Shown here piece after piece: positions 1 through 64,000 of a stretch of 64,000 nucleotides of DNA; position 1 is the stretch's first letter, and every line of letters begins with the position of its first letter. The DNA comes from Ignavibacteriales bacterium (lineage in GTDB: Bacteria > Bacteroidota > Ignavibacteria > Ignavibacteriales > Melioribacteraceae), in assembly GCA_026390795.1 (NCBI GenBank), contig JAPLFG010000003.1, positions 558,001-622,000 on the forward strand. Reading direction: 5' to 3'. Under the pieces are notes generated by a model. The model did not search any database, had not been told where the DNA came from, and worked only from the letters and a program-made list of their open reading frames with translations. The position numbers and the translations under genes are program-made.

Positions 1-607
1 AAGCCATCACCATCACAAAAACGAAAAACAGAGCTGTGATAATAAATGGAATAAGATTGAATACTTTTAGGCTGTAAGGATAAACCGAATATAATTTGAA
101 CGACTCAAAAATAAATGCGGTTAAATTGTTTGTTCCAACTAGAATGGGGCGAAAAAAATTTCCGGAAAATCTTCCATAAATGCTGTAAGGATCAATCAGA
201 TTAATTGCCAGCGAACTTCCGAAAAAAAATATTACAATTGGAATTGCGAGAAGAACAATTCGCAATAGCTTTTGTTCTTTCGAAAAGTCAAATCTGCGTT
301 TCTTTTTCCGCTTAATTTTTCCGGAGATCCAATTGACGACATCTTGAAAAATACCTAGCGGACATACCGAGGAACAATAAATTCTACCGAATAAAATTGT
401 AAGAACTATTATTATCCCAAAACCAATGGCACTAACAGAAAGTATTGTAATGAATTTTAGTACAGACGGAACAAATTGTAGAAATATAATTTTGTTAGAA
501 ATACCCGGGGATAGAGTACCGTAGATATCTATAAGTAAAAAAGTTGTTGTTATAAAAAAAATTAGCGAGACAACTATTCTAATTTTCCGCAAAAGAGAAT
601 TATTCAT
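1..607 (-). CDS. Membrane-bound 4Fe-4S binding protein, partial (C-terminus beyond window edge)
   Basis: An open frame begins at an ATG at 607 and runs off the left edge without a stop (202 codons seen). The N-terminus has two hydrophobic segments, then a YCSSVCPLG motif (about residues 72-80) followed by a basic stretch rich in Lys/Arg. It continues with further membrane segments around the phrase NLIDPYSIYGRF. This combination is typical of the NapH/CcoG-like polyferredoxin membrane family (COG0348), in which the first cysteine motif introduces membrane-anchored iron-sulfur sites; the ferredoxin part should lie beyond the edge. The start is only four bases after the stop of the DUF362 gene, so the two are surely co-transcribed. 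The electron partner cannot be named from this fragment. Confidence 0.8.
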   Translation of the reverse strand, partial: MNNSLLRKIRIVVSLIFFITTTFLLIDIYGTLSPGISNKIIFLQFVPSVLKFITILSVSAIGFGIIIVLTILFGRIYCSSVCPLGIFQDVVNWISGKIKRKKKRRFDFSKEQKLLRIVLLAIPIVIFFFGSSLAINLIDPYSIYGRFSGNFFRPILVGTNNLTAFIFESFKLYSVYPYSLKVFNLIPFIITALFFVFVMVMA

Positions 608-611
608 TCAA

Positions 612-1529
612 TCACAAAATTATACGTTTGATATTCAGAGCATTTAAATCTTTTTTCCCTACACCCATTGCGCCCGCAATCTTTATATATGAAACTGAAT
701 CCGGTTCAATACCAAAAAGTTTTGCAGCTGCCGCATCCGATGCGACCATGTCGGTTGAAATAATCTGGGATTTCATCAAAGCCACATCATCAACCGAAAC
801 ACCGCGCGGTCCATTTTGTTTCATTACGTAATATGCATCAACTATATTTAATGTCGGTTTTTTTGAATACGTTCCGTAATCAGCGATACATTGATGCAGA
901 TCGTTGCGGTGCCAATATCCGCGGTCCCAGACAACTCCCATCATATTTTTTAAACAGGCTGTTAGTCTGGCAGAACTATGACTTTTAAGAATCGGTACGT
1001 TAATAAAAACATCGCTATCAAGAACAAGTTCATGAACTTTTCCCTTTGTCAGAACTTTTCCGTCTTTTATAGAAACACTCTGGTAATAATTTTCTGTATC
1101 TCCGGAAACAATTTTCCCGCCGGCATCTTTAACTGCTTTTTCAATTCCGCTGTTTGAATAGCTTCTTCTCCAATCATCGCATGTATGATCGAACACATAA
1201 ACATCTTTGGCTCCGGCTTCATAACAGTGCTCAATTATACGCTTCACAAGTTTTGGATTAGTATTGCCGCCTCTCTCCGGACCAACATCCCAGCCAATGT
1301 TCGGTTTAATTAATACTTTTTGATTTTTCTTAACAAAAGCTTTCATACCGCCAAGTTGTTCGATTCCCTTATCGAACATCACTTCCGGTTCACCATTTTT
1401 TATTGCAATAAGATCGTAGCTAGAAGATATTACCTTACTGCTTTTTGCGAAATAATTGCCATATATACCCGGGACAGTAAGTGACGCACCGGCAAGCAAT
1501 CCTGTCTTTAGAAAATTTCTACGATCCAT
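612..1529 (-). CDS. DUF362 domain protein with Tat signal
   Basis: The 305-residue protein begins MDRRNFLKTG followed by a small hydrophobic stretch, a twin-arginine signal, so it is probably exported folded, often meaning a metal or Fe-S cofactor. The body matches the DUF362 family as I know it: VLIKPNIG near residue 70, a VYVFDHTCDDW segment, and ILKSHSSARLTACLKNMMGVVW in the middle, followed by a second half on a similar alpha/beta plan. DUF362 proteins are frequently linked with 4Fe-4S proteins; here the next gene downstream is one. A purine-rich AGAGGAAAGG precedes the ATG. No enzymatic activity is established for this type, and I assign none. Confidence 0.82.
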   Translation of the reverse strand: MDRRNFLKTGLLAGASLTVPGIYGNYFAKSSKVISSSYDLIAIKNGEPEVMFDKGIEQLGGMKAFVKKNQKVLIKPNIGWDVGPERGGNTNPKLVKRIIEHCYEAGAKDVYVFDHTCDDWRRSYSNSGIEKAVKDAGGKIVSGDTENYYQSVSIKDGKVLTKGKVHELVLDSDVFINVPILKSHSSARLTACLKNMMGVVWDRGYWHRNDLHQCIADYGTYSKKPTLNIVDAYYVMKQNGPRGVSVDDVALMKSQIISTDMVASDAAAAKLFGIEPDSVSYIKIAGAMGVGKKDLNALNIKRIIL

Positions 1530-1619
1530 CCTTTCCTCTTTAGAATAAATTCTATTTTATTTTGTAGAAACTTATCATTATGTTATTTTGGATTCAAGAA
1601 AATTATTGGAATAACTAAA

Positions 1620-2132
1620 ATGAACACATTTTCAACTGTAATATCAAAATACGATTATAAAACCGTCATTTATGATATTTTAGCGCTGACGGTAGTTACT
1701 TTCACTCCGGCACTTTCGCATCTTACTGCTATTCCGATATATCTGTTAGATCCGATGCGAATAATTTTGCTCTTGAGTATTGTTTACACTTCGAAGAAAA
1801 ATGTTTTCTTATTAGCTTTTGTATTACCGTTATTATCTTTTATTATCTCGGCGCATCCATATTTCATTAAGTCATTATTGATTGCATCTGAATTAACGGT
1901 AAACGCATTTCTATTTTTCTATATGTCGAAGTTTTTCAAAAATTCATTCGTCCCGGCAATATTAAGCATAACAATCAGCAAAATTTACTACTACGTCGTA
2001 AAGTTAAGTTTAATCGGTTTCGGCTTGATCTCTACCGATCTTGTTTCTACTCCTATAATTCTTCAAGCGATTGTTGCGGTTTCTATTTCGGTTTATCTTT
2101 GGCTCTTTTTTAGAAAAGAAAGAATGAATTAG
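1620..2132 (+). CDS. Small integral membrane protein, function unknown
   Basis: 170 residues with about five hydrophobic segments (roughly 20-55, 62-78, 84-100, 108-130 and 140-165) and few charges except at the ends. The compact, evenly spaced helices resemble small ECF-type substrate-binding or rod-shape (MreD-like) membrane proteins, but I see no diagnostic motif and do not assign a family. The gene is followed one base after its stop by the thioesterase gene, so translation of the two is probably coupled. It diverges from the DUF362 gene across about 90 bases, which must hold both promoters. Confidence 0.7.
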   Translation: MNTFSTVISKYDYKTVIYDILALTVVTFTPALSHLTAIPIYLLDPMRIILLLSIVYTSKKNVFLLAFVLPLLSFIISAHPYFIKSLLIASELTVNAFLFFYMSKFFKNSFVPAILSITISKIYYYVVKLSLIGFGLISTDLVSTPIILQAIVAVSISVYLWLFFRKERMN

Positions 2133-2133
2133 A

Positions 2134-2562
2134 ATGCTTCCGGAATCCAATCCGATTTATTCAATCTTCGAGACTGAGATAATTGTACGTCCCGACGACA
2201 TCGATATGAATAATCACGTGCACAATTCAAAGTACTTAGATTACTTGTTGATGGCGCGTTACGACCAGATGATGAAAGATTATAAAGTTCCGATGGAAGA
2301 ATTTATTAAACTCGGTTACTCGTGGGTTGCATCAGCGACTTATATAGAGTTCAAACGTGAAATAAAACTTGGGGATAAGATTGTTGTCCGTACGCAAGTA
2401 AATTCTTATGAAAACTCGCAAGTGAAAGTGAATTTTTGGATTGTAAAAAAAGAGAAAAACAAGATTGCTGCAGAAGGTTATGCTGTTTATACAATGGTTT
2501 CAACCTCATCTGGTAAACCGGTCAGAATACCTGAAGAGATAATTCAGAGATACACGATTTAA
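2134..2562 (+). CDS. Hotdog-fold acyl-CoA thioesterase (4HBT / YbgC-FatA-like)
   Basis: 142 residues, the usual length of a single hotdog domain. The N-terminal strand and loop read VRPDDIDMNNHVHNSKYLDY (about 18-37), matching the 4HBT signature in which the Asp and the Asn-His pair precede the long central helix. Family members hydrolyse acyl-CoA or acyl-ACP thioesters in the cytoplasm; the chain-length preference cannot be read from sequence. Start ATG 2134 lies directly after the stop of the upstream membrane gene. It converges on the glycosyltransferase gene ending at 2592, with no clear terminator in the 29-base gap. Confidence 0.85.
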   Translation: MLPESNPIYSIFETEIIVRPDDIDMNNHVHNSKYLDYLLMARYDQMMKDYKVPMEEFIKLGYSWVASATYIEFKREIKLGDKIVVRTQVNSYENSQVKVNFWIVKKEKNKIAAEGYAVYTMVSTSSGKPVRIPEEIIQRYTI

Positions 2563-2591
2563 TTAAGAATGGATAATTGCAAATCGAGTTG

Positions 2592-4379
2592 TCAAAGAGG
2601 AATTCGTAAATAAGGCGAATTTTTTTTTACTCTCTTAAAAATATAATTCCCTTTTACTTTTCTTCCCAAACCGGCTACGGTTGTATTCGGAAATATTCCA
2701 ATCCTTCTAATCTGAAAAAGATCTTCGTGTAAAGCGAGCGGTGCGCGGTCAGTTGCATAAACAAATTTATATCCGGTTTCCTTAGCTGCTTGTTTTACCG
2801 TTTCGTTGCAATTTCCATAAGGGAAGGCAAATGATGTAATTTCTTTACCAAGTTTTGTTTCCAAAATTTTTTTGGAATCTGCAAGCTCAGCTTTAACTTT
2901 TTCTTCAGATTCCTTTGACAAATCGGCATGTGTAAGTGTATGAGAGCCAAACTCAATTCCGTATTCAATCATTTCGAGAATCTGATTCCGGTTTAGCATC
3001 TTAAGTTTTGGTTCATCACTTTGTGAATCCCATAAATTGGATTCAAGGTTTGCAACCAGAAAAATAATTGCGTTGAAACCATATTTTTTCAGAAGCGGAA
3101 ACGCTAAAGTATAGTTGTCTTCGTACCCGTCATCGAATGTAATTATGACAAATTTGCCTGGGGTGCAATTCTTTTTGATCTGAAGTGCTTCTTCAAAAGT
3201 GACTGTTTTGAATCCTTCGTTTTTCAAATAGCGCAAATGATCTTCAAATTGTTTTTCCGTTACAAATATTCCGTGTTTACCTGCATCTGTAATATCTTTT
3301 GCAATCCGGTGATAATAAATAATTGGAATTTCTTTCTTATAGAATCTTACTCTCACACTTTGAAAAATAAATTCAAGACGGTTAACGACATTTTCAATGT
3401 TACAATCGTTCTTAACTTTTTCATAAACCAGGTTATCGCATGATTTATGATCCAAAGCAGATTTAAGGTCGCTCAAAATCTTTTCAAAGTCGAATTCCTT
3501 TTCGGTCACATTCATATCGCCGAAATTTGTTCCAAGAGCAAAGCTTAGATTATCCTTAGTTACCAAGCCAACGGTACATGCTTCACCCATTGCAATTAAC
3601 GGCTTTTTATGAAGAATTGCTTCAATGGCAATTCTACCGGATCCTATGACAACATTTGCATTTTCAATTTCATGCGGTAAATTCTCTATGTAGCCGGTAA
3701 ACTCAAAATAATTTTTAAATTTTTCAAATTCCGGCGGTATTGTTTGCCCGCCGATGATTTTAAATTTTACTACACCAACTTCACTAAAAAATTTTGAAGT
3801 GCTAACGTATTCCAGAAATTTATAAGCAAGATCTTTTTTAGGTCCCGAAAGACGGGTAATAAATGCAATAGTTTTTTGTCCGGTAGTGTTATTTCCAACA
3901 ATCGTTGGCAGATTAAAACCGTTTCTTATTACTTCTATCTTGTGCGGCGAGTATTTAAAGACTTCGAGAAGCTGTTCTTCTAGTTTTTCGCAAATAGCAA
4001 TAGTATAATCTCCAAATCCATGAAATATTCTGCGCGATGTAGAAGTTGCTTGTCTGCCATGAATAAAAACAACCAACGGAACATTTGCAAACTTGCTAGC
4101 TACGTATGATACCCAGGCACTCGCACGTGAATGTGCATTTACAATATGAATATTATTGCTCTTGATAAACCGATAAATAAAAATGGAGTTTTTGATTCTG
4201 TAAAGTAAAGTTCTTTTGGAAAGCGGTGCCGGAATATATTCGGCTTTTGTTTTTTTTGTAAGTGTGTCCGAAATAATGAATACTTTATGACCCCGCTCAA
4301 TAAATTTATCGGCGAGTGTAACGGAATAAACTTCAGCACCTGTAACTTCAAGTTGAGAAAGCGTCATCAGAATATTCAT
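2592..4379 (-). CDS. GT4 glycosyltransferase fused to a NodB-type polysaccharide deacetylase
   Basis: The chosen start is the ATG at 4379, giving 595 residues that begin MNILMTLSQLEVTGAEVYSV, the normal N-terminus of a GT-B fold family 4 enzyme. An in-frame ATG at 4469 would add 30 atypical residues and overlap the upstream gene. Residues about 1-330 form the transferase (FIHGRQATS, KIEVIRNGFNL, AFITRLSGPKKD). Residues about 355-560 are a NodB homology domain: IITFDDGYEDN (first metal Asp pair), SHTLTHADLS (H-x-x-x-H metal ligands) and FAFPYGN. The first domain would add a sugar and the second remove an N- or O-acetyl from a polysaccharide. Joining them on one chain is uncommon. The gene lies 16 bases after a GT2 gene, suggesting one envelope-glycan locus. 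The NodB part lacks an evident signal or anchor, so its location is uncertain. Confidence 0.85.
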   Translation of the reverse strand: MNILMTLSQLEVTGAEVYSVTLADKFIERGHKVFIISDTLTKKTKAEYIPAPLSKRTLLYRIKNSIFIYRFIKSNNIHIVNAHSRASAWVSYVASKFANVPLVVFIHGRQATSTSRRIFHGFGDYTIAICEKLEEQLLEVFKYSPHKIEVIRNGFNLPTIVGNNTTGQKTIAFITRLSGPKKDLAYKFLEYVSTSKFFSEVGVVKFKIIGGQTIPPEFEKFKNYFEFTGYIENLPHEIENANVVIGSGRIAIEAILHKKPLIAMGEACTVGLVTKDNLSFALGTNFGDMNVTEKEFDFEKILSDLKSALDHKSCDNLVYEKVKNDCNIENVVNRLEFIFQSVRVRFYKKEIPIIYYHRIAKDITDAGKHGIFVTEKQFEDHLRYLKNEGFKTVTFEEALQIKKNCTPGKFVIITFDDGYEDNYTLAFPLLKKYGFNAIIFLVANLESNLWDSQSDEPKLKMLNRNQILEMIEYGIEFGSHTLTHADLSKESEEKVKAELADSKKILETKLGKEITSFAFPYGNCNETVKQAAKETGYKFVYATDRAPLALHEDLFQIRRIGIFPNTTVAGLGRKVKGNYIFKRVKKNSPYLRIPL

Positions 4380-4395
4380 CTGGCAATTCCATATT

Positions 4396-5034
4396 TTATT
4401 CGATTGTTGAACAGATGCTGTCCGGTGTATCCCGGTAGTAGATATAAGTTGGGAAATCGACTTTGGCAATATTAAATTTCTTTACCGCCCGCTCATAAAA
4501 ATCTGAATCGTCACTATAACTCAAATCTCGAAATCCTCCTAACTCAATGAACACGTTCCGTTTGCCAAAAAATGTTCCCCCGACAACGCATTCATCAATG
4601 TGAATTTCGCGAGTCAAATCATTTTTATCTTTCACATAAGGATGCCCTATAACTTCAACTCCCCCGTGGATGAAATCAATATCAGGATGCTCTTTCAAAA
4701 AATTTATGCGTTGTTCCAAAAATTCCGGCTTCCACTCATCATCGCTTCCAAGAAACGCAATCAATTCGCCGCAAGAAGCTAATATGCCGGTATTAGTAGC
4801 AAGAGCCGGACGTCTGTTGGATTGTTTCATGTAACGGATATTCTCGAATTGTAAAATGTATTCATCAACAATTTGAAATGTATTATCGCTGCTGCCGTCG
4901 TCAACAATTATCAATTCCCACATTTTGAAAGATTGATTCAGTGCGGATTCGATTGACCTTTTCAAATAATTTGCCCTATTGAAAGTCGGCATAATTATGG
5001 AAACAATCGGCTTATATTGTTTGTAAACTTGCAT
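4396..5034 (-). CDS. Family 2 glycosyltransferase
   Basis: 212 residues with the GT-A entry sequence PIVSIIMPTFNRANYLKRSI and the nucleotide-sugar Asp loop LIIVDDGSSDNT (about residues 42-53). The metal-binding DXD equivalent is FLGSDDEWKP near residue 95, then a GGF acceptor-side motif (ELGGFRDLSYSDDSDF). It is a little shorter than most GT2 enzymes but appears complete through the ED-type region, and it has no membrane helices. It is followed within 16 bases by the GT4-deacetylase fusion, so the pair likely builds one surface glycan. Donor and acceptor sugars cannot be inferred. Confidence 0.88.
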   Translation of the reverse strand: MQVYKQYKPIVSIIMPTFNRANYLKRSIESALNQSFKMWELIIVDDGSSDNTFQIVDEYILQFENIRYMKQSNRRPALATNTGILASCGELIAFLGSDDEWKPEFLEQRINFLKEHPDIDFIHGGVEVIGHPYVKDKNDLTREIHIDECVVGGTFFGKRNVFIELGGFRDLSYSDDSDFYERAVKKFNIAKVDFPTYIYYRDTPDSICSTIE

Positions 5035-5142
5035 AGAAAACCATTCACATTAGTATTCTGAGTTGCCTAAATATAGTTTTTTATTGAATGATTTTTTGAT
5101 TAATTTCATCAACCAAAAATGTAAACAAACCAACATTTTTCT

Positions 5143-5391
5143 ATGAGTTCACGCGAACAAAAAGATTATTTTGCAATTTTGAAACGGTACGAACGCAAAC
5201 TTGAAGGACGTGAACTTGACGATTATAAAATGCTTCTCAAACGGCATAAAGATGATGAAGATCTTGATAAGTTGTCAATGCAGAGACTCAAAAACCTATA
5301 TCAAAAATATCATGTTAATAGAGAGAGAAAAAATTACGATCAATTCTTTAATCAATCCTCACAAACTAATTCAGAAGATCATTCTTCATAA
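5143..5391 (+). CDS. Small highly charged hypothetical protein
   Basis: 82 residues, very rich in Lys, Arg, Glu and Asp, without a signal or membrane segment. Residues 5-60 are predicted by eye to be helical, with YFAILKRYERKLEGRELDDY followed by a second amphipathic helix. No obvious ribosome binding site precedes the ATG. I do not recognise a family. Support for it being real is the amino-acid composition, its position immediately before the DUF2723 gene in the same direction, and its filling the space left by the divergent GT2 gene. Confidence 0.5.
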   Translation: MSSREQKDYFAILKRYERKLEGRELDDYKMLLKRHKDDEDLDKLSMQRLKNLYQKYHVNRERKNYDQFFNQSSQTNSEDHSS

Positions 5392-5414
5392 TTGAAAATT
5401 TTTTTGGTGGAATA

Positions 5415-8318
5415 ATGAGTAATAAAGTCCTAAACAGAATATTTGCCGCCGTAGTTTTTCTAATTACTGCCCTGGTTTACTTTTCTACAGTCCAGCCGGG
5501 TCTTTCATTTTGGGACTGCGGTGAGTTTACCGCATCTGCTTATTTAATGCAGGTTCCTCATCCACCGGGCACACCTTTCTTTTTGATACTTGGAAGAGTT
5601 TTTACAATGATACCTTTTGCGGCAAGTATCGGATTAAGGATGAATACTATTTCGGTTTTGTCAACAGCATTCTCGGTTATGTTTTTATATCTAATCGCTG
5701 TTAAGGTAATTCAAAACTATCGACAGAAAGGATTAGAAAATTTATTTGACGCATTCTCAATTTACATTTCTGCCGCTATCGGTGCGCTTTCATTTGCATT
5801 TGCAGATACAGTATGGTTTAACGGTGTTGAATCGGAAGTATATGCAAACTCAACATTTTTTATCGCGTTTGTAATCTGGCTGATGGTTGTTTGGAATGAA
5901 AAAGCAGATGAACCGGATAATGAAAAGTACTTGATATTTATTTTCTATCTCATCGGTTTATCTACCGGCGTACATCTTATGTCTGCTCTTGCAATTGTTC
6001 CGGTTGTAATGGCAATCTATTTTAGAAAATATGCAACAGATGAAGTTATACTGAAAAAAACCGCACTCTACTTTGTAGCTCATACTGTAATTATTCTTGT
6101 AATCGCCGCGTTAATGTGGGCTTCGCAAACAGGTGATACGCCCCCCTCTCCGGATGAATACGGTGCAGTTGATTCGCGCTTTTTAATGATTTTAGTCGCG
6201 GTCAGTTTAATTTTTATGGGCGCTACTTATAAAAAAATATTTCAAAGAAATTCTTTTTACATGCCGATTATTTTCGGCGGAATTGCTCTTGTTGCAATTT
6301 ATCCCGGTTTGGTTAAATATCTTCCAAAGTTAATTACACTTGTTTCTCAAAATGACTTCACTCTAAATATCATCACTGTGTTTGTAATTCTCGGTGTTGT
6401 TGGATTTGGAATATTCTGGACTGCAAAAAATAACAAGCCCACGGCAAATCTTGTTTTGAAGTGTGCGCTTTTTGCAATAATCGGTTCAACTACTGTTGCA
6501 ATGATTATCATTCGCGCAAACCAAGAACCGCCGATTAATATGAACAGTCCTAAAACTATGAGTGAATTAAACTCATACATAAACCGTGAACAGTACGGCG
6601 ATTTTCCAACATTCAAGAGAAGATTTTCTAACGAACCTCATCAACAAAAACTTTATACTGATTATTCAAATGATCTTGATTTCTTATGGCGTTACCAGTT
6701 AAACCACATGTTCAACCGTTATTTATATTGGAATTATATCGGAAGAGTTTCAACTTACGAGGACAGCGGTGTTGAATGGAGCGATATGTGGGGTATTCCA
6801 TTTTTCATAGGATTATTGGGGATCTATTTCCATTTCAAAAAAGATTGGAAAATGGCTTCCGTCTTTCTTGCGATGTTTATATTTCTCGGTTACCTGACAG
6901 CTTTTTATCAGAATCAACAGGAGCCCCAACCTCGTGAAAGGGACTACTTTTATGTCGGGGCATTCTTTGTTTACTCGCTTTGGATTGCGCTTGGCATGAG
7001 CGGAATAATTGAATTGATACAGGAAAAATTCAAAGAACGGGCTTCATTGAAACCTATGATCGCGGGAGTCCTTCTTTTGGGAGTTGTGGGTGTACCAATA
7101 AATATGGCACATGCAAACTGGTTTGAACATGACAGATCAAGAAATTATGTGCCTTGGGATTATGCGTATAATCTACTGCAAAGCGTTGCTCCAAATGCTG
7201 TGCTGTTTACTAACGGTGATAACGATACTTTTCCTCTTTGGTTTTTACAAGATGTTGAGGGAGTCCGCCGTGATGTCCGTGTAGCATGTCTCTCATTAGT
7301 AAATACAAACTGGTATGTTAAACAACTAAAAAACACTTCGCCTTTCGGCTCGCAAAAAGTTAATATGAGTTTATCCGATGATGAAATTGACCAGCTCGGA
7401 CTTCAAAGATGGGAGCCCACTGAAATGTCTATTCCCCTTTCTCCCGAAATTATAAAAAAATGGAATATAACTGACAGTGCTGCCGTTAAAGACGGAAAAA
7501 TAAAATGGACTATGCAGAATACAGGTCAGTCCGGCGATGTAAAATTTATACGTGGACAAGATATAGTTGCATTAGATATTATTATGCAGGCAAAATGGGA
7601 ACGACCAATCTATTTTGCAGTAACATGTTCCGATGATAGCAAATTAAATCTCGATGATTATCTGCGGATGGAAGGAATGGCTATGCGCCTCGTTCCAAAA
7701 AAGAATAACGACAAAAGAATTGAATACATCGACGAGAAAATTCTTAGCCAGCAACTTTTTAATGAACCATCGGGTTTTAATAAAGATTATCAACCGGGTT
7801 TCAAATTCCGGGGACTGGACGATAAGACAATTTTCTTTGATGAGAACCATGAACGTTTAACTCAAAATTACCGTAACGCTTTCATACGTCTTGCAATTTA
7901 TTATCTCTATAAGGATAATAATAATGCAAAAGCGATTAATGTACTAGATGAAATGGAGAAGAAAATTCCTCGTTCAGTTGTTCAAATGGATTACAGAATC
8001 AAACATGATATTTCCAAAATCTATTTTAGTGCCGGGGCATTAAAGCAGTACGAAGCATTGGCAAAAGAAGTGATTGTGGAAGCGAAGAAACAAATGGAAC
8101 TGAACCCCCGTGATTTTACGAGCTGGTATAATCCGTATGATTTGCTTCTAACACATTATGAAAATTTAAAAATGTATAAAGAAGCTGTTTCCATTCTTAT
8201 GCAATTGCAGAATCTTGTTCCTAATGATCAAAATGTTGCCCAGCTCTTAAGCGAATTTAGAAAGAAAGCGGGAATCGAAGCACCCGAAGTGCTTCCGAAG
8301 CAACTTGAGAAAAAATAA
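5415..8318 (+). CDS. DUF2723 multi-pass membrane protein (glycosyltransferase-like)
   Basis: 967 residues. The start matches the DUF2723 family: an N-terminal helix, then STVQPGLSFWDCGEFTASAY and VPHPPGTPFF, a loop whose acidic residues are the equivalent of the catalytic Asp/Glu of PMT/GT39-type GT-C enzymes. About twelve hydrophobic helices occupy roughly residues 1-560. A soluble periplasmic-type part follows (TNGDNDTFPLWFLQDVEGVRRDVRV near 600), and the last 130 residues look like two or three TPR-like helix pairs. By family resemblance it would transfer a lipid-linked sugar to a secreted protein or glycan, but this is not proven for DUF2723. SD-like TGGTGGA precedes the ATG. A rho-independent terminator follows directly. 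Confidence 0.85.
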   Translation: MSNKVLNRIFAAVVFLITALVYFSTVQPGLSFWDCGEFTASAYLMQVPHPPGTPFFLILGRVFTMIPFAASIGLRMNTISVLSTAFSVMFLYLIAVKVIQNYRQKGLENLFDAFSIYISAAIGALSFAFADTVWFNGVESEVYANSTFFIAFVIWLMVVWNEKADEPDNEKYLIFIFYLIGLSTGVHLMSALAIVPVVMAIYFRKYATDEVILKKTALYFVAHTVIILVIAALMWASQTGDTPPSPDEYGAVDSRFLMILVAVSLIFMGATYKKIFQRNSFYMPIIFGGIALVAIYPGLVKYLPKLITLVSQNDFTLNIITVFVILGVVGFGIFWTAKNNKPTANLVLKCALFAIIGSTTVAMIIIRANQEPPINMNSPKTMSELNSYINREQYGDFPTFKRRFSNEPHQQKLYTDYSNDLDFLWRYQLNHMFNRYLYWNYIGRVSTYEDSGVEWSDMWGIPFFIGLLGIYFHFKKDWKMASVFLAMFIFLGYLTAFYQNQQEPQPRERDYFYVGAFFVYSLWIALGMSGIIELIQEKFKERASLKPMIAGVLLLGVVGVPINMAHANWFEHDRSRNYVPWDYAYNLLQSVAPNAVLFTNGDNDTFPLWFLQDVEGVRRDVRVACLSLVNTNWYVKQLKNTSPFGSQKVNMSLSDDEIDQLGLQRWEPTEMSIPLSPEIIKKWNITDSAAVKDGKIKWTMQNTGQSGDVKFIRGQDIVALDIIMQAKWERPIYFAVTCSDDSKLNLDDYLRMEGMAMRLVPKKNNDKRIEYIDEKILSQQLFNEPSGFNKDYQPGFKFRGLDDKTIFFDENHERLTQNYRNAFIRLAIYYLYKDNNNAKAINVLDEMEKKIPRSVVQMDYRIKHDISKIYFSAGALKQYEALAKEVIVEAKKQMELNPRDFTSWYNPYDLLLTHYENLKMYKEAVSILMQLQNLVPNDQNVAQLLSEFRKKAGIEAPEVLPKQLEKK

Positions 8319-8328
8319 TTAACTCCGG

Positions 8329-8354
8329 AGACGCTCTTAGGAGCGTCTTTTTTT
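8329..8354 (+). terminator. Rho-independent terminator after the DUF2723 gene
   Basis: A perfect 8-bp stem, AGACGCTC / GAGCGTCT, with a TTAG loop, runs into a seven-T tract. It starts about ten bases after the DUF2723 stop and ends 20 bases before the GT9 start. Confidence 0.88.
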
Positions 8355-8374
8355 ATAACTAATGATCCTAGCGA

Positions 8375-9448
8375 ATGAATATCCTTATAATTGCATTATC
8401 TGGAATCGGCGATGCACTCATGTTTACTCCGGCGCTCCAGAAACTTAATGATGAAATACCCGGGGCAAATATTGATGTACTTGTAATGTACAAAGGTGTA
8501 AAAGATATTTATGAAAAACTCCCTCAAATTTCAAAAGTCCGTTATTTCGATTTTCTTAACAAGCCAAAACTTGAATCACTTAATTTCGCTCTAAGCCTCA
8601 AAAAAAAATATCATGCAACTATTAATGTTTATCCTGCCAATAGAAAAGAATATAATTTAATTTCAAGATTGATCGGCGCCAAGAAGCGAATTGCAGTAAA
8701 ATATTTACGACAAGATTTTTTGAATTTTGGATTCTTGAACACGGCACGCGTTTTAGAAGATGATAATCTTCACAATGTTGAAGAAAATTTTCGAATGGTT
8801 GAGTTGTTGATTAACAAGAAATTGAACGGTATTCCGGCAATGCAATTTTGTCTCCGGAATGATGATTCGGATTTTGCTAAAAAATTTTTAGAAGAAAAAT
8901 CAATTGAAGAAAATGATCTTGTAATTGGTTTTCACCCGGGATGTTCTTCATTGAAGAATCATGATAAGCGCAGATGGGAACCTAAAAAATTTGCCGAGCT
9001 TGGCAAAAAACTGATTGAACAATTCGATGCCAAAATTCTTGTCTTTGGCGGTAATGAAGAAGAATCATTGAAAGATATTGTTATTGCAAATATTAATTCA
9101 CCCAATGCCCGCTCCGTGAATATACCGAGTCTATCCAATACTGCTGCGGTTATGAAACGCTGCAATACGTTCATTACTAATGATTCCAGTTTGATGCATG
9201 TTGCGTCAGCTTTGAAACTGAATGTTATCGCAATCATCGGTCCAACCAACATCAATTATATTCATCCTTGGGGAACAGATTATAATATTGCTTCACTTAA
9301 TCTTGATTGCTCGCCATGTTTTCATTACTCACCCAAACCGCTCAAATGCACACGTCAAGATGTTAAGTTTAAATGTATAAAAGAATTGTCTGTTGATCTT
9401 GTTTTTGAAAAGGCAGCAGCGCAGATTAAGAATCTGCACCGCTCTTAA
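8375..9448 (+). CDS. GT9 family glycosyltransferase (heptosyltransferase-like)
   Basis: 357 residues with the GT9 signature at both ends. The N-terminus is MNILIIALSGIGDALMFTPA, where SGIGDAL is the acceptor-side glycine loop with the catalytic Asp. The C-terminal half has FHPGCSSLKNHDKRRW (about 190), ITNDSSLMHVASAL (about 268, the donor-binding D-S/T-x-x-x-H motif) and IIGPTN. Family members add heptose or related sugars to lipopolysaccharide core at the inner face of the inner membrane. The late Cys-containing segment NLDCSPCFHYSPKPLKC is common in GT9 proteins. The gene is 3'-overlapped by 23 bases by the convergent LOG-family gene. Confidence 0.87.
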   Translation: MNILIIALSGIGDALMFTPALQKLNDEIPGANIDVLVMYKGVKDIYEKLPQISKVRYFDFLNKPKLESLNFALSLKKKYHATINVYPANRKEYNLISRLIGAKKRIAVKYLRQDFLNFGFLNTARVLEDDNLHNVEENFRMVELLINKKLNGIPAMQFCLRNDDSDFAKKFLEEKSIEENDLVIGFHPGCSSLKNHDKRRWEPKKFAELGKKLIEQFDAKILVFGGNEEESLKDIVIANINSPNARSVNIPSLSNTAAVMKRCNTFITNDSSLMHVASALKLNVIAIIGPTNINYIHPWGTDYNIASLNLDCSPCFHYSPKPLKCTRQDVKFKCIKELSVDLVFEKAAAQIKNLHRS

Positions 9449-9977
9449 GATTAGAAATTATAAATTCGGCACACTCATCAATATTTTCAAAACTTTTAAG
9501 CAAACCGGTTTTGCGGTTCTCTTTAGCAATCTGTTTTTCCATTACTTTGGTAATTTCTTTCCACAATGAGCTGTGCACCGCAAAAGGTTTTTTCGGAATC
9601 ATTCCCTTATTCATGTATTCCCAAACCAGCGCAAGTTCCAGAAGAGTTCCGGTTCCGCCTTGAAGAACAATATACGCATCACCAATTTCTACCAAATTTT
9701 TCAATCTATCAAAAAGAGAATGAGTAACAATTTGTTTTGTCAGGTATTTGCTGGCAACAGCGTTATAAATGTCTAATGTTACACCGATCGCTTGAGCACC
9801 ATTTTCCTTAGCGCCTTTGGAAACGCCATCCATGACGCCCTGGAATCCACCGCTACATACACTGATATTCTTCCTAGCTAATAATTCACCAAGCCGGTAT
9901 GCAATTTTATATTCCTCTTCGCCTTCTTGAGGAATTGAACTTCCAAATACAGTAACAAATTTGACATCATCTAACAT
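9426..9977 (-). CDS. LOG-family protein (lysine-decarboxylase-like / possible nucleotide phosphoribohydrolase)
   Basis: The start is taken at the ATG at 9977, which shares its last base with the upstream stop (TAATG), giving 183 residues from MLDDVKFVTVFGSS. A longer frame to 10040 lies wholly inside the upstream gene. The Rossmann-type core has VTVFGSS, VCSGGFQGVMDGVSKGA (about 37-53) and the nucleotide-binding LQGGTGTLLELALVWEY (about 101-117). In the cytokinin-activating LOG proteins this motif is PGGxGTxxE; here Gln replaces the Pro but the Gly-Gly-x-Gly-Thr and Glu are kept. The usual GenBank label of lysine decarboxylase for this fold is not correct chemistry. The actual substrate is unknown. 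Confidence 0.8.
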   Translation of the reverse strand: MLDDVKFVTVFGSSIPQEGEEEYKIAYRLGELLARKNISVCSGGFQGVMDGVSKGAKENGAQAIGVTLDIYNAVASKYLTKQIVTHSLFDRLKNLVEIGDAYIVLQGGTGTLLELALVWEYMNKGMIPKKPFAVHSSLWKEITKVMEKQIAKENRKTGLLKSFENIDECAEFIISNLKSGADS

Positions 9978-10807
9978 TAATTTTCCATAACCGGTTTGCC
10001 TGCATCCATCCATGCAGAATAAATTAAAGAAGATAAACACAATGCAGCAGAATTAATTTCATTAATGGTTACATATTTCGTTTTGAACCAAAGCAGACGG
10101 TAATATTCACTATTGAAATTTCCATCCGTCTTTTTTGCTGCAAATTTATCTGCTGATAAGATCAACTCAACATAATTATTAGATTCAGCTATGTAATTAA
10201 AAACCATGCTGGGAATATTTTTAACATAATAAGGAATTTGATCGTCGTATTTTTTCTCAATAATAGGTAAATAGTTATCAATCATATCAATTTCATAACG
10301 GGAATGAACCCCTTTTTGATCTGTTAGCTGTCCGTTATAATTAACCGTGGCATGAAGTGGCTGATGTCCATCACCGACATAGTGAGCAAGATCTGAAGCA
10401 TATAAAAGAATTTTTTCTTTGTCTTTTTCTTTGAAGGCGTTCATTAACTTATAAAATGTATTTTCGGTTGCCCAAGGAAGAATGCCTTCTTTTGTTACTA
10501 CTTGTTCGCCATAAAGTTTGTTAAGTGAATCGCGCGACATGATAATAATTCCGTCTGAAAATTCTTTATAGAAATCAATATCAATAAAATGTTTTGGCCC
10601 TTCGGTTTTATCACCACGCTTACGATTATCCGGATCAACAGAATGTTCAACTATAGCATCTTTAAATTCATCAGAAAATTTCATTTGGGGTGGTAATTGT
10701 TTCATCGCAAAAGCAGTTATTAGTTTGTGTCCTTTATCTCCCCATCCGAAAATTAAAATTGGAGGAATAAGGAATATAAAAAGCGAAGTCCTAAATATTT
10801 TTTTCAA
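9977..10807 (-). CDS. Secreted S1/P1 nuclease or zinc phospholipase C family protein
   Basis: 276 residues with a 21-residue signal peptide ending at IFG. The expected mature N-terminus is Trp22 in WGDKGHK, and in this trinuclear-zinc family the terminal Trp and the following His are zinc ligands. Further ligand-type motifs are HFIDIDFYKE (about 80), DLAHYVGDGHQPLHA (about 138-152, the H-x-x-x-D and second His) and GVHSRYEIDMI (about 166). The full set argues for an active enzyme cleaving phosphodiester bonds, probably single-stranded nucleic acid in the periplasm or medium, but nuclease and phospholipase members cannot be told apart here. It is translationally coupled to the LOG-family gene. 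Confidence 0.85.
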   Translation of the reverse strand: MKKIFRTSLFIFLIPPILIFGWGDKGHKLITAFAMKQLPPQMKFSDEFKDAIVEHSVDPDNRKRGDKTEGPKHFIDIDFYKEFSDGIIIMSRDSLNKLYGEQVVTKEGILPWATENTFYKLMNAFKEKDKEKILLYASDLAHYVGDGHQPLHATVNYNGQLTDQKGVHSRYEIDMIDNYLPIIEKKYDDQIPYYVKNIPSMVFNYIAESNNYVELILSADKFAAKKTDGNFNSEYYRLLWFKTKYVTINEINSAALCLSSLIYSAWMDAGKPVMEN

Positions 10808-10824
10808 TGCAATCTCCTCATCGG

Positions 10825-12045
10825 TTAAATTGAATCACTAATTTCTTGAAGTGACTTCTCAATAATTTTTACTGCTTCTTTAATTTGTTCCTCGTTTATA
10901 ACTAACGGTGGTGCAAATCGAATTATATGACCATGAGTAGGTTTAGCGAGCAAACCATTATCCCGCATTTTCAAACAAACATCCCATGCTTCTTTACCAT
11001 TTTTCGGTTTGATGACAATTGCATTTAACAATCCTTTGCCGCGTACCAATTCAATCATGTCGGATTTAATTTTTCTAACTTCCTGACGAAATAGATTGCC
11101 AAGTTTCTCGGCATTCTCATCTAATTTTTCTTCTTTAAGAACTTGAAGAGAAGCGACAGCGACTTTTGCTGCCAAAGGATTCCCGCCAAAAGTTGATCCG
11201 TGTTCTCCAGGTTTTATCACAAGCATAACATCATTGTCTGCTAATACTGCAGAGATCGGCATTGTTCCGCCTGAAAGAGCTTTTCCTAAAATTAAAATAT
11301 CGGGTTTTACATTTTCATGATCGCAGGCTAACATTTTACCTGTTCTCGCTAAACCGGTCTGGACCTCATCAGCTATGAATAATACATTTTTCGATTTGCA
11401 CATTGAATATGCTTTTGAAAGGTAACGTTCATCCGGAACAACGACACCGGCTTCACCTTGAATCGGCTCAACTAAGAATCCGGCAACATTCGGATCTTCA
11501 AGCGCACTTGCCAGTGCATTCAAATCATTATAAGGAATTTTTATAAACCCAGGAGTATAAGGTCCAAATCCTTTGTAGGAATCGGGGTCATTCGACATTG
11601 AGATAACCGTAATAGTTCTTCCGTGAAAATTTCCTTCGCATACAATTATCTTTGCTTCATTTTCTTTGATTCCTTTTTCATCGTAAGCCCATCTTCTGCA
11701 AAGTTTAAGAGCAGTCTCATCGGCTTCAGCACCGGAATTCATCGGCAACACTTTATCATAACCGAAAAACTCGGTAATAAATTTTTCGTAAGAGCCGAGA
11801 CAATCATTATAAAAAGCTCTTGAGGTAAGAGTAAGAGTTTTAGCTTGCTCAATCATTGCATTAACTATTTTAGGGTGGCAATGCCCTTGATTTACGGCCG
11901 AATATGCAGAAAGAAAATCAAAATACTTTTTACCTTCTACATCCCAAAGAAATACTCCTTCACCTTTTGCTAAGACAACGGGAAGCGGATGATAGTTATG
12001 CGCACCATATTTTTCTTCTAATGCAATGTAATCTTGTGTTAGCAT
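10825..12045 (-). CDS. rocD: Ornithine aminotransferase
   Basis: 406 residues, the standard length for ornithine:2-oxo-acid aminotransferase. Class III PLP aminotransferase motifs run in order: [20 protein letters not shown] (family-typical start), [61 protein letters not shown] and [16 protein letters not shown] with the Schiff-base Lys. It converts ornithine to glutamate semialdehyde in the cytoplasm, linking arginine and proline metabolism. It is followed by the S1/P1-like gene 17 bases after its stop. No regulatory sequence was recognised. Confidence 0.93.
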
Positions 12046-12114
12046 AGAAATTCCTTTTGATTATTTTGTTTGCAAACTTATTAATAAAATTATTCAGTTC
12101 CGAGACGGTACGGA

Positions 12115-14364
12115 CTAACGATTGGAATTAAGCCATTGATCAATTGTGATCTTTAAGAAATGTATATTTATTGGTTTCGCAATATAATCATCCATCCCTG
12201 CTGCCAAACATCTTTCTCTATCCTTCATACTCGAATGTGCTGTGACAGCAATAATAGGAATTTTGGAAACGGGGCTATCTATTTCACGGATTTTTTTAGT
12301 TGCAGTTATTCCATCAACATCAGCCATTTCTATATCCATCAGAATCAAATTAAATGTTCCCGACATAGCCGATTGAATTGCATCATTGCCGTTAGAAACA
12401 GCTTCTACGTTATATCCAACCTCTCTAAGAATTTTTAATTCGAGGTTCTGGCTGATCGGGTTATCTTCAACTAAAAGGATTTTCTTTTTTAAATGATGAT
12501 CCGGTTTTATTTCCGGTTCGGACTGCGCTTCCAATTTGGATTGAAATTCTTCGTGAACTGCAACCGAGGTCTCCCCTTGATCAGCAGATTCGATTACAGC
12601 ATCCGGTCTTAATTTCATTTTTATATTGAATGAGAATTTACTGCCGAGACCGACTTTGCTCTCAACATGGATTTCCCCATGCATCAGACGCACAAATTCA
12701 CGTGATATAACTAAACCTAAACCAGTTCCCTCTTTAACTCCTTTCTTATTTTTCACTTGAATATATGGTTCGAACAACATAGAAAGTTTATCGCTCGGAA
12801 TTCCGGCTCCTGTATCATGTATAGATGTTATAATTTCAACTACAGATTCAGTCATTGATTTTAATTCAATATTCAATGCAACTTTACCACGATCTGTAAA
12901 TTTCACCGCATTACTAAGAAGGTTCAGTACAATTTGTCTATAACGGGTTGGGTCGCCGTAAACTTTTTCCGGAATCGATTCATCAAAAGAATATTCCAGT
13001 TCTAATCCTTTGGACTTAGTAGACTGAGTGATAATTGATATTGCTTTGCCTGCCTCATCACGTAAATTGAAATCAAATTCGTTAAGATCCATTTTGCCGG
13101 CTTCAATCTTTGAAATATCCAATATATTATTAATGATATCTAGTAATGATTCTGCGGCTAAACGTGCATCTTGTGCAAATGTTTTAAGCTCTTCTTTGCT
13201 TTCGAATAGGTCGTTTTCAATCAATGTTAAAAAGCCCATAACAGAATTCATGGGTGTTCTAACTTCATGACTCATGTTGGCAAGGAATTTAGATTTGAAA
13301 TTGCTTTCCTGCTGAGCTTTTTTTGCAGCAGTATCGGCTTTTGTTTTTTCTAAACGCAGCGCATCCAGGGCTTTCTGTTTTTCATTTTCAGCTTGAACCT
13401 GCTGAGTAATATCTTGTAAGCTTCCTTCAAATAAAATTTGACCGGTTTCATCATTTTCAAAAGTTCTAACATTCATACGTACAGTAATTTCAACGCCATC
13501 TTTCTTTTTATATGGTACGCGGTAGTTACGGACTTTCCCCTGCTTCTCTAACAGTTTGCTCAACAATTCCCAATCACTTTTGCGTTTGAATATATCATCC
13601 GCCAGGCTTAATTTTTTAATTTCTTCTTCTGTGCTATAACCAAGCATTTTAACTAGTGCAGGATTTATGGTTACAAATTTTCCGTCATGTGTAAATTGAA
13701 AAATACCTTCGGCGGAATTCTCAAACAGGTATCTGAATTTTTTTTCGGATTGCGATACTTCAAAACTTTTTATTACAGACTCGTGGCGTAATCTATAATT
13801 TATATAACTTGCGACAATTGCCATTATACTAATTATTAGAACAAGAAGAACAGATTCAATCATGTTTGGAAGTATAAAAATCTGTTTGCTGTTAAAGATG
13901 ATTGAAGCGGCAAAAACCACATTGTAATAAATGGCAACGATAATCTGATGGGTTACATCCCAACTTAAAAAGAGTGCTGCAGTAAATATTATTAAACTGA
14001 TTATATGCGAATTAAAGATCAGTGTTTTGGGTATGAGAAAAATCATTATCCCGAAAGAACTTATAATTGAAAGAAGGAGAATATGAATAAGTATCTCAGG
14101 ATGCCTTTTACCTGTCTTCGTATTTGAAATTATAAGAAGTAAAAATGAGATTAAAATTGCCGAAAGACGGGATAAATAAATTGCTACACTAACATTCTGA
14201 GAAGAGAAATAACGTACTTCCAAAACCATTGCAATTAGATCTGCAACAACAATGAATTTGGCAAGTGCTTGGAAGGGAGCAATTAATGCTTTTTTGCTTT
14301 CTTCTCTAAAGAACTCGAATCTTTTCCTTTCTCCGGTATTTGCTAAATTATAGTCTGAGTTCAC
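12115..14364 (-). CDS. Membrane PAS hybrid sensor histidine kinase with receiver domain
   Basis: 749 residues. Residues about 25-190 hold six or seven hydrophobic helices with short loops, a membrane-embedded sensor of MASE type. A PAS domain follows (about 205-320, KFRYLFENSAEGIFQFTHDG), then a short coiled coil, HisKA with the phospho-acceptor in ANMSHEVRTPMNSVMGF (about 375), and HATPase_c with DTGAGIP and GTGLGL. The C-terminal receiver (about 625-745) is KKILLVEDNPISQNL with the acceptor Asp in LILMDIEMADVDG and the conserved Lys in DYIAKPI. It is therefore a complete hybrid kinase that should hand phosphate to its own receiver and then to a separate Hpt protein; no Hpt gene is nearby. 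The signal sensed is unknown. Confidence 0.9.
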   Translation of the reverse strand: MNSDYNLANTGERKRFEFFREESKKALIAPFQALAKFIVVADLIAMVLEVRYFSSQNVSVAIYLSRLSAILISFLLLIISNTKTGKRHPEILIHILLLSIISSFGIMIFLIPKTLIFNSHIISLIIFTAALFLSWDVTHQIIVAIYYNVVFAASIIFNSKQIFILPNMIESVLLVLIISIMAIVASYINYRLRHESVIKSFEVSQSEKKFRYLFENSAEGIFQFTHDGKFVTINPALVKMLGYSTEEEIKKLSLADDIFKRKSDWELLSKLLEKQGKVRNYRVPYKKKDGVEITVRMNVRTFENDETGQILFEGSLQDITQQVQAENEKQKALDALRLEKTKADTAAKKAQQESNFKSKFLANMSHEVRTPMNSVMGFLTLIENDLFESKEELKTFAQDARLAAESLLDIINNILDISKIEAGKMDLNEFDFNLRDEAGKAISIITQSTKSKGLELEYSFDESIPEKVYGDPTRYRQIVLNLLSNAVKFTDRGKVALNIELKSMTESVVEIITSIHDTGAGIPSDKLSMLFEPYIQVKNKKGVKEGTGLGLVISREFVRLMHGEIHVESKVGLGSKFSFNIKMKLRPDAVIESADQGETSVAVHEEFQSKLEAQSEPEIKPDHHLKKKILLVEDNPISQNLELKILREVGYNVEAVSNGNDAIQSAMSGTFNLILMDIEMADVDGITATKKIREIDSPVSKIPIIAVTAHSSMKDRERCLAAGMDDYIAKPINIHFLKITIDQWLNSNR

Positions 14365-14549
14365 GGCAATTTAAGTGAGTTTTTTAAGTAGGTTCTATAT
14401 TTTTTTCGTAATTTTTCGTGGGATTCCATTACAGTCATCATCATTCCCATTATTGCTATCATTAACAAACACTAAAATGGTAAAATTTTATCAGTTAAAT
14501 AAAGAAATTTGATATAATAATCAAACTTGCTGGATCACAAAGGTGAAAA

Positions 14550-15143
14550 ATGTTGGATATTTTATATAAAATAGATGTGTGGCTGCTTTATTTCATAAAC
14601 CATGCATTATCCAACACTCTGTTCGATAAGTTTTTCCCATTTATTACTGATATTAAAAACTGGTATATAGCATATATAATTCTTTTGCTTCTGCTTATTA
14701 TCCGCGGTGGAAGGATCGGAAGAATTTCAGCATTTTTTTTGATTTTACTAGTAATTACAACAGATCAATTCAGCAGTTTTTTTCTAAAAAATCTTTTCGC
14801 CAGAGTGCGACCATGTAATATTTTACCAGATCTGAATGTTTTAGTTACATGTACTGAATCATTTTCATTTCCTTCCTCACATGCTGTAAATAACTTTGCG
14901 GCAGCAATGTTCTTTACTAAAATCTTCCCGAAATTAAAATGGACTTTTTTTATTGTAGCTGTATTAATAGCTTTCTCACGCTCCTATGTTGGAGTTCATT
15001 ACCCTTCAGATATAATTGGAGGCGCATTAATTGGTACTGTATTCGGATATATTTTTGCTTCTACCGCATTAAAAATTGACGATTTATTCTTACAACGAAA
15101 AACAAAAATTACAGATAAGTATGAAAGAATTGAATTTAGATAA
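14550..15143 (+). CDS. PAP2-family membrane phosphatase
   Basis: 197 residues with five or six membrane helices. The three-part phosphatase signature is intact: K-x6-RP in KNLFARVRP (about residue 84), PSSH in FSFPSSHAVN (about 110) and SR-x5-H-x3-D in SRSYVGVHYPSD (about 150). Members remove phosphate from phosphatidic acid, undecaprenyl pyrophosphate or lipid A at the outer face of the inner membrane; the late-acting short form here is compatible with undecaprenyl or lipid A phosphate. It is probably co-transcribed with the AMP nucleosidase gene 15 bases on. Confidence 0.88.
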   Translation: MLDILYKIDVWLLYFINHALSNTLFDKFFPFITDIKNWYIAYIILLLLLIIRGGRIGRISAFFLILLVITTDQFSSFFLKNLFARVRPCNILPDLNVLVTCTESFSFPSSHAVNNFAAAMFFTKIFPKLKWTFFIVAVLIAFSRSYVGVHYPSDIIGGALIGTVFGYIFASTALKIDDLFLQRKTKITDKYERIEFR

Positions 15144-15158
15144 CATATACAGGGAACT

Positions 15159-15932
15159 ATGAAAACGAAACTTGAAATAGCCACAAATTGGCTACCACGT
15201 TATACCGGCACCAACATTGACGATTTTGGTGATTATTTATTGCTTACAAATTTTCAAAATTATGTTACAAAGTTTGCCGATAAATTTAATTGCGATGTTC
15301 AGGGTATTGGCAAACCAATGCAATCCGCAACCAATAGCGCGGGATTATCAATCATCAATTTCGGAATCGGATCAGCTAACGCCGCTACTGTAATGGATTT
15401 ATTACTAGCACGTGAACCAAAAGGAGTTTTATTTCTAGGTAAATGCGGCGGTTTAAAAGATTCAACTGAAATAGGTCACTTCATTCTTCCAATTGCTGCA
15501 ATACGCGGTGAAGGGACAAGTAACGATTATCTTCCGGCAGAAGTCCCGGCTCTGCCATCATTCAAATTACATAAATTTGTATCCGATAAGATTGTATCCA
15601 AAAATGTTGAGTATAGAACCGGCGTAATCTACACAACTAACCGCAGACTTTGGGAGTGGGATGAAAATTTTAAAAATTATTTAAGAAAACTTGGTGCAAT
15701 TGCAATTGATATGGAAACCGCTACAATTTTTATTGTTGGTTATGCAAACCAAATTGCTCGCGGCGCTCTGTTATTAGTATCAGATTTACCAATGTTTCCG
15801 GAAGGAGTTAAAACAGAGGAAAGTGACCGCTCCGTAACTCAAAATTTTGTGGATCTTCATCTTGATATTGGTATTGAGGCGATGACAGATATTGGAAGTA
15901 AAGGTGAAGCTATCAAACATTTTACATTCTAA
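15159..15932 (+). CDS. amn: AMP nucleosidase, short Bacteroidota type
   Basis: 257 residues of the PNP/UDP phosphorylase (PNP_UDP_1) fold. Visible motifs are IINFGIGSANAATVMDLL, VLFLGKCGGLKDSTEIGHF (phosphate/base loop) and AIAIDMETATIFIVGYAN, the M-E-x-x ribose-binding signature. SDLPMFPEGVKTEESD follows and is typical of the AMN-like branch that lacks the long N-terminal regulatory domain of enterobacterial Amn. The expected reaction is AMP + water to adenine + ribose 5-phosphate in the cytoplasm. AGGGAA precedes the ATG at good distance. Another nucleoside phosphorylase activity is possible, but the sequence fits amn best. Confidence 0.85.
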   Translation: MKTKLEIATNWLPRYTGTNIDDFGDYLLLTNFQNYVTKFADKFNCDVQGIGKPMQSATNSAGLSIINFGIGSANAATVMDLLLAREPKGVLFLGKCGGLKDSTEIGHFILPIAAIRGEGTSNDYLPAEVPALPSFKLHKFVSDKIVSKNVEYRTGVIYTTNRRLWEWDENFKNYLRKLGAIAIDMETATIFIVGYANQIARGALLLVSDLPMFPEGVKTEESDRSVTQNFVDLHLDIGIEAMTDIGSKGEAIKHFTF

Positions 15933-16076
15933 TCTGGCACCAATGTTGAATCTTATTTGTGTAAAAGCATGAAAATTAGACCATTATTAACATTTAGGAC
16001 AAATTAGATAAATAATTTTCGTGTTAAGTGAACAGAATGCGTAGCAATAACTAGACATTTTGTCAAAGGAGCTTAT

Positions 16077-16514
16077 ATGAGACGTACATTCATAATCGGA
16101 TTAATGGTTTTGATGGCGTTAGTTTCAGAATCAAGATTGATTTATGCTCAGGGAGCTGAAGAAGCTGTTAAAAGTACATTGAATAACTTGTTTAGTTACA
16201 GCAAATCGAAAGCATATGAAAAAGCTGCATTGTTGATTGCTTACGATGGAGAAGATAAAACTAGAAATCATATAGATGCTTTCAATCCTGCAAATAAGGA
16301 AGAATTGAATCAAGCTAAAAGAAAATGTAAAGAAATTGCTGCACTGATCGAGTTAAGTAATAAATACACAATTAGTAAATTCTCTACAGATAAGTCAGAA
16401 GGTAAAGATGTCTACACTATTGAAGTTGATTTTATCAGTGGTGATCAAAAACTTGTTAAGTCTTATAGTTTTATAAATGACGGTAAAGGTTTTCTACTGA
16501 TCAATATAAATTGA
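16077..16514 (+). CDS. Secreted small protein of NTF2/DUF4878-like type
   Basis: 145 residues starting with a clear signal peptide that ends at IYAQ. The mature part has the plan of small exported NTF2-like or DUF4878-like proteins: an early helix (AVKSTLNNLFSYSKSKAYEKA), a central helix, then paired strands (YTIEVDFIS, VKSYSFIND, FLLININ). Strong Shine-Dalgarno AAAGGAGC precedes the ATG. No catalytic residues are recognisable. The gene stands alone between amn and the convergent EamA transporter gene. Confidence 0.65.
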   Translation: MRRTFIIGLMVLMALVSESRLIYAQGAEEAVKSTLNNLFSYSKSKAYEKAALLIAYDGEDKTRNHIDAFNPANKEELNQAKRKCKEIAALIELSNKYTISKFSTDKSEGKDVYTIEVDFISGDQKLVKSYSFINDGKGFLLININ

Positions 16515-16536
16515 ATTTTATCATAAGCAGAATTTT

Positions 16537-17448
16537 CTAAGTTTTAGTTTTTAAGATATTTTTTTCACTTCCCTTCTTAACAAGCATAACGCCGCCTAAA
16601 ATAATAACGGCGGCAAGGATTATCCAACCGGAAATTTTTTCATCGAGAACGAGCCATCCTAGGAATAATGCAATAATCGGATTTACATAAGCATATGTAG
16701 CCACTAGCGAAATTGGTAAATGTGCAATGGCATAAACATAAGAGCCGTAACCAATCAATGAACCAAAAACTACTAGATACAGATAAGAATAAATTCCGGT
16801 AGTCGTGAAATGCAATTTGCCGGCTTCACCAAAAATTAAACCCAGGGCGGTCATTACTATTCCGGCAATTATCATTTGAGTTGCGGCACCCATTAATGGA
16901 TGTACTGTAACTTTCTTGTGCTTGGAATAAACTGTTCCCGCAGACCAGAAAATAACCGCAAACATCAAACCTATTACCCCTCCAATATGTGATGAGTCGA
17001 ATAAACTTTTAAGATCACCTCCAAAAATTAATGAAACACCCGCAAGCCCGAGAATCAATCCAAGAATAATTGTAAGATTGATTTTTTTCCCTTCGGGTAC
17101 CAATGCCTCCAACCCTACAACCCAGAACGGAACAGTTGTAATTAACAATGCCGTTAATCCGCTAGGTACCCATTGCTCGGCAAATACTACCAGTCCATTT
17201 CCTCCTCCTAACAATAGGAGCCCGCTAATACCAAGATGAAGAATATCATTTTTATTCGGCAGTTTATATTTTCTTAGCAAGAGAATTGTTAACATAATTG
17301 GGCCTGCGGCAATCCACCGCAAACCAGTAAATAATATTGGGGGTAAATTTTCAACACCAATTCTAATTGCTAGGTATGTTGTTCCCCAAACTATATATAT
17401 AGATAGAAGTGAAAGCAAGGCTCGAGAATTTTTTTCTATTTTCATCAA
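16537..17448 (-). CDS. EamA/DMT-superfamily transporter
   Basis: 303 residues with ten hydrophobic helices arranged as two repeats of five, the drug/metabolite transporter plan. Characteristic segments are YIVWGTTYLAIRIG at the start, FTGLRWIAAGP in helix 2 and ATYAYVNPIIALFLGWLVLDE in the second repeat, followed by the usual basic tail. Members export amino acids or other small metabolites across the inner membrane; the substrate is not predictable. The ATG pair MM at 17448 leaves the exact start open by one codon. Confidence 0.88.
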   Translation of the reverse strand: MMKIEKNSRALLSLLSIYIVWGTTYLAIRIGVENLPPILFTGLRWIAAGPIMLTILLLRKYKLPNKNDILHLGISGLLLLGGGNGLVVFAEQWVPSGLTALLITTVPFWVVGLEALVPEGKKINLTIILGLILGLAGVSLIFGGDLKSLFDSSHIGGVIGLMFAVIFWSAGTVYSKHKKVTVHPLMGAATQMIIAGIVMTALGLIFGEAGKLHFTTTGIYSYLYLVVFGSLIGYGSYVYAIAHLPISLVATYAYVNPIIALFLGWLVLDEKISGWIILAAVIILGGVMLVKKGSEKNILKTKT

Positions 17449-17767
17449 TAATTTCCGTTTATAAAATCGTTTGCAAAAATAGTATTTAATTAGATTAAAG
17501 CTATTAGTCTCTCTAAATCTGGGTGCAAAAAGTTAGAATCATAAATTTTTCTACTTATAAAGTGCTAATTATAAATTAGAATATTTTTTACTAGCAATGT
17601 TAAGGAGCCGGAATGTTGGTTTCCACCGTAAATTGAACGCCGATCTTTTCAACAAAAAAATTTGTTGTGGAATAGACCAATCAACATTGAGTGATTTAAT
17701 ATATTTACGAAAATCAAAAAATCTTAAATATTTTGTAACTTTGAATAAAGTTTAGGCGATTAACTTA
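17449..17767. other. 319-base intergenic region, no supported gene
   Basis: AT-rich spacer between the divergent EamA and cupin genes, so it should contain both promoters. On the minus strand the interval 17569 to about 17755 stays open for some 60 codons and reads with fairly protein-like composition (for example WSIPQQIFLLKRSAFNLRWK), but it has no start codon and matches nothing I recognise. It could be a gene remnant or chance. Confidence 0.4.
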
Positions 17768-18088
17768 ATGGATTTGCAAAAAAATATTTTTGAAAACCTC
17801 CCGGATAATTTTAAGGAGGAATTCTTTGAAGACATTCTTTCCACAAATGATTTCAAATTGGGAAGAATTATTTCAGAAGGACATTCTTCACCGGATAATT
17901 TTTGGTACGATCAGCGGAAGAATGAATTTATTTTACTTCTTTCCGGTTCGGCGAAAGTAAGCTTTGACAATGGCAAAAAATTCGAGTTGAAACCGGGTGA
18001 TTATTTGATTATTAATGCACATCAAAAACACAGAGTTGATGGGACCGATCCGCTTGAAAAAACTTTTTGGTTAACTTTACATTACTAA
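17768..18088 (+). CDS. Cupin-domain protein
   Basis: 106 residues forming one small cupin barrel. The first conserved motif is degenerate around ISEGHSSPDNFWYDQRKNEFILLLSG, where only one His and one Glu remain in the usual G(X)5HXH(X)3-4E(X)6G spacing. The second motif is GDYLIINAHQKHRV with the metal-type His pair. This resembles the YlbA/YhhW-unrelated stand-alone cupin_2 proteins that often bind a metal without a known reaction. Its stop is one base before the ATG of the next gene. Confidence 0.82.
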   Translation: MDLQKNIFENLPDNFKEEFFEDILSTNDFKLGRIISEGHSSPDNFWYDQRKNEFILLLSGSAKVSFDNGKKFELKPGDYLIINAHQKHRVDGTDPLEKTFWLTLHY

Positions 18089-18089
18089 T

Positions 18090-18632
18090 ATGAAAATAAA
18101 ACCGATATTTTTTTTCTTACTTTTTATTGTCAAAATTGCATCAGCGCAAATTGAATCGCTAAGTATTGGCGGCTCTTTACATCTTGGAAGCATCAGCGGC
18201 AACTCACCTTCCGTTTCAAGCATCGGTGCAACATTTTTTATTGATTTCTACCCTTGGTTTGAGCATGATGTTTCTTTTAGATCATCATTTACATACTCAC
18301 AGATAGTCGAAAAATTCCTTCCGGAAAACCGAACAGGCAAATACTATCCATTCATAAAGTTTTTTTCTCTTAAAGGATTTATCCGGCAGGATTTTGCATT
18401 CCCGTTTTATATTGAGGAAGGAGCGGGATTTATTTATTTAAACGATAGAACATTTAGCGATGTCAACCTTTGGGAAGCCGGAATTGGATTTAACGCATTA
18501 GTCGGATTTGATTTTAGAAAGATTAACTCGAACGGATTTTCTCTGGGTTTGGGAATTGACTACGGAATTACTTTCACTCATACTACCGCAAATTATTTTT
18601 TAGTCTATCTTCAATCACAATATTACTTTTGA
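18090..18632 (+). CDS. Exported outer-membrane beta-barrel-like protein
   Basis: 180 residues with a signal peptide ending at IASAQ. The mature part alternates aromatic and small residues in short strands (SIGGSLHLGS, FFIDFYPWFEHDV, SFRSSFTYS, GLGIDYGITFTHT) and ends on an aromatic Phe (QSQYYF), as outer-membrane barrels do. It is small enough for an eight-strand barrel. No specific family is recognised. Start ATG 18090 is one base after the cupin stop. Confidence 0.65.
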   Translation: MKIKPIFFFLLFIVKIASAQIESLSIGGSLHLGSISGNSPSVSSIGATFFIDFYPWFEHDVSFRSSFTYSQIVEKFLPENRTGKYYPFIKFFSLKGFIRQDFAFPFYIEEGAGFIYLNDRTFSDVNLWEAGIGFNALVGFDFRKINSNGFSLGLGIDYGITFTHTTANYFLVYLQSQYYF

Positions 18633-18663
18633 TTTTATTGACATCTCCAGTCAAACGCATAGC

Positions 18664-20715
18664 TCATAAGTGATACAGATCTCTCATCAAGTCCTCAAAC
18701 TGCTGGAAGTACAACGCTTGTTCCGGATCGCTCAGAGCATTTGGCGGATCAGGATGAAACTCAATCATAATTCCATGAGCGCCAACAACCTTTGCAGCTT
18801 TTGCAAGTGGAATAACTTTATTACGTTCGCCCACTGCATGTGAAGGATCTACAATAACAGGCAGATGCGTCAACTCCTTAAGAACAGGAATTGCACTTAG
18901 GTCCAAAGTATTTCGAGTCGCGGTTTCAAATGTTCTTATACCGCGTTCACATAAGATTACCTGTCTATTCCCTTGAGACAAAATGTACTCGGCTGCATTT
19001 AGCCAATCATCAATCGATGCACTTAATCCGCGCTTTAACATAATAGGTCGATGTGTTTTTCCAACTTCTTTAAGTAATGCGAAATTCTGCATATTGCGTG
19101 CACCTATCTGAAGTATATCTGATGCTTTAGCCACATCGGCTACCTGCTCGGTGTCCATCACTTCCGTAATCACAGGCATTTGATAATATTTTCCGGCTTC
19201 AGCAAGAAAATCCAAACCCTCCAGGCCAAGCCCTTGGAAACTATATGGCGAAGTACGCGGTTTGAAACAGCCGCCGCGCAGTATTTGTGCGCCGTTGTCT
19301 TTTGCTTCAAGTGCACATTGTAAAATCATCTCTTTCGATTCAACCGAACACGGGCCTGCAATAACAACAAAATTATTTCCGCCGATTACTACATCTCTAA
19401 CTTTAATGATTGTATCTTCGCTCTTATACTCTCTGCTTGCAAGACGGTAATTTTTTGATTTCGTTTTTTTTATGATCGGATTTTGTGAATCATAAGCATT
19501 TAGTAAAACCGTTTTCTGAATATCGGATTCCAATATTTTTGTGTACTCAAGTTTTGTTTTACTTAAATCTTGAGTAGGATAACTTCCGAGAACTTTAATA
19601 AACCTTGTATATTGACCTAATTCATCCATAACACTCTTTATAGTTTCGTCAATTATGTTCCCTTCAAAATCAAGGTAGAACATTTCTTCCCAAGGATTTC
19701 CGATTATTGGTCGTGATTCCAACTTTGTCATGTTTACGTTGTATTTACGAAAAACATTCAAAGCCTCGACTAATGATCCGGGAGTATGAGATGTTGCCAT
19801 TACGATTGAAGTTTTGCAAGGTATGCGTTTGTCTACTTCCTCCGGTTTACGTGATGCAATTAGAAAACGTGTGAAATTTTCTGATTGATTGGCAATATCT
19901 TTCTGTAAAATTTTAAGCTGGAAAAGTGCGGCGGCTTCTTCGCTTGCAATTGCTGCAAAGTATGAGTTACCGACTTCTTTAATCTTTTGAACTGACATTG
20001 CCGTATCAACAAAATATTCTACACCAACATTCGGAATTGATTCCAAAAATTTACTGCATTGAGAGGCAGCCTGGTGATGGGCTAATACTTTTTTGATTTT
20101 TCTTATTGGGACTTCTTCAAGCGCAACAAGACAATGTTTCACTTGAAATTTTTCTTCACCAACAATTGAAAGAGTTGTATGAAGCAATAAATCATAGACT
20201 TCGTTGATTCCGCCGGATGTTGTATTCTCTATTGGAAGAACTGCATAATCTGCTTCTCCTTTTTCAACGGAATTAATTACTTCATCAAATAATTTTTTGA
20301 AGATAAAATTTAGTTCATAGCCGAAATGTGTAAAATATTTTTGAGATGCTAGAAAACTGTAAGAACCTTCAATCCCCTGTATTGCAATTTTGACAATTTT
20401 TTTCTTTTCACCTTTCGCATTCAGTTTCGTCTGGACAAAATTTTGCTGCAGTCTAACTGAGTCTTCAATTATTTCATAAAATACTTTTGAGAGGAAATGA
20501 GAATCTAATCCTTCTTTTTTTCCGGCTTTAATCAATCGGTTAAGAAGTTCCGATTCTCTCTGCTGATCTCGGATCGGTTTATTTGAAGTTTCTTTTACAA
20601 CAATAACCTCTTTACTCAACTTTCTTCGCTGGGCAAGCAGTTTAATCAAACTGGCATCCAGTTTGTTAATTTTATCCCTCAGCAAGGTGATATCCTGGTT
20701 TTTTTTCTTAGCCAT
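18664..20715 (-). CDS. Chorismate mutase - prephenate dehydratase - ACT - DAHP synthase fusion
   Basis: 683 residues carrying three shikimate/phenylalanine enzymes. Residues 8-95 are an AroQ-type chorismate mutase (LRDKINKLDASLIKLLAQRRKL). Residues 106-290 are prephenate dehydratase (AIQGIEGSYSFLA, VLPIENTTSGGI, and the catalytic NFTRFL with Thr282). Residues 302-385 are an ACT domain with the Phe-binding ESRP (333-336) and a GSLV version of the GALV motif. Residues 435-683 are a DAHP synthase (VVIAGPCSVES, FKPRTSPYSFQGLGLEG, ITEVMD, IVDPSHAVG). So one chain catalyses the first step of the shikimate pathway and two late steps to phenylpyruvate, probably with common Phe feedback through the ACT domain. 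The familiar Bacteroidota fusion is DAHP synthase before chorismate mutase; here the order is reversed and prephenate dehydratase is inserted. All domains appear intact. The 200-base upstream gap is shared with the divergent redox operon. Confidence 0.9.
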   Translation of the reverse strand: MAKKKNQDITLLRDKINKLDASLIKLLAQRRKLSKEVIVVKETSNKPIRDQQRESELLNRLIKAGKKEGLDSHFLSKVFYEIIEDSVRLQQNFVQTKLNAKGEKKKIVKIAIQGIEGSYSFLASQKYFTHFGYELNFIFKKLFDEVINSVEKGEADYAVLPIENTTSGGINEVYDLLLHTTLSIVGEEKFQVKHCLVALEEVPIRKIKKVLAHHQAASQCSKFLESIPNVGVEYFVDTAMSVQKIKEVGNSYFAAIASEEAAALFQLKILQKDIANQSENFTRFLIASRKPEEVDKRIPCKTSIVMATSHTPGSLVEALNVFRKYNVNMTKLESRPIIGNPWEEMFYLDFEGNIIDETIKSVMDELGQYTRFIKVLGSYPTQDLSKTKLEYTKILESDIQKTVLLNAYDSQNPIIKKTKSKNYRLASREYKSEDTIIKVRDVVIGGNNFVVIAGPCSVESKEMILQCALEAKDNGAQILRGGCFKPRTSPYSFQGLGLEGLDFLAEAGKYYQMPVITEVMDTEQVADVAKASDILQIGARNMQNFALLKEVGKTHRPIMLKRGLSASIDDWLNAAEYILSQGNRQVILCERGIRTFETATRNTLDLSAIPVLKELTHLPVIVDPSHAVGERNKVIPLAKAAKVVGAHGIMIEFHPDPPNALSDPEQALYFQQFEDLMRDLYHL

Positions 20716-20914
20716 TTCTATTAAATCTATTTTCTTTTGAATTGATGCTAGAAAGTAAAGATTTTTTTACGATAATAAAAGACATTTGAAGGTTGGTAAA
20801 CTCGTTTTGTTGACTAAAAATCAAATTGTTAGTAAGTTTGAAAAGGATATAAATCTCCATTATTCTATAATTAATCGAATCTGAAGAAAGAAGATTCATT
20901 TACAGGAGGTTAGG

Positions 20915-21820
20915 ATGGCAAATTTTTCCCGGCGCGACTTCTTAAAAACAGCCGCCATTGCTGGAACAGCAGTAGCAGGATTATCATCAAAAACTAAAGC
21001 AGCACCAAAGAATGTTTTATCGGAAGATAGGATGGGTGTATTAGTTGACACAACAGTTTGTATAGGATGCCGAAAATGTGAATGGGCTTGTAAGACAGCT
21101 CACAATTTAGAAACTCCCTCTATAGACACTTATGACGACAGAAGCGTTTTTAATAAAATGAGAAGACCAGATGAAACAGCGCTAACTGTAGTTAATCAAT
21201 ATCATAATGATGATCAAGATAAATTTCCGATCAATGTGAAAGTGCAATGTATGCACTGCGATCACCCGGCATGTGTTTCTGCATGTATAGTTGGAGCTTT
21301 TTCAAAACAAGAAAACGGTTCTGTAATATGGGATACTGACAAATGCATAGGATGCCGCTACTGCATGGTTGCATGTCCATTCCAGGTTCCAGCGTTTGAA
21401 TTTAGCAAAGCACTTAAGCCGGATATAAAGAAATGCGATTTTTGTTTTGAGCGAACGAAAGAAGGTAAACTTCCTGCATGTACAGAAATTTGTCCCGTCG
21501 AAGCAATTACCTACGGCACACGAGAAGATTTGATTAGAGCCGCGCATCAAAGAATTAAAAACTATCCAAGTCGTTATGTCAATCGTGTTTATGGTGAGAC
21601 CGAAGTAGGCGGCACTTCATGGATATATTTGGCAAGTAAAGAGTTTGAACAATTAGATTTTCCGAAACTCGGTAAAGATCCGGCTCCAGGAGTAAGTGAA
21701 GCAATTCAACATGGTATCTTTGCTTACTTTGTTCCACCTGTAGCTCTATATGCGCTGCTGGGCGGAGTTATGTGGATCAATAAAAATAAAAAGAAAACCG
21801 AGAACGAGGCGGAGATATAA
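20915..21820 (+). CDS. HybA/HmcB-like periplasmic iron-sulfur protein with Tat signal and C-terminal anchor
   Basis: 301 residues. The N-terminus SRRDFLKTAAIAG is a twin-arginine signal, so the protein is exported folded. Four cysteine clusters typical of DMSO-reductase-type electron-transfer subunits follow: CIGCRKCEWACK, CMHCDHPACVSAC, CIGCRYCMVACP and CDFCFERTKEGKLPACTEICP, enough for four 4Fe-4S clusters. A hydrophobic helix near 270-290 anchors the C-terminus. In HybAB, Hmc and Qrc complexes such a subunit passes electrons between an NrfD membrane protein and a partner; here the following genes are NrfD-like and a 13-heme cytochrome. AGGAGGT lies just upstream, a near-perfect Shine-Dalgarno, so this first gene of the operon should be well translated. 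Confidence 0.9.
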   Translation: MANFSRRDFLKTAAIAGTAVAGLSSKTKAAPKNVLSEDRMGVLVDTTVCIGCRKCEWACKTAHNLETPSIDTYDDRSVFNKMRRPDETALTVVNQYHNDDQDKFPINVKVQCMHCDHPACVSACIVGAFSKQENGSVIWDTDKCIGCRYCMVACPFQVPAFEFSKALKPDIKKCDFCFERTKEGKLPACTEICPVEAITYGTREDLIRAAHQRIKNYPSRYVNRVYGETEVGGTSWIYLASKEFEQLDFPKLGKDPAPGVSEAIQHGIFAYFVPPVALYALLGGVMWINKNKKKTENEAEI

Positions 21821-21822
21821 TT

Positions 21823-23061
21823 ATGGAAGAATTCAAACCAACACCAATGAAAAAGAAATATTTTACACCAATAGTTATTGGCTTAGCTGTACTTGTTCTT
21901 AACGGAGTAATTTTTTTACTAGCTAGATTTGTATTTGGAATAGGCGCCGTTACAAATTTGGATAATCAACATCCTTGGGGAATCTGGATTGGTCTTGACG
22001 TTGCGGCAGGAGTTGCTCTTGCAGCAGGTGGCTTTACAACCGCAGCATTAGGACATATAATGCACAAAGACCAATATCACGCAATCATTCGCCCCGCACT
22101 TTTAACGGCAGCTCTTGGATATACGTTCGTTGCCGTAAGTGTAATGATTGATCTTGGACGACCTTATTTTATATGGCACCCGTTAATAATGTGGAATGGA
22201 AGTTCTGTTCTATTTGAGGTCGGTATATGTGTAATGATTTATTTAACAGTTCTATACATTGAATTTTTACCAATAGTCTGTGAAAGATTTATTGGAAGAG
22301 TAAATCTACCTGGTATGTTAAAACGCTTCAGCAATCCTCTCGATAAATTATTGCGGGTACTAGATAAGGCATTGGATAAAACCATGTTCATATTCATCAT
22401 TGCAGGCGTTGTACTTTCATGTTTGCATCAATCATCTCTGGGAACATTAATGGTAATTGCAGGACCGAAAATGCATCCATTATGGCAGACTCCAATTCTT
22501 CCGCTTCTCTTTTTACTTTCCGCAATTTCGGTAGGATTGCCAATGGTTATTTTCGAATCGGTAATAACTTCCCGTTCATTTGGATTAAAGCCGGAGACAC
22601 CAATTCTATCTGAATTAGGAAGTATGGTTGCACCTTTACTTGGAGTTTACCTTGCATTTAAAATTGGGGATATGATGATTAGAGGAACGTTTGTTTACCT
22701 TACAACAATTACTTCTGCAAGTGTGATGTATACAATTGAATTATTATTTGGTGTTATCATTCCATTAAGAATGTTCATGTCGCGTCAGGTTGCAAAATCT
22801 CCAGTTGGATTAATGATAGCATCATTCCTTGTAATTTTCGGAGTATTTCTAAATCGATTAAATAATTTTTTAGTTGCGTATACTCCTCCATATGAAGTTC
22901 ATTCATATTTTCCATCCTTTGGGGAAATTTCTGTAACAGTGGGTTTCATTGCAATGGAAGTTCTTCTCTTCAGAATAGCGGTAATGATTTTTCCAATTGT
23001 TAGCGTGCCTGGAATGTTACCTAAAAAAACAAAATATTCAGTTAGAGGAGGCGCGCGATGA
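21823..23061 (+). CDS. NrfD/HybB/HmcC-like quinone-interacting membrane protein
   Basis: 412 residues with about ten membrane helices and the family features of the PsrC/HybB branch: an early WGIWIGLDVAAGVALAAGGF helix, HPLWQTPILPLLFLLSA in the middle, and MFIFIIAGVVLSCLHQSSLG. The family binds menaquinone at the periplasmic side and exchanges electrons with the FeS subunit; no heme is needed. The gene follows the FeS gene by two bases and overlaps the cytochrome gene by four (ATGA), so the three are made together. No catalytic molybdopterin or hydrogenase subunit is present in the operon, which suggests a quinol:cytochrome oxidoreductase role. Confidence 0.9.
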   Translation: MEEFKPTPMKKKYFTPIVIGLAVLVLNGVIFLLARFVFGIGAVTNLDNQHPWGIWIGLDVAAGVALAAGGFTTAALGHIMHKDQYHAIIRPALLTAALGYTFVAVSVMIDLGRPYFIWHPLIMWNGSSVLFEVGICVMIYLTVLYIEFLPIVCERFIGRVNLPGMLKRFSNPLDKLLRVLDKALDKTMFIFIIAGVVLSCLHQSSLGTLMVIAGPKMHPLWQTPILPLLFLLSAISVGLPMVIFESVITSRSFGLKPETPILSELGSMVAPLLGVYLAFKIGDMMIRGTFVYLTTITSASVMYTIELLFGVIIPLRMFMSRQVAKSPVGLMIASFLVIFGVFLNRLNNFLVAYTPPYEVHSYFPSFGEISVTVGFIAMEVLLFRIAVMIFPIVSVPGMLPKKTKYSVRGGAR

Positions 23062-24188
23062 AAACGAAAATTTTAATTATCATTTTCTTTTGTTCATTCA
23101 TTTTGAATGCACAGACTAAAAAACAAGTACATCCGAATCTTAACGGAATTTCATGTAAAACTTGTCACTCTTGCGATATACCGACAAAAGAGAATCCGTG
23201 CATTCTTCCTTGCCCACGTGAAAAAATGGTATCCATTGATCAATCTCCGGAAGATGGCCCGGCTATTTTGACAATAGATAAATTCAAAAAGCAGTCGGAT
23301 ATTTATGCGCCCGTAGTCTTTACTCACCGGCTTCATGCGGAAATGAGTGGAATGGCTGGTGGATGTAAAATGTGTCATCACTACAATCCGCCCGGACAAG
23401 TAATCGGGTGTTCCGATTGTCATGAATTAACTAGAAAACGGGTCGATGTAAGTAAGCCGGATTTGAAAGGCGCATACCATCGCTTATGCATGACGTGTCA
23501 TCGTTCATGGAGCGGTAAAACTGATTGCGTTGAATGTCATCAACAAAACGGAGCTTCTAAAAAATCGCAAGCTCAATTAGTAGAAGATAAAAGCGCGAAA
23601 CGTATTCATCCAAAGATCATAACACCAACTACTATTAAATTTGATACGCCAAAGGCATCTGGTAAAATGGTGACTTTTTATCATTCTCAGCATATAGACT
23701 TGTTCGGATTGGAATGCCAGAGCTGCCACTCGAATGAAAGTTGCGTGAAATGTCACACAAAAACACAGACGGTCGCACTGAAAGTTAAAACTACAGAACA
23801 GAAACATCTCTTGTGCGCAACTTGTCATAATACAAAAACGAACTGCAGCAGTTGTCATTCAAACTCTGTAAAAGAAGGATTTAATCATAAAGAAATTACC
23901 GGATTTGATATTCTAAAATTCCATTCGAAAGTTTCTTGCAATACGTGCCATGTTGAAAAAGGAAAATTCACAGGTATCAGCAAAGATTGTATAAATTGTC
24001 ACGGCAAATGGACGCAAGCGAACTTTCAGCATAAAGTTACAGGTGTTGTGCTTGATGAAACACATTTGGCTTTGGAATGTACAGATTGTCATCAGGAAAA
24101 GAATTATACTAAACCGATTTGTACAAATTGTCATGAAGATAAATCATATCCGAAAAATATTCCAGGTAAACTTGTTAAGAAGAATTGA
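23058..24188 (+). CDS. Periplasmic multiheme cytochrome c, 13 CXXCH motifs
   Basis: 376 residues with a signal peptide ending at ILNAQ. I count 13 CXXCH motifs, the first in GISCKTCHSC and the last in ICTNCHED. Between motifs 1 and 2 are three unpaired cysteines (CDIPTKENPCILPC), an oddity that might hold another cofactor or a disulfide. Spaced His residues (FTHRLH, TFYHSQH, FNHKE, FQHKV) look like distal ligands, giving bis-His hemes of the class III type. Gene order FeS - NrfD - multiheme cytochrome is that of Hmc-type complexes, so this should be the electron outlet of the quinol-oxidising complex. The start overlaps the NrfD stop by four bases and has AGAGGAGG before it. Confidence 0.92.
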   Translation: MKTKILIIIFFCSFILNAQTKKQVHPNLNGISCKTCHSCDIPTKENPCILPCPREKMVSIDQSPEDGPAILTIDKFKKQSDIYAPVVFTHRLHAEMSGMAGGCKMCHHYNPPGQVIGCSDCHELTRKRVDVSKPDLKGAYHRLCMTCHRSWSGKTDCVECHQQNGASKKSQAQLVEDKSAKRIHPKIITPTTIKFDTPKASGKMVTFYHSQHIDLFGLECQSCHSNESCVKCHTKTQTVALKVKTTEQKHLLCATCHNTKTNCSSCHSNSVKEGFNHKEITGFDILKFHSKVSCNTCHVEKGKFTGISKDCINCHGKWTQANFQHKVTGVVLDETHLALECTDCHQEKNYTKPICTNCHEDKSYPKNIPGKLVKKN

Positions 24189-26083
24189 TGAAACGTGTAA
24201 AAAAATTATTTAGCAAGATCAGCTTAAAACTGATTTGGGTTGTAAGCATCACCGCGGTAATAATCATAGGAGTTTATTCATACTTCAATGTAAAATCGCA
24301 AAGCGATGTTTTAATTTCAGAGGTTAAGCGTCATTCAAATCAGCTGAGCGAATCGGTTAAGAATGCAACCAGAAATGTGATGCTTCTTAATTCACGCGAT
24401 CTTGTTCAAGAGATAATTGATAGAATTGGAAAAGATCCGGCAATCAACAATGTCCGGATCCTTAACAAAGAAGGAGCTATAATTTACTCGGCTCACAAAG
24501 ATGATATTGGCAAGATGCTTGATAAACGTGCGGAAAGTTGTTACGCTTGTCACGCCGAAAACAAAGCACTTGAAAAACTTTCTATTAAAGATCGGACAAG
24601 AATTTTCAAACCGAATCCGGATTCAAGCCGCATACTTGGAATAATTAATCCGATCTATAATGAAAAATCTTGCTCGGAAGCAGACTGTCATGCACATTCG
24701 TCAAATGCAAAAGTATTAGGCGTTCTTGATATAACTATTTCATTAGCTGAAGTTGATGAACAAATTCGGCAGAATGAAATTAGAGAATTGCTTTTTGCAA
24801 TTATTGCAATTACCGCAATCGGTTTTATAATTGGTTTATTCGTAAAACGCTGGGTAGATCATCCGGTAAAAGAATTGATAAAAGCAACGGATCAAGTAGC
24901 TGCCGGTAATTTGAATTATATAATCAAGGATTTGAGCAAGGACGAACTTGGTACACTCAGCAAATCGTTCAACAATATGATTAAAAAACTTGATGAGACA
25001 AGTCAGCAGTTGTATCAATCAACCAAGATGGCATCTCTGGGTCAGCTTGCAGCCGGTGTTGCACACGAAATAAATAATCCGCTTACCGGTGTTCTTACAT
25101 ACAGCAGTTTCCTATTAAAAAGAACTAAAGATAATCCGCAAATGCAGGAAGATTTAAATGTAATAGTTAGAGAAACTATTCGCTGCCGTGAAATTGTAAA
25201 AGGTTTGTTGGATTTTGCACGCCAATCAACTCCTAAAAAAAGTTTGATTGATGTGAATGAGATAATTAACAGAGCCGATGCCGTCATTAAAAATCAGTTA
25301 AAGATCAACCGTATTTCTCTTATTAAAAATTTCGACAGTACTCTTCCAAAAATCACAATAGACGCAAATCAAATTCAGCAGGTATTTCTTAATCTATTTG
25401 TGAATGCAATTGATTCAATTGGCAACAACAATGGTTCAATAACAGTTTCAACTTCGCAAATAAGTTTGTCTCCAAAAGGAATAACACAAATTAAAAATGC
25501 TGTCTGCACCAAGAACCATAATCTGATTGATTCCGCTTATAAAATCGGCGGAATGTCTTCGCTGAAAATAAAAATTAAGTCCGGAACCAATGAAGGTTTT
25601 GTTCATCTTGACCCGATATATGGAAATCATAATCACTACTTCGGCATTTCTCATGACAAAAATAACGCGATTAATCTTTCTTGCCCAGTCTGTGATATCT
25701 CTTTTATAGATAGAAATAGTAAATGTCCTCATTGCGGAGGACCGGTTTACAAAATTCAAATTCCAAACCAAGGATTTATAGAAGGCTGCGCATCTTTTGC
25801 TGATGACTGGCAAAAATGGGATTTGATTGACCGAGCCGGAGAAAGAAAATTTGTTCAAATAGAAATCAAAGATACTGGATGCGGAATTCCTCCGGAAAAC
25901 ATTTCAAAAATTTTCGAACCGTTTTTTACTACTAAAGGTCAACGCGGTACTGGTCTGGGGCTTTCTGTTATCTGGGGAATAATTGATAATCATAACGGAT
26001 CAATTTCAGTTCAGAGTGAAGTAGGTAAAGGTTCAACTTTTTCTATCAGACTTCCTCAGGGAGAACCAATTAGAAATATTTAA
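24188..26083 (+). CDS. Sensor histidine kinase with periplasmic c-heme motifs and zinc-ribbon insertion
   Basis: The ATG at 24188 overlaps the cytochrome stop by one base; a TTG three bases earlier would only add one Met. 631 residues. TM1 is about 12-33. The periplasmic sensor (34-200) contains CYACH (118-122) and CSEADCH (162-168), a CXXCH and a CX4CH, so one or two covalent c-hemes are likely. TM2 is about 201-219, HAMP follows, then HisKA with the acceptor His293 in AAGVAHEINNPLTG. The ATPase domain has its N-box near 402-410 and G-boxes DTGCGIP (562) and GTGLGL (587). Between them lies an unusual insertion of about 115 residues (roughly 430-550) with a four-Cys zinc ribbon (Cys499/502/513/516). 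The gene sits inside the redox operon just before two response regulators and most likely reports periplasmic redox state or a heme ligand to them. Confidence 0.9.
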   Translation: MKRVKKLFSKISLKLIWVVSITAVIIIGVYSYFNVKSQSDVLISEVKRHSNQLSESVKNATRNVMLLNSRDLVQEIIDRIGKDPAINNVRILNKEGAIIYSAHKDDIGKMLDKRAESCYACHAENKALEKLSIKDRTRIFKPNPDSSRILGIINPIYNEKSCSEADCHAHSSNAKVLGVLDITISLAEVDEQIRQNEIRELLFAIIAITAIGFIIGLFVKRWVDHPVKELIKATDQVAAGNLNYIIKDLSKDELGTLSKSFNNMIKKLDETSQQLYQSTKMASLGQLAAGVAHEINNPLTGVLTYSSFLLKRTKDNPQMQEDLNVIVRETIRCREIVKGLLDFARQSTPKKSLIDVNEIINRADAVIKNQLKINRISLIKNFDSTLPKITIDANQIQQVFLNLFVNAIDSIGNNNGSITVSTSQISLSPKGITQIKNAVCTKNHNLIDSAYKIGGMSSLKIKIKSGTNEGFVHLDPIYGNHNHYFGISHDKNNAINLSCPVCDISFIDRNSKCPHCGGPVYKIQIPNQGFIEGCASFADDWQKWDLIDRAGERKFVQIEIKDTGCGIPPENISKIFEPFFTTKGQRGTGLGLSVIWGIIDNHNGSISVQSEVGKGSTFSIRLPQGEPIRNI

Positions 26084-26874
26084 TGAAAGAACACAAAAAC
26101 ATATTGATCATTGATGACGAACAAGTTGTAATCGATTCGGTTTCAAAAATCGCTCAATTGGAAAATTATTCTTTCGATTCTGTGATGGATGCAAAATCAG
26201 CACTTGCAAAGATTAATGACGAAGATTTTGATCTTATAATCTGTGATATTATGCTTCCATTTATGGATGGTTTTCAATTCTTATCAGAACTTGAAAGTAA
26301 ACGAATCGATATTCCGGTTATAATGACTACGGGCTTTTCGACAATAGAAAATGCGGTTAAATCGTTATATACCGGCGCAATTGAATTCATTCCCAAACCT
26401 TTTTCCATTGATGAAATGGTAAGTGTTATTCGTCGTGGAATGAATTATAGTTCTATCATTAGACTCAGAAAAACAGATGAAAATTCTCTTCAACCGGTTC
26501 CATGTCCCGCAAAATATTACCGACTTGGTTATTCAAGCTGGATGAATAAAGATTTTGATGGTTCGGTTTTAATCGGTGCAACAGATTTTTTTATAAAAAC
26601 GATCGAGCAAATAAAAAAGATAGAGCTTCTTGATGCAAACGAAGTTTTATTACAAGCTTCACCGGCTGTAAAATTTTTTACAGAAGACGGATTAATTCAC
26701 CAGCTCTATTCGGTAATTAGCGGAACAGTAATTGCAAAGAACGAAAGATTATTAAATGAACCGGAACTCTTAGAAAAAGACCCTTATTTTGAAGGATGGA
26801 TTTATAGAATTATTCCAACTGAGCTCGATTATGAAATGAAATTATTAATTCCATGCAGTTCAGATAGAACATAA
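26083..26874 (+). CDS. Response regulator with a degenerate GcvH-like C-terminal domain
   Basis: 263 residues; ATG 26083 overlaps the kinase stop (TAATG). Residues 5-122 are a receiver: ILIIDDEQVV, acceptor Asp55 in LIICDIMLPFMDG, and the conserved Lys in IPKPF. There is no DNA-binding helix-turn-helix. Residues about 145-250 follow the GcvH plan instead: a hydrophobic strand at SVLIGATDFF, LYSVISGTVIAKNERLLNEP with the S-G turn, then DPYFEGWIYRI. Counting back eleven residues from the Gly of VISG, where the lipoyl Lys of GcvH sits, gives Gly203, so this copy cannot be lipoylated at the usual site. It is probably a protein-protein output or a non-modified partner of the next gene. Confidence 0.85.
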   Translation: MKEHKNILIIDDEQVVIDSVSKIAQLENYSFDSVMDAKSALAKINDEDFDLIICDIMLPFMDGFQFLSELESKRIDIPVIMTTGFSTIENAVKSLYTGAIEFIPKPFSIDEMVSVIRRGMNYSSIIRLRKTDENSLQPVPCPAKYYRLGYSSWMNKDFDGSVLIGATDFFIKTIEQIKKIELLDANEVLLQASPAVKFFTEDGLIHQLYSVISGTVIAKNERLLNEPELLEKDPYFEGWIYRIIPTELDYEMKLLIPCSSDRT

Positions 26875-26905
26875 ATAAAGTTTATTAATTCAAGGAGAAA
26901 TAATT

Positions 26906-28060
26906 ATGCCGCTTTTTATTCTAGCAGTAATAGTTTTTATCATTGCCGATGTTATTATAAGATTTGCGATAAAAACAGTAAATGAGAAGAAAACCCGTAA
27001 AGAACGAGAAGCAATATTAGATGAAAGTATCAGCCTTGATTTGAGCCAGGAAGCAGTTTCGCTTAAACGTGCCGAAGTGCCAAATCCAAAAGCAAAAATT
27101 TTATGTGTTGATGACGAAGATATTATTCTCGACAGTTTTAGAAAAATTCTTGTACTCGACGGTTACTCGGTTGATACTGTTACTTCCGGCTTTCATGCAT
27201 TGAATTTGATAAAATCCCATCATTACGATTTTGTTTTCACAGATTTAAAGATGCCTGAAATGGACGGAGTTGAAGTAACCAAAAAAGTGAAATTCCTTAG
27301 ACCGGATATTGATGTTATAATTATCACCGGTTATGCAACTGTTGAAACTGCTGTCGATTGCATGAAGTTTGGTGCAATGGATTATGTTCAGAAACCATTT
27401 ACAGAAGACGAATTGTTGGCATTTACTCAAAAATCTTTGGTGAAGAGACAAGAAAGAATTCATAAACAACTTAAACCGCGTGTTCATATTACTCATTTAA
27501 CTGAAGAAGATACATTAAACGTTGGTGAGTTTTCGATTCCGGGCGGTGTTTTTATCTCCGAAGGACATTGCTGGGCAGCGATTGCGCAGGATGGAACAGT
27601 TCGAATTGGATTAGATGATTTCGCAAAAAAATTAATCGGCAAAATTGATGACATCGAATTACCAAATCTTGGTATGGGAATCACGAAAGGACAGCCATTA
27701 TTCATTATTAAACAAGGGAAAAAATCGATTCAATTTAATTCTCCAATAAGCGGACAGGTAGCTAAAGTTAATCAAGAATTAGCCGATAATCTTTCAGCAT
27801 TAGATTATTCAACGTACGAAAAAAATTGGATCTGCATCATTGATGCTGACAAATTGGATACAGAACTAACTCAGCTCAAAATTGGCAAAAATGCGGTTAA
27901 TTATTTTCAGGATGAAATAGAGACGTACAATAAACGTATAAAGGATTTTATAAAGAGTGATGGAAACAAAGCTGAAAATTATGAAATGTACTGGGGACAA
28001 CTTGAAAATCTGGAAGAAAAGGAATGGTACATCATTACAGGAGAATTTTTTAAAAAATAA
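26906..28060 (+). CDS. Membrane-anchored response regulator with a GcvH-like C-terminal domain
   Basis: 384 residues. An N-terminal hydrophobic helix (2-20) followed by Lys/Arg-rich sequence anchors the protein with its body in the cytoplasm. The receiver spans about 63-182: ILCVDDEDI, acceptor Asp113 in FTDLKMPEMDG, Lys in VQKPF. Residues about 205-345 are a GcvH-like domain: GHCWAAIAQDGTVRIGLDDFAKKLIG, LPNLGMGITKGQPLFII, NSPISGQVAKVNQELADN and a final helix. Lys272 falls exactly eleven residues before the Gly of PISG, the position of the lipoyl-lysine in GcvH, so lipoylation is possible. A REC-GcvH fusion with a membrane anchor has no assigned function that I know. AAGGAGA precedes the start, and the operon ends in a strong terminator 24 bases after the stop. 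Confidence 0.87.
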   Translation: MPLFILAVIVFIIADVIIRFAIKTVNEKKTRKEREAILDESISLDLSQEAVSLKRAEVPNPKAKILCVDDEDIILDSFRKILVLDGYSVDTVTSGFHALNLIKSHHYDFVFTDLKMPEMDGVEVTKKVKFLRPDIDVIIITGYATVETAVDCMKFGAMDYVQKPFTEDELLAFTQKSLVKRQERIHKQLKPRVHITHLTEEDTLNVGEFSIPGGVFISEGHCWAAIAQDGTVRIGLDDFAKKLIGKIDDIELPNLGMGITKGQPLFIIKQGKKSIQFNSPISGQVAKVNQELADNLSALDYSTYEKNWICIIDADKLDTELTQLKIGKNAVNYFQDEIETYNKRIKDFIKSDGNKAENYEMYWGQLENLEEKEWYIITGEFFKK

Positions 28061-28083
28061 TAATTTTTAGGGTTACAAACTTG

Positions 28084-28122
28084 AAGGAGAAAGAGGTAAC
28101 TCTTTCTCCTTTTTCTTTTTTT
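28084..28122 (+). terminator. Rho-independent terminator closing the NrfD / sensor operon
   Basis: A perfect 12-bp stem, AAGGAGAAAGAG / CTCTTTCTCCTT, with GTAA loop is followed by a T-rich tail (TTTCTTTTTTT). It cleanly separates the first redox operon from the 19-heme gene block. Confidence 0.9.
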
Positions 28123-28127
28123 GAGCG

Positions 28128-28156
28128 TTGACAAAGTCATACGAACTGAATATTTT
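28128..28156 (+). promoter_or_regulatory. Candidate sigma-70-like promoter for the 19-heme cytochrome operon
   Basis: TTGACA and TATTTT are separated by 17 bases, directly after the terminator and about 180 bases before the cytochrome start. The 5' region in between is AT-rich and no structured RNA was recognised in it. Whether this lineage uses such a consensus is not certain. Confidence 0.4.
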
Positions 28157-28338
28157 AACTAGAGACATTAGAGTCTTTTATCTGATATTAGCATGTAATA
28201 TTTGATTTTTCGCTAATTTTTGCGACTTTGTAACTAAATTTTCTCAATATTCTTATCTGAAGTTGAATTATAGTCGCTTCAAAAAGGTAAATGAACTTAA
28301 TTTTTGAACATTACTTCTCAGCCCTACAAGAAAAATAT

Positions 28339-30333
28339 ATGAATAAATTTGTTTCATTAATATTCACATTAAGCTTTTTACTCTCCTCTATTTCCGCTCA
28401 GAGCAAAGATGACCAAGTATGTCTTGACTGTCATGGAGATAAAACATTTACTACGACGCGTAACGGAAAAGAGGTTTCCCTTTTTGTAAGTGGAAAGTCA
28501 TTTGCCGGATCTGTTCACGAGGAAGTTAGCTGTACCGGATGTCATTCCGATGTTGATCCTAATAATCTTCCTCACTCCGAGAAATTAAATAAAGTCGTTT
28601 GTGCAACATGTCATGAAACCCAGTCTTCCCATTATGATAGAAGTTTGCATGCACAAGCATATAAAAAAGGTTTATCGATTGCGCCAACTTGTGTTTCATG
28701 TCATACAAAACATGAAATTCTTTCTGCTAAAAATCCGAAATCAAGAACATATGTAATGAACATTCCCGCTCTTTGCGGTCAATGTCATAAAGAAGGAACT
28801 CAAGTTTCCGGGATGGTTAATCCAGAAGAACGGAAAGTTCTTAGTGATTATACTGAATCTATTCATGGTGAAGGACTATTTAAACGCGGGTTGATTGTAA
28901 CGGCAGTATGTACAAGCTGTCATACTTCACATGATATTCTTCCTCATACAAATCCATTATCAACAATTAATCGCAACAACATCGCAAAAACGTGTACTCA
29001 ATGTCACCGGCAAATCGAGCAAGTTCACCAAAAAGTAATCCGAGGTTCACTCTGGGAAAAAGAACCAAATAAAATTCCTGTTTGTATTGATTGCCACGCT
29101 CCGCATAAAATTCGTAAAGTTTTTTATGACGATAGTTTTCCGGATGATAAGTGCATGAAGTGTCATTCACAAAAAGATCTTTCTAAAATTGTTGATGGAA
29201 AAAGAGTTTCTCTATATATAGATGGTGAGCAATTTAAAAATTCTGCCCACAAAGTAAATTCTTGTATTAAATGTCATACAAATATTAGTAATTCAAAAAG
29301 CCCTGTCTGCTTAAATAGCGGAAAAGTTGATTGTTCTATTTGCCATACGGCTCAAGTTGATGATTATAACATTAGTCTACATGGACAAAAACACGCTGCC
29401 GGCGATAAGTTAGCGCCATATTGCTCGGATTGTCACACGACGCATAATGTTCAGTCGAAGAAGAATATCACATCTCCAACTTTTGCACGTAATGTACCGG
29501 AACTTTGCGGAAGATGTCACCGTGAAGGGAAAAATATTGCGGTCGCCTTAGATGAAAGCAAATTAGGAATTGTTGCCAACTATAGAGAAAGTATTCACGG
29601 CAAAGGTTTATTGCAAAGCGGATTGATAGTTACGGCGACATGCGTAAATTGTCATTCAAGCCACAGAGAGTTGCCAAAGAAAGACCCCCGTTCAACTGTA
29701 AATCCAAATAATATAGCTACAACTTGCGCACAATGTCATCTTGGTGTTTATGAAGAATTTAAGAAAAGCGTTCATAGTCCCGATGTTACCAAGACAGATA
29801 AAAAACTTCCGGTTTGTAACGACTGCCATTTGTCACATGAAATTAATCGGGTGGATTTAAAGGACTTCAAAACTTCAATAATTGTACAATGCGGCAAGTG
29901 CCACGAGAAAGTTACAGAGAGCTATTTCGAAACATTTCATGGCAAAGTTTCTAAACTTGGCTCTAGTAGAGCTGCTAGATGCTATGACTGCCATGGTGCT
30001 CATAATATTTTACCGGTGAGTAATCCTGCATCGCAATTGAGTCGCGGAAAAATTGTTGAGACTTGTAAAAAATGTCACCCAAATTCGAATAAAAAGTTTG
30101 TCGGTTATTTAACCCACGCCACACATCATAATAGAGATAAATATCCTTACCTTTATTTTACATTTTGGTTCATGGTAATACTTTTAACGGGCACATTTAC
30201 TTTCTTCGGTATTCACACCATCTTATGGTTCCCTAAAGCTTTGAAGGAAAACAAAAAGAACAAAGAGATTGAAAGAAAAAATGAAAAACTTGAAGAAGAA
30301 GAGACTGATGAGCATTATAACAAAGAAGATTAG
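28339..30333 (+). CDS. Multiheme cytochrome c, 19 CXXCH motifs, C-terminal membrane anchor
   Basis: Start set at ATG 28339 because it gives a clean signal peptide (MNKFVSLIFTLSFLLSSISA), although its SD is weak; an in-frame ATG at 28291 has AAAGG before it and would add 16 residues. 664 residues with 19 CXXCH motifs. Motifs 1-8 and 9-16 are an internal duplication: compare ALCGQCHKEG...SIHGEGL...GLIVTAVCTSCH with ELCGRCHREG...SIHGKGL...GLIVTATCVNCH. Three more hemes follow, then one membrane helix (about 610-635 counted from this start) and a charged cytoplasmic tail. It is thus a large periplasmic cytochrome tethered to the inner membrane. It is followed by a cytochrome b and a second cytochrome c/b fusion, so it is probably the electron acceptor in a quinol-oxidising complex. 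Confidence 0.9.
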   Translation: MNKFVSLIFTLSFLLSSISAQSKDDQVCLDCHGDKTFTTTRNGKEVSLFVSGKSFAGSVHEEVSCTGCHSDVDPNNLPHSEKLNKVVCATCHETQSSHYDRSLHAQAYKKGLSIAPTCVSCHTKHEILSAKNPKSRTYVMNIPALCGQCHKEGTQVSGMVNPEERKVLSDYTESIHGEGLFKRGLIVTAVCTSCHTSHDILPHTNPLSTINRNNIAKTCTQCHRQIEQVHQKVIRGSLWEKEPNKIPVCIDCHAPHKIRKVFYDDSFPDDKCMKCHSQKDLSKIVDGKRVSLYIDGEQFKNSAHKVNSCIKCHTNISNSKSPVCLNSGKVDCSICHTAQVDDYNISLHGQKHAAGDKLAPYCSDCHTTHNVQSKKNITSPTFARNVPELCGRCHREGKNIAVALDESKLGIVANYRESIHGKGLLQSGLIVTATCVNCHSSHRELPKKDPRSTVNPNNIATTCAQCHLGVYEEFKKSVHSPDVTKTDKKLPVCNDCHLSHEINRVDLKDFKTSIIVQCGKCHEKVTESYFETFHGKVSKLGSSRAARCYDCHGAHNILPVSNPASQLSRGKIVETCKKCHPNSNKKFVGYLTHATHHNRDKYPYLYFTFWFMVILLTGTFTFFGIHTILWFPKALKENKKNKEIERKNEKLEEEETDEHYNKED

Positions 30334-30378
30334 TTAACAAAAAGATAATTTAACTGAAGTAAAAACGAAAAGAGTAAT

Positions 30379-31233
30379 ATGGGTGATACTATAGAAGCAA
30401 AAAAAGGTAAATATTACGAAAGGTTTGATGCCTACTCAAGGTTTCTTCACATCTTAGTAATAACCAGTTTTATTTCTCTGGCTATTACCGGAATGATAAT
30501 TAAATTTTCGGGAAGCGGAATATTCCAAGTGCTTTCTGATATTATGGGCGGTTACGCGGTGACAGGGTTCATTCACCGAGTAGCGGCAATTGTAACATTC
30601 ATTTATTTCGGTCTTCACATTGGTTATCTAATCCGGAAGGTCAAGAAGAAGAAATCAAAATTTACATCGCTTCTGCGCGGTGAAAATTCACTAATGCTAA
30701 ACAAGAATGATTTAAAAGAATTTATCGCAACGATGAAATGGTTTCTTGGCAAAGGTCCGCGCCCGGAATATGGCAGATGGACTTACTGGGAAAAATTTGA
30801 TTATTGGGCAGTCTTTTGGGGTGTTGCCGTAATTGGATCGAGCGGATTAATCTTATGGTTTCCAGAATTTTTTACAAATCTCGGTTTGCCGGGATCATTT
30901 ATTAATATTGCAACAATTGTTCATAGCGACGAAGCTCTTCTTGCTGTCGGGTTTATATTCACGTACCACTTTTTCAATACTCACTTTCGTCCGGATAAAT
31001 TTCCAATGGATACGGTTATCTTTACGGGAAAAGTACATATTGATGAGTTAAAGTCGGACCGCCCGCGTGAATATGAAATAATAATGCAAGACCCGGAACT
31101 TCAGAAAAAATTTGGAGATGCACCGCCTGTATTTTTAAGAAGGGCTGCAAGAATTTTCGGCTTTACAGCATTAACTCTCGGTGTAATTTTAATTTTATTA
31201 ATTATTTATTCAATGTTGTTCTTATATCAATGA
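30379..31233 (+). CDS. Di-heme cytochrome b membrane subunit
   Basis: 284 residues with five hydrophobic helices, one extra near the C-terminus (about 258-280). Histidines lie inside helices where b-heme ligands are expected: FLHILV (24), FIHRVAAI (about 66), LHIGYL (about 79), IVHSDE (about 188) and TYHFFNTHF (about 202-206). The GLILWFPEFF segment is typical of the FdnI / HydC / CbcL b-type family. It should oxidise menaquinol and pass electrons to the large periplasmic cytochrome encoded just before it. It closely resembles in plan the C-terminal half of the next gene, which suggests duplication. Confidence 0.87.
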   Translation: MGDTIEAKKGKYYERFDAYSRFLHILVITSFISLAITGMIIKFSGSGIFQVLSDIMGGYAVTGFIHRVAAIVTFIYFGLHIGYLIRKVKKKKSKFTSLLRGENSLMLNKNDLKEFIATMKWFLGKGPRPEYGRWTYWEKFDYWAVFWGVAVIGSSGLILWFPEFFTNLGLPGSFINIATIVHSDEALLAVGFIFTYHFFNTHFRPDKFPMDTVIFTGKVHIDELKSDRPREYEIIMQDPELQKKFGDAPPVFLRRAARIFGFTALTLGVILILLIIYSMLFLYQ

Positions 31234-31255
31234 TATTTTTTTACGGAGTTTTTTC

Positions 31256-33679
31256 ATGTCGTCATTTTCGAAAAAGTTTTTTTTGAATTTAGTTTGCTAT
31301 AGCATCCTCCTTTTTTTAAGCAGCTATACGTATGCACAAGAATTTAAGTGCGGGGATTGCCATGAGAATGTAATTCAAAAATCAGTTCATAATGAAGTAA
31401 TCAGCTGCCAGGACTGCCATACTAACATTAAGGATGAAAGTCATACCGAGAAAAAAAATTACAAAAAGGTTAAATGCGAAACTTGTCATGAAGAATATGC
31501 AGATCTAGTTAAGAGCGATATTCATCATCGTTTAAAAGGAAAAGTAAAGAATCCTCCCGATTGTAAAAAATGCCACGGCACTCATGAAATTAAAACCCCT
31601 CCAAAAGAGAATAAACTGAAAGTAAAGGAATACTGTTCGCAGTGTCATACAAGCAGTTTGGTGCTTGCTAATCCATATCATTCTAAAGCTGTGGAAGGGA
31701 ATAAATGTATAAGCTGCCATAAACAAAATGATTATACAACGCTCAAAAAATCGGTTCATAAAGATTTAGAATGCGCTGATTGCCATAATTACATTTCCAA
31801 TAATCTTGGCAACCATCCGCAAAATGTAAGTGCAACACAAAAGGCAGATTGTTATTTGTGTCACTCAGCCATCGCAAAAGAACATAGAGAAAGTATTCAT
31901 GGAATTTCTTTAAGTGAAGGTATTGACGAAGCAGCTATGTGCTGGAACTGTCATGGTTCGCACGACATCAAAAAAGTAAATGACCCGAGCAGTAAAGTCT
32001 ATCCTAAGAATTTGGCTACAACATGCGGAACGTGTCATGATAATCCAAAGCTCGTCCAAAAATTTTCTTTCAGTATAAAAAATCCCGGGGTGCTTTATTC
32101 GAACTCTATTCACGGTAAACTAGTAGAACAAGGAAAATTGAATTCGGCAAATTGCAGTACCTGTCATGGTGTTCATAATATTAAAAATCGAATTCAACCG
32201 GGATCAACAATTTCCAGTTTCGAAATTCCCGAAACATGCGGACAATGCCACAGAGAAATTGCCGATGAATATGAAAAATCAATTCATTGGGTAAGAGCAA
32301 AAGCAGGAATACGCGAAGCTCCGGTATGTAATGACTGTCATTCCGAACACAGCATGCAGACAGTTAATAATCGTTTAGATGCGAGAAAACTACAACAGCA
32401 GACATGTATTATCTGTCATCAAAACCCAAAAATTGCTCAAAGATTTGGTATTTCCGGTGATCAAGTTAAACAATATGAAGACAGCTATCATGGTTTAGCA
32501 ATGCTGCGTGGCGATAAAGATGTTGCGTTGTGTGTAGACTGCCACAATGTACATAAAATTTTACCAAAGAATAATCCGGAATCGTCCGTAAATCAGTTAA
32601 ACGTAACGGCCACATGCAAGAAATGCCATCCGAATGCTACCGATACATTTGCAAAAAGTTATTCTCACAAAACATTAGACAACGTTGCTTCGAAAATTGA
32701 AAATTTTGTAGGAACAATTTATTTCTGGCTTATCATTTCAGTTATTGGAGGTATGATTCTTCATAACCTTCTAATTTTTGTTTATGAGATTCGTAAAAAA
32801 AGACGGCATGAGAAAACAGAAATCAGAATTCCAAGATTTACAAAGAATGAAGTTATCCAGCATTATTTACTTTTAACTTCATTTCTTACACTAGCAATAA
32901 CAGGATTCGCTCTTAAATACCATGCAAGCTGGTGGGCGGAATTATTACAAACATTTGGATTGAGCGAAACAGCACGTCAATACATTCACCGCAGTGCGGC
33001 TGTTGTTATGATTACAAGCGGTTTATACCATATATTCTATTTATTATTTACACCTCGCGGAAGAGATGTTCTCTTAAATTTAATTCCGAAATTTCATGAT
33101 ATAACCGATGCCCGCGATAATATTCTTTATTATCTGCGCCTGAAAAAAGATAAACCGAAATTTGATACTTATGACTACACAGAAAAAGCCGAATATTGGG
33201 CATTAATTTGGGGAACAATTGTTATGGGTGCAACCGGATTTATATTATGGTTCCCAACAGTTGTCGGCAACTGGGCTCCAACATGGTTAATTAAAGTCAG
33301 CGAGTTAATTCATTTCTACGAAGCAATTTTAGCAACACTTGCAATTATTGTATGGCATTGGTTCTTTGTAATCTTCCACCCACATGAATATCCTATGAGT
33401 CTAACTTGGATGGACGGAAAAATGTCTCTTCATACATACCGCCATCATCATGAAAAACATTTTAGACGGTTGGTTCTTGAATTCAAGGAATTTAAAAGCG
33501 GTCTTCGAGATCTTAAGAAAGTTAGCAACTCGACTCTATTATTTACTTCAACATTAGAAAAGAACGGGCTTAATGCGGAATCAGTGATTCAACATGAAAT
33601 TGATAATGATCCGGAGTTAAGAATCTGGGTTGAAGAAAACCTTGACAAAAAGGTTGAGAAAAAAGAAAATATTGTTTAA
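31256..33679 (+). CDS. Fused multiheme cytochrome c (16 CXXCH) and di-heme cytochrome b, CbcL-like architecture
   Basis: 807 residues. A signal peptide ending at YTYAQ leads into a periplasmic part with 16 CXXCH motifs (about 34-460). A linking membrane helix (about 480-505) follows, and then a cytochrome b domain (about 525-710) with His-bearing helices (IQHYLLLTSF, YIHRSAAVV, LYHIFYLL, LIHFYEAI, WHWFFVIFH). GFILWFPTVV matches the same place in the preceding cytochrome b. The architecture, periplasmic c-hemes fused to an inner-membrane b domain, is that of the Geobacter CbcL menaquinol dehydrogenase, but the heme number is higher and I claim only architectural likeness. With the two genes before it, it forms a module with 35 c-type motifs and two b-type subunits. 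About 130 bases without a gene follow it. Confidence 0.9.
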   Translation: MSSFSKKFFLNLVCYSILLFLSSYTYAQEFKCGDCHENVIQKSVHNEVISCQDCHTNIKDESHTEKKNYKKVKCETCHEEYADLVKSDIHHRLKGKVKNPPDCKKCHGTHEIKTPPKENKLKVKEYCSQCHTSSLVLANPYHSKAVEGNKCISCHKQNDYTTLKKSVHKDLECADCHNYISNNLGNHPQNVSATQKADCYLCHSAIAKEHRESIHGISLSEGIDEAAMCWNCHGSHDIKKVNDPSSKVYPKNLATTCGTCHDNPKLVQKFSFSIKNPGVLYSNSIHGKLVEQGKLNSANCSTCHGVHNIKNRIQPGSTISSFEIPETCGQCHREIADEYEKSIHWVRAKAGIREAPVCNDCHSEHSMQTVNNRLDARKLQQQTCIICHQNPKIAQRFGISGDQVKQYEDSYHGLAMLRGDKDVALCVDCHNVHKILPKNNPESSVNQLNVTATCKKCHPNATDTFAKSYSHKTLDNVASKIENFVGTIYFWLIISVIGGMILHNLLIFVYEIRKKRRHEKTEIRIPRFTKNEVIQHYLLLTSFLTLAITGFALKYHASWWAELLQTFGLSETARQYIHRSAAVVMITSGLYHIFYLLFTPRGRDVLLNLIPKFHDITDARDNILYYLRLKKDKPKFDTYDYTEKAEYWALIWGTIVMGATGFILWFPTVVGNWAPTWLIKVSELIHFYEAILATLAIIVWHWFFVIFHPHEYPMSLTWMDGKMSLHTYRHHHEKHFRRLVLEFKEFKSGLRDLKKVSNSTLLFTSTLEKNGLNAESVIQHEIDNDPELRIWVEENLDKKVEKKENIV

Positions 33680-33812
33680 TAAATAGTTTTATCTGATTTA
33701 CGAGGTTGCCTATTAATCGTAAATGGGCTATTTTAGAATAGGATTAAGAAGTTCTTTTATATAATTCAATAAATTTCTAGATCAATCATTCAATCTTTCC
33801 ACGGAGGAAAAA

Positions 33813-34337
33813 ATGAATTACAAAACTTCTCTTCTCGTATTAATTATTGTTGCAGCTTACCTTTTTATGCCGACAAATACAAATGCACAAGCCAAATTTG
33901 TCGGTAGCAAAACTTGCGGAATGTGCCATAAATCCGAAAAACAAGGGCAACAATTAAAAATTTGGTCTGAAAGCAAACACGCTCAGGCATACAAAGTTCT
34001 CTTAACTCCTCAAGCAGATGAAATAGCTATGAAGAAAGGCGGGAAAAAAGCTGCTGAAACACCAGAATGTTTGAAATGCCATGTTGGTGAAAAAGCATTA
34101 GTTGAATCTACTTTTAAAGAAGACGGCGTACAATGCGAAACATGTCATGGTGCTGGTTCAGAATATAAAACAATGTCCGTTATGAAAAACAAAGAAGAAG
34201 CAATTAAAAAAGGTTTAACTGTTCCAGAAGGTGAAAAATTCTGTAAGACATGTCATAATTCAGCAAGTCCTACTTTCAAAGAATTCAAGTATGCTGAAAT
34301 GTGGAAAAAAATCGCTCATGCAACACCTAAAGGTTAA
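33813..34337 (+). CDS. Periplasmic tetraheme cytochrome c, c554-like
   Basis: 174 residues with a signal peptide (ending near NTNAQ) and four CXXCH motifs: CGMCH, CLKCH, CETCH and CKTCH. The opening FVGSKTCGMCHKSEKQGQQL and WSESKHAQAYKVL are typical of the cytochrome c554 family (PF13435-like), as is the short helix-rich body. It is probably a soluble shuttle between the inner-membrane cytochrome complexes and the outer-membrane conduit encoded next. CGGAGGAAAAA before the start is the strongest ribosome binding site of this block, consistent with an abundant carrier. Confidence 0.9.
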   Translation: MNYKTSLLVLIIVAAYLFMPTNTNAQAKFVGSKTCGMCHKSEKQGQQLKIWSESKHAQAYKVLLTPQADEIAMKKGGKKAAETPECLKCHVGEKALVESTFKEDGVQCETCHGAGSEYKTMSVMKNKEEAIKKGLTVPEGEKFCKTCHNSASPTFKEFKYAEMWKKIAHATPKG

Positions 34338-34358
34338 TTCTATTTTATAGAGCATAAA

Positions 34359-35627
34359 ATGAAAAAAATATTTTTGCTGTTTCTCTTTTTTAGTCTGCCG
34401 TTTATGATTTCTGCCCAGAATCTTAACGGCAGCATCTCTTCTTCATTCTATACATTCGAGAGATTTGATACACTCAAGACTTCCGATACATTCATTAGAA
34501 ATTTCGAAACCTTATCGCTTAACTTCAATTATAATAAGATTTCGCTTCGAACCCGAATGAACTTTGAAACGAATCTCAGCAATTCTTTGGATAGTGATCC
34601 TCGAATGAGATTTTACAATTTATATCTTGAAGCCCGCGATATATTCGATCTGTTCACATTGAAACTCGGCAGACAGCCTTTATTTACACCTGTTGCCGGC
34701 GGATTATATGATGGAGTTAATCTAAAATTTAGATACTCCGGTATCTCAATCACCGGTTTTTACGGCGGAAATGTTCCGGCTTATCAAAAATTACAAATGA
34801 CTACAGACCTAAGCAATGATTACGTTTTAGGTGGTAAAATTGATCTGAATTTTCTTGAACATTTTAATTTTGGATTGAGCTACATGGACAAAAACTTCAA
34901 ACCTCTTGATTTCACGGCTTTGAGGTTAGATGCCAATTTAAATTTGATTCAAGTACTTATAGAACAGAAATCGAATCAATTTAAATTTCTTACCGCAGAG
35001 GCGTCATATTTCTTAAATGAGAAAGTAAATATTGATACACGATACGAATACGATTTGAATTTCAGCACAACATCTAAATTTGAAGTCAACGGGCGCGTTC
35101 AAGCCACAGATGAATTAGGTATTGATGCTTATTATAATTACCGCGAACCGAAGATCAGATACAATTCCATTTTTTCTGTGTTTGATTACGGCAATTCGCA
35201 AGAAATGGAAGGCGGAATTGACTATAAATTAAATAAGGATATAACCATTTTTGGTAAATATGGAAACGTAATTTACGATGATGATAGTTCTCAAAGATTA
35301 AATATTGGAGCCACAACAGCATACGGCAGTTTCAGCTACAGAAAAACATTCGGATATGCCGGAGAACTTGATGCGGTTTCAATTTATACAGCACACACTT
35401 TCGGCGATGGCTTTATTACTCCGTCAGTCGGAATTGCTTTTACAAATTACAAACTCTCAGCAGATTCAGAAGTTAATACTATAACAAGCCTTCTTGGCGG
35501 TGTAAATTTAAGACCATGGACTTATCTATCATTTGATCTTCAGGGTCAGTATTTCAATAACAAAATTTACAAAGATGATTTCAGAATTCTGTTCAAAGTA
35601 AATTACTGGTTTAATACTAATTTCTAG
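34359..35627 (+). CDS. Outer-membrane beta-barrel protein, probable porin of a cytochrome conduit
   Basis: 422 residues with a signal peptide ending at MISAQ. The mature protein is built of alternating amphipathic strands through its whole length (LSLNFNYNKISLRTRMNF, LYLEARDIFDLFTLKLGRQP, FNFGLSYMDKNF, IDTRYEYDLNF, YLSFDLQGQYF). It ends in Phe, as outer-membrane barrels do; 16 to 20 strands seem possible. It lies between a tetraheme shuttle and two further multiheme cytochromes, one a lipoprotein, the same set of parts as porin-cytochrome conduits. By sequence alone it could also be an ordinary porin. It has no heme motif. Confidence 0.8.
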   Translation: MKKIFLLFLFFSLPFMISAQNLNGSISSSFYTFERFDTLKTSDTFIRNFETLSLNFNYNKISLRTRMNFETNLSNSLDSDPRMRFYNLYLEARDIFDLFTLKLGRQPLFTPVAGGLYDGVNLKFRYSGISITGFYGGNVPAYQKLQMTTDLSNDYVLGGKIDLNFLEHFNFGLSYMDKNFKPLDFTALRLDANLNLIQVLIEQKSNQFKFLTAEASYFLNEKVNIDTRYEYDLNFSTTSKFEVNGRVQATDELGIDAYYNYREPKIRYNSIFSVFDYGNSQEMEGGIDYKLNKDITIFGKYGNVIYDDDSSQRLNIGATTAYGSFSYRKTFGYAGELDAVSIYTAHTFGDGFITPSVGIAFTNYKLSADSEVNTITSLLGGVNLRPWTYLSFDLQGQYFNNKIYKDDFRILFKVNYWFNTNF

Positions 35628-35633
35628 AATATT

Positions 35634-36842
35634 ATGAAAATAAAATATCTATACGGCGCCCTATCTCTATTTCTAATTTGTTTTTTGACAATTGCTGCAA
35701 TTAACAAGAACGGAAACAGTGAACAGGAAAAAACTAATAAAGATGTAATTAAATTTTCGCACAAAGTGCATAAAGATATTACTGATTGCGCATCATGTCA
35801 TACCGCAGTATCCGAGAGCACGACTCTTAATATGCGACTCCTTCCTGAAAAATCTGTCTGTGAGACTTGTCATGATGTCGATGATGAAAAAAATTGCAAG
35901 CAGTGTCATTACGAAGATATAAACGAACCGCTGATTCAGAAGAAACCGGAAATGATTTTCAATCATAAATTTCATTTAACGGATCAGAAACTGGTTTGTG
36001 AATCTTGCCATAAAGGTTTGTCGGATGTTAATTATAGTTTCGAATCGGTTTCTGCTTTACCTGCAATGTCGGTTTGTTATGATTGTCATAACGGAACTAC
36101 AAAAGCAACAAACGTGTGCGAATCTTGTCATATCTCAACCGTTAAATTGATTCCACAAGATCATAAACAAGTATCTTTCTTAAAGAATCATAAGTTCACT
36201 GCGACGAAAGATGATGCTCAATGCCAAATGTGTCATAACAATTCATTCTGCGAATCATGTCACGTTTCTACAACCATGATTACTGAAAATAATAGTTCAC
36301 GCGATTTCTATACACCTTATTCACCACACAAATTTATTGATAATACAAAACAGCAGAATATAACAAGAGTACATGATTTGAATTATCAATTCACGCATGG
36401 AATTGATTTAAAAGGCAAAACATCGGAATGCCAGACATGTCATCAGCCAGAGACCTTCTGCGCTAAATGCCATGATTCTAAAGGCGGCGACTTTGCACTT
36501 GAAGGAACTCTTCCAACATCACACAAAGCTCCGAACTTTGTTACAATTGGCGTTGGAACAGGCGGCGGTCAACATGCAGTTCTAGCGCGTAGAGATATCG
36601 AACAATGTTCTTCATGTCACGATCTTCAAGGTGCTGATCAAAATTGCATTCTTTGCCATGTTGATAATGATGGAATCAAAGGAACTAATCCAAAAACGCA
36701 TCCAAGAAGTTTTGGTGCCGATTTGGAAAAAGGTGATTGGCATACAGACCAAGGATCGGTCTGCTATTCTTGTCATACAGATGCTAATGCACGTCCTGGT
36801 GGTATTAAAGGAGTCGGCTTCTGCGGTTATTGTCATAAATAA
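35634..36842 (+). CDS. Periplasmic multiheme cytochrome c, 14 CXXCH motifs
   Basis: 402 residues. The first 25 residues form a hydrophobic signal or anchor without a clear cleavage site. I count 14 CXXCH motifs. Scattered histidines (FSHKVHKD, FNHKFHLT, DHKQVSF, NHKF) are placed as distal ligands. Very short spacing occurs in places, for example CQMCHNNSFCESCH, which brings hemes close together as in wire-like cytochromes. It starts six bases after the barrel gene and is followed by the surface-type lipoprotein, so it is a good candidate for the inner, periplasm-facing cytochrome of the conduit. Confidence 0.9.
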   Translation: MKIKYLYGALSLFLICFLTIAAINKNGNSEQEKTNKDVIKFSHKVHKDITDCASCHTAVSESTTLNMRLLPEKSVCETCHDVDDEKNCKQCHYEDINEPLIQKKPEMIFNHKFHLTDQKLVCESCHKGLSDVNYSFESVSALPAMSVCYDCHNGTTKATNVCESCHISTVKLIPQDHKQVSFLKNHKFTATKDDAQCQMCHNNSFCESCHVSTTMITENNSSRDFYTPYSPHKFIDNTKQQNITRVHDLNYQFTHGIDLKGKTSECQTCHQPETFCAKCHDSKGGDFALEGTLPTSHKAPNFVTIGVGTGGGQHAVLARRDIEQCSSCHDLQGADQNCILCHVDNDGIKGTNPKTHPRSFGADLEKGDWHTDQGSVCYSCHTDANARPGGIKGVGFCGYCHK

Positions 36843-36863
36843 AAATTTTTTTCTGGATAAACT

Positions 36864-38036
36864 ATGAGATATACAAAATTTTATTTGCTCTTACTCGTTT
36901 CACTTGGAATTTTCTCTTCCTGCAGCGATTTAAAAAATGATGTGACTGCCCCGTCAAATTTTGCACTTCATGGCGTGGATGTCTTAAATCCTGCTTCGAT
37001 TAGTTTTCACGGTGTTACAGTAAAAGAGAAAGGATTGGAAAGCTGTAAACAATGTCATTCTTCAAAATTCGATGACGGAACTGCAATGTTAAGTTGCGCT
37101 TCGGTTAACTGCCATCCAAATATTTCTGTTCACCAGAACAAAGCGGCAATTAACGATCCTGCTTCATCATATTTTCATGGTTTGTTTATTGAGACAAAGA
37201 ATTTGAAAATGAGCGACTGTAACCAATGTCATGGAGCTAATTATTCCGGTGGAATTGCAAGTCCTGCTTGCAGCAGTTGTCACACGACAATTACCGTTCA
37301 TCAAAATGGAATTTCTGATCCCGCTTCGCAAAATTTTCATGGAAAATTTATTGCATCATTGAAATGGGATATGACAAATTGCAAAACATGTCATGGAACT
37401 AATTATGCCGGTAAGGTTGCAAGTCCATCGTGCAATACCTGCCACACAAATACCGGCGGACCGGAAGCGTGCAATACTTGTCATGGTAATTTTTCTGATC
37501 CTACTTCCATTGCACCGCCTAAAGATATTGCAGGTGATGTTGATACAAAATTTGCTGGAGTTGGTGCTCACGCTTCTCATCTTAAAAGTAGTAAAATTGG
37601 AATCGTTAAGTGTTCCGAATGTCATAACGTTCCTGCCACATTAAATTCTGCTGGACATATTGATAATACGGCAAGAGCTGAAGTTGTTTTCAAGACATAT
37701 GATTCCGCAGTTGGATCTTCCGCTTACGATTTGAGTACTTACAAATGTACCAACAATTATTGCCACGGAAGTTTTGCTTTTTCAAAAGCTAATTCTCAAT
37801 ATCCTTTCGCTTATACCGCCGATAAAATTGAGGGAAACAATTATCAACCGATATGGAATAAAGTTGATAATACTCAAGCTGCATGCGGTACATGTCATGG
37901 TTTACCTCCAAAAGGACACGTGGATGCTGATCTGAAAGGCTGTGCAACTTGTCATGCCGGAGTTGTTGATCAGTACGGTAAAATTATTGATGCAACAAAA
38001 CATATGAATGGCAAAATAAACGTCTTCGGAAATTGA
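36864..38036 (+). CDS. Multiheme c-type lipoprotein with CXXCH and CX4CH motifs
   Basis: 390 residues. The N-terminus ends in LGIFSSCSD, a lipobox-type cysteine, so it is likely a lipoprotein. There are nine CXXCH and two CX4CH motifs (CASVNCH and CTNNYCH). The CX4CH followed later by CXXCH is the pattern of the Geobacter outer-surface cytochrome repeat family (GSu_C4xC__C2xCH). Residues about 45-200 carry three related repeats, each with FHG, then CXXCH, GG or GK, SPxC and a second CXXCH. These features suit an outer-membrane, possibly cell-surface, electron-transfer cytochrome. It is the last gene before a strong terminator. Confidence 0.88.
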   Translation: MRYTKFYLLLLVSLGIFSSCSDLKNDVTAPSNFALHGVDVLNPASISFHGVTVKEKGLESCKQCHSSKFDDGTAMLSCASVNCHPNISVHQNKAAINDPASSYFHGLFIETKNLKMSDCNQCHGANYSGGIASPACSSCHTTITVHQNGISDPASQNFHGKFIASLKWDMTNCKTCHGTNYAGKVASPSCNTCHTNTGGPEACNTCHGNFSDPTSIAPPKDIAGDVDTKFAGVGAHASHLKSSKIGIVKCSECHNVPATLNSAGHIDNTARAEVVFKTYDSAVGSSAYDLSTYKCTNNYCHGSFAFSKANSQYPFAYTADKIEGNNYQPIWNKVDNTQAACGTCHGLPPKGHVDADLKGCATCHAGVVDQYGKIIDATKHMNGKINVFGN

Positions 38037-38052
38037 AATAATTTTTATTTTC

Positions 38053-38080
38053 AAAGCCGCTTTCGAGCGGCTTTTTTTTT
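38053..38080 (+). terminator. Rho-independent terminator after the conduit genes
   Basis: A 9-bp perfect stem AAAGCCGCT / AGCGGCTTT with TTCG loop, running into nine T's. It begins 17 bases after the stop of the lipoprotein cytochrome. Confidence 0.92.
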
Positions 38081-38288
38081 GCAAATCTCCAATTCACGAT
38101 ATCAAGAATTCATCTCCTTTTCTTTTCTTTCGAAGACTCTTTTACTTGAAGAGGATCAATACAATAACAAAAAAAACCTTGATTGATCAAAATGAAAGAG
38201 ATAACTTTAATTAATGTTTCACCGAATGTTTATAAATAGAGTTTATAAAAATCAATATTTGCTTAAATGAAATCTGAGATTCTAAACA

Positions 38289-38654
38289 ATGGAAAAGCCA
38301 AAATTAATTGTTGTTGAAGATGACGATTTAAGTCAGATAATCTATGAAAACATCTTCTCCAAATATTTTGAAATAACTGTATGCACGAACGATTCAAAGT
38401 TTTATGATTCCCTTAAAACGGCGCATTATGATATCTTCTTAATTGATTTAGGGCTTGGCAAAGGGAAAAACGGTGTGCAGCTGATTGAAGAGCTAAGATT
38501 GATGGAAGAATATAAAACTACGCCAATCATTGTTGTAACCGCTTATACATTAAGGAAAGATGAGCAGATTTCTATGCTTGCCGGCGCAACAAAGTTTCTG
38601 CAAAAACCGATTGATAACAAAGTATTGCTGAATGAATTTAAAAGTTACTTCTAA
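38289..38654 (+). CDS. Stand-alone receiver-domain response regulator
   Basis: 121 residues, receiver domain only. LIVVEDDDLSQIIYE holds the acidic pocket, IFLIDLGLGKGKNG the acceptor Asp (about residue 57), VVTAYT the Thr/Ser, and LQKPID the conserved Lys. It has no output domain, so it probably acts in a phosphorelay or by protein contact. The nearest kinase upstream is the heme-motif kinase 12 kb away, and the hybrid kinase without a visible Hpt is also on this window; no pairing can be asserted. It lies alone between the conduit terminator and the heme operon promoter. Confidence 0.87.
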   Translation: MEKPKLIVVEDDDLSQIIYENIFSKYFEITVCTNDSKFYDSLKTAHYDIFLIDLGLGKGKNGVQLIEELRLMEEYKTTPIIVVTAYTLRKDEQISMLAGATKFLQKPIDNKVLLNEFKSYF

Positions 38655-38810
38655 GTTTCCTTACAAGTTCATCTTTAATCTCATGTTTCAAAAAACATTA
38701 AGAAAGCTGGCTTTTTGAGCCCCATTTTGTACTAATTAGATCTTAATTCGTCAAGAATAGTATTTGACGACCCTTCTTTTGTAAGTTTTTGGGGTGAGAT
38801 TTTCATAATT

Positions 38811-38839
38811 TTGACATCACAAAAAACAAGCCATATAAT
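38811..38839 (+). promoter_or_regulatory. Consensus promoter of the heme operon
   Basis: TTGACA (38811-38816) and TATAAT (38834-38839) with an exact 17-base spacer, all twelve positions matching the sigma-70 consensus. The start codon of the next gene is at 38854, so a normal start point would leave only about seven to nine untranslated bases. Confidence 0.7.
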
Positions 38840-38853
38840 TTTTTTGAGAATAT

Positions 38854-39678
38854 ATGCTTCAATCGATAGATATACTAAATTTTTTACTTCCTCTCTTTTA
38901 TGCACTTGCATTTGCAATATACTGTTTCGATTTTTTCAATGAGAAGAAGTTTATAAGCGATTCCAAGCGAATAGTTTTATTCGTCACATTGCTTTTACAT
39001 ACTTTTTATTTAATATCTAGAACAATTGAATATAACCATCCGCCGATAACTAATAAATTTGAGATATTTTCTCTAATTGCTTTCTCGATCGGATTCTCTT
39101 ATTTCGTTCTTGAACTGCTGACTGATATTCGCGGAACCGGTGCTTTCATTATCTTATTTTCTCTTTTTTTTCAGACCATTTCTTCTCTCTTTGTTGAACA
39201 CAATTACATAGTTCCGGAGGTTTTAAGGAACCGTCTTCTTGGACTTCATGTAGTCAACGCACTTTTGGGATATTCCGGAATTACGGTCTCTGCGGTTTAC
39301 GGACTGCTTTATATGCTTCTCTACAAAAACTTAAAAACCAATAAATTCGGTTTGATCTTCGATCGATTACCAAATCTGGAAATTTTAGAAAAGCTCAGTT
39401 TTTATTCTGCCGTAATTGGTTTTGTACTTTTAACATTTGCAATTGTTATAGGAATTATTTGGCTTCCGAGCGCCTTCCCGCATTTCAGCTATCTTGATCC
39501 AAAATTAATTGGCACTTTATTCGTCTGGTTTGTTTACGGAATCGGAATTTTAAGTAAACTTTTAGGCGGTTTGTATGGTAAAAAAGTAATTCTTTTTTCA
39601 TTAATCGGTTTTGTTGTTGCGATACTATCATTGATAACTACGAACACATTGGCAAAGACGTTTCACTCGTTTTATTGA
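38854..39678 (+). CDS. CcsA/HemX-like cytochrome c assembly membrane protein
   Basis: 274 residues, eight hydrophobic helices. A WWD-like periplasmic element is reduced, but the family layout is visible: YNHPPITNKFEIFSLIAFSIG (His in the early periplasmic loop), LLGLHVVNALLGYSGITVSAVYGLLYML, and a late LIGTLFVWFVYGI helix. Proteins of this type immediately before hemA are called HemX in Bacillus and are thought to influence glutamyl-tRNA reductase level; CcsA itself handles heme for cytochrome c maturation. The sequence does not decide between the two. It is the first gene of the heme operon, 10 bases before hemA, and has almost no leader. Confidence 0.83.
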   Translation: MLQSIDILNFLLPLFYALAFAIYCFDFFNEKKFISDSKRIVLFVTLLLHTFYLISRTIEYNHPPITNKFEIFSLIAFSIGFSYFVLELLTDIRGTGAFIILFSLFFQTISSLFVEHNYIVPEVLRNRLLGLHVVNALLGYSGITVSAVYGLLYMLLYKNLKTNKFGLIFDRLPNLEILEKLSFYSAVIGFVLLTFAIVIGIIWLPSAFPHFSYLDPKLIGTLFVWFVYGIGILSKLLGGLYGKKVILFSLIGFVVAILSLITTNTLAKTFHSFY

Positions 39679-39688
39679 AAGTTTTAAA

Positions 39689-41014
39689 ATGAATTTAGTC
39701 GGCATATCAATAAATCATAATACTTCTCCTCTCGATCTTCGAGAAGCAATCCATCTTAGTCGGGATGAAATTGTAGAGTTCATCCCTCGCTTAAAGGAAT
39801 CTTTGTTTTCTGAAGGAGTTGTAATTTCAACGTGCAACCGGACTGAAATATTCGGCTTTCCTGAAAATTCTGGATTAGACACAACACAGCTTATAGAAAA
39901 ACTTATTGATTTCAAACCGGGTGCGGGCATTCAACCGCAGCATATTACAAAATATTTTTCTTGCGGGGCAGTTAAACATTTATTCTCTGTAGCTTCTGGA
40001 ATTGATTCAATGATAATAGGCGACAGCCAAATTTTGGGACAGGTAAAAGAGGCATTCGAAATTTCGGAGGATTTAAGTTTTGCAGGATCTGTTCTTCGCC
40101 GAATCTTTGATACGGCAACCCGGACTGGAAAACGTGCTATTAAAGAAACGACAATAGGAGAAGGCGCTGTAACTGTTAGTTACGCGGCTGTTCAAGTTGT
40201 TGAAAAGATTTTTGCTAATCTCGAGAAGAAATCTGCGCTTGTAATTGGAGCTGGCGAAACAGGAGAACTTGCAGCAATTCATCTTCGGGATAAAGGAGTT
40301 GGCAAAATTGCTATTTGTAACAGAACAATTGATCGTGCAGAAAAATTGGCAGAAAAAGTTCATGGGGAAATAATTCCATTTCAATTTCTAGCTGAACAAC
40401 TGCAAAACTTTGATATTATAATCAGTGCAACAAGCGCCGATAATCTAATAATTTCTTTTGATAACGTTAAAGCTGCTGTCAAAAAAAGACGTGGTTCACC
40501 TGTTGTCTTAATGGATATTGCAGTTCCACGCGATATTGATCCGGAAGTGAAGAAAATTGATAATGTGTTTTATCACGATATGGATTCGCTAAAAATCATT
40601 GTAGATCAAAATTTACAGAAGCGGCGCGATCAGATTCCGCTCGTAAATAAAATAATTATGGAAGAAATGATAGGGTTCTTCGGCTGGTATAATACACTTG
40701 ATGTTGTACCTACAATCAAAACTATGCGTTCTTTTTTCGAAGAGATACGGCACGACGAACTTGAGAAGATTAGGAATAAAGTAAGTGATGATGATTACAC
40801 AAAGATTGAAGATATGACACGCAGAATGATCGGTAGGCTTCTTCATAATCCAACTGTCAAACTGAGAGAGTTTGCTGAAACCGGAGCCAACATAAATGAT
40901 GTAACGGCCAAAACAATGATTTTGAAAGAATTATTTAATCTGGATCATTTGCAGTCAAATGGAAATGAATCGAATAATGATAATAAATCTGAGGAGAATT
41001 TTGATAAAGAATAA
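39689..41014 (+). CDS. hemA: Glutamyl-tRNA reductase
   Basis: 441 residues, full length. The catalytic cysteine is Cys49 in ISTCNRTEIFGF, preceded by GISINHNTSPLDLRE as in all GluTR. The NADPH-binding Rossmann part starts at ALVIGAGETGELAA (about 185) after EGAVTVSYAAVQV. The C-terminal dimerisation helix is present. It reduces glutamyl-tRNA to glutamate 1-semialdehyde, the first committed step of the C5 heme route; its partner HemL is encoded 12.7 kb downstream at the end of this region. The last 14 bases overlap the probable start of hemC. Confidence 0.96.
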   Translation: MNLVGISINHNTSPLDLREAIHLSRDEIVEFIPRLKESLFSEGVVISTCNRTEIFGFPENSGLDTTQLIEKLIDFKPGAGIQPQHITKYFSCGAVKHLFSVASGIDSMIIGDSQILGQVKEAFEISEDLSFAGSVLRRIFDTATRTGKRAIKETTIGEGAVTVSYAAVQVVEKIFANLEKKSALVIGAGETGELAAIHLRDKGVGKIAICNRTIDRAEKLAEKVHGEIIPFQFLAEQLQNFDIIISATSADNLIISFDNVKAAVKKRRGSPVVLMDIAVPRDIDPEVKKIDNVFYHDMDSLKIIVDQNLQKRRDQIPLVNKIIMEEMIGFFGWYNTLDVVPTIKTMRSFFEEIRHDELEKIRNKVSDDDYTKIEDMTRRMIGRLLHNPTVKLREFAETGANINDVTAKTMILKELFNLDHLQSNGNESNNDNKSEENFDKE

Positions 41015-41945
41015 ACTTGTGATCGGATCGCGCGGCAGTGCACTTGCACTCTGGCAAGCTAATTTTATTAAAAAGGAATTGGAACGAAAAAATAAAGATC
41101 TTTCAGTAGAAATAAAGATCATAAATACTAAAGGCGATAAGATTCTTGATGTAGCACTTTCTAAAATTGGCGATAAAGGTTTATTCACAAAAGAATTGGA
41201 AAATGAATTGCTGAAAGGAACAATTGATATTGCTGTTCACAGTTTGAAAGATTTACAGACTGAAATTCCAAAAGGATTGAAACTTGCCGCTGTTACTAAA
41301 CGTCACCCCGTTGAAGATATTCTGATTGCTCGTAAAAAGGGAACCAAAATTAACAACCTACCCGAGAATGCAATTGTAGCTACAGGTTCGCTTAGAAGAA
41401 GATCTCAATTGCTTCATCTTCGTCCTGATTTAAGAATTGAAGAACTTCGCGGCAATGTTCCTACAAGAATTAAAAAGTTTTTAGACTCTAAGTGGGATGC
41501 AATAATTTTAGCCCGTGCCGGCGTTGAAAGACTGAAACTGAACAAGCATATTTCAAGTATCATAAGCACTGATGAAATATTACCCGCGGTTGGACAAGGC
41601 GCTCTAGGAATTGAGATTAAAGAGAATAATAAACTTGCAGAAAGAGTTTTAAAATCAATCCATGATGAAAAAACTTATGTTGCAATTCGCGCTGAACGTG
41701 CATTATTGAAATCCTTAGAAGGCGGCTGCCAGGTTCCTATCGGCGCACTTGCACAAGTAAAAACAAATGGGTTATATCTTGATGCGATGGTTGGATCAGT
41801 TGATGGTTCGGTTACTTTCAGAAAGAAAATGCGAGGCACGAAAGCAGATCCGGAAAAACTTGGTCAAAATTTAGCAAAGGATTTACTAAAAGCAGGTGTT
41901 GCTGCAATTTTGAAAGATGTTTACAATAATGCGCGGTCAAAATGA
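41001..41945 (+). CDS. hemC: Hydroxymethylbilane synthase
   Basis: The probable start is the TTG at 41001, four bases after GAGGAG, which yields MIKNKLVIGSRGSALALWQ, the normal family N-terminus (314 residues). ATGs at 40959 and 40977 in the same frame would add 8-14 residues inside hemA and lack a good SD. Motifs: the RGSALAL loop, KDLQTEIPKG, GSLRRRSQL (substrate-binding arginines), ELRGNVPTR, and the dipyrromethane-cofactor Cys in EGGCQVPIGA. It joins four porphobilinogens to hydroxymethylbilane. It overlaps hemA by 14 and hemD by four bases. Confidence 0.95.
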   Translation: MIKNKLVIGSRGSALALWQANFIKKELERKNKDLSVEIKIINTKGDKILDVALSKIGDKGLFTKELENELLKGTIDIAVHSLKDLQTEIPKGLKLAAVTKRHPVEDILIARKKGTKINNLPENAIVATGSLRRRSQLLHLRPDLRIEELRGNVPTRIKKFLDSKWDAIILARAGVERLKLNKHISSIISTDEILPAVGQGALGIEIKENNKLAERVLKSIHDEKTYVAIRAERALLKSLEGGCQVPIGALAQVKTNGLYLDAMVGSVDGSVTFRKKMRGTKADPEKLGQNLAKDLLKAGVAAILKDVYNNARSK

Positions 41946-42727
41946 ATTCACTAAGAAACAAAACGATACTTATTACCAAGAGTGAACTGGAAAGCAAAAA
42001 GAATTTAGATGCTTTGAAACATGAAGGCGCTGAATTACTTTTTTGCCCGACGATTAAAATTGTACCGGCAATTAATTCTCCGGAACTTGATGATGCGTTA
42101 CGGATGTTTAATCAATTTGATTACCTGGTATTTACATCCGCCAATGCTGTCGAAGTTTTTTTTGATATCGCTGCTAAAAGAAAGCTGAATCTATCAAAAG
42201 CAAAAGTAGCTGTTGTAGGAAAAAGCACTGCCGATGAATGCGAATCCGTTGGAATCAGAGTTGATATTATACCGGATGAATTCAGTTCAAAAGGATTGAT
42301 TGACAAATTATCAGAATTTGATTTGATAAATAAAAAAATATTTATTCCCGGCTCTTCTCTATCTGGCGGAGATCTGAATCTTGGTTTATCTGAACTTGGC
42401 GCACAAGTATATTCAGTTCCGGTTTATGATGTTGTTCCAAACGACTTGAACAATTTAAAAAACGAGCACAAGAAAATTCAAAAGAAACATCCTAACGTTT
42501 TTATTTTTACAAGTCCTTCTTCGTTTAATAATTTTCTTAGAATAATGAGTGTTACGGATTCTGATAAGTATTTTGGAACAAGTACCATTTGCGCTATTGG
42601 GGCCACTACTGAAAGCGCGATACGAGAAAAAGGGCTTGCAGTACATATTGTACCAAAAACTTTTTCGCTTCAAGGTGTTTCAGAAGCGATTATAAAATAT
42701 TTTCAAATTACTGCTGATATAGCATAA
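41942..42727 (+). CDS. hemD: Uroporphyrinogen-III synthase
   Basis: 261 residues with the loosely conserved HemD fold: NKTILITKSELESKKNLDAL at the start, YLVFTSANAVEVFFDIA (about 60-75) and VFIFTSPSSFNNFLRIM in the second lobe, and ICAIGATTESAIREKGL near the end. These are the family's usual FTSxNAV and IGxTT landmarks. It closes and inverts ring D of hydroxymethylbilane. Its ATG overlaps the hemC stop (ATGA), and the low conservation of this enzyme makes its position between hemC and hemE the strongest support. Confidence 0.93.
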   Translation: MNSLRNKTILITKSELESKKNLDALKHEGAELLFCPTIKIVPAINSPELDDALRMFNQFDYLVFTSANAVEVFFDIAAKRKLNLSKAKVAVVGKSTADECESVGIRVDIIPDEFSSKGLIDKLSEFDLINKKIFIPGSSLSGGDLNLGLSELGAQVYSVPVYDVVPNDLNNLKNEHKKIQKKHPNVFIFTSPSSFNNFLRIMSVTDSDKYFGTSTICAIGATTESAIREKGLAVHIVPKTFSLQGVSEAIIKYFQITADIA

Positions 42728-42738
42728 CCGGAGGATTC

Positions 42739-43785
42739 TTGACCAAATTAAAAAATGATTTATTTCTTAGAGCTTGCAAAGGAAAATCAGTTGAATATAC
42801 ACCGACGTGGATAATGCGTCAAGCAGGAAGATATCTGCCGGAATATAGAGCTATCCGAGAAAAAGCCGATTTTATAACGATGTGCAAAACACCTGAACTC
42901 GCGGCAGAAGTTACAATTCAACCAGTTGATATTATTGGAGTTGATGCGGCAATCATATTTTCTGATATACTTGTAATTCCTGAGGCGATGGGAATGCATC
43001 TTGAGATGATTGAAAGCAAAGGTCCAAAACTTTATAATCCAATCCGCACAGCAGATGATGTTAATAAATTGAAAGTGATTGATCCAACGAAGGATTTGAA
43101 ATATGTGCTTGATGCCGTCTCTCTTGCTAAAAGAGAATTGAACGGACGTGTTCCGTTAATTGGTTTTGCAGGCTCACCTTGGACTTTAATGACCTACATG
43201 GTTGAAGGCGGCGGATCAAAAAGTTTTTCGGAGATAAAAAAATTCATTTACAACAAGCCTAAAGCCGCACACTTGTTGTTGCATAAGTTGGCAGATTCTG
43301 TTGCCGATTATCTTTCGGCAAAAATTGAAGCCGGTGCAAATGCAGTTCAGATATTTGATACTTGGGGCGGATTACTTTCGCCGACCGATTTTGAAGAATT
43401 TTCTCTAGCGTATATTCAGAAAGTTATTTCTCAAATTAAAAGAAAAGACGAGCCTGTAATTGTATTTGCTAAAGGCGTTCATTATAAATTGAACAAGCTT
43501 GCGGATTGCGGAGCGGATGTTATTGGTCTTGATTGGACAATGGAACTTGGGAAAGTTAGAAGTAAGATCGGCAACAAAGTCGCACTTCAAGGGAACCTTG
43601 ATCCGACAGTTTTGTATGGTGATAAAGATAAAATTAGAAAAGAAGCGATAAAAGTATTGAAGTCATTCGGTAAACATAACGGTCACATCTTCAATCTCGG
43701 ACACGGTATATTACCTGACGTTCCGCCAGAAAACGCGAAATATTTAGTAGATGTTGTTAAAGAAGAGAGTAAAGTGTTTCATTAG
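42739..43785 (+). CDS. hemE: Uroporphyrinogen decarboxylase
   Basis: 348 residues from a TTG start at 42739 preceded by CCGGAGGA. The start includes the signature PTWIMRQAGRYLPEYRAIREK, whose Arg and Asp residues bind the substrate carboxyls. Later landmarks are IIFSDILVIPEAMGM, GFAGSPWTLMTYMVEGGGS, FDTWGGLLS, GLDWTMELG and HGILPDVPPENA. It decarboxylates the four acetate side chains of uroporphyrinogen III. A four-helix-bundle element follows immediately and separates it from hemN. Confidence 0.96.
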   Translation: MTKLKNDLFLRACKGKSVEYTPTWIMRQAGRYLPEYRAIREKADFITMCKTPELAAEVTIQPVDIIGVDAAIIFSDILVIPEAMGMHLEMIESKGPKLYNPIRTADDVNKLKVIDPTKDLKYVLDAVSLAKRELNGRVPLIGFAGSPWTLMTYMVEGGGSKSFSEIKKFIYNKPKAAHLLLHKLADSVADYLSAKIEAGANAVQIFDTWGGLLSPTDFEEFSLAYIQKVISQIKRKDEPVIVFAKGVHYKLNKLADCGADVIGLDWTMELGKVRSKIGNKVALQGNLDPTVLYGDKDKIRKEAIKVLKSFGKHNGHIFNLGHGILPDVPPENAKYLVDVVKEESKVFH

Positions 43786-43794
43786 TAAGGAAAG

Positions 43795-44256
43795 AAGGAA
43801 AGAATCGTCCCGCTTCGCAGGACTCAAAGAAGAAATTAGATGAAGACTTTTGAAGAGATACCGGTTTATCAAAAATCAAAAGAATTATGTGTAGAGATTT
43901 ACAGATTAAATAATTCTAAATTTCAAAAGGATTTCGGTTTTAAAGATCAAATACAAAGAGCAGCTATTTCTGTAATGAATAATATTGCAGAGGGTTTTGA
44001 AAGAGGCAGCAACAAAGATTTTGTAAAATTTCTCTATTACTCAAAAGGATCTGTTGGAGAAATAAGAAGCCTATTAAATGTTGCCGTTGAGTTGGGCTAT
44101 ATTGAACCACAACTCTATGAAAAGTTGAAGAATGATTGTTTGGAAATTTCGAAACAACTTTCAAATTTTATAAAATATTTATCAACAAAATAGAACCATC
44201 ATTAATTATTGAGCGAAGCGATTCTTTCCTTTTTTGGATGGAATGATTCTTTCCTT
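43795..44256. repeat. Inverted-repeat-bounded element around a four-helix-bundle gene
   Basis: AAGGAAAGAATCG at 43795-43807 returns as its exact inverse CGATTCTTTCCTT at 44219-44231; a second partial copy GATTCTTTCCTT is at 44245-44256. Next to these, CGCTTCGC (43811-43818) pairs with GCGAAGCG (44213-44220). Transcript from hemE to hemN would therefore bring the two ends together in a 20-bp interrupted stem with the small gene in the loop. Confidence 0.7.
43840..44193 (+). CDS. Four-helix-bundle protein (S23 / TIGR02436 type)
   Basis: 117 residues, all alpha. The family landmarks are present: EEIPVYQKSKELCVEIY, GFKDQIQRAAISVMNNIAEGFERGS (helix 2-3 signature), FLYYSKGSVGEIRSLLNVAVELGY and a last amphipathic helix. 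Proteins of this family are encoded in 23S rRNA intervening sequences and at many chromosomal sites; some (Avd) serve diversity-generating retroelements, but there is no reverse transcriptase here. The function is unknown. It interrupts the heme operon and lies between inverted repeats; no good SD is seen before the ATG. Confidence 0.85.
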   Translation: MKTFEEIPVYQKSKELCVEIYRLNNSKFQKDFGFKDQIQRAAISVMNNIAEGFERGSNKDFVKFLYYSKGSVGEIRSLLNVAVELGYIEPQLYEKLKNDCLEISKQLSNFIKYLSTK

Positions 44257-44278
44257 AGTGAATTAGACTGGAGTAGAA

Positions 44279-45655
44279 ATGTTTAATATAGATCTCGACT
44301 TAATAAAAAAATACGATAGACCCGGACCGCGGTACACAAGTTATCCAACAGCCCCGCACTTCAACGATTCATTTACACCGGAAAAATATCTGGACGAAAT
44401 TATTCGGACAAATAATGAAACCAATCCGCCGGAATTATCTCTCTATTATCATCTTCCGTTCTGTGATACGCTTTGTTATTTCTGCGGATGCAACATGATC
44501 ATTACACGCAACCGCGATCGAATTCAAGAATATATCAAGTATCTCAAAAATGAAATTGATATGCTTCGCTCCTACATCGTTCCAGGCCGAAAAGTAGCGC
44601 AGCTTCATTGGGGCGGCGGAACGCCAACACATCTTAATCCGGATGAAATCAAAGACTTAATCTCATTCATCAACAAAAATTTTGATATAAAGAACGATGC
44701 AGAAGAAGGATGCGAAATTGATCCGCGCGGATTAACAAAAGAACATCTTGCTGCACTACGCAGCGGCGGATTTAACCGTATCAGTATGGGCGTTCAGGAT
44801 TTCAATGAAAAAGTTCAGAAAGCTGTTAACAGAATTCAGCCTGAAGAAATGACACGGCAAGTTGTAAACTGGGTGCGCGAACTCGGATTCAAAAGCATAA
44901 ATCTGGATTTGATGTACGGACTCCCCTTTCAATCTTTAGAAACTTTTGAAAAGACCGTTGATGCAACAATCGATATTTCTCCCGACCGGATTGCAGTATT
45001 TAACTATGCTCACGTTCCCTGGATGAAAAAACATATGGCTCTGATCAAACCGGAAGATTTACCGGTGCCTGAAGAAAAATTAGAAATCCTTAAAATGACA
45101 ATCGAAAAACTTACAAGTGCCGGATATGTTTTTATAGGAATGGATCACTTTGCAAAACCGGATGATGAACTTGCTATTGCTCAGCGTGAAAAAAAATTAT
45201 ACCGGAACTTTCAAGGTTACAGCACACACGCAGGCACCGATTTATACGGAATGGGAATTACAAGTATAAGTCAAGTCGGCCGTTCTTATTCTCAAAATTT
45301 GAAAAAAGAAAAAGAATATTTCGACGCACTAAATAATGAGACTCTACCGATAGAACGCGGGGTGTATTTAAGCAACGATGATATTCTGCGCCGTTATGTA
45401 ATTACAAAAGTGATGTGTGATTTCGAACTTGATTTTCCATCCGTTGAAAAACAATTTGGAATTGAGTTCGATAAATATTTTAGCCTGGCTATTAAAGGAA
45501 TGGATGAATTTATTCGCGATGGTCTTGTTGAGATCAAAAATAGAAAACTTACTGTTACACAGATGGGCAGACTTCTCATACGTAACATCGCGATGAATTT
45601 TGACGGATACATTGAACGCAAAGAAGATACAGCAAGATATTCGAGAACAGTATAA
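44279..45655 (+). CDS. hemN: Oxygen-independent coproporphyrinogen-III oxidase
   Basis: 458 residues. The start LIKKYDRPGPRYTSYPTAPHF is specific to true HemN rather than HemW. The radical SAM cluster motif is in FCDTLCYFCGCN (C-x3-C-x2-C plus the extra HemN Cys), followed by the glycine-rich HWGGGTPTHL, EIDPRG and DLMYGLP. The C-terminal HemN domain is present. It oxidatively decarboxylates two propionates to give protoporphyrinogen IX without oxygen. Its use supports an anaerobic or low-oxygen life style. The ATG is preceded by ACTGGAGTAGAA. Confidence 0.95.
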   Translation: MFNIDLDLIKKYDRPGPRYTSYPTAPHFNDSFTPEKYLDEIIRTNNETNPPELSLYYHLPFCDTLCYFCGCNMIITRNRDRIQEYIKYLKNEIDMLRSYIVPGRKVAQLHWGGGTPTHLNPDEIKDLISFINKNFDIKNDAEEGCEIDPRGLTKEHLAALRSGGFNRISMGVQDFNEKVQKAVNRIQPEEMTRQVVNWVRELGFKSINLDLMYGLPFQSLETFEKTVDATIDISPDRIAVFNYAHVPWMKKHMALIKPEDLPVPEEKLEILKMTIEKLTSAGYVFIGMDHFAKPDDELAIAQREKKLYRNFQGYSTHAGTDLYGMGITSISQVGRSYSQNLKKEKEYFDALNNETLPIERGVYLSNDDILRRYVITKVMCDFELDFPSVEKQFGIEFDKYFSLAIKGMDEFIRDGLVEIKNRKLTVTQMGRLLIRNIAMNFDGYIERKEDTARYSRTV

Positions 45656-45675
45656 TTTTTAGAAAGGAAAATCTT

Positions 45676-46629
45676 TTGCAGAAAACTGCTGTGGTATTAT
45701 TCAATCTTGGCGGACCGGATTCGATCGAGGCGATCGAACCGTTTTTATACAATCTTTTCTGCGATCCGGATATTTTTAATTTACCCTTTGGACAAAAACT
45801 TTTTGCAAAATTAATTTCAAGCAGACGTGCACCAAAAGTCGCAAACGAGTACAAACTCATAGGCAGCAAGTCTCCAATTAACGAATGGACTGAAAAACAG
45901 AGAGGGATGCTTCAAGAATTTCTGCGCAAAGATTTTCCATCTTTGGATGTTTATACAGCTATGCGTTACTGGAAACCGTTGACAGATGAGATTGTAGTTA
46001 AAGTTGAAAATGCAAAGTATGATAAAATTGTTTTGCTTCCTCTCTATCCTCATTACTCTATTACTACAATCGGCTCTTCCTTCAACGAGTGGAATCGGCA
46101 CTACAAAGGCGATTCTTCAAAGCTGGTTTATATCAATGAATTCTATCTGAATGAAAAATATATTGCGGCAATCAACCAGAGAATTGATGAAACAATTCTG
46201 AGATTTCCGGAACAAGTTAGGAATGATATACAGATCGTTTTCAGTGCGCATGGAACGCCGGTTAGTCTCGTTAAGAAAGGTGATCCGTACAGTAATCATA
46301 TAAAACAAACAGTTGAAGCTGTAATGGGTGCTAGGAATCATTCTCACAAACACCATCTTTGTTTTCAGAGTAAAGTTGGACCCATGAAATGGCTGGAGCC
46401 TTCAACTGCCAGTATGATTGAAGGACTTGCATTAAAGAATAAAAAGAATTTATTGATTGTTCCGATAAGTTTTGTGTCCGATCACGTTGAAACATTATTT
46501 GAGCTTGATATTGAATACCGGCACGTAGCTGATAAAGTCGGAATTGAAAACTATATCGTTATGAAAGGTCTTAACGACTCAGAATTGTTTATTGAAGCGC
46601 TTGCGGAAATTGTAAAAAGTAATATGTGA
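45676..46629 (+). CDS. hemH: Ferrochelatase
   Basis: 317 residues from a TTG start preceded by AGAAAGGA. The N-terminus KTAVVLFNLGGPDS is the family start. Key metal-site motifs are present: YPHYSITTIGSS, VFSAHGTPVSLVKKGDPY with the catalytic His, and ISFVSDHVETLFELDIEY with the second catalytic His-Glu set. The heme pathway class, inserting iron into protoporphyrin IX, agrees with the neighbouring hemN and hemY. No membrane helix is seen. Confidence 0.96.
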   Translation: MQKTAVVLFNLGGPDSIEAIEPFLYNLFCDPDIFNLPFGQKLFAKLISSRRAPKVANEYKLIGSKSPINEWTEKQRGMLQEFLRKDFPSLDVYTAMRYWKPLTDEIVVKVENAKYDKIVLLPLYPHYSITTIGSSFNEWNRHYKGDSSKLVYINEFYLNEKYIAAINQRIDETILRFPEQVRNDIQIVFSAHGTPVSLVKKGDPYSNHIKQTVEAVMGARNHSHKHHLCFQSKVGPMKWLEPSTASMIEGLALKNKKNLLIVPISFVSDHVETLFELDIEYRHVADKVGIENYIVMKGLNDSELFIEALAEIVKSNM

Positions 46630-46713
46630 AATTAAATGCGGCGTTTATAATAAATTCATACAACAAATAAAACGAATTAACATAGTCCAAATAAATACAA
46701 AGCGGAGTTAGAA

Positions 46714-48819
46714 ATGAAATCATCGTTTTTCTTATTAATTGTATTCGTTTTATTATTTTCTAAAATCAATACAGCGCAAGAGATGAAAATGCAGAATCCT
46801 TTTTTCAGTGAATGGAATACTAAATTTCAAACACCACCATTTGATTTGATTAAGAATAAACACTTCATGCCGGCTTATGAAGAAGGAATGAAAGAACAGA
46901 AAGCCGAAGTTGAAACGATAATTAATAATCCGGAAAAACCGACTTTCAAAAATACTATTGAAGCATTTGAAAAGAGCGGAAAACTCTTCACAAAAGTGAA
47001 TAACGTTTTTAATTGTCTTAACGGTGCTAATACGAATGATTCACTTCAAGAAGTTTCTAGAAATGTGGCACCAATGATAGCAAAACACTTTGATGAAATT
47101 TATCTGAACGAAAAATTCTTTGACCGTGTAAAAAGCATCTATCAAGAAAAGGATAAACTCAATCTGACTACTGAACAAAAAGTCGTTCTAGAAAATTATT
47201 ATTTGGATTTCGTACGGGGCGGCGCAAATCTTAACAAGGAAGATCAAGAAAAATTAAAAAAGATCAACGAACAGCTTTCTACTCTTGGAGTTAAATTCGG
47301 CGAGAATATTCTTAAAGAAACAAACGCTGTTGGATTACTTATTGACAACAAAGATGATCTTGCCGGTTTGCCGGCAGACGTTATTCAAGGTGCGGCTGAA
47401 ACAGCAAAAGAAAAAGGATTTGAGGGTAAATGGGCTTTCATACTTCAGAGACCAAGCTGGACTCCATTTCTTCAATATTCCGAAAAAAGAAATCTTAGAG
47501 AAAAATTGTTCAAAGCATATTTAAACCGCGGAAACAATAACGATGAATTCGACACGAAAAAAATTCTCACTAAAATGGCTTCACTTCGTGTAGAGAAAGC
47601 AAAACTTTTAGGATATAAGACATATGCGGATTTCAAACTTGAAATTAATATGGCTAAGAATCCGGATAACGTTTACAAATTTTTAAACGACCTTATGATA
47701 CCGGCTTTGCACCGGGCTAGAATTGAAGCCGATGACATGCAGAAAATGATTGATAATGAAAAAGGCAATTTCCAATTACAACCGTGGGATTGGTGGTATT
47801 ATTCGGAAAAAGTTAAAAAAGAAAAATATGCTCTAGATGAAGAAATGCTTCGCCCTTATTTCAAGTTAGAGAATGTTATTGCCGGAGCTTTTGGGGTCGC
47901 GTCAAAACTTTACGGATTGAAATTCATAGAAAGAAAAGATATTCCAATTTATCATCCAGATGTAAAAGTTTTTGAAGTGACCGAAGCGAACGGAAAACAT
48001 CTTGGAATTTTATATACCGATTATTTTCCTCGCGACAGCAAACGTAGCGGCGCATGGATGAGTGAATTAGTCGGTCAGTCAGATATTGATGGAAAATATA
48101 TTTCGCCAGTTCTTTACAATGTCGGCAATTTTACAAAACCTACAAAAGACAAACCGGCGCTCTTAAGTTTTGATGATGTTTCAACTTTATTTCATGAATT
48201 TGGTCATGCTCTTCACGGATTAATCGGAGTCTCTGTTTATCCGACCGGAAAAAGAGTTCCTGTTGATTTCGTTGAATTGCCGTCTCAAATAATGGAGAAC
48301 TGGGCTTCCGACCCAGAAGTTCTTAAGATGTATGCAAAACATTATAAAACCGGAAAACCGATTCCTCAAGAATTGATAGATAAGATTGTAAAATCCGGTA
48401 AGTTCAACCAAGGATTTGATACAGTTGAATATTTAGCTGCATCTTTGCTGGATATGGATTGGCATACAATTACTGATACAAAAGAAAGAGATGCAATTAG
48501 ATTTGAAAAAGAATCTTTATTAAAATACGGATTGATACCTGAAATCGAATCGCGTTATCAAAGCACGAATTTTCAGCACATCTTTTCGGATGACGGTTAT
48601 GCGGCGGGATATTACGGTTACATTTGGGCTGCAATTCTTGATGCCGATGCTTTCGCTGCTTTCAAAGAGACAAATAATGTGTTTGATGAAAAAACCGCTG
48701 CAGCATTCAGAACTCTTCTTGAAAAAGCCGGTAGTGATGATCCAATGGTCCTATATAAAAAATTCAGAGGAAGAGAACCTAAAGTTGACGCGCTTCTTAT
48801 TAAACGCGGATTGAATTAA
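46714..48819 (+). CDS. Exported M3-family metallopeptidase (oligopeptidase A / Dcp-like)
   Basis: 701 residues with a signal peptide ending near INTAQ. The zinc site is TLFHEFGHALHGL (about 490-502), with the H-E-x-x-H pair and the distal Glu of M3 peptidases in FVELPSQIMENWA. The long helical N-terminal cap (about 30-350) is normal for the family. A signal peptide means it works in the periplasm, as peptidyl-dipeptidases of Bacteroidota often do. Its place between hemH and hemY, in the same direction, is unexplained; it may simply have been inserted. GGAG precedes the start. Confidence 0.9.
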   Translation: MKSSFFLLIVFVLLFSKINTAQEMKMQNPFFSEWNTKFQTPPFDLIKNKHFMPAYEEGMKEQKAEVETIINNPEKPTFKNTIEAFEKSGKLFTKVNNVFNCLNGANTNDSLQEVSRNVAPMIAKHFDEIYLNEKFFDRVKSIYQEKDKLNLTTEQKVVLENYYLDFVRGGANLNKEDQEKLKKINEQLSTLGVKFGENILKETNAVGLLIDNKDDLAGLPADVIQGAAETAKEKGFEGKWAFILQRPSWTPFLQYSEKRNLREKLFKAYLNRGNNNDEFDTKKILTKMASLRVEKAKLLGYKTYADFKLEINMAKNPDNVYKFLNDLMIPALHRARIEADDMQKMIDNEKGNFQLQPWDWWYYSEKVKKEKYALDEEMLRPYFKLENVIAGAFGVASKLYGLKFIERKDIPIYHPDVKVFEVTEANGKHLGILYTDYFPRDSKRSGAWMSELVGQSDIDGKYISPVLYNVGNFTKPTKDKPALLSFDDVSTLFHEFGHALHGLIGVSVYPTGKRVPVDFVELPSQIMENWASDPEVLKMYAKHYKTGKPIPQELIDKIVKSGKFNQGFDTVEYLAASLLDMDWHTITDTKERDAIRFEKESLLKYGLIPEIESRYQSTNFQHIFSDDGYAAGYYGYIWAAILDADAFAAFKETNNVFDEKTAAAFRTLLEKAGSDDPMVLYKKFRGREPKVDALLIKRGLN

Positions 48820-48882
48820 CGTGAAACGGTAAAAGAGAAACGTGAGACGTAATTTATAAATTAAGTATTTCTTCCGTTTCAC
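48820..48882. repeat. Inverted repeat between the M3 peptidase and hemY
   Basis: GTGAAACGG (48821-48829) and CCGTTTCAC (48874-48882) form a 9-bp stem; the adjoining sequence repeats the theme (AAACGTGAGACG, TTTTCACGTTTT). A small palindromic intergenic element, not a terminator since no T tract follows. Confidence 0.55.
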
Positions 48883-48908
48883 TTTTCACGTTTTCCGAAA
48901 AAAAATAT

Positions 48909-50294
48909 ATGACTAACAAAAAATCAGTCACAATACTCGGCGCCGGAATATCCGGATTAGCAACAGCGCATTGGCTTAAGAAAGAAGGATTCGACGTAAA
49001 AATTCTTGAGGTCAAAAATGAACCCGGCGGCGCGATGGAAACTTTCCGTCGGGATGGATTCTTAGTTGACTTTGGACCCAACAGCGGACTTGAAACAACT
49101 CCTCTTATAAGACAGCTCGTTAATGTAGTAGGGCTTTCAGACGAGATGATCTATGCGAGTGATATCTCCAACAAGAGATATATTTTAAGGAACAATCAAC
49201 TTCATGCTTTGCCTACTAGCGCCTCGGTTTTTCTTAAAACAAAATTATTTTCATTAAAAGGAAAACTCCGACTGTTCGGCGAACCGTTTATCGGAAAATC
49301 TAAAGATGGTTATTACCAAAGTATTGCAGAGTTTGTACAAAGAAGACTTGGAAAGGAATTTTTAGATTACGCAATCGATCCATTTGTGAGCGGAGTATTC
49401 GCCGGAGACCCTAATAAATTGAGCGTCAAATCGGCATTCCCAAAATTGTACCGTCTTGAAGAAATTTACGGCGGATTAGTAAAAGGAATGATTAAAGGCG
49501 CACGAGAAAGGAAAAAGCGCGCCGAGGAATCGAAACAAAGTGCAAAAATGTTTTCGTTCACAAACGGCATGCAGACTTTTCCGATGGCAATAGCGAAAAA
49601 TTTAGGTGACTGTATTTCTTACAATTGTAAAGTACAAATTGTAAAACGACCTTCCGATTCTAAAGAAACAACATGGAAAATTTTATACGAGCTGAATGGT
49701 TTACAGCATGAACTTAGTTCTGATATTATATTATCAACTGTACCGGCATATGTAACCTCAAAAATATTCGGTTCTCTTGATGAAAATCTGATCAAGCACC
49801 TTGATGATATTTATTATCCGCCGGTAATGGTTCTATATCTTGGGTTTAACAAAAGCGATATTGGTTTGCCGTTGGATGGATTTGGTTTTTTAATTCCATC
49901 CAAAGAGAAGAAGAAATTTCTTGGTGCAATTTGGAGTTCAACTATCTTTCCAAACCGCTGCCATGATGATAAAGCCGCATTCACACTTTTTGTCGGCGGT
50001 GCGCGCTCGCCTCAATTATTTGATACTGACAAACAAACACTCGTTGATAATGCTTTAAAAGAATTTAAAGAGATAATGCGGATAGATGCCGACCCGATAT
50101 TTCTTCAGGAAAGAATGTGGCAGAAAGCTATTCCCCAATATAATGTTGGTTACATTGAGCACGAGAATTATTTTGATAAATTTGAGAAAGAGAATCCGGG
50201 AATTTTTCTCGGCGGGAACTATCGCCGTGGAATCTCTGTAGGAGATTGTGTTAAGAACTCTGAGATCATTTTTAAAAAAATAATTGCAAATTGA
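48909..50294 (+). CDS. hemY: FAD-dependent protoporphyrinogen oxidase (HemY/HemG type)
   Basis: 461 residues. The dinucleotide fold VTILGAGISGLATAHWLKK is at 7-25, followed by the FAD-contact Glu and the PGGAMET loop, then GFLVDFGPNSGLET, which marks the protoporphyrinogen oxidase group. DPFVSGVFAGDPNKLSVKSAFPKL is another strong signature. The C-terminal FAD motif is IFLGGNYRRGISVGDCV. It oxidises the porphyrinogen to protoporphyrin. Oxygen-linked in characterised cases, it is found here with oxygen-independent HemN. The last bases overlap the left arm of the next four-helix-bundle element. Confidence 0.93.
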   Translation: MTNKKSVTILGAGISGLATAHWLKKEGFDVKILEVKNEPGGAMETFRRDGFLVDFGPNSGLETTPLIRQLVNVVGLSDEMIYASDISNKRYILRNNQLHALPTSASVFLKTKLFSLKGKLRLFGEPFIGKSKDGYYQSIAEFVQRRLGKEFLDYAIDPFVSGVFAGDPNKLSVKSAFPKLYRLEEIYGGLVKGMIKGARERKKRAEESKQSAKMFSFTNGMQTFPMAIAKNLGDCISYNCKVQIVKRPSDSKETTWKILYELNGLQHELSSDIILSTVPAYVTSKIFGSLDENLIKHLDDIYYPPVMVLYLGFNKSDIGLPLDGFGFLIPSKEKKKFLGAIWSSTIFPNRCHDDKAAFTLFVGGARSPQLFDTDKQTLVDNALKEFKEIMRIDADPIFLQERMWQKAIPQYNVGYIEHENYFDKFEKENPGIFLGGNYRRGISVGDCVKNSEIIFKKIIAN

Positions 50295-50724
50295 GAATGG
50301 CTAATTGCAAATTATATGAAAGTATTTGAAAAACAAGTTGAGTATGGGAACCCGGTTTTAGAGAAAAGTTTCAAGTTTGGTGTTAGGATTGTAAAATTTT
50401 ATTCTATACGACTAAAAAATAATTATCAAATCAAAGATTTGTTGAGTCAGATATTAAGAAGCGGTACATCAATTGGCGCCAATATTGCTGAATCTCAAGA
50501 AGCAGTATAAAAGAAAGATTTCATCAATAAACTTTCGATTGCTTTAAAAGAAGCAAAAGAAACTGAGTATTGATTAAGATTATTAAAAGAAGCTTCAGTA
50601 TTAGATGAAAATGAATTCAATAGTTTAAAAAACGATTGCGAAGAATTAATAAAGTTGCTGATTTCTATTTTAAAAAAATTAAAAGAGTAGTCAATTTGCA
50701 ATTCTAAATTCGCAATTCTCAATT
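50289..50724. repeat. Inverted-repeat-bounded element around a decayed four-helix-bundle gene
   Basis: The left arm (50289-50313) starts AATTGAGAAT and ends AATTGCAAATT. The inverse of the right arm (50692-50724) starts and ends the same way with a slightly longer centre. The ends therefore pair over two blocks of 10 and 11 bp. The left arm reaches into the last two codons of hemY. Confidence 0.6.
50316..50690 (+). pseudogene. Four-helix-bundle protein, broken by two in-frame stops
   Basis: The frame reads MKVFEKQVEYGNPVLEKSF, then SQILRSGTSIGANIAESQEAV, then TAA (50508-50510), KKDFINKLSIALKEAKETEY, then TGA (50571-50573), and LRLLKEASVLDENEFNSLKN onward to a final TAG. Everything except the two stops matches a normal family member of about 124 residues. 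The TGA stands where relatives have Trp (YWLRLL) and the TAA where they have a small polar residue, so each is one base change from sense. No frameshift is needed. It is a recent nonsense-mutated copy. Confidence 0.82.
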
Positions 50725-50738
50725 AAGAAGAGGTTATA

Positions 50739-51722
50739 ATGGCAACATTTCCAACAAAAAGATTGCGCAGACTAAGATATAATCCAACAGTACGGGATCT
50801 TGTTCGCGAAACAATATTAACAAAAAATGATTTGATTTATCCTCTGTTTGCAGTTACTGGACAAAAAATAAAAAATGAAATCAAATCGATGCCCGGAGTT
50901 TTTCAAATGTCTGTAGACGGTCTGGTTGAAGAATGCAAGGAAGTTGAAAAACTAGGCATTCCCGCTGTAATTCTTTTCGGAATTCCGGATCACAAAGATG
51001 AAGTCGGATCCGGCGCTTACGATCCAAACGGGATTATTCAACAAGCAGTAAGAGCAATTAAAAAAGAAACAAAAAGATTACTTGTAATAACTGATGTTTG
51101 TTTATGCGAATATACTTCGCACGGACATTGCGGAGTTTTGAACGGAGAAAAAATTCTAAATGACGAAACCGTTGAATTACTTGTAAGGGAATCGGTATCA
51201 CACGCCGAAGCCGGCGCCGATATAATCGCCCCCTCTGATATGATGGACGGAAGGATCGGTGCAATCCGGAAAGGACTAGATGAAAAAGGATTCACTGAAA
51301 TACCGATAATGAGTTATGCAGTTAAATATGCTTCCGGTTATTACGGACCGTTTAGAGACGCAGCAGAGTCCACTCCTGCCTTCGGCGACCGCCGTTCTCA
51401 TCAAATGGACATAGCAAACAGTAATGAAGCCCTACGCGAAGCTGAGAGCGACATCGAAGAAGGTGCCGATATTATAATGGTAAAACCTGCCGGAGCCTAT
51501 CTAGATATAATCTGGCGGGTTAAAGAAAAATTTGGAATGCCGACCGCTGCTTATCAAGTGAGCGGTGAATACTCTATGATTAAAGCAGCCGGAAGAAATG
51601 ATTGGATCGACGAAGAGCGTGTAATGATTGAGTCGCTTATGGCAATAAAACGTGCCGGGGCAGATATGATACTTACATACTTTGCAAAGGATGTCGTAAA
51701 ATATTTAGACAAGTATAAATAA
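50739..51722 (+). CDS. hemB: Porphobilinogen synthase (delta-aminolevulinate dehydratase)
   Basis: 327 residues. The metal site [14 protein letters not shown] (about 118-131) has the three Cys of the zinc-dependent type. The two Schiff-base lysines are in [20 protein letters not shown] and [33 protein letters not shown] is the common start. It condenses two 5-aminolevulinates to porphobilinogen. An unusual feature is that it is separated from hemA-hemE by genes and elements, though all genes lie in the same direction. AGAAGAGG precedes the ATG. Confidence 0.96.
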
Positions 51723-51810
51723 ATTTTTCATGAACAAAAGCTTATTTTAGAATAGAGTAAGAGCATGATTAAGATAATGAACACGATAATTTTGAAACCC
51801 TCAAAAGGAA

Positions 51811-53091
51811 TTGGAAAGTATTTCAGAAGATAATTTAGATAATGTTGGAAAAGATTTCTCTCATGAAAAACCTAAGTTAAGCTGGCAAGCCACATTTGCC
51901 GGGTTACAGCACCGTAATTATCGCCTCTGGTTCATCGGTCAAATAATTTCTTTATTCGGCTCTTGGATGCAGATGACTGCCCAAGCATTCTTCATTTTTG
52001 AATTAACACACTCACCTGCTTTTCTTGGATACGTCGGCTTTGCGAATGGATTACCTTCATGGCTTTTTATGCTTCACGGGGGAGTTATAGCTGACCGGTT
52101 CTCAAGAAAAAAGATTTTGATCATCACTCAAATAATTATGATGGTCCTTGCTTTTGTTCTAGCATTGCTAACTTTTATTCACATTGTACAACCGTGGCAT
52201 ATAATTGCTTTAACATTCTTGCTCGGTATTGCAAACGCATTCGATGCACCCGCGCGACAGGCATTTGTAAACGAGCTTGTTCCCAAAAAAGATCTTCTCA
52301 ATGCAATCGCGCTTAACTCGATGATGTTTCATTCAGCCGCCGCAATTGGACCTGCCGTTGCTGGAATTACATACGCTGTTTTGGGTCCAGCATGGTGTTT
52401 TGTTATAAACGGAATTTCCTTTCTTGCGGTTATTTATAATTTGGTTAAGATGAAATTTGAGCCGTCAACAAAGAAAACAATGAACAAGTCGGTAAGCCGG
52501 GATTTATTCGATGGATTAAAATATCTGAAGACTCAAAAACAAATTCTTCTTATAATGCTGATCATCTCATTCTCAACAATGTTCGGATTAAGTATCGCAA
52601 CGTTGTTTCCGGCATGGGCAGTAAAAGTATTGCACGGCGATGCAACCACCAACGGCTTACTTCAAGCATCGCGCGGAGTTGGGGCAGTACTTTGCTCTCT
52701 AGTTATTGCCTCATTTAGTAAATACCTTTCAAGAGGAAAGGTGCTTGTCTTCGGTTTATCATCACTTCCAATCTTTATGATCCTGTTTTCATTTAACAGT
52801 TCATTTATCCTTTCGGCATTAATTCTGGTTGGAATTGGTGCCGGTATTATCGCGGTTAATAATCTTGCAAACGGATTAGTTCAAACTCTTGTTACGGAGG
52901 AATTCCGCGGAAGAGTTATGGGAGTTTACAGTTTTAGCTTTTTCGGATTTATGCCAATCGGCGCATTATGGATTGGAATGTTAGCCGAAGAATTAACATC
53001 CCCTCAAGCAATTATGATAAATGCCTTTATTTTATTAATCTTCACAATAATTATCTGGTTTCTTTCGCCGCGATTAAGAAAGAGCAATTAA
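51811..53091 (+). CDS. MFS transporter, EntS-like (MFS_3)
   Basis: 426 residues with twelve hydrophobic helices after a 35-residue hydrophilic start; only a TTG (51811) is available as a start in this frame after an upstream stop, preceded by AAAAGGAA. Landmarks of the MFS_3/EntS branch: HRNYRLWFIGQIISLFGSWMQ, VIADRFSRKKILI (helix 2-3 Asp/Arg loop), DAPARQAFVNELV and GRVMGVYSFSFFG. Members export siderophores or drugs. Its location inside the heme region could hint at porphyrin or heme efflux, but the sequence does not show it. Confidence 0.86.
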   Translation: MESISEDNLDNVGKDFSHEKPKLSWQATFAGLQHRNYRLWFIGQIISLFGSWMQMTAQAFFIFELTHSPAFLGYVGFANGLPSWLFMLHGGVIADRFSRKKILIITQIIMMVLAFVLALLTFIHIVQPWHIIALTFLLGIANAFDAPARQAFVNELVPKKDLLNAIALNSMMFHSAAAIGPAVAGITYAVLGPAWCFVINGISFLAVIYNLVKMKFEPSTKKTMNKSVSRDLFDGLKYLKTQKQILLIMLIISFSTMFGLSIATLFPAWAVKVLHGDATTNGLLQASRGVGAVLCSLVIASFSKYLSRGKVLVFGLSSLPIFMILFSFNSSFILSALILVGIGAGIIAVNNLANGLVQTLVTEEFRGRVMGVYSFSFFGFMPIGALWIGMLAEELTSPQAIMINAFILLIFTIIIWFLSPRLRKSN

Positions 53092-53095
53092 TTTT

Positions 53096-53602
53096 TTAAA
53101 TCTCAATTTCTTTCGGATCAGAATCAGTTTCAACAATCATCCATTCATTTTCGCTCCGGTCAAAATCAGCAATTTTTTCCAATGGCACTTTTAAATATTT
53201 GCCCGCAGCTGTAACTGCAATATCTCCGTTGCTAAGAATAATTTCGCCGGTTCCTTCAAACATTCTGTTATTTTCATTTGTAATTCTTCCAATAACTTTC
53301 AGTTCCTCGTTCAATGGAATCGGTTTTTTGAATTTGACATTCAAATCAATTGTAACGCCCCAAACTTCCGTCTCATATTTATTAAGAATTGCCCGTCCAA
53401 TTGTTTCATCAAGAATTGCCGATGCAATTCCGCCATGCAGTCTGCCGGGATAGCTTTGATGTTCTTCCGTCGGAGTGAATAGAGCAATCAATTCTTGATT
53501 TTCTGTTATATAAAAATGAGCGTGGATGCCGAATTTATTCTTTAATCCGCACACAAAACATAATTTGGAATTATGCTGCTTGCCTATAATTTGATGCTTC
53601 AT
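53096..53602 (-). CDS. PaaI-type hotdog thioesterase
   Basis: 168 residues. The N-terminal CFVCGLKNKFGIHAHFY (about 16-32) is a Cys-pair motif of the PaaI/4HBT family. The core helix is YPGRLHGGIASAILDETIGRAIL with the His-Gly-Gly and the catalytic-side Asp/Glu. A C-terminal tail of about 40 residues is added. It probably hydrolyses acyl-CoA; the substrate is unknown. It is the only minus-strand gene within the heme region and faces the MFS gene with four bases between the stops. Confidence 0.85.
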   Translation of the reverse strand: MKHQIIGKQHNSKLCFVCGLKNKFGIHAHFYITENQELIALFTPTEEHQSYPGRLHGGIASAILDETIGRAILNKYETEVWGVTIDLNVKFKKPIPLNEELKVIGRITNENNRMFEGTGEIILSNGDIAVTAAGKYLKVPLEKIADFDRSENEWMIVETDSDPKEIEI

Positions 53603-53751
53603 TCATATCTCCAATTACTATATCAAAAAATAGATAGAATCTTGTATGTTCGCCAAGTTGATTTCAAAATAATTTTTTATAACGGATTTTATAATTAATT
53701 TTGACACAAATTTTTTAACATAAACGATTTCGTTTAATAAATGGAAAAGAT

Positions 53752-55041
53752 ATGAACATTAATAAGAGTGAAAAACTATTTGAAGAAGCAAAAAAATATA
53801 TTCCGGGCGGTGTTAATTCACCGGTTCGGGCTTTCAAATCGGTCGGCGGCACTCCGCGCTTTATGTCAAAAGGAATTGGATCTAAAATGTATGATGTTGA
53901 CGGCAATGAATTCATTGATTACATCGGCAGCTGGGGTCCTCATCTATTCGGACATAATCCGGGATTCATAAAAGATGCCTTGATAAAAGCTGTAGAAAAC
54001 GGAACCAGCTTCGGCGCCCCGACAGAAATTGAAATCAAAATGGCAAAACTTATCACAGAGCTAGTACCGTCTATAGAAATGGTTAGAATGGTTAACAGCG
54101 GAACTGAAGCTACAATGAGTGCGGTACGTGCCGCAAGAGGTTATACCGGTAAAGACAAATTTATAAAGTTTGAAGGCTGCTATCACGGTCACGGAGATTT
54201 CTTCTTAATTAAAGCCGGTTCAGGCGCTTTAACATTCGGAGTCCCTACCAGCCCCGGTGTTACAAAAGGAAATGCCGCTGATACTCTTGTTGCCGATTTT
54301 AACGACATAAATTCTGTTAAGAAATTAGTTGCGCAGAATAAAAATGAAATTGCAGCTCTAATTATAGAAGCTGTGGTTGGAAATATGGGGACTGTTTGCG
54401 CTAATGATTCATTTATTCAAGAACTGCGCACAATATGCGATGAAGAGAAAATTGTATTGATATTCGATGAAGTGATGACCGGATTTCGTTTAGCCCAAGG
54501 AGGAGCTCAAGACATTCTTGGAGTTAAACCCGATCTTTCAACATTCGGAAAAATTATCGGCGGAGGTTTACCGGTTGGTGCCTATGGAGGCAGAAGAGAA
54601 ATTATGGAGATGATTTCACCAAGCGGACCGGTTTATCAAGCTGGAACATTGAGCGGTAATCCTTTGGCAATGAATGCCGGTTACGCTTCATTGTCCTTTA
54701 TTAAAGATCACCCCGAAGTTTATAAAATCCTTGAAGAGAAATCGGCTTACCTGGAAAACGGAATTAAAGATGGAATAAAATCGGTCGGCAAAAATTTTCA
54801 ATTCAACCGTATCGGTTCGATGATGACATTCTTTTTTACTGAAGAACCTGTGGTTGATTATAATTCAGCTGTAAAATCCGATACGAAACTTTACGGCAAA
54901 TATTTTCACGAGATGCTGAACCGAGGTGTTTACCTTCCGCCGGCACAGTTTGAAGCGTTGTTCGTATCAACTGCACACACAAAAGAAGATCTTGATAAAA
55001 CCATTGAGGCTAATCTAAACGCTTTAAAATCGATTTTATAG
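53752..55041 (+). CDS. hemL: Glutamate-1-semialdehyde 2,1-aminomutase
   Basis: 429 residues. Landmarks in order: KYIPGGVNSPVRAFKSVGG, IDYIGSWGPHLFGHNP, MVNSGTEATMSAVRAARG, KFEGCYHGHGD, LIFDEVMTGFRLAQGG, and STFGKIIGGGLPVGAYGG with the PLP-binding Lys. FGAPTEIE distinguishes it from other class III aminotransferases. It isomerises glutamate semialdehyde to 5-aminolevulinate, receiving its substrate from HemA. It is the last heme gene and is closed by a terminator. Confidence 0.96.
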   Translation: MNINKSEKLFEEAKKYIPGGVNSPVRAFKSVGGTPRFMSKGIGSKMYDVDGNEFIDYIGSWGPHLFGHNPGFIKDALIKAVENGTSFGAPTEIEIKMAKLITELVPSIEMVRMVNSGTEATMSAVRAARGYTGKDKFIKFEGCYHGHGDFFLIKAGSGALTFGVPTSPGVTKGNAADTLVADFNDINSVKKLVAQNKNEIAALIIEAVVGNMGTVCANDSFIQELRTICDEEKIVLIFDEVMTGFRLAQGGAQDILGVKPDLSTFGKIIGGGLPVGAYGGRREIMEMISPSGPVYQAGTLSGNPLAMNAGYASLSFIKDHPEVYKILEEKSAYLENGIKDGIKSVGKNFQFNRIGSMMTFFFTEEPVVDYNSAVKSDTKLYGKYFHEMLNRGVYLPPAQFEALFVSTAHTKEDLDKTIEANLNALKSIL

Positions 55042-55047
55042 ATTTAT

Positions 55048-55080
55048 AAAATGGCGGATGTAATTATCAGCCGTTTTTTA
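55048..55080 (+). terminator. Hairpin terminator after hemL
   Basis: A 12-base stem, AAAATGGCGGAT / ATCAGCCGTTTT, with one G-A mismatch and one G-T pair, around a GTAATT loop and running into a T tract. It starts seven bases after the hemL stop. Confidence 0.78.
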
Positions 55081-55129
55081 AAAACTTCTTATTCGTTAAT
55101 GAAGTTTGGTCAAAATATCTATTAATTCT

Positions 55130-55537
55130 TTATGCAATTCCTTTGCTGTTAAAAAATGATGTATACTTTTTATCGGAACCGGCAATGTGTTGTGTGAGCC
55201 AATCTTTCAAAAAATTCATCAGGTCCATCGTTAGAACGCTACCGCCATTATTATAACCTTCAACAAATTTCTTTACTTGTGCTACAAGATCGGCATGCTG
55301 CCTTTTATGAATAATTGTTTCCGGATAACCATACTTTTCAAACAATTTTTCCTCAAATCCAAAGTGATAAACTGTATAACTAACCAGCTCATTCAATACA
55401 CTACCTAAAATTTCCTTTCCCTTTCCTAATTTCATCCCATCGTGTAGATTGTTAATCAACTCAACTAATTTTTTATGCTGTAAATCAACATCTTTTACTC
55501 CAACTGAATAGCTATCGCTCCAATTTAAAAGCGCCAT
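55130..55537 (-). CDS. Bacteriohemerythrin
   Basis: 135 residues. All seven di-iron ligands are present at the expected spacing: His21 (DLQHKKL), His58 and Glu62 (YHFGFEE), His77 and His81 (HKRQH), His117 and Asp122 (TQHIAGSD). The N-terminus WSDSYSVGVKDVD is the family start. It is a single-domain, soluble cytoplasmic protein that binds oxygen reversibly, useful to a micro-oxic organism with oxygen-sensitive enzymes such as HemN. It lies convergent to hemL; 242 bases without a gene separate it from the radical SAM gene. Confidence 0.93.
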   Translation of the reverse strand: MALLNWSDSYSVGVKDVDLQHKKLVELINNLHDGMKLGKGKEILGSVLNELVSYTVYHFGFEEKLFEKYGYPETIIHKRQHADLVAQVKKFVEGYNNGGSVLTMDLMNFLKDWLTQHIAGSDKKYTSFFNSKGIA

Positions 55538-55779
55538 AAAATATTTCCTTCTTTTAATTAGTATTAATAATGAAGATTGATAATACTCTGTTTTGAATAT
55601 TGCACAATTTCCAAAAACCAGTAATGGTTAAACCAGCCTTTTTCTTTTGTCTTATTATCGGATATTTTAAGAAATATTTTAATTACACTTCTGTTATATG
55701 TAAACCTGTAAAGTTTATTTTGATGCTTCCATTTGAGGAATAATTTTTAGATTTGCTACAGCAATAGTCTAGATAATAA

Positions 55780-56769
55780 TTGATGACACCTATTCCTTCT
55801 TATATAAAACTTTATAATTCCGGCAAGCTTTATAAAAAAGCTGAGGCTGCCGAAGAAATATTAAAATCATGCAAAAGTTGTCCGCGTGGCTGCGAAGTTG
55901 ACCGGACCAAGGGAAATACAAGTTTTTGTCAAAGCGGTTTTTTGCCAATAGTTTCGTCGTACACTGCTCATTTTGGGGAAGAGCCCGTTCTTTCGGGATC
56001 GCGCGGTGCGGGAAATATTTTTTTTGGTAATTGTAATCTTCGCTGCATCTTCTGCCAAAATTATGAGATAAGCCAGAATTCGGAAAACGAAATGAAAAAC
56101 GAAGTTACTCACAAGCGTCTTGCCGATATAATGATAGAACTTCAAGATAGAAAGTGCCATAATATAGGACTTGTTTCGCCAACTCATTTCTCTGCACAAA
56201 TTTTAAAATCAATTCTATTTGCAGTCGAAGAGGGATTACAACTTCCAATCATTTATAACACCAACGGATATGATTCCGTTGAAATGCTTAAACTTTATGA
56301 TGGTGTAATTGATATTTACTTACCCGATTTTAAATACGGCAGCAATCAATCTGCAAAAACTTATTCTTTAGCCGAGGATTATTTTGATCATGCAAAAGAA
56401 GCGCTAAAGGAGATGTTTCGTCAAGTTGGCGATGAACTTATTTATGATGGTGATGTTGTAGTCCGCGGATTAATCATTCGGCATCTGGTTCTGCCAAATA
56501 ATTTGGCTGAATCGGAAAAAGTATTTCAATTTATTGCAGAGGAGTTGAGTACCAGGGTTCATATTTCTCTTATGTCTCAATATTTTCCTACAAACAAGGC
56601 GCACACAAATATTTTAATTGACCGCGCGCTTCGTAAATCGGAATATGAGAAGGCAGTTGAGCTGATGGGAAAATACGGATTACATAATGGATGGATTCAA
56701 GAAATGGGAAGCGGTGATAATTACAAACCATATTTCAACGAAGACAGAGCAAATCCCTTTAAGAATTGA
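55780..56769 (+). CDS. Radical SAM protein, PflX/COG1313-like
   Basis: 329 residues. The radical SAM cluster motif is GNCNLRCIFCQNYEIS (about 85-100), preceded by an N-terminal Cys group CKSCPRGCEVDR...CQSG (about 30-50) that could hold another Fe-S centre. GLVSPTHFSAQIL and YNTNGYDSVEML resemble pyruvate formate-lyase activase-type proteins. The COG1313 group has no firmly known substrate, and no glycyl-radical enzyme gene is visible nearby. A 240-base region upstream of it shows nothing recognised. Confidence 0.87.
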   Translation: MMTPIPSYIKLYNSGKLYKKAEAAEEILKSCKSCPRGCEVDRTKGNTSFCQSGFLPIVSSYTAHFGEEPVLSGSRGAGNIFFGNCNLRCIFCQNYEISQNSENEMKNEVTHKRLADIMIELQDRKCHNIGLVSPTHFSAQILKSILFAVEEGLQLPIIYNTNGYDSVEMLKLYDGVIDIYLPDFKYGSNQSAKTYSLAEDYFDHAKEALKEMFRQVGDELIYDGDVVVRGLIIRHLVLPNNLAESEKVFQFIAEELSTRVHISLMSQYFPTNKAHTNILIDRALRKSEYEKAVELMGKYGLHNGWIQEMGSGDNYKPYFNEDRANPFKN

Positions 56770-56792
56770 GCGGTCCAATTAATACTAATCAA

Positions 56793-57179
56793 TTAAATTT
56801 TTCTTGTAGTCCGTACTATTTTTTTCAACACAACTTCAATTCGTTCATAAAGTTGAGTTACAAATTTCGTCTTTAGCAGATAATCATCTACACCCATTTG
56901 AATTATCTTTTCCACATATTCTTTTTCATCGTGATTCGTCATTATCACTACAGCAACCTGGCGGGTTCTATTTTGAATTTTTTCTAAAAATTGAACACCA
57001 TTCATATTAGGCATTTCGAGATCCAAAAAGACAATATGCGGTCTCTCTTTTTCAAAAGAGATTAAACCGCTGGCTCCGTCATCAGCTTCAAAAACTTTTG
57101 AATCAAATTTTTTCTCTAATAATCTTTTGAGTAAGGTCCTAAATCCTTTATCGTCTTCTATTAACAATACTCTTTTCAT
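56793..57179 (-). CDS. Stand-alone receiver-domain response regulator
   Basis: 128 residues. RVLLIEDDKGFRTLLKRLLEKKF provides the acidic pair, VFLDLEMPNMNG the acceptor Asp (about 53), VVIMTNHDEKEY the switch region and YLLKTKF the Lys. There is a short basic tail but no DNA-binding domain. The partner kinase is not evident. Convergent with the radical SAM gene, 23 bases apart. Confidence 0.85.
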   Translation of the reverse strand: MKRVLLIEDDKGFRTLLKRLLEKKFDSKVFEADDGASGLISFEKERPHIVFLDLEMPNMNGVQFLEKIQNRTRQVAVVIMTNHDEKEYVEKIIQMGVDDYLLKTKFVTQLYERIEVVLKKIVRTTRKI

Positions 57180-57249
57180 TTGTTTCTCTGTGGTCTATAG
57201 GTAATTATCAGATTAATTTGTAGAATCCTCTGAAATATTAATTAAGGAT

Positions 57250-57342
57250 TGTCATTGCGATCCCGATGAAATCGGGAGAAGCAATCTCGATTATGATTTA
57301 GAATCGAAGTTTTGAGTTTGCTTCACTTCGTTCGCAAAGACA
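57250..57342. repeat. Palindromic intergenic repeat, TGTCATTGCGA type
   Basis: Begins TGTCATTGCGA and ends in the near-inverse TCGCAAAGACA, with inner parts (GAGAAGCAATCTC, TTGCTTCACTTCG) that also pair. This is the familiar bounded palindrome dispersed between genes in many Bacteroidota-related genomes. It lies in the 400-base gap before the acyl-CoA synthetase gene end, in which no gene is seen. Confidence 0.7.
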
Positions 57343-57446
57343 GTCTTTGGAATTTTTCAGAGATCTCTAGTAATTAATTTATAATATCCATGTTGGAACT
57401 TCAATATACGATTAGAACTTATAAAAACATCTGCAAATATTTAAAA

Positions 57447-57529
57447 TGTCATTTCGATTGAGCGAAGCGACTGAGAAATCTTTCTCAATACAAAGACTTC
57501 TCTCCCGCTAAAGCGGGATCGAAGTGACA
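57447..57529. repeat. Palindromic intergenic repeat, TGTCATTTCGA type
   Basis: Begins TGTCATTTCGA and ends TCGAAGTGACA, with a perfect inner palindrome CCCGCTAAAGCGGG (57504-57517). It is a second, related but not identical, copy 105 bases after the first. Part of it (TTGAGCGAAGCGA) also resembles the right arm of the element at 44211-44231. Confidence 0.7.
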
Positions 57530-57581
57530 AAAATTAATTTTTCAAAGAGACTTTATATTTATCGTAACTATCTTTCCAAGT

Positions 57582-59492
57582 TTATTTCAACCGGCTAATA
57601 ATTGTTAGGTTTTGATGATTGCAAATATCTTTCCCTTCTTGTGTATATAAATATTCAATTCTGTTTTGATAGAACTCAGTAATTTTTCCGCGAACCATTT
57701 TCAATGTGCTGTTCATAAATTTATTCTGTTCTGTAAATCCTTCACCCAAAATTGCAATTGCAGAGGGAATCCATCGTTCCGGAAATTGTCCTTCATAAAT
57801 TCCGCCGGTCCTAAATTTTGCAACTTCACTTTCCAACATTTTCAAAATTGCTTTCTGTTCTTCAATGGAATTGTAAGAGATTTTATTTTCATCAGCCCAT
57901 TTTATAATTGCTTCCTTGTTGGGGACTATCAAAGCAATGGTATAAGGCGACTGATTATTATAGAGCATCACTTGATCTATAAATGCAGAATGTTCGGTTA
58001 ACGCCTCTTCAATTCCTTCAGGACTATATTTTTCTCCGTCGCTGCTTATCAATAAACTTTTAAATCTCCCGAGAACATAAAGAAAACCATCACTATCCAG
58101 ATAACCAAGATCTCCGGTATAGAGCCAATCCTCTTTTATTACTTCTTTAGTTGCCGCTTCATTCTTCCAGTAGCCAACCATAACATTTTCACCCTTAACT
58201 ACAATTTCCCCTTTTTCTCCGATTGGAAGTTCATTCCCATCGGTGCCGCAAATCTTTACCTGCAGATCAGCAACGATTGCACCCGAAGAACCAAGTTTAT
58301 GCTTACTTGGAACATTCGCTGAGATTACGGGCGCGGCTTCAGTTAAACCGTATCCTTGAAACATTGGAATTCCTAAAGCATAAAAGAAGAATTGAAGCTC
58401 AACATCAAGAAGCGCTCCTCCGCCGATGAAAAATTCCAAACGTCCTCCAAAATTCTTTCGAATCTTACTGAAAAGAATTTTATCATAAAAAGTATAAAGC
58501 GGTTTTTGAAAAATCTTTTTTCCCTTTCCTTTGTTCCAGCCGTTCCCGTTATATGAGTAAGCAACTTCAAGCGCTTTTTTAAACATTTTTTCAACGACTT
58601 TTCCTTTTTCGGCAATTCCATTCTCAATATTTTTTCTGAAATTCTTTGCAAGTGCCGGGACACTTAATAAAAAAGTCGGCTTAATTTCTCTAATATTCTT
58701 CGGGACATTTTTCAAAGTCTCAAGCATAGTCTTGCCCTGTTGAACGGAAGCCATACTTGCACCGTTTTTCATTAACGTATAGATTCCCGCAGTGTGTGCA
58801 AAGGCGTGGTCCCATGGAAGCATCAACAAAGAAACATACCGCTCCGGTATTGGAAGAAGTTTTGATGATTGTTCAACATTCGCTGTATAATTTCTGTGTG
58901 TAAGAATTATTCCTTTTGGGTCGGCGGTCGTTCCTGAAGTGTAACAGATATTGGCATAATCATTTTCAGAAATTGAATTCCATCTGTTTTCAAATTCTTT
59001 TCTCGAAGTAGAAAGATATTCTTCTCCCCTCTCGAAGAGTTCACCAATAAATATTTCATCTTCATCGAGCGAACCCGGTTTATCCAATAATATAATTTTT
59101 TCTAAATCCGGCAGATCATTTTTAATTTTTCTGATTTTAGATGCCTGATTTTGCGATACAACTACTATCCTGCAGCCGGAATGCGCCAATCTGAATTTAA
59201 GATCGGTTAGCTCTTCAATCTTAGTTGATATGGGAACGTTAATTGCGCCGGCGAATAAAATACCAAGTTCGCTGACTACCCAATAATTTCTTCCTTCTGA
59301 GATGAGAGCAATTCTGTCACCTCTCTTAATTCCGTATTTTATTAATCCTGCGGCAAACTTGTGAATTAGAATCTGCATCCCTGCATAAGTTGTCCCCTCA
59401 TACTTCTCATTTGTTTTTTCCCACATCAAAACATTTTTGGAAAATCGGGATACGCTTTCTTCGAATAAATTTGGGAGTGTCCTTTCTTTCAC
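57582..59492 (-). CDS. AMP-forming long-chain acyl-CoA synthetase
   Basis: 636 residues. The ATP loop is NICYTSGTTADPKGIILTH (about 182-200), the A4-type motif is MFQGYGLTEAAPVIS (about 385), and the hinge region is YTGDLGYLDSDGFLYVLGRFKSLL with the Asp and Arg that cap the acyl-AMP. The C-terminal domain holds GEKYSPEGIEEAL. A 40-residue insertion near 310-350 (NGWNKGKGKK) is like that in the FAA1/long-chain group. It activates fatty acids to acyl-CoA. No other fatty-acid genes lie nearby, and it is followed by the repeat-rich gap. Confidence 0.9.
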   Translation of the reverse strand: MKERTLPNLFEESVSRFSKNVLMWEKTNEKYEGTTYAGMQILIHKFAAGLIKYGIKRGDRIALISEGRNYWVVSELGILFAGAINVPISTKIEELTDLKFRLAHSGCRIVVVSQNQASKIRKIKNDLPDLEKIILLDKPGSLDEDEIFIGELFERGEEYLSTSRKEFENRWNSISENDYANICYTSGTTADPKGIILTHRNYTANVEQSSKLLPIPERYVSLLMLPWDHAFAHTAGIYTLMKNGASMASVQQGKTMLETLKNVPKNIREIKPTFLLSVPALAKNFRKNIENGIAEKGKVVEKMFKKALEVAYSYNGNGWNKGKGKKIFQKPLYTFYDKILFSKIRKNFGGRLEFFIGGGALLDVELQFFFYALGIPMFQGYGLTEAAPVISANVPSKHKLGSSGAIVADLQVKICGTDGNELPIGEKGEIVVKGENVMVGYWKNEAATKEVIKEDWLYTGDLGYLDSDGFLYVLGRFKSLLISSDGEKYSPEGIEEALTEHSAFIDQVMLYNNQSPYTIALIVPNKEAIIKWADENKISYNSIEEQKAILKMLESEVAKFRTGGIYEGQFPERWIPSAIAILGEGFTEQNKFMNSTLKMVRGKITEFYQNRIEYLYTQEGKDICNHQNLTIISRLK

Positions 59493-59590
59493 TTTTTTAT
59501 CCTGATGTTTTCTTATAAGATGTATTCAAAATAATACTTTGGCAGGGAATAAACACCAGTATGTTTATGAAGTTGTAACAGCTATAAAGA

Positions 59591-59676
59591 TAATAGAACA
59601 CGGATTATCATGATCAAATATGATTAATGAAGATCATAATAAATCATAATCATCTTAGTAAATCAGTGTTCTATTA
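59591..59676. repeat. Long hairpin element upstream of the acyl-CoA synthetase gene
   Basis: TAATAGAACACGGATT at 59591-59606 is the inverse, with one mismatch, of AATCAGTGTTCTATTA at 59661-59676; the middle (GATCAAATATGATT, GATCATAATAAATCATAATC) is itself partly self-complementary. The rest of the 250-base gap shows nothing else. Confidence 0.6.
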
Positions 59677-59743
59677 AAAAAATAATTTTATCTACAGCTA
59701 AAATATTCTTTACTTATTTTAAAAAGTATTCTTCCGAAATTAA

Positions 59744-60382
59744 TTAGAAATAAAATCTGAATCCGACTCGCAGCATTACACCGCTCATATCATAACTTCG
59801 TTCAAATATATGTTTGATTCCCGTACCGGCATCTCTAACTTCATACTGCCAGCTTGGTTTTGATGAATGATACGATATTTCCGCAATCGCATCGGATCTC
59901 TTTCCAAGTTCATACATTAAACCGAATCCGAGCCGCCATGAAAAATCATACGCACCTTGAAATTTATCGTCATTTGGATTTGTATAATCTCTATAAAAAA
60001 TTAACAGTACTTCAATTCCTGCAGCGCCGGTTACAAATGCTCTCGTCCGCGGTGCGACAGGCCAATTACCTGAAATGCTCGCCATTAACGGGATTGAATG
60101 CAAATTAGTCTTTGCGCGGAGTTCGTTTAATGTACTGTTTGGACCGTAAATATCATTGATCTGGGAAACAAATTTTTGATCTACATAATTTTTATTGAAC
60201 CAATCAACACTGTACCCAATCAGAAAATTATCATCTACATACCAGCCCCCTTCGTATCCAATAATGAATCCCGCATCTGTAGCCCCGGGACTGAACATTC
60301 CCAATTTAAAGGATGAGAATCTTGATTGAGCCGATAATATAATTGGAAGGAATACAATTAAAAACAATACCACTTTCTTCAT
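59744..60382 (-). CDS. Exported outer-membrane beta-barrel protein
   Basis: 212 residues with a signal peptide ending at IILSAQ. The mature chain is made of alternating strands (FSSFKLGMFSPGA, GFIIGYEGGWYVD, FLIGYSVDWF, FSWRLGFGLMYELG, AIAEISYHSS) and ends MLRVGFRFYF, a C-terminal Phe barrel signal, so it probably sits in the outer membrane as an eight- to ten-strand barrel of the OmpA/OprF-like or OMP_b-brl class. No functional motif is visible. It is encoded alone, divergent from the oxidoreductase gene. Confidence 0.7.
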   Translation of the reverse strand: MKKVVLFLIVFLPIILSAQSRFSSFKLGMFSPGATDAGFIIGYEGGWYVDDNFLIGYSVDWFNKNYVDQKFVSQINDIYGPNSTLNELRAKTNLHSIPLMASISGNWPVAPRTRAFVTGAAGIEVLLIFYRDYTNPNDDKFQGAYDFSWRLGFGLMYELGKRSDAIAEISYHSSKPSWQYEVRDAGTGIKHIFERSYDMSGVMLRVGFRFYF

Positions 60383-60767
60383 GACCTATCTCTCATTTTA
60401 ATGACCGGATTGTTAAACAATTAAAGTGCCAGGAATAATTTTAATTTTATCTCTTATTTCGATGCTTTAAAATAGATTTTGTTTCGGATAATAAACAACG
60501 GGGTTAATTTAATGGACGAAAAAATCTCCGGCGAAGTGAACGGTTTGCATGATATGCATTTTTTTCGAAGCACCCGCCTTAAAGCTATTTTCAAAACAAC
60601 GGAAGAGCCACAACCTCTTCCCTACATTTCATCATATTTCCGATATACTATATAAGTCTCTAAAAAGAAATTATTCCCCGCTAAGGATTATTTATAAAGA
60701 AAAATCTGACTTTACTACTCAATCATATTTTTATATTTTTTAATTAAGAACAAACAAAATCAAGAAG
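60383..60767. other. 385-base intergenic region with one doubtful short ORF
   Basis: The spacer holds a 47-codon frame (60512-60655, MDEKISGEVNGL to YFRYTI) preceded by GGGGTTAATTTA, too weak to call as a gene. Inside it, GGAAGAG (60601-60607) and CTCTTCC (60615-60621) make a 7-bp hairpin. The remainder is AT-rich and unassigned; promoters for both flanking genes should be here. Confidence 0.35.
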
Positions 60768-61760
60768 ATGAGAATGAAAAAAATCAAATGGGGATTCTTA
60801 GGAACTGGCAGAATCGCTCACAAATTGGCGGATGCAATTAAAGTAGTTGATAGTACAGAACTTTATGCGATCGGTTCCCGCAATAAGGAGTCAGCAATAA
60901 AATTTGCAGAAGAATATAACGTACCCAAGGCTTACAGCAGTTATGAAGAAGTAATGAAAGATCCGGATGTAGATGTAATCTATATTGCAACTCCGCACAA
61001 TCTCCATTTTGAGAATACTATGGCAGCACTCGAGAACAACAAACATGTATTGTGCGAAAAACCTCTTGGAGTAAATCTGAAAGAAGTCCAAAAGATGGTC
61101 AACAAAGCGAAAGAGAAAAATCTTTTTCTTATGGAAGGTCTCTGGTCGCGGTTCCTTCCGAACATAATTAAAACAAAAGAACTTGTTGATTCGGGTGAGA
61201 TAGGAACGGTGAAATTTTTAAGAGCGGACTTTGCCTTTAAATCCCTAAACGGACCCGAACACAGGCAGTTTAATATAGATCTTTGCGGCGGGACACTCTT
61301 AGATATCGGGATTTATAATGTCTTCTTATCGCTGTTAATCTTAGGCAAACCAAAATCATTCATCGCTTCCGCGGGATTGAGTCCGCAAGGTGGCGACAAT
61401 ACATGCAGTTGCACTTTTAAATATGATAACGATACACTTGCAGTTCTATTTTCCTCATTTCTTGTAAACATACCAACTACCGTAGAAATCCATGGTGGAA
61501 AAGGAAAAATTTTTTTAGAACATCTTTGGTTCTGCCCCGGCAATGTAAAAATAATATATGATGACGGAAGTGAAAAAACGTTCAAGTTTGATCTCAGAGG
61601 CAACGGATACGAATACGAAGTTGAGGAAGTTGTGAGATGCATTCAGGCGGGAAAAACCCAAAGTGACTTAATGAGCTGGGATAAAAGTATTGAACTAATA
61701 AGTATGCTTGATGCAATCCGTAAAGAGTGCGGAATTGCTTATCCTAAACATGATTTATGA
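60768..61760 (+). CDS. Gfo/Idh/MocA-family oxidoreductase
   Basis: 330 residues. The NAD(P)-binding start is IKWGFLGTGRIAHKLADAI (GxGxxA), followed by VYIATPHNLHFENTMAAL and the family motif HVLCEKPLGVNL (EKP, about 97-99). The C-terminal half contains GGTLLDIGIYNVFLSLLILG, the conserved D-x-G/x-H-type segment of this family. It would oxidise or reduce a sugar, inositol or related alcohol. The substrate and role are not given by context. A bidirectional terminator follows. Confidence 0.9.
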   Translation: MRMKKIKWGFLGTGRIAHKLADAIKVVDSTELYAIGSRNKESAIKFAEEYNVPKAYSSYEEVMKDPDVDVIYIATPHNLHFENTMAALENNKHVLCEKPLGVNLKEVQKMVNKAKEKNLFLMEGLWSRFLPNIIKTKELVDSGEIGTVKFLRADFAFKSLNGPEHRQFNIDLCGGTLLDIGIYNVFLSLLILGKPKSFIASAGLSPQGGDNTCSCTFKYDNDTLAVLFSSFLVNIPTTVEIHGGKGKIFLEHLWFCPGNVKIIYDDGSEKTFKFDLRGNGYEYEVEEVVRCIQAGKTQSDLMSWDKSIELISMLDAIRKECGIAYPKHDL

Positions 61761-61805
61761 TATAAATGAGTTATTAGAATTATCAGTACGAAGAAATTTA
61801 AAAAG

Positions 61806-61834
61806 AAAGACCCCGTCTAATAACGGGGTCTTTT
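61806..61834. terminator. Bidirectional terminator between Gfo/Idh/MocA gene and ccmF
   Basis: An 11-bp perfect stem AAAGACCCCGT / ACGGGGTCTTT with a six-base loop, T's on the right (plus strand) and an A-rich stretch on the left giving T's on the minus strand. It can end transcription from both convergent genes. Confidence 0.9.
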
Positions 61835-61864
61835 GTCTAAAAACTAACAGCTCGTAGCTAATTA

Positions 61865-64000
61865 CTATACAAGCGATTCTTTGGATCTTCTGAATGCCGA
61901 AATTAAAAATCCAGCGACCATTGTAAGCACTCCAATCCAAACTAAACTAATAAACGGTTTAACACTGGCATCAACAGTTAAAACTTCATTTTGTATTTGA
62001 TTTGCACTGTTCGACGCAGATATTTTTGATAATTCAAGGTTGACTTTGCCCGACGCATCCATACTGCCTAGCTTAATTCTAAGATTAGCTTCTTTCAAAT
62101 CAACAGGTATGTGTTCCTGTTTGCCTGAAATACTTTTATAGACCGGTTCAACTTCTACAGTTTTGTAATTATACTTAACAGTAAGTTTAGCACCGATCTG
62201 AAAATCTTTGCCGGCCATCATAGCTTCACGCACTTCGGGAGGAAAATCGAATTGATCAAATGTAATATCAACACCTTCATATGTATGAGTTTCACCTTTA
62301 TTAATAGAGACTGAAGTTCCATTCTGGTTTTCGTTTCCTTCAGAATAACTAACCGGCTCTACGTAAAAGTCTTTTGTGAAGCCAACCAAAATATCGGGCT
62401 CGCGCATTAGACTGTTATTAAATTCGGCAATATACATTACAGGTGAAATTGTTCTAACGCTATTTCCATTTTTAACTTCAATATTCATTTTGTACTTAGT
62501 ACCGTTCTCAAATGGTTCTATTCCTTTGAATGTAACATCATTACCAAACAGGTTAACGGTTTTCCCTTTTACAAGATCAATTTGTTTTTGTTGTGAATGA
62601 CCGGCTGTTGCGAGTACTCCAACCAGAAATAGCGAAATGCCGATATGAGCAACGTATGGTCCAATAAATGATTTTCTACCACGGAATATTTTGTAAGCAA
62701 CTTCACCGTTTACAAAGAGAGCAAATGCAGATGAGAATGCGAGTAGAATAAGCATTAGATTATTAACACCGCCGATTATTATCATTAAAAGTGTTAATAC
62801 AACAGTGGCTATAATGGCAAATTGCGACTGCTTCCAAATATCTTTTCCTTCGGTGAATTTCCATTTCAAGAGAATACTCAATCCATTGAGCAGACCGATT
62901 ATGATAGCGATCGGAAGGTTTAGTTCATTATAGAAACTTGTCTGAACTGTTTTGCCGATTATAGGAGCAGATGTGCCGACCAAAACAATTATAGCGGAGG
63001 CAATCAATGCAACCGAACCTGTAAACAAAGCAAGTTCACGCGAAAGAACATTTTCTTCAAATGTGAAATGGAGTGTTAGAAATTTCCATCTGTATACAAT
63101 GCCGCCAATACCTAAAATTGTGAACGAAGTTAGAAAGATTACTAAGAACCAATAAACCATCATTCCGGGTTCGCCAAATGAATGTACGGAAGCATCACCG
63201 AGAATACCGCTTCGTGTTAAAAATGTACTATATAGAACAAGAACATAAGTCATAATGCTTAGAATAAGATTCATCTTAACGAATCTTCCGACTCCTCCCT
63301 TTTCCTGTGCTTTCTTCTGAACGAGAAGAGTATGAATTGAAGCAACACCAACAATCCACGGAACTAGAGAAGAATTTTCAACCGGGTCCCAGCCCCAGTA
63401 TCCGCCCCATCCTAAAACTCCATAAGCCCAGTATCCGCCGAGCATAATTGCCAAACCGAGAACACATGTGCCCATTAGAACCCATGGTAAAGCCTGCTTT
63501 ACCCAATCTGTGTATTCATTCTTTAAGAGAGCCGCCATTGCAAATGCAAATGGAACCGCAGACATAGAGAATCCGACAAATAAAATCGGCGGATGAATCT
63601 GCATCCAAAAATTTTGAAGCAGCGGATTCAATCCTTTCCCTTGAATTATAAAATCATTCATTAAGATGTTGCTTGATGTCAAAGAAGCGTAAAGTTCTTT
63701 TCCCATTTGAATGAATTGTTTATTCGATTGCGGGTCGCTGAAAATAAAATTTTGAATTGACGGCAAAGAGAGATAAGCGCTATTAATATTTTTCAACTCG
63801 ATAAAATCATTTTCCATCCAGATATAATGGAAGGGAGATTTTAAAAGAGGACTTATCATTACAAGCAGAGCTGTAAGCGACAAAGTAAAAATCATCATTA
63901 CACGCGGTTCAAGATCGCCCCTTTTTGATGTATAATCTAAAAGAATCAAACCGATGATTGCAGTAAAGAAAGTCCAAAGCATAAAACTTCCTTCTTGACC
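61865..64000 (-). CDS. ccmF: Cytochrome c heme lyase CcmF, partial (N-terminus beyond window edge)
   Basis: The frame runs to the window edge: the codons before the first internal ATG (63982) read GQEGSF, and CcmF proteins have GQEGS directly before their second group of helices, so the true start lies beyond 64000. Then come WMQIHPPILFVGFS, the WWD heme-handling motif WGWGGYWGWDPVENSSLVPWI, and TRSGILGDASVHSFGE, all landmark CcmF segments. About twelve helices are seen; a late periplasmic domain with a soluble beta-rich stretch (about 440-660) and a final helix follow. It attaches heme to apocytochromes in the Ccm (system I) pathway, which matches the many c-type cytochromes in this window. 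Confidence 0.93.
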   Translation of the reverse strand, partial: GQEGSFMLWTFFTAIIGLILLDYTSKRGDLEPRVMMIFTLSLTALLVMISPLLKSPFHYIWMENDFIELKNINSAYLSLPSIQNFIFSDPQSNKQFIQMGKELYASLTSSNILMNDFIIQGKGLNPLLQNFWMQIHPPILFVGFSMSAVPFAFAMAALLKNEYTDWVKQALPWVLMGTCVLGLAIMLGGYWAYGVLGWGGYWGWDPVENSSLVPWIVGVASIHTLLVQKKAQEKGGVGRFVKMNLILSIMTYVLVLYSTFLTRSGILGDASVHSFGEPGMMVYWFLVIFLTSFTILGIGGIVYRWKFLTLHFTFEENVLSRELALFTGSVALIASAIIVLVGTSAPIIGKTVQTSFYNELNLPIAIIIGLLNGLSILLKWKFTEGKDIWKQSQFAIIATVVLTLLMIIIGGVNNLMLILLAFSSAFALFVNGEVAYKIFRGRKSFIGPYVAHIGISLFLVGVLATAGHSQQKQIDLVKGKTVNLFGNDVTFKGIEPFENGTKYKMNIEVKNGNSVRTISPVMYIAEFNNSLMREPDILVGFTKDFYVEPVSYSEGNENQNGTSVSINKGETHTYEGVDITFDQFDFPPEVREAMMAGKDFQIGAKLTVKYNYKTVEVEPVYKSISGKQEHIPVDLKEANLRIKLGSMDASGKVNLELSKISASNSANQIQNEVLTVDASVKPFISLVWIGVLTMVAGFLISAFRRSKESLV

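Follow-up and report, generated by a model that had tools for sequence, protein, structure and literature searches.

Does the four-gene set at positions 33813–38036 of the analysed window, a 64,000-nucleotide stretch of an Ignavibacteriales genome, encode a porin-cytochrome (Pcc) conduit for electron export? The original prediction for this DNA read it so, and our analysis argues that the four genes very probably encode a Pcc conduit of the Ignavibacterium type. All four lie on the plus strand, separated by 21, 6 and 21 bases. They encode a tetraheme c554-type cytochrome (33813..34337, 174 aa), an outer-membrane β-barrel (34359..35627, 422 aa), a 14-heme c7-type cytochrome that is the candidate wire through the barrel (35634..36842, 402 aa) and an 11-motif lipoprotein cytochrome that is the candidate surface terminal (36864..38036, 390 aa). 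The counts of CXXCH-type motifs along the set are 4, 0, 14 and 11 (9 CXXCH and 2 CX4CH), so that the order, coordinates and heme numbers originally given are recovered exactly. The prediction also had a single terminator closing the set. A plus-strand hairpin of nine pairs followed by T's does lie at 38053..38074, but such intrinsic-terminator-like sites total 8 over the whole scan, against 8.4 expected in shuffled sequences, and only this hairpin's own quality counts for it. Promoter-like sites number 43 against 42.7 expected. A single terminator after the set does not show that the four genes form one transcript. The genome had been described as Ignavibacteria-like, and the named relatives are indeed Ignavibacteria (Melioribacter, Stygiobacter, Ignavibacterium and others). 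The source genome is given as complete, and its copy of the gene set is well preserved.

The barrel gene is present in single copy in the genome. The AF2 model of its Cys-free product is confident (pLDDT 89, pTM 0.77) and shows 22 membrane strands and one hairpin, with no plug. A small closed porin, or a protein that is no barrel at all, had been named in advance as refuting a conduit; strand counting on the predicted structure gives instead a large plugless barrel. The best rows of a VIA-align comparison are large receptor barrels, with Z up to 20.8. Receptor barrels of similar size class carry a plug. On this model, 22 strands without a plug would leave a large open hole unless it is filled. 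Foldseek against the PDB returns many barrels, an usher first, with TM-scores by query of about 0.3–0.5 among the best 50 matches listed. No chain among the structure matches listed is described as MtrB, which is no evidence of a different fold. The barrel sequence has no Pfam or NCBIfam family match, its profile finds nothing up to E 1 among the sequences of solved structures, and a search of viral contigs gave no relative. By conservation per segment, the most conserved part of the barrel is an extracellular loop, residues 263–279 (codons 35145..35195, plus strand), with the segment RYNSIFSVF. The model is uncertain at residues 269–276 of this loop, and its membrane side is assigned from strand parity; the loop is perhaps a cytochrome contact.

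The lipoprotein cytochrome shows the CX4CH/CXXCH pattern of Geobacter surface cytochromes, as first noted from the sequence, and passes the cut-off in both libraries for the Geobacter CxxxxCH..CXXCH domain (PF09698 and TIGR01904). A lipobox is found in 114 of 115 last-cytochrome sequences, and 103 of these 114 have Ser at +2. In E. coli, Asp after the Cys retains lipoproteins at the inner membrane. The signal of the window protein reads CSDLKND, with Ser rather than Asp after the Cys, so this retention rule does not apply to it. An inner-membrane retention signal, the second finding named beforehand as contrary to export, is thus not seen, and an outer-membrane location is predicted from the lipoprotein signal. 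The number of motifs in this terminal cytochrome ranges from 4 to 29 across relatives, while the wire stays at 14. Visual inspection of the protein shows two-heme repeats, of which a regular expression picked up a single stretch; a search for DNA repeats in the gene found none. The last-cytochrome profile has no match up to E 0.01 among the sequences of solved structures.

The barrel gene, the 14-heme gene and the gene of the terminal cytochrome stay together in related genomes, where the same order had been proposed as a check. Among 40 larger loci from the order and class, the 14-heme homologue lies immediately 3' of the barrel gene in all 40 and the last cytochrome is next in 37, so the grouping is not due to chance. 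Relatives labelled Melioribacter roseus are environmental genomes. A barrel match is absent in 7 of 57 near relatives, and 4 of these 7 are among the 48 near-complete genomes. In pairwise distances, barrel and 14-heme protein give the best correlation of the four pairs tested (0.67 and 0.61). Every other pair likewise lies above all permutations, and the correlation therefore reflects joint inheritance, not contact.

Among known systems, MtrCAB of Shewanella shares the principle of barrel, wire and surface cytochrome with the present set. MtrB forms a barrel of 26 strands. Hemes number 10 and 10 in MtrCAB against 14 and 11 motifs here, and the strand prediction for MtrB given in PMC4245776 is 28 against 22 in our model. 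MtrB_PioB (PF11854) has no match in the whole genome; for this reason, and with motif numbers that differ as well, we do not place the set in MtrCAB/MtoAB. In Geobacter sulfurreducens, the OmbB-OmaB-OmcB and ext clusters combine the same kinds of parts, as far as their published descriptions go: a porin-like barrel, a periplasmic multiheme cytochrome and an outer CX4CH-type lipoprotein cytochrome (PMC4245776, PMC6148476). Their periplasmic cytochromes have 8 or 12 hemes against 14 here, and their outer parts are more variable than the periplasmic ones, as in the present family (PMC4245776, PMC6148476); the barrels are predicted to have 18–22 strands (PMC4245776), and the 22 membrane strands of our model fall within this span. 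The general account of Pcc in Shi et al. describes an adjacent multiheme cytochrome with 5–14 motifs and, in most but not all clusters, an outer-membrane lipoprotein cytochrome (PMC4245776). Here the gene with 14 CXXCH lies 6 bases 3' of the barrel gene, and the 11-motif cytochrome with its lipobox is adjacent.

The closest described counterpart is IALB_1837-1840 of Ignavibacterium album JCM 16511, published as a Pcc cluster by Shi et al. (2014, PMC4245776). In their description of it, a periplasmic cytochrome, a porin-like protein, a 14-motif cytochrome and an outer-membrane cytochrome with an atypical motif follow in the same order as here; the 14-motif protein has 400 aa against 402 aa in the window, the likeness being one of order, sizes and heme numbers as described (PMC4245776). 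Shi et al. call the I. album proteins distantly related to the remaining Pcc (PMC4245776). Melioribacter roseus, by the names of the relatives a member of the same bacterial family as the source, is reported with a Geobacter-like Pcc and reduces Fe(III), according to the parts of the literature that treat it (PMC7399161, PMC6137239). The four-gene set is a further copy of a published gene set, known from a few genome papers. The conduit reading draws on these two published cases, on the parts and their order, on the plugless 22-strand barrel and the Ser at +2, and on the joint retention of barrel, wire and terminal cytochrome across order and class. It draws further on the constancy of the wire, as 71 of 80 named relatives have exactly 14 motifs in the gene that follows the barrel, and 12 of the 13 non-motif His of the 14-heme protein, together with Met145, are conserved in 116 sequences, and on the presence of a CbcL-like fusion directly upstream.

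This fusion belongs to a trio of genes at 28291–33679, outside the interval first described, which accompanies the four-gene set in part of the family and is absent from many members. On the plus strand follow a cytochrome with 19 CXXCH and, by eye, a C-terminal hydrophobic segment (28291..30333), a cytochrome b561-type membrane protein (30379..31233; PF01292, E 6.7e-10) and the fusion of a 16-heme part with cytochrome b (31256..33679; 16 CXXCH, PF01292 at residues 531–709). The 19-heme cytochrome is a probable neighbour in the electron route. The CbcL/MtrH/MtoC family is described as having 3–23 N-terminal CXXCH and a C-terminal b-type cytochrome domain, a layout that the fusion shares with 16 motifs against 9 in Geobacter CbcL (PMC6295460, in its family description); by this analogy it is a candidate for electron entry. 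Quinol would be oxidised at the inner membrane by these neighbouring multiheme and b-type cytochromes, and cytochromes in the periplasm, of which the c554-type protein is probably one, would bring the electrons to the 14-heme protein. As the wire, this protein would thread the open 22-strand barrel, and the surface lipoprotein cytochrome would take over the electrons and deliver them to an external acceptor, e.g. Fe(III) oxide. We infer the assembly of the complex, the place of each carrier, the outward direction and the acceptor. A real conduit could also work inwards or both ways, with Fe(II), a mineral or a partner cell as the electron donor: sequence sets no direction, and relatives of CbcL/MtrH/MtoC are described both from organisms that reduce Fe(III) and from those that oxidise Fe(II) (PMC6295460). 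However, the related Melioribacter, for which such a cluster is reported, reduces Fe(III) (PMC6137239), and the outer cytochrome present here is often missing from Fe(II)-oxidising mtr clusters in the survey of Shi et al. (PMC4245776); we regard inward or two-way flow as improbable.

For the export conduit, an odd feature is the N-terminus of the wire, a long hydrophobic helix of uncertain cleavage. The median length of its hydrophobic core is 20 residues, where the c554 and barrel proteins have 15, and a signal-peptide end of small residue plus Gln occurs in 12 of 117 sequences against 76 of 106 and 79 of 98 in the neighbour proteins. (This count replaced a strict A-x-A count, which was uninformative with 13, 12 and 16 sequences.) By sequence, the neighbours' N-termini resemble cleaved signals more closely than this one does, so inner-membrane anchoring may be possible, and the genome also encodes an ActA/QrcA-type protein whose N-terminus is similar. 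The profile finds 3ov0 as best solved relative (E 6.6e-30) and matches 6r2q_A, which we take to be the MtrA chain, weakly (E 0.0055). The structure model is poor past residue 167; its sole confident part weakly resembles subunits of Alternative Complex III (Z 5.0–6.0), a level that may reflect only a common arrangement. These features would suit a 14-heme protein anchored in a quinol-oxidising complex of the inner membrane, the barrel being otherwise filled or a separate channel and the genes joined by one shared respiration. Against this, 56 of 117 sequences do carry a less strict cleavage pattern, the gene directly follows the barrel gene in every larger locus while neighbouring inner-membrane genes come and go, and the I. 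album counterpart is treated as periplasmic in the relevant part of Shi et al. (PMC4245776); we regard the arrangement as quite unlikely. It is also unlikely, if somewhat less so, that both hold together: the helix would be kept as an anchor, as in ActA/QrcA-type cytochromes of quinol complexes, and would couple an inner-membrane electron-entry module directly to the barrel. On this reading the wire would keep its 14 hemes throughout most of the class and change would be confined to the surface cytochrome, which is replaced or extended, usually by two hemes at a time; the ability to trade electrons with the exterior would belong to the ancestral core of the order and have been passed on vertically.

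In the conduit as we read it, the c554-type protein probably ferries electrons across the periplasm to the wire. Its identity as a c554-like tetraheme protein, proposed at the outset, is borne out by 4 CXXCH and a match to Pfam Cytochrome_C554 (PF13435, E 2.4e-15). Of the 80 named loci, 70 have its gene directly 5' of the barrel gene, as do 31 of the 40 larger ones. It is very improbable that the set reduces a soluble compound such as a nitrogen oxide, with this protein as catalytic or donor part and no electron export. In favour of such a role, nitrogen metabolism is known to involve c554 proteins, NF043010 is matched at E 1.3e-12 (below its cut-off), and with 4 hemes but only 2 conserved non-motif His, one heme could stay open. 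Against it, the scan of window proteins, which covered a subset of the open reading frames, recognised no terminal reductase, the c554 gene does not adjoin the barrel gene in 9 of the 40 larger loci, and export is the better fit for a large plugless barrel accompanied by a lipoprotein cytochrome.

New here are the fixed 14-motif wire beside a variable terminal cytochrome, the conserved extracellular loop and the odd N-terminus of the wire. The fixed wire and the loop offer well-defined starting points for solving a first structure of this conduit type. Of 40 genomes sampled from the order, 37 have the barrel, which suggests that trading electrons with the exterior is commonplace among these bacteria of sediments, groundwater and hot springs.

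On the forward strand, four genes spanning 33813–38036 are separated by gaps of 21, 6 and 21 bases. The first (33813–34337) matches Pfam Cytochrome_C554 (E 2.4e-15); the second (34359–35627, 422 residues), coding for a predicted β-barrel, matches no Pfam family; the third (35634–36842, 402 residues) matches Pfam cytochrome c7 types; and the fourth (36864–38036) has hits to c7 types as well as to the Geobacter CxxxxCH motif, with NCBIfam in agreement. Scripted counts give 4, 0, 14 and 9 CXXCH motifs, respectively, plus two CX4CH in the fourth gene. Coordinates, counts and family matches confirm the originally predicted order of tetraheme c554-like cytochrome, barrel, 14-heme protein and 11-motif cytochrome. 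The hairpin scan places a terminator-like hairpin of nine pairs at 38053–38074, directly after the set, and over the whole scan such sites are no commoner than in shuffles. The host genome (4.08 Mb, given as 100% complete) has a single copy of the barrel, and a whole-genome search for the MtrB family found no MtrB relative. In the tetraheme protein, only two non-motif histidines, His56 and His169, are conserved among 106 sequences, so some of the four hemes must have other distal ligands or none; Met124 is conserved at 0.97 in the same sequences.

Structure prediction bears out the proposed barrel and models it as large and plugless. The AF2 model (pLDDT 89, pTM 0.77, 42 aligned sequences) has 24 strands and no N-terminal plug. 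We read two six-residue strands as an extra hairpin, which would leave 22 strands across the membrane. Counted in this way, the strands are joined by turns with a mean of 3.4 residues on one side and by loops with a mean of 9.3 on the other; short turns on one side and long loops on the other are usual for outer-membrane proteins. The radius is 20 Å versus 23.5 Å for 26 strands (standard barrel formula, shear number assumed). Receptor barrels and ushers head the VIA comparison, with Z up to 20.8, rmsd 4–5 and identity about 10%; such matches show size class, not ancestry. Extracellular loops, their side being assigned by strand parity, equal the strands in conservation (2.48 versus 2.54 bits) and exceed the periplasmic turns (1.65). 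The most conserved 12-residue segments fall in loop 263–279, where N269, F272 and F275 are invariant. The model is uncertain at 269–276 inside this loop, and a partner cytochrome may order it.

The barrel is found in 50 of 57 near-relative genomes (44 of 48 near-complete ones), several of the 50 matches being pieces at contig ends. A survey of the phylum, whose sample overlaps the near-relative one, finds it in 58 of 395 genomes. The order Ignavibacteriales accounts for 37 of these (from 40 sampled, with three listed misses) and the remainder of the class for 20 (sample size not given), and one lies outside the class. In 40 larger loci hand-picked from both sets of matches, the gene right after the barrel is always a homologue of the 14-heme gene (40 of 40), and the terminal cytochrome comes next in 37, with an extra multiheme gene interposed in two and no match in one. 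The homologue has 14 motifs in 35 loci, 12 in four, and 13 plus one CX3CH in one; the c554 gene adjoins the barrel in 31. Among 80 named loci, the top-ranked of 156 relatives, the c554 gene is directly upstream of the barrel in 70 (six of the ten misses are at an edge), and the gene after the barrel shows precisely 14 motifs in 71 loci, 13 in two, fewer in three and none recognised in four (several at edges). These loci partly duplicate the survey genomes, so the sets are not additive, and their retrieval through the barrel loop pattern makes them uninformative on conservation of that loop. The named relatives, almost all of them environmental genomes, are Melioribacter, Melioribacteraceae, Stygiobacter, Ignavibacterium and other Ignavibacteria; the closest among the matches listed, with 93% barrel identity, carries no label beyond Bacteroidetes. 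Loci L042 and L043 have a 12-motif counterpart of the 14-heme candidate wire and an extra multiheme gene (five CXXCH, one CX4CH) between it and the terminal cytochrome. A distant set in another class of the phylum (L060) comprises a c554-type gene, a weak barrel match (27 bits), a 12-motif candidate wire and a terminal cytochrome, followed by a 19-heme/cytochrome b pair.

Porin-cytochrome conduits (Pcc) of this kind are already published, and the set is most likely another member. As described by Shi et al. 2014, Ignavibacterium album has one Pcc cluster, IALB_1837–1840: a periplasmic cytochrome (1840), a porin-like protein (1839), a 400-residue protein with 14 motifs (1838) and an outer cytochrome with an atypical motif (1837), the porin and IALB_1838 being distant from other Pcc groups. 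The likeness rests on gene order, size and motif number, and the shared parts, order and 14-heme size and motifs support the predicted identity as a porin-cytochrome conduit. Melioribacter roseus is also reported to carry a Pcc cluster (PMC7399161, PMC6137239) and to reduce Fe(III) (PMC6137239); the words porin, multiheme and outer membrane are absent from the available text of PMC5492636 on this organism.

The genes just before the set (28291–33679) encode a 19-heme protein, a cytochrome b and a fusion of a 16-heme part with cytochrome b; the fusion shares the layout described for CbcL/MtrH/MtoC proteins (PMC6295460). Farther upstream, an iron-sulphur protein, an NrfD-type membrane protein and a 13-motif cytochrome (20915–24188) form a probable second quinol-to-cytochrome module. 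Sensor kinase and response-regulator genes sit between the two. The histidine kinase (24185–26083) has one CXXCH in its sensor part, and its kinase part shows, by eye, a Cys-pair stretch; the protein may serve the cluster as a heme- or metal-linked redox sensor. The protein at 26906–28060 combines a response-regulator receiver domain (E 2.7e-30) with a glycine-cleavage H-protein domain (PF01597, E 8.7e-19), an unusual pairing amid a respiratory gene cluster, and the protein at 26083–26874 resembles it by eye. Downstream are a response regulator and, at 38854–46629, genes for cytochrome c assembly and for heme biosynthesis (hemA, hemC, hemD and hemE by eye, ferrochelatase by Pfam). In 19 of 80 named loci, homologues of both 38854–39678 and 39689–41014 lie within reach; the figures are 5 of 20 for the larger loci of the order and 0 of 19 for those of the class, many loci being short on the downstream side.

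By a loose rule of our own, a lipobox is present in 114 of 115 terminal cytochromes; the exception, from locus L151, seems to have a broken frame. Ser occupies +2 in 103 of the 114 and Asp or Glu +3 in 90, and +2 to +9 is net acidic in 82. Surface signals of Bacteroides and Flavobacterium start Ser-Asp-Asp (PMC5080379), to which CSDLKND in the window is similar, not identical; the available text of that paper has no occurrence of Ignavibacteria or Chlorobi. In 66 named loci with a terminal multiheme gene found away from edges, motif totals range from 4 to 29, most commonly 7 (33 loci) and 9 (21 loci), in contrast to the largely constant 14 of the candidate wire; frames run from stop to stop, so broken or fused genes may account for a few of the extremes. 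Totals are odd in 62 of 66, as expected if hemes are gained or lost in pairs; change in pairs or multiples was already suggested (PMC7399161). In Geobacter, extracellular parts are described as variable and periplasmic parts as conserved (PMC6148476).

Pairwise distances of the barrel and the 14-heme protein correlate at 0.67 (34 survey-genome sequences) and 0.61 (65 named, window included), the highest of four protein pairs and values that none of 999 permutations reached. The three remaining pairs (0.23–0.58) also exceed every permutation, so the correlation shows joint inheritance, not contact.

Twelve of the 13 non-motif His of the 14-heme protein are conserved in every aligned sequence (n = 116, to two decimals), so most hemes probably have two His ligands; Met145 is likewise conserved. 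The best profile match among solved structures is 3ov0 (E 6.6e-30), a Geobacter 12-heme protein; then come Alternative Complex III subunits, and 6r2q_A follows at just 0.0055; the last is presumably MtrA and is named cystathionine beta-synthase in the structure listing. The model is confident only up to about residue 167. Judged by sequence, the N-terminus is the odd one among the set's proteins. Its hydrophobic core has a median of 20 residues, versus 15 in both c554 and barrel, and ends in a small residue plus Gln in 12/117 sequences, versus 76/106 and 79/98 (3/120, 0/106 and 23/121 were dropped for want of a search anchor). A looser cleavage pattern (56/117, 64/106 and 31/98) fails to separate the three. 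A similar N-terminal helix and KFSH motif occur in a protein of ActA/QrcA type encoded at another place in the genome (E 9.8e-22, below the family cut-off). Electron export by the set is likely, and the place where the 14-heme protein is anchored is the aspect most worth pursuing.
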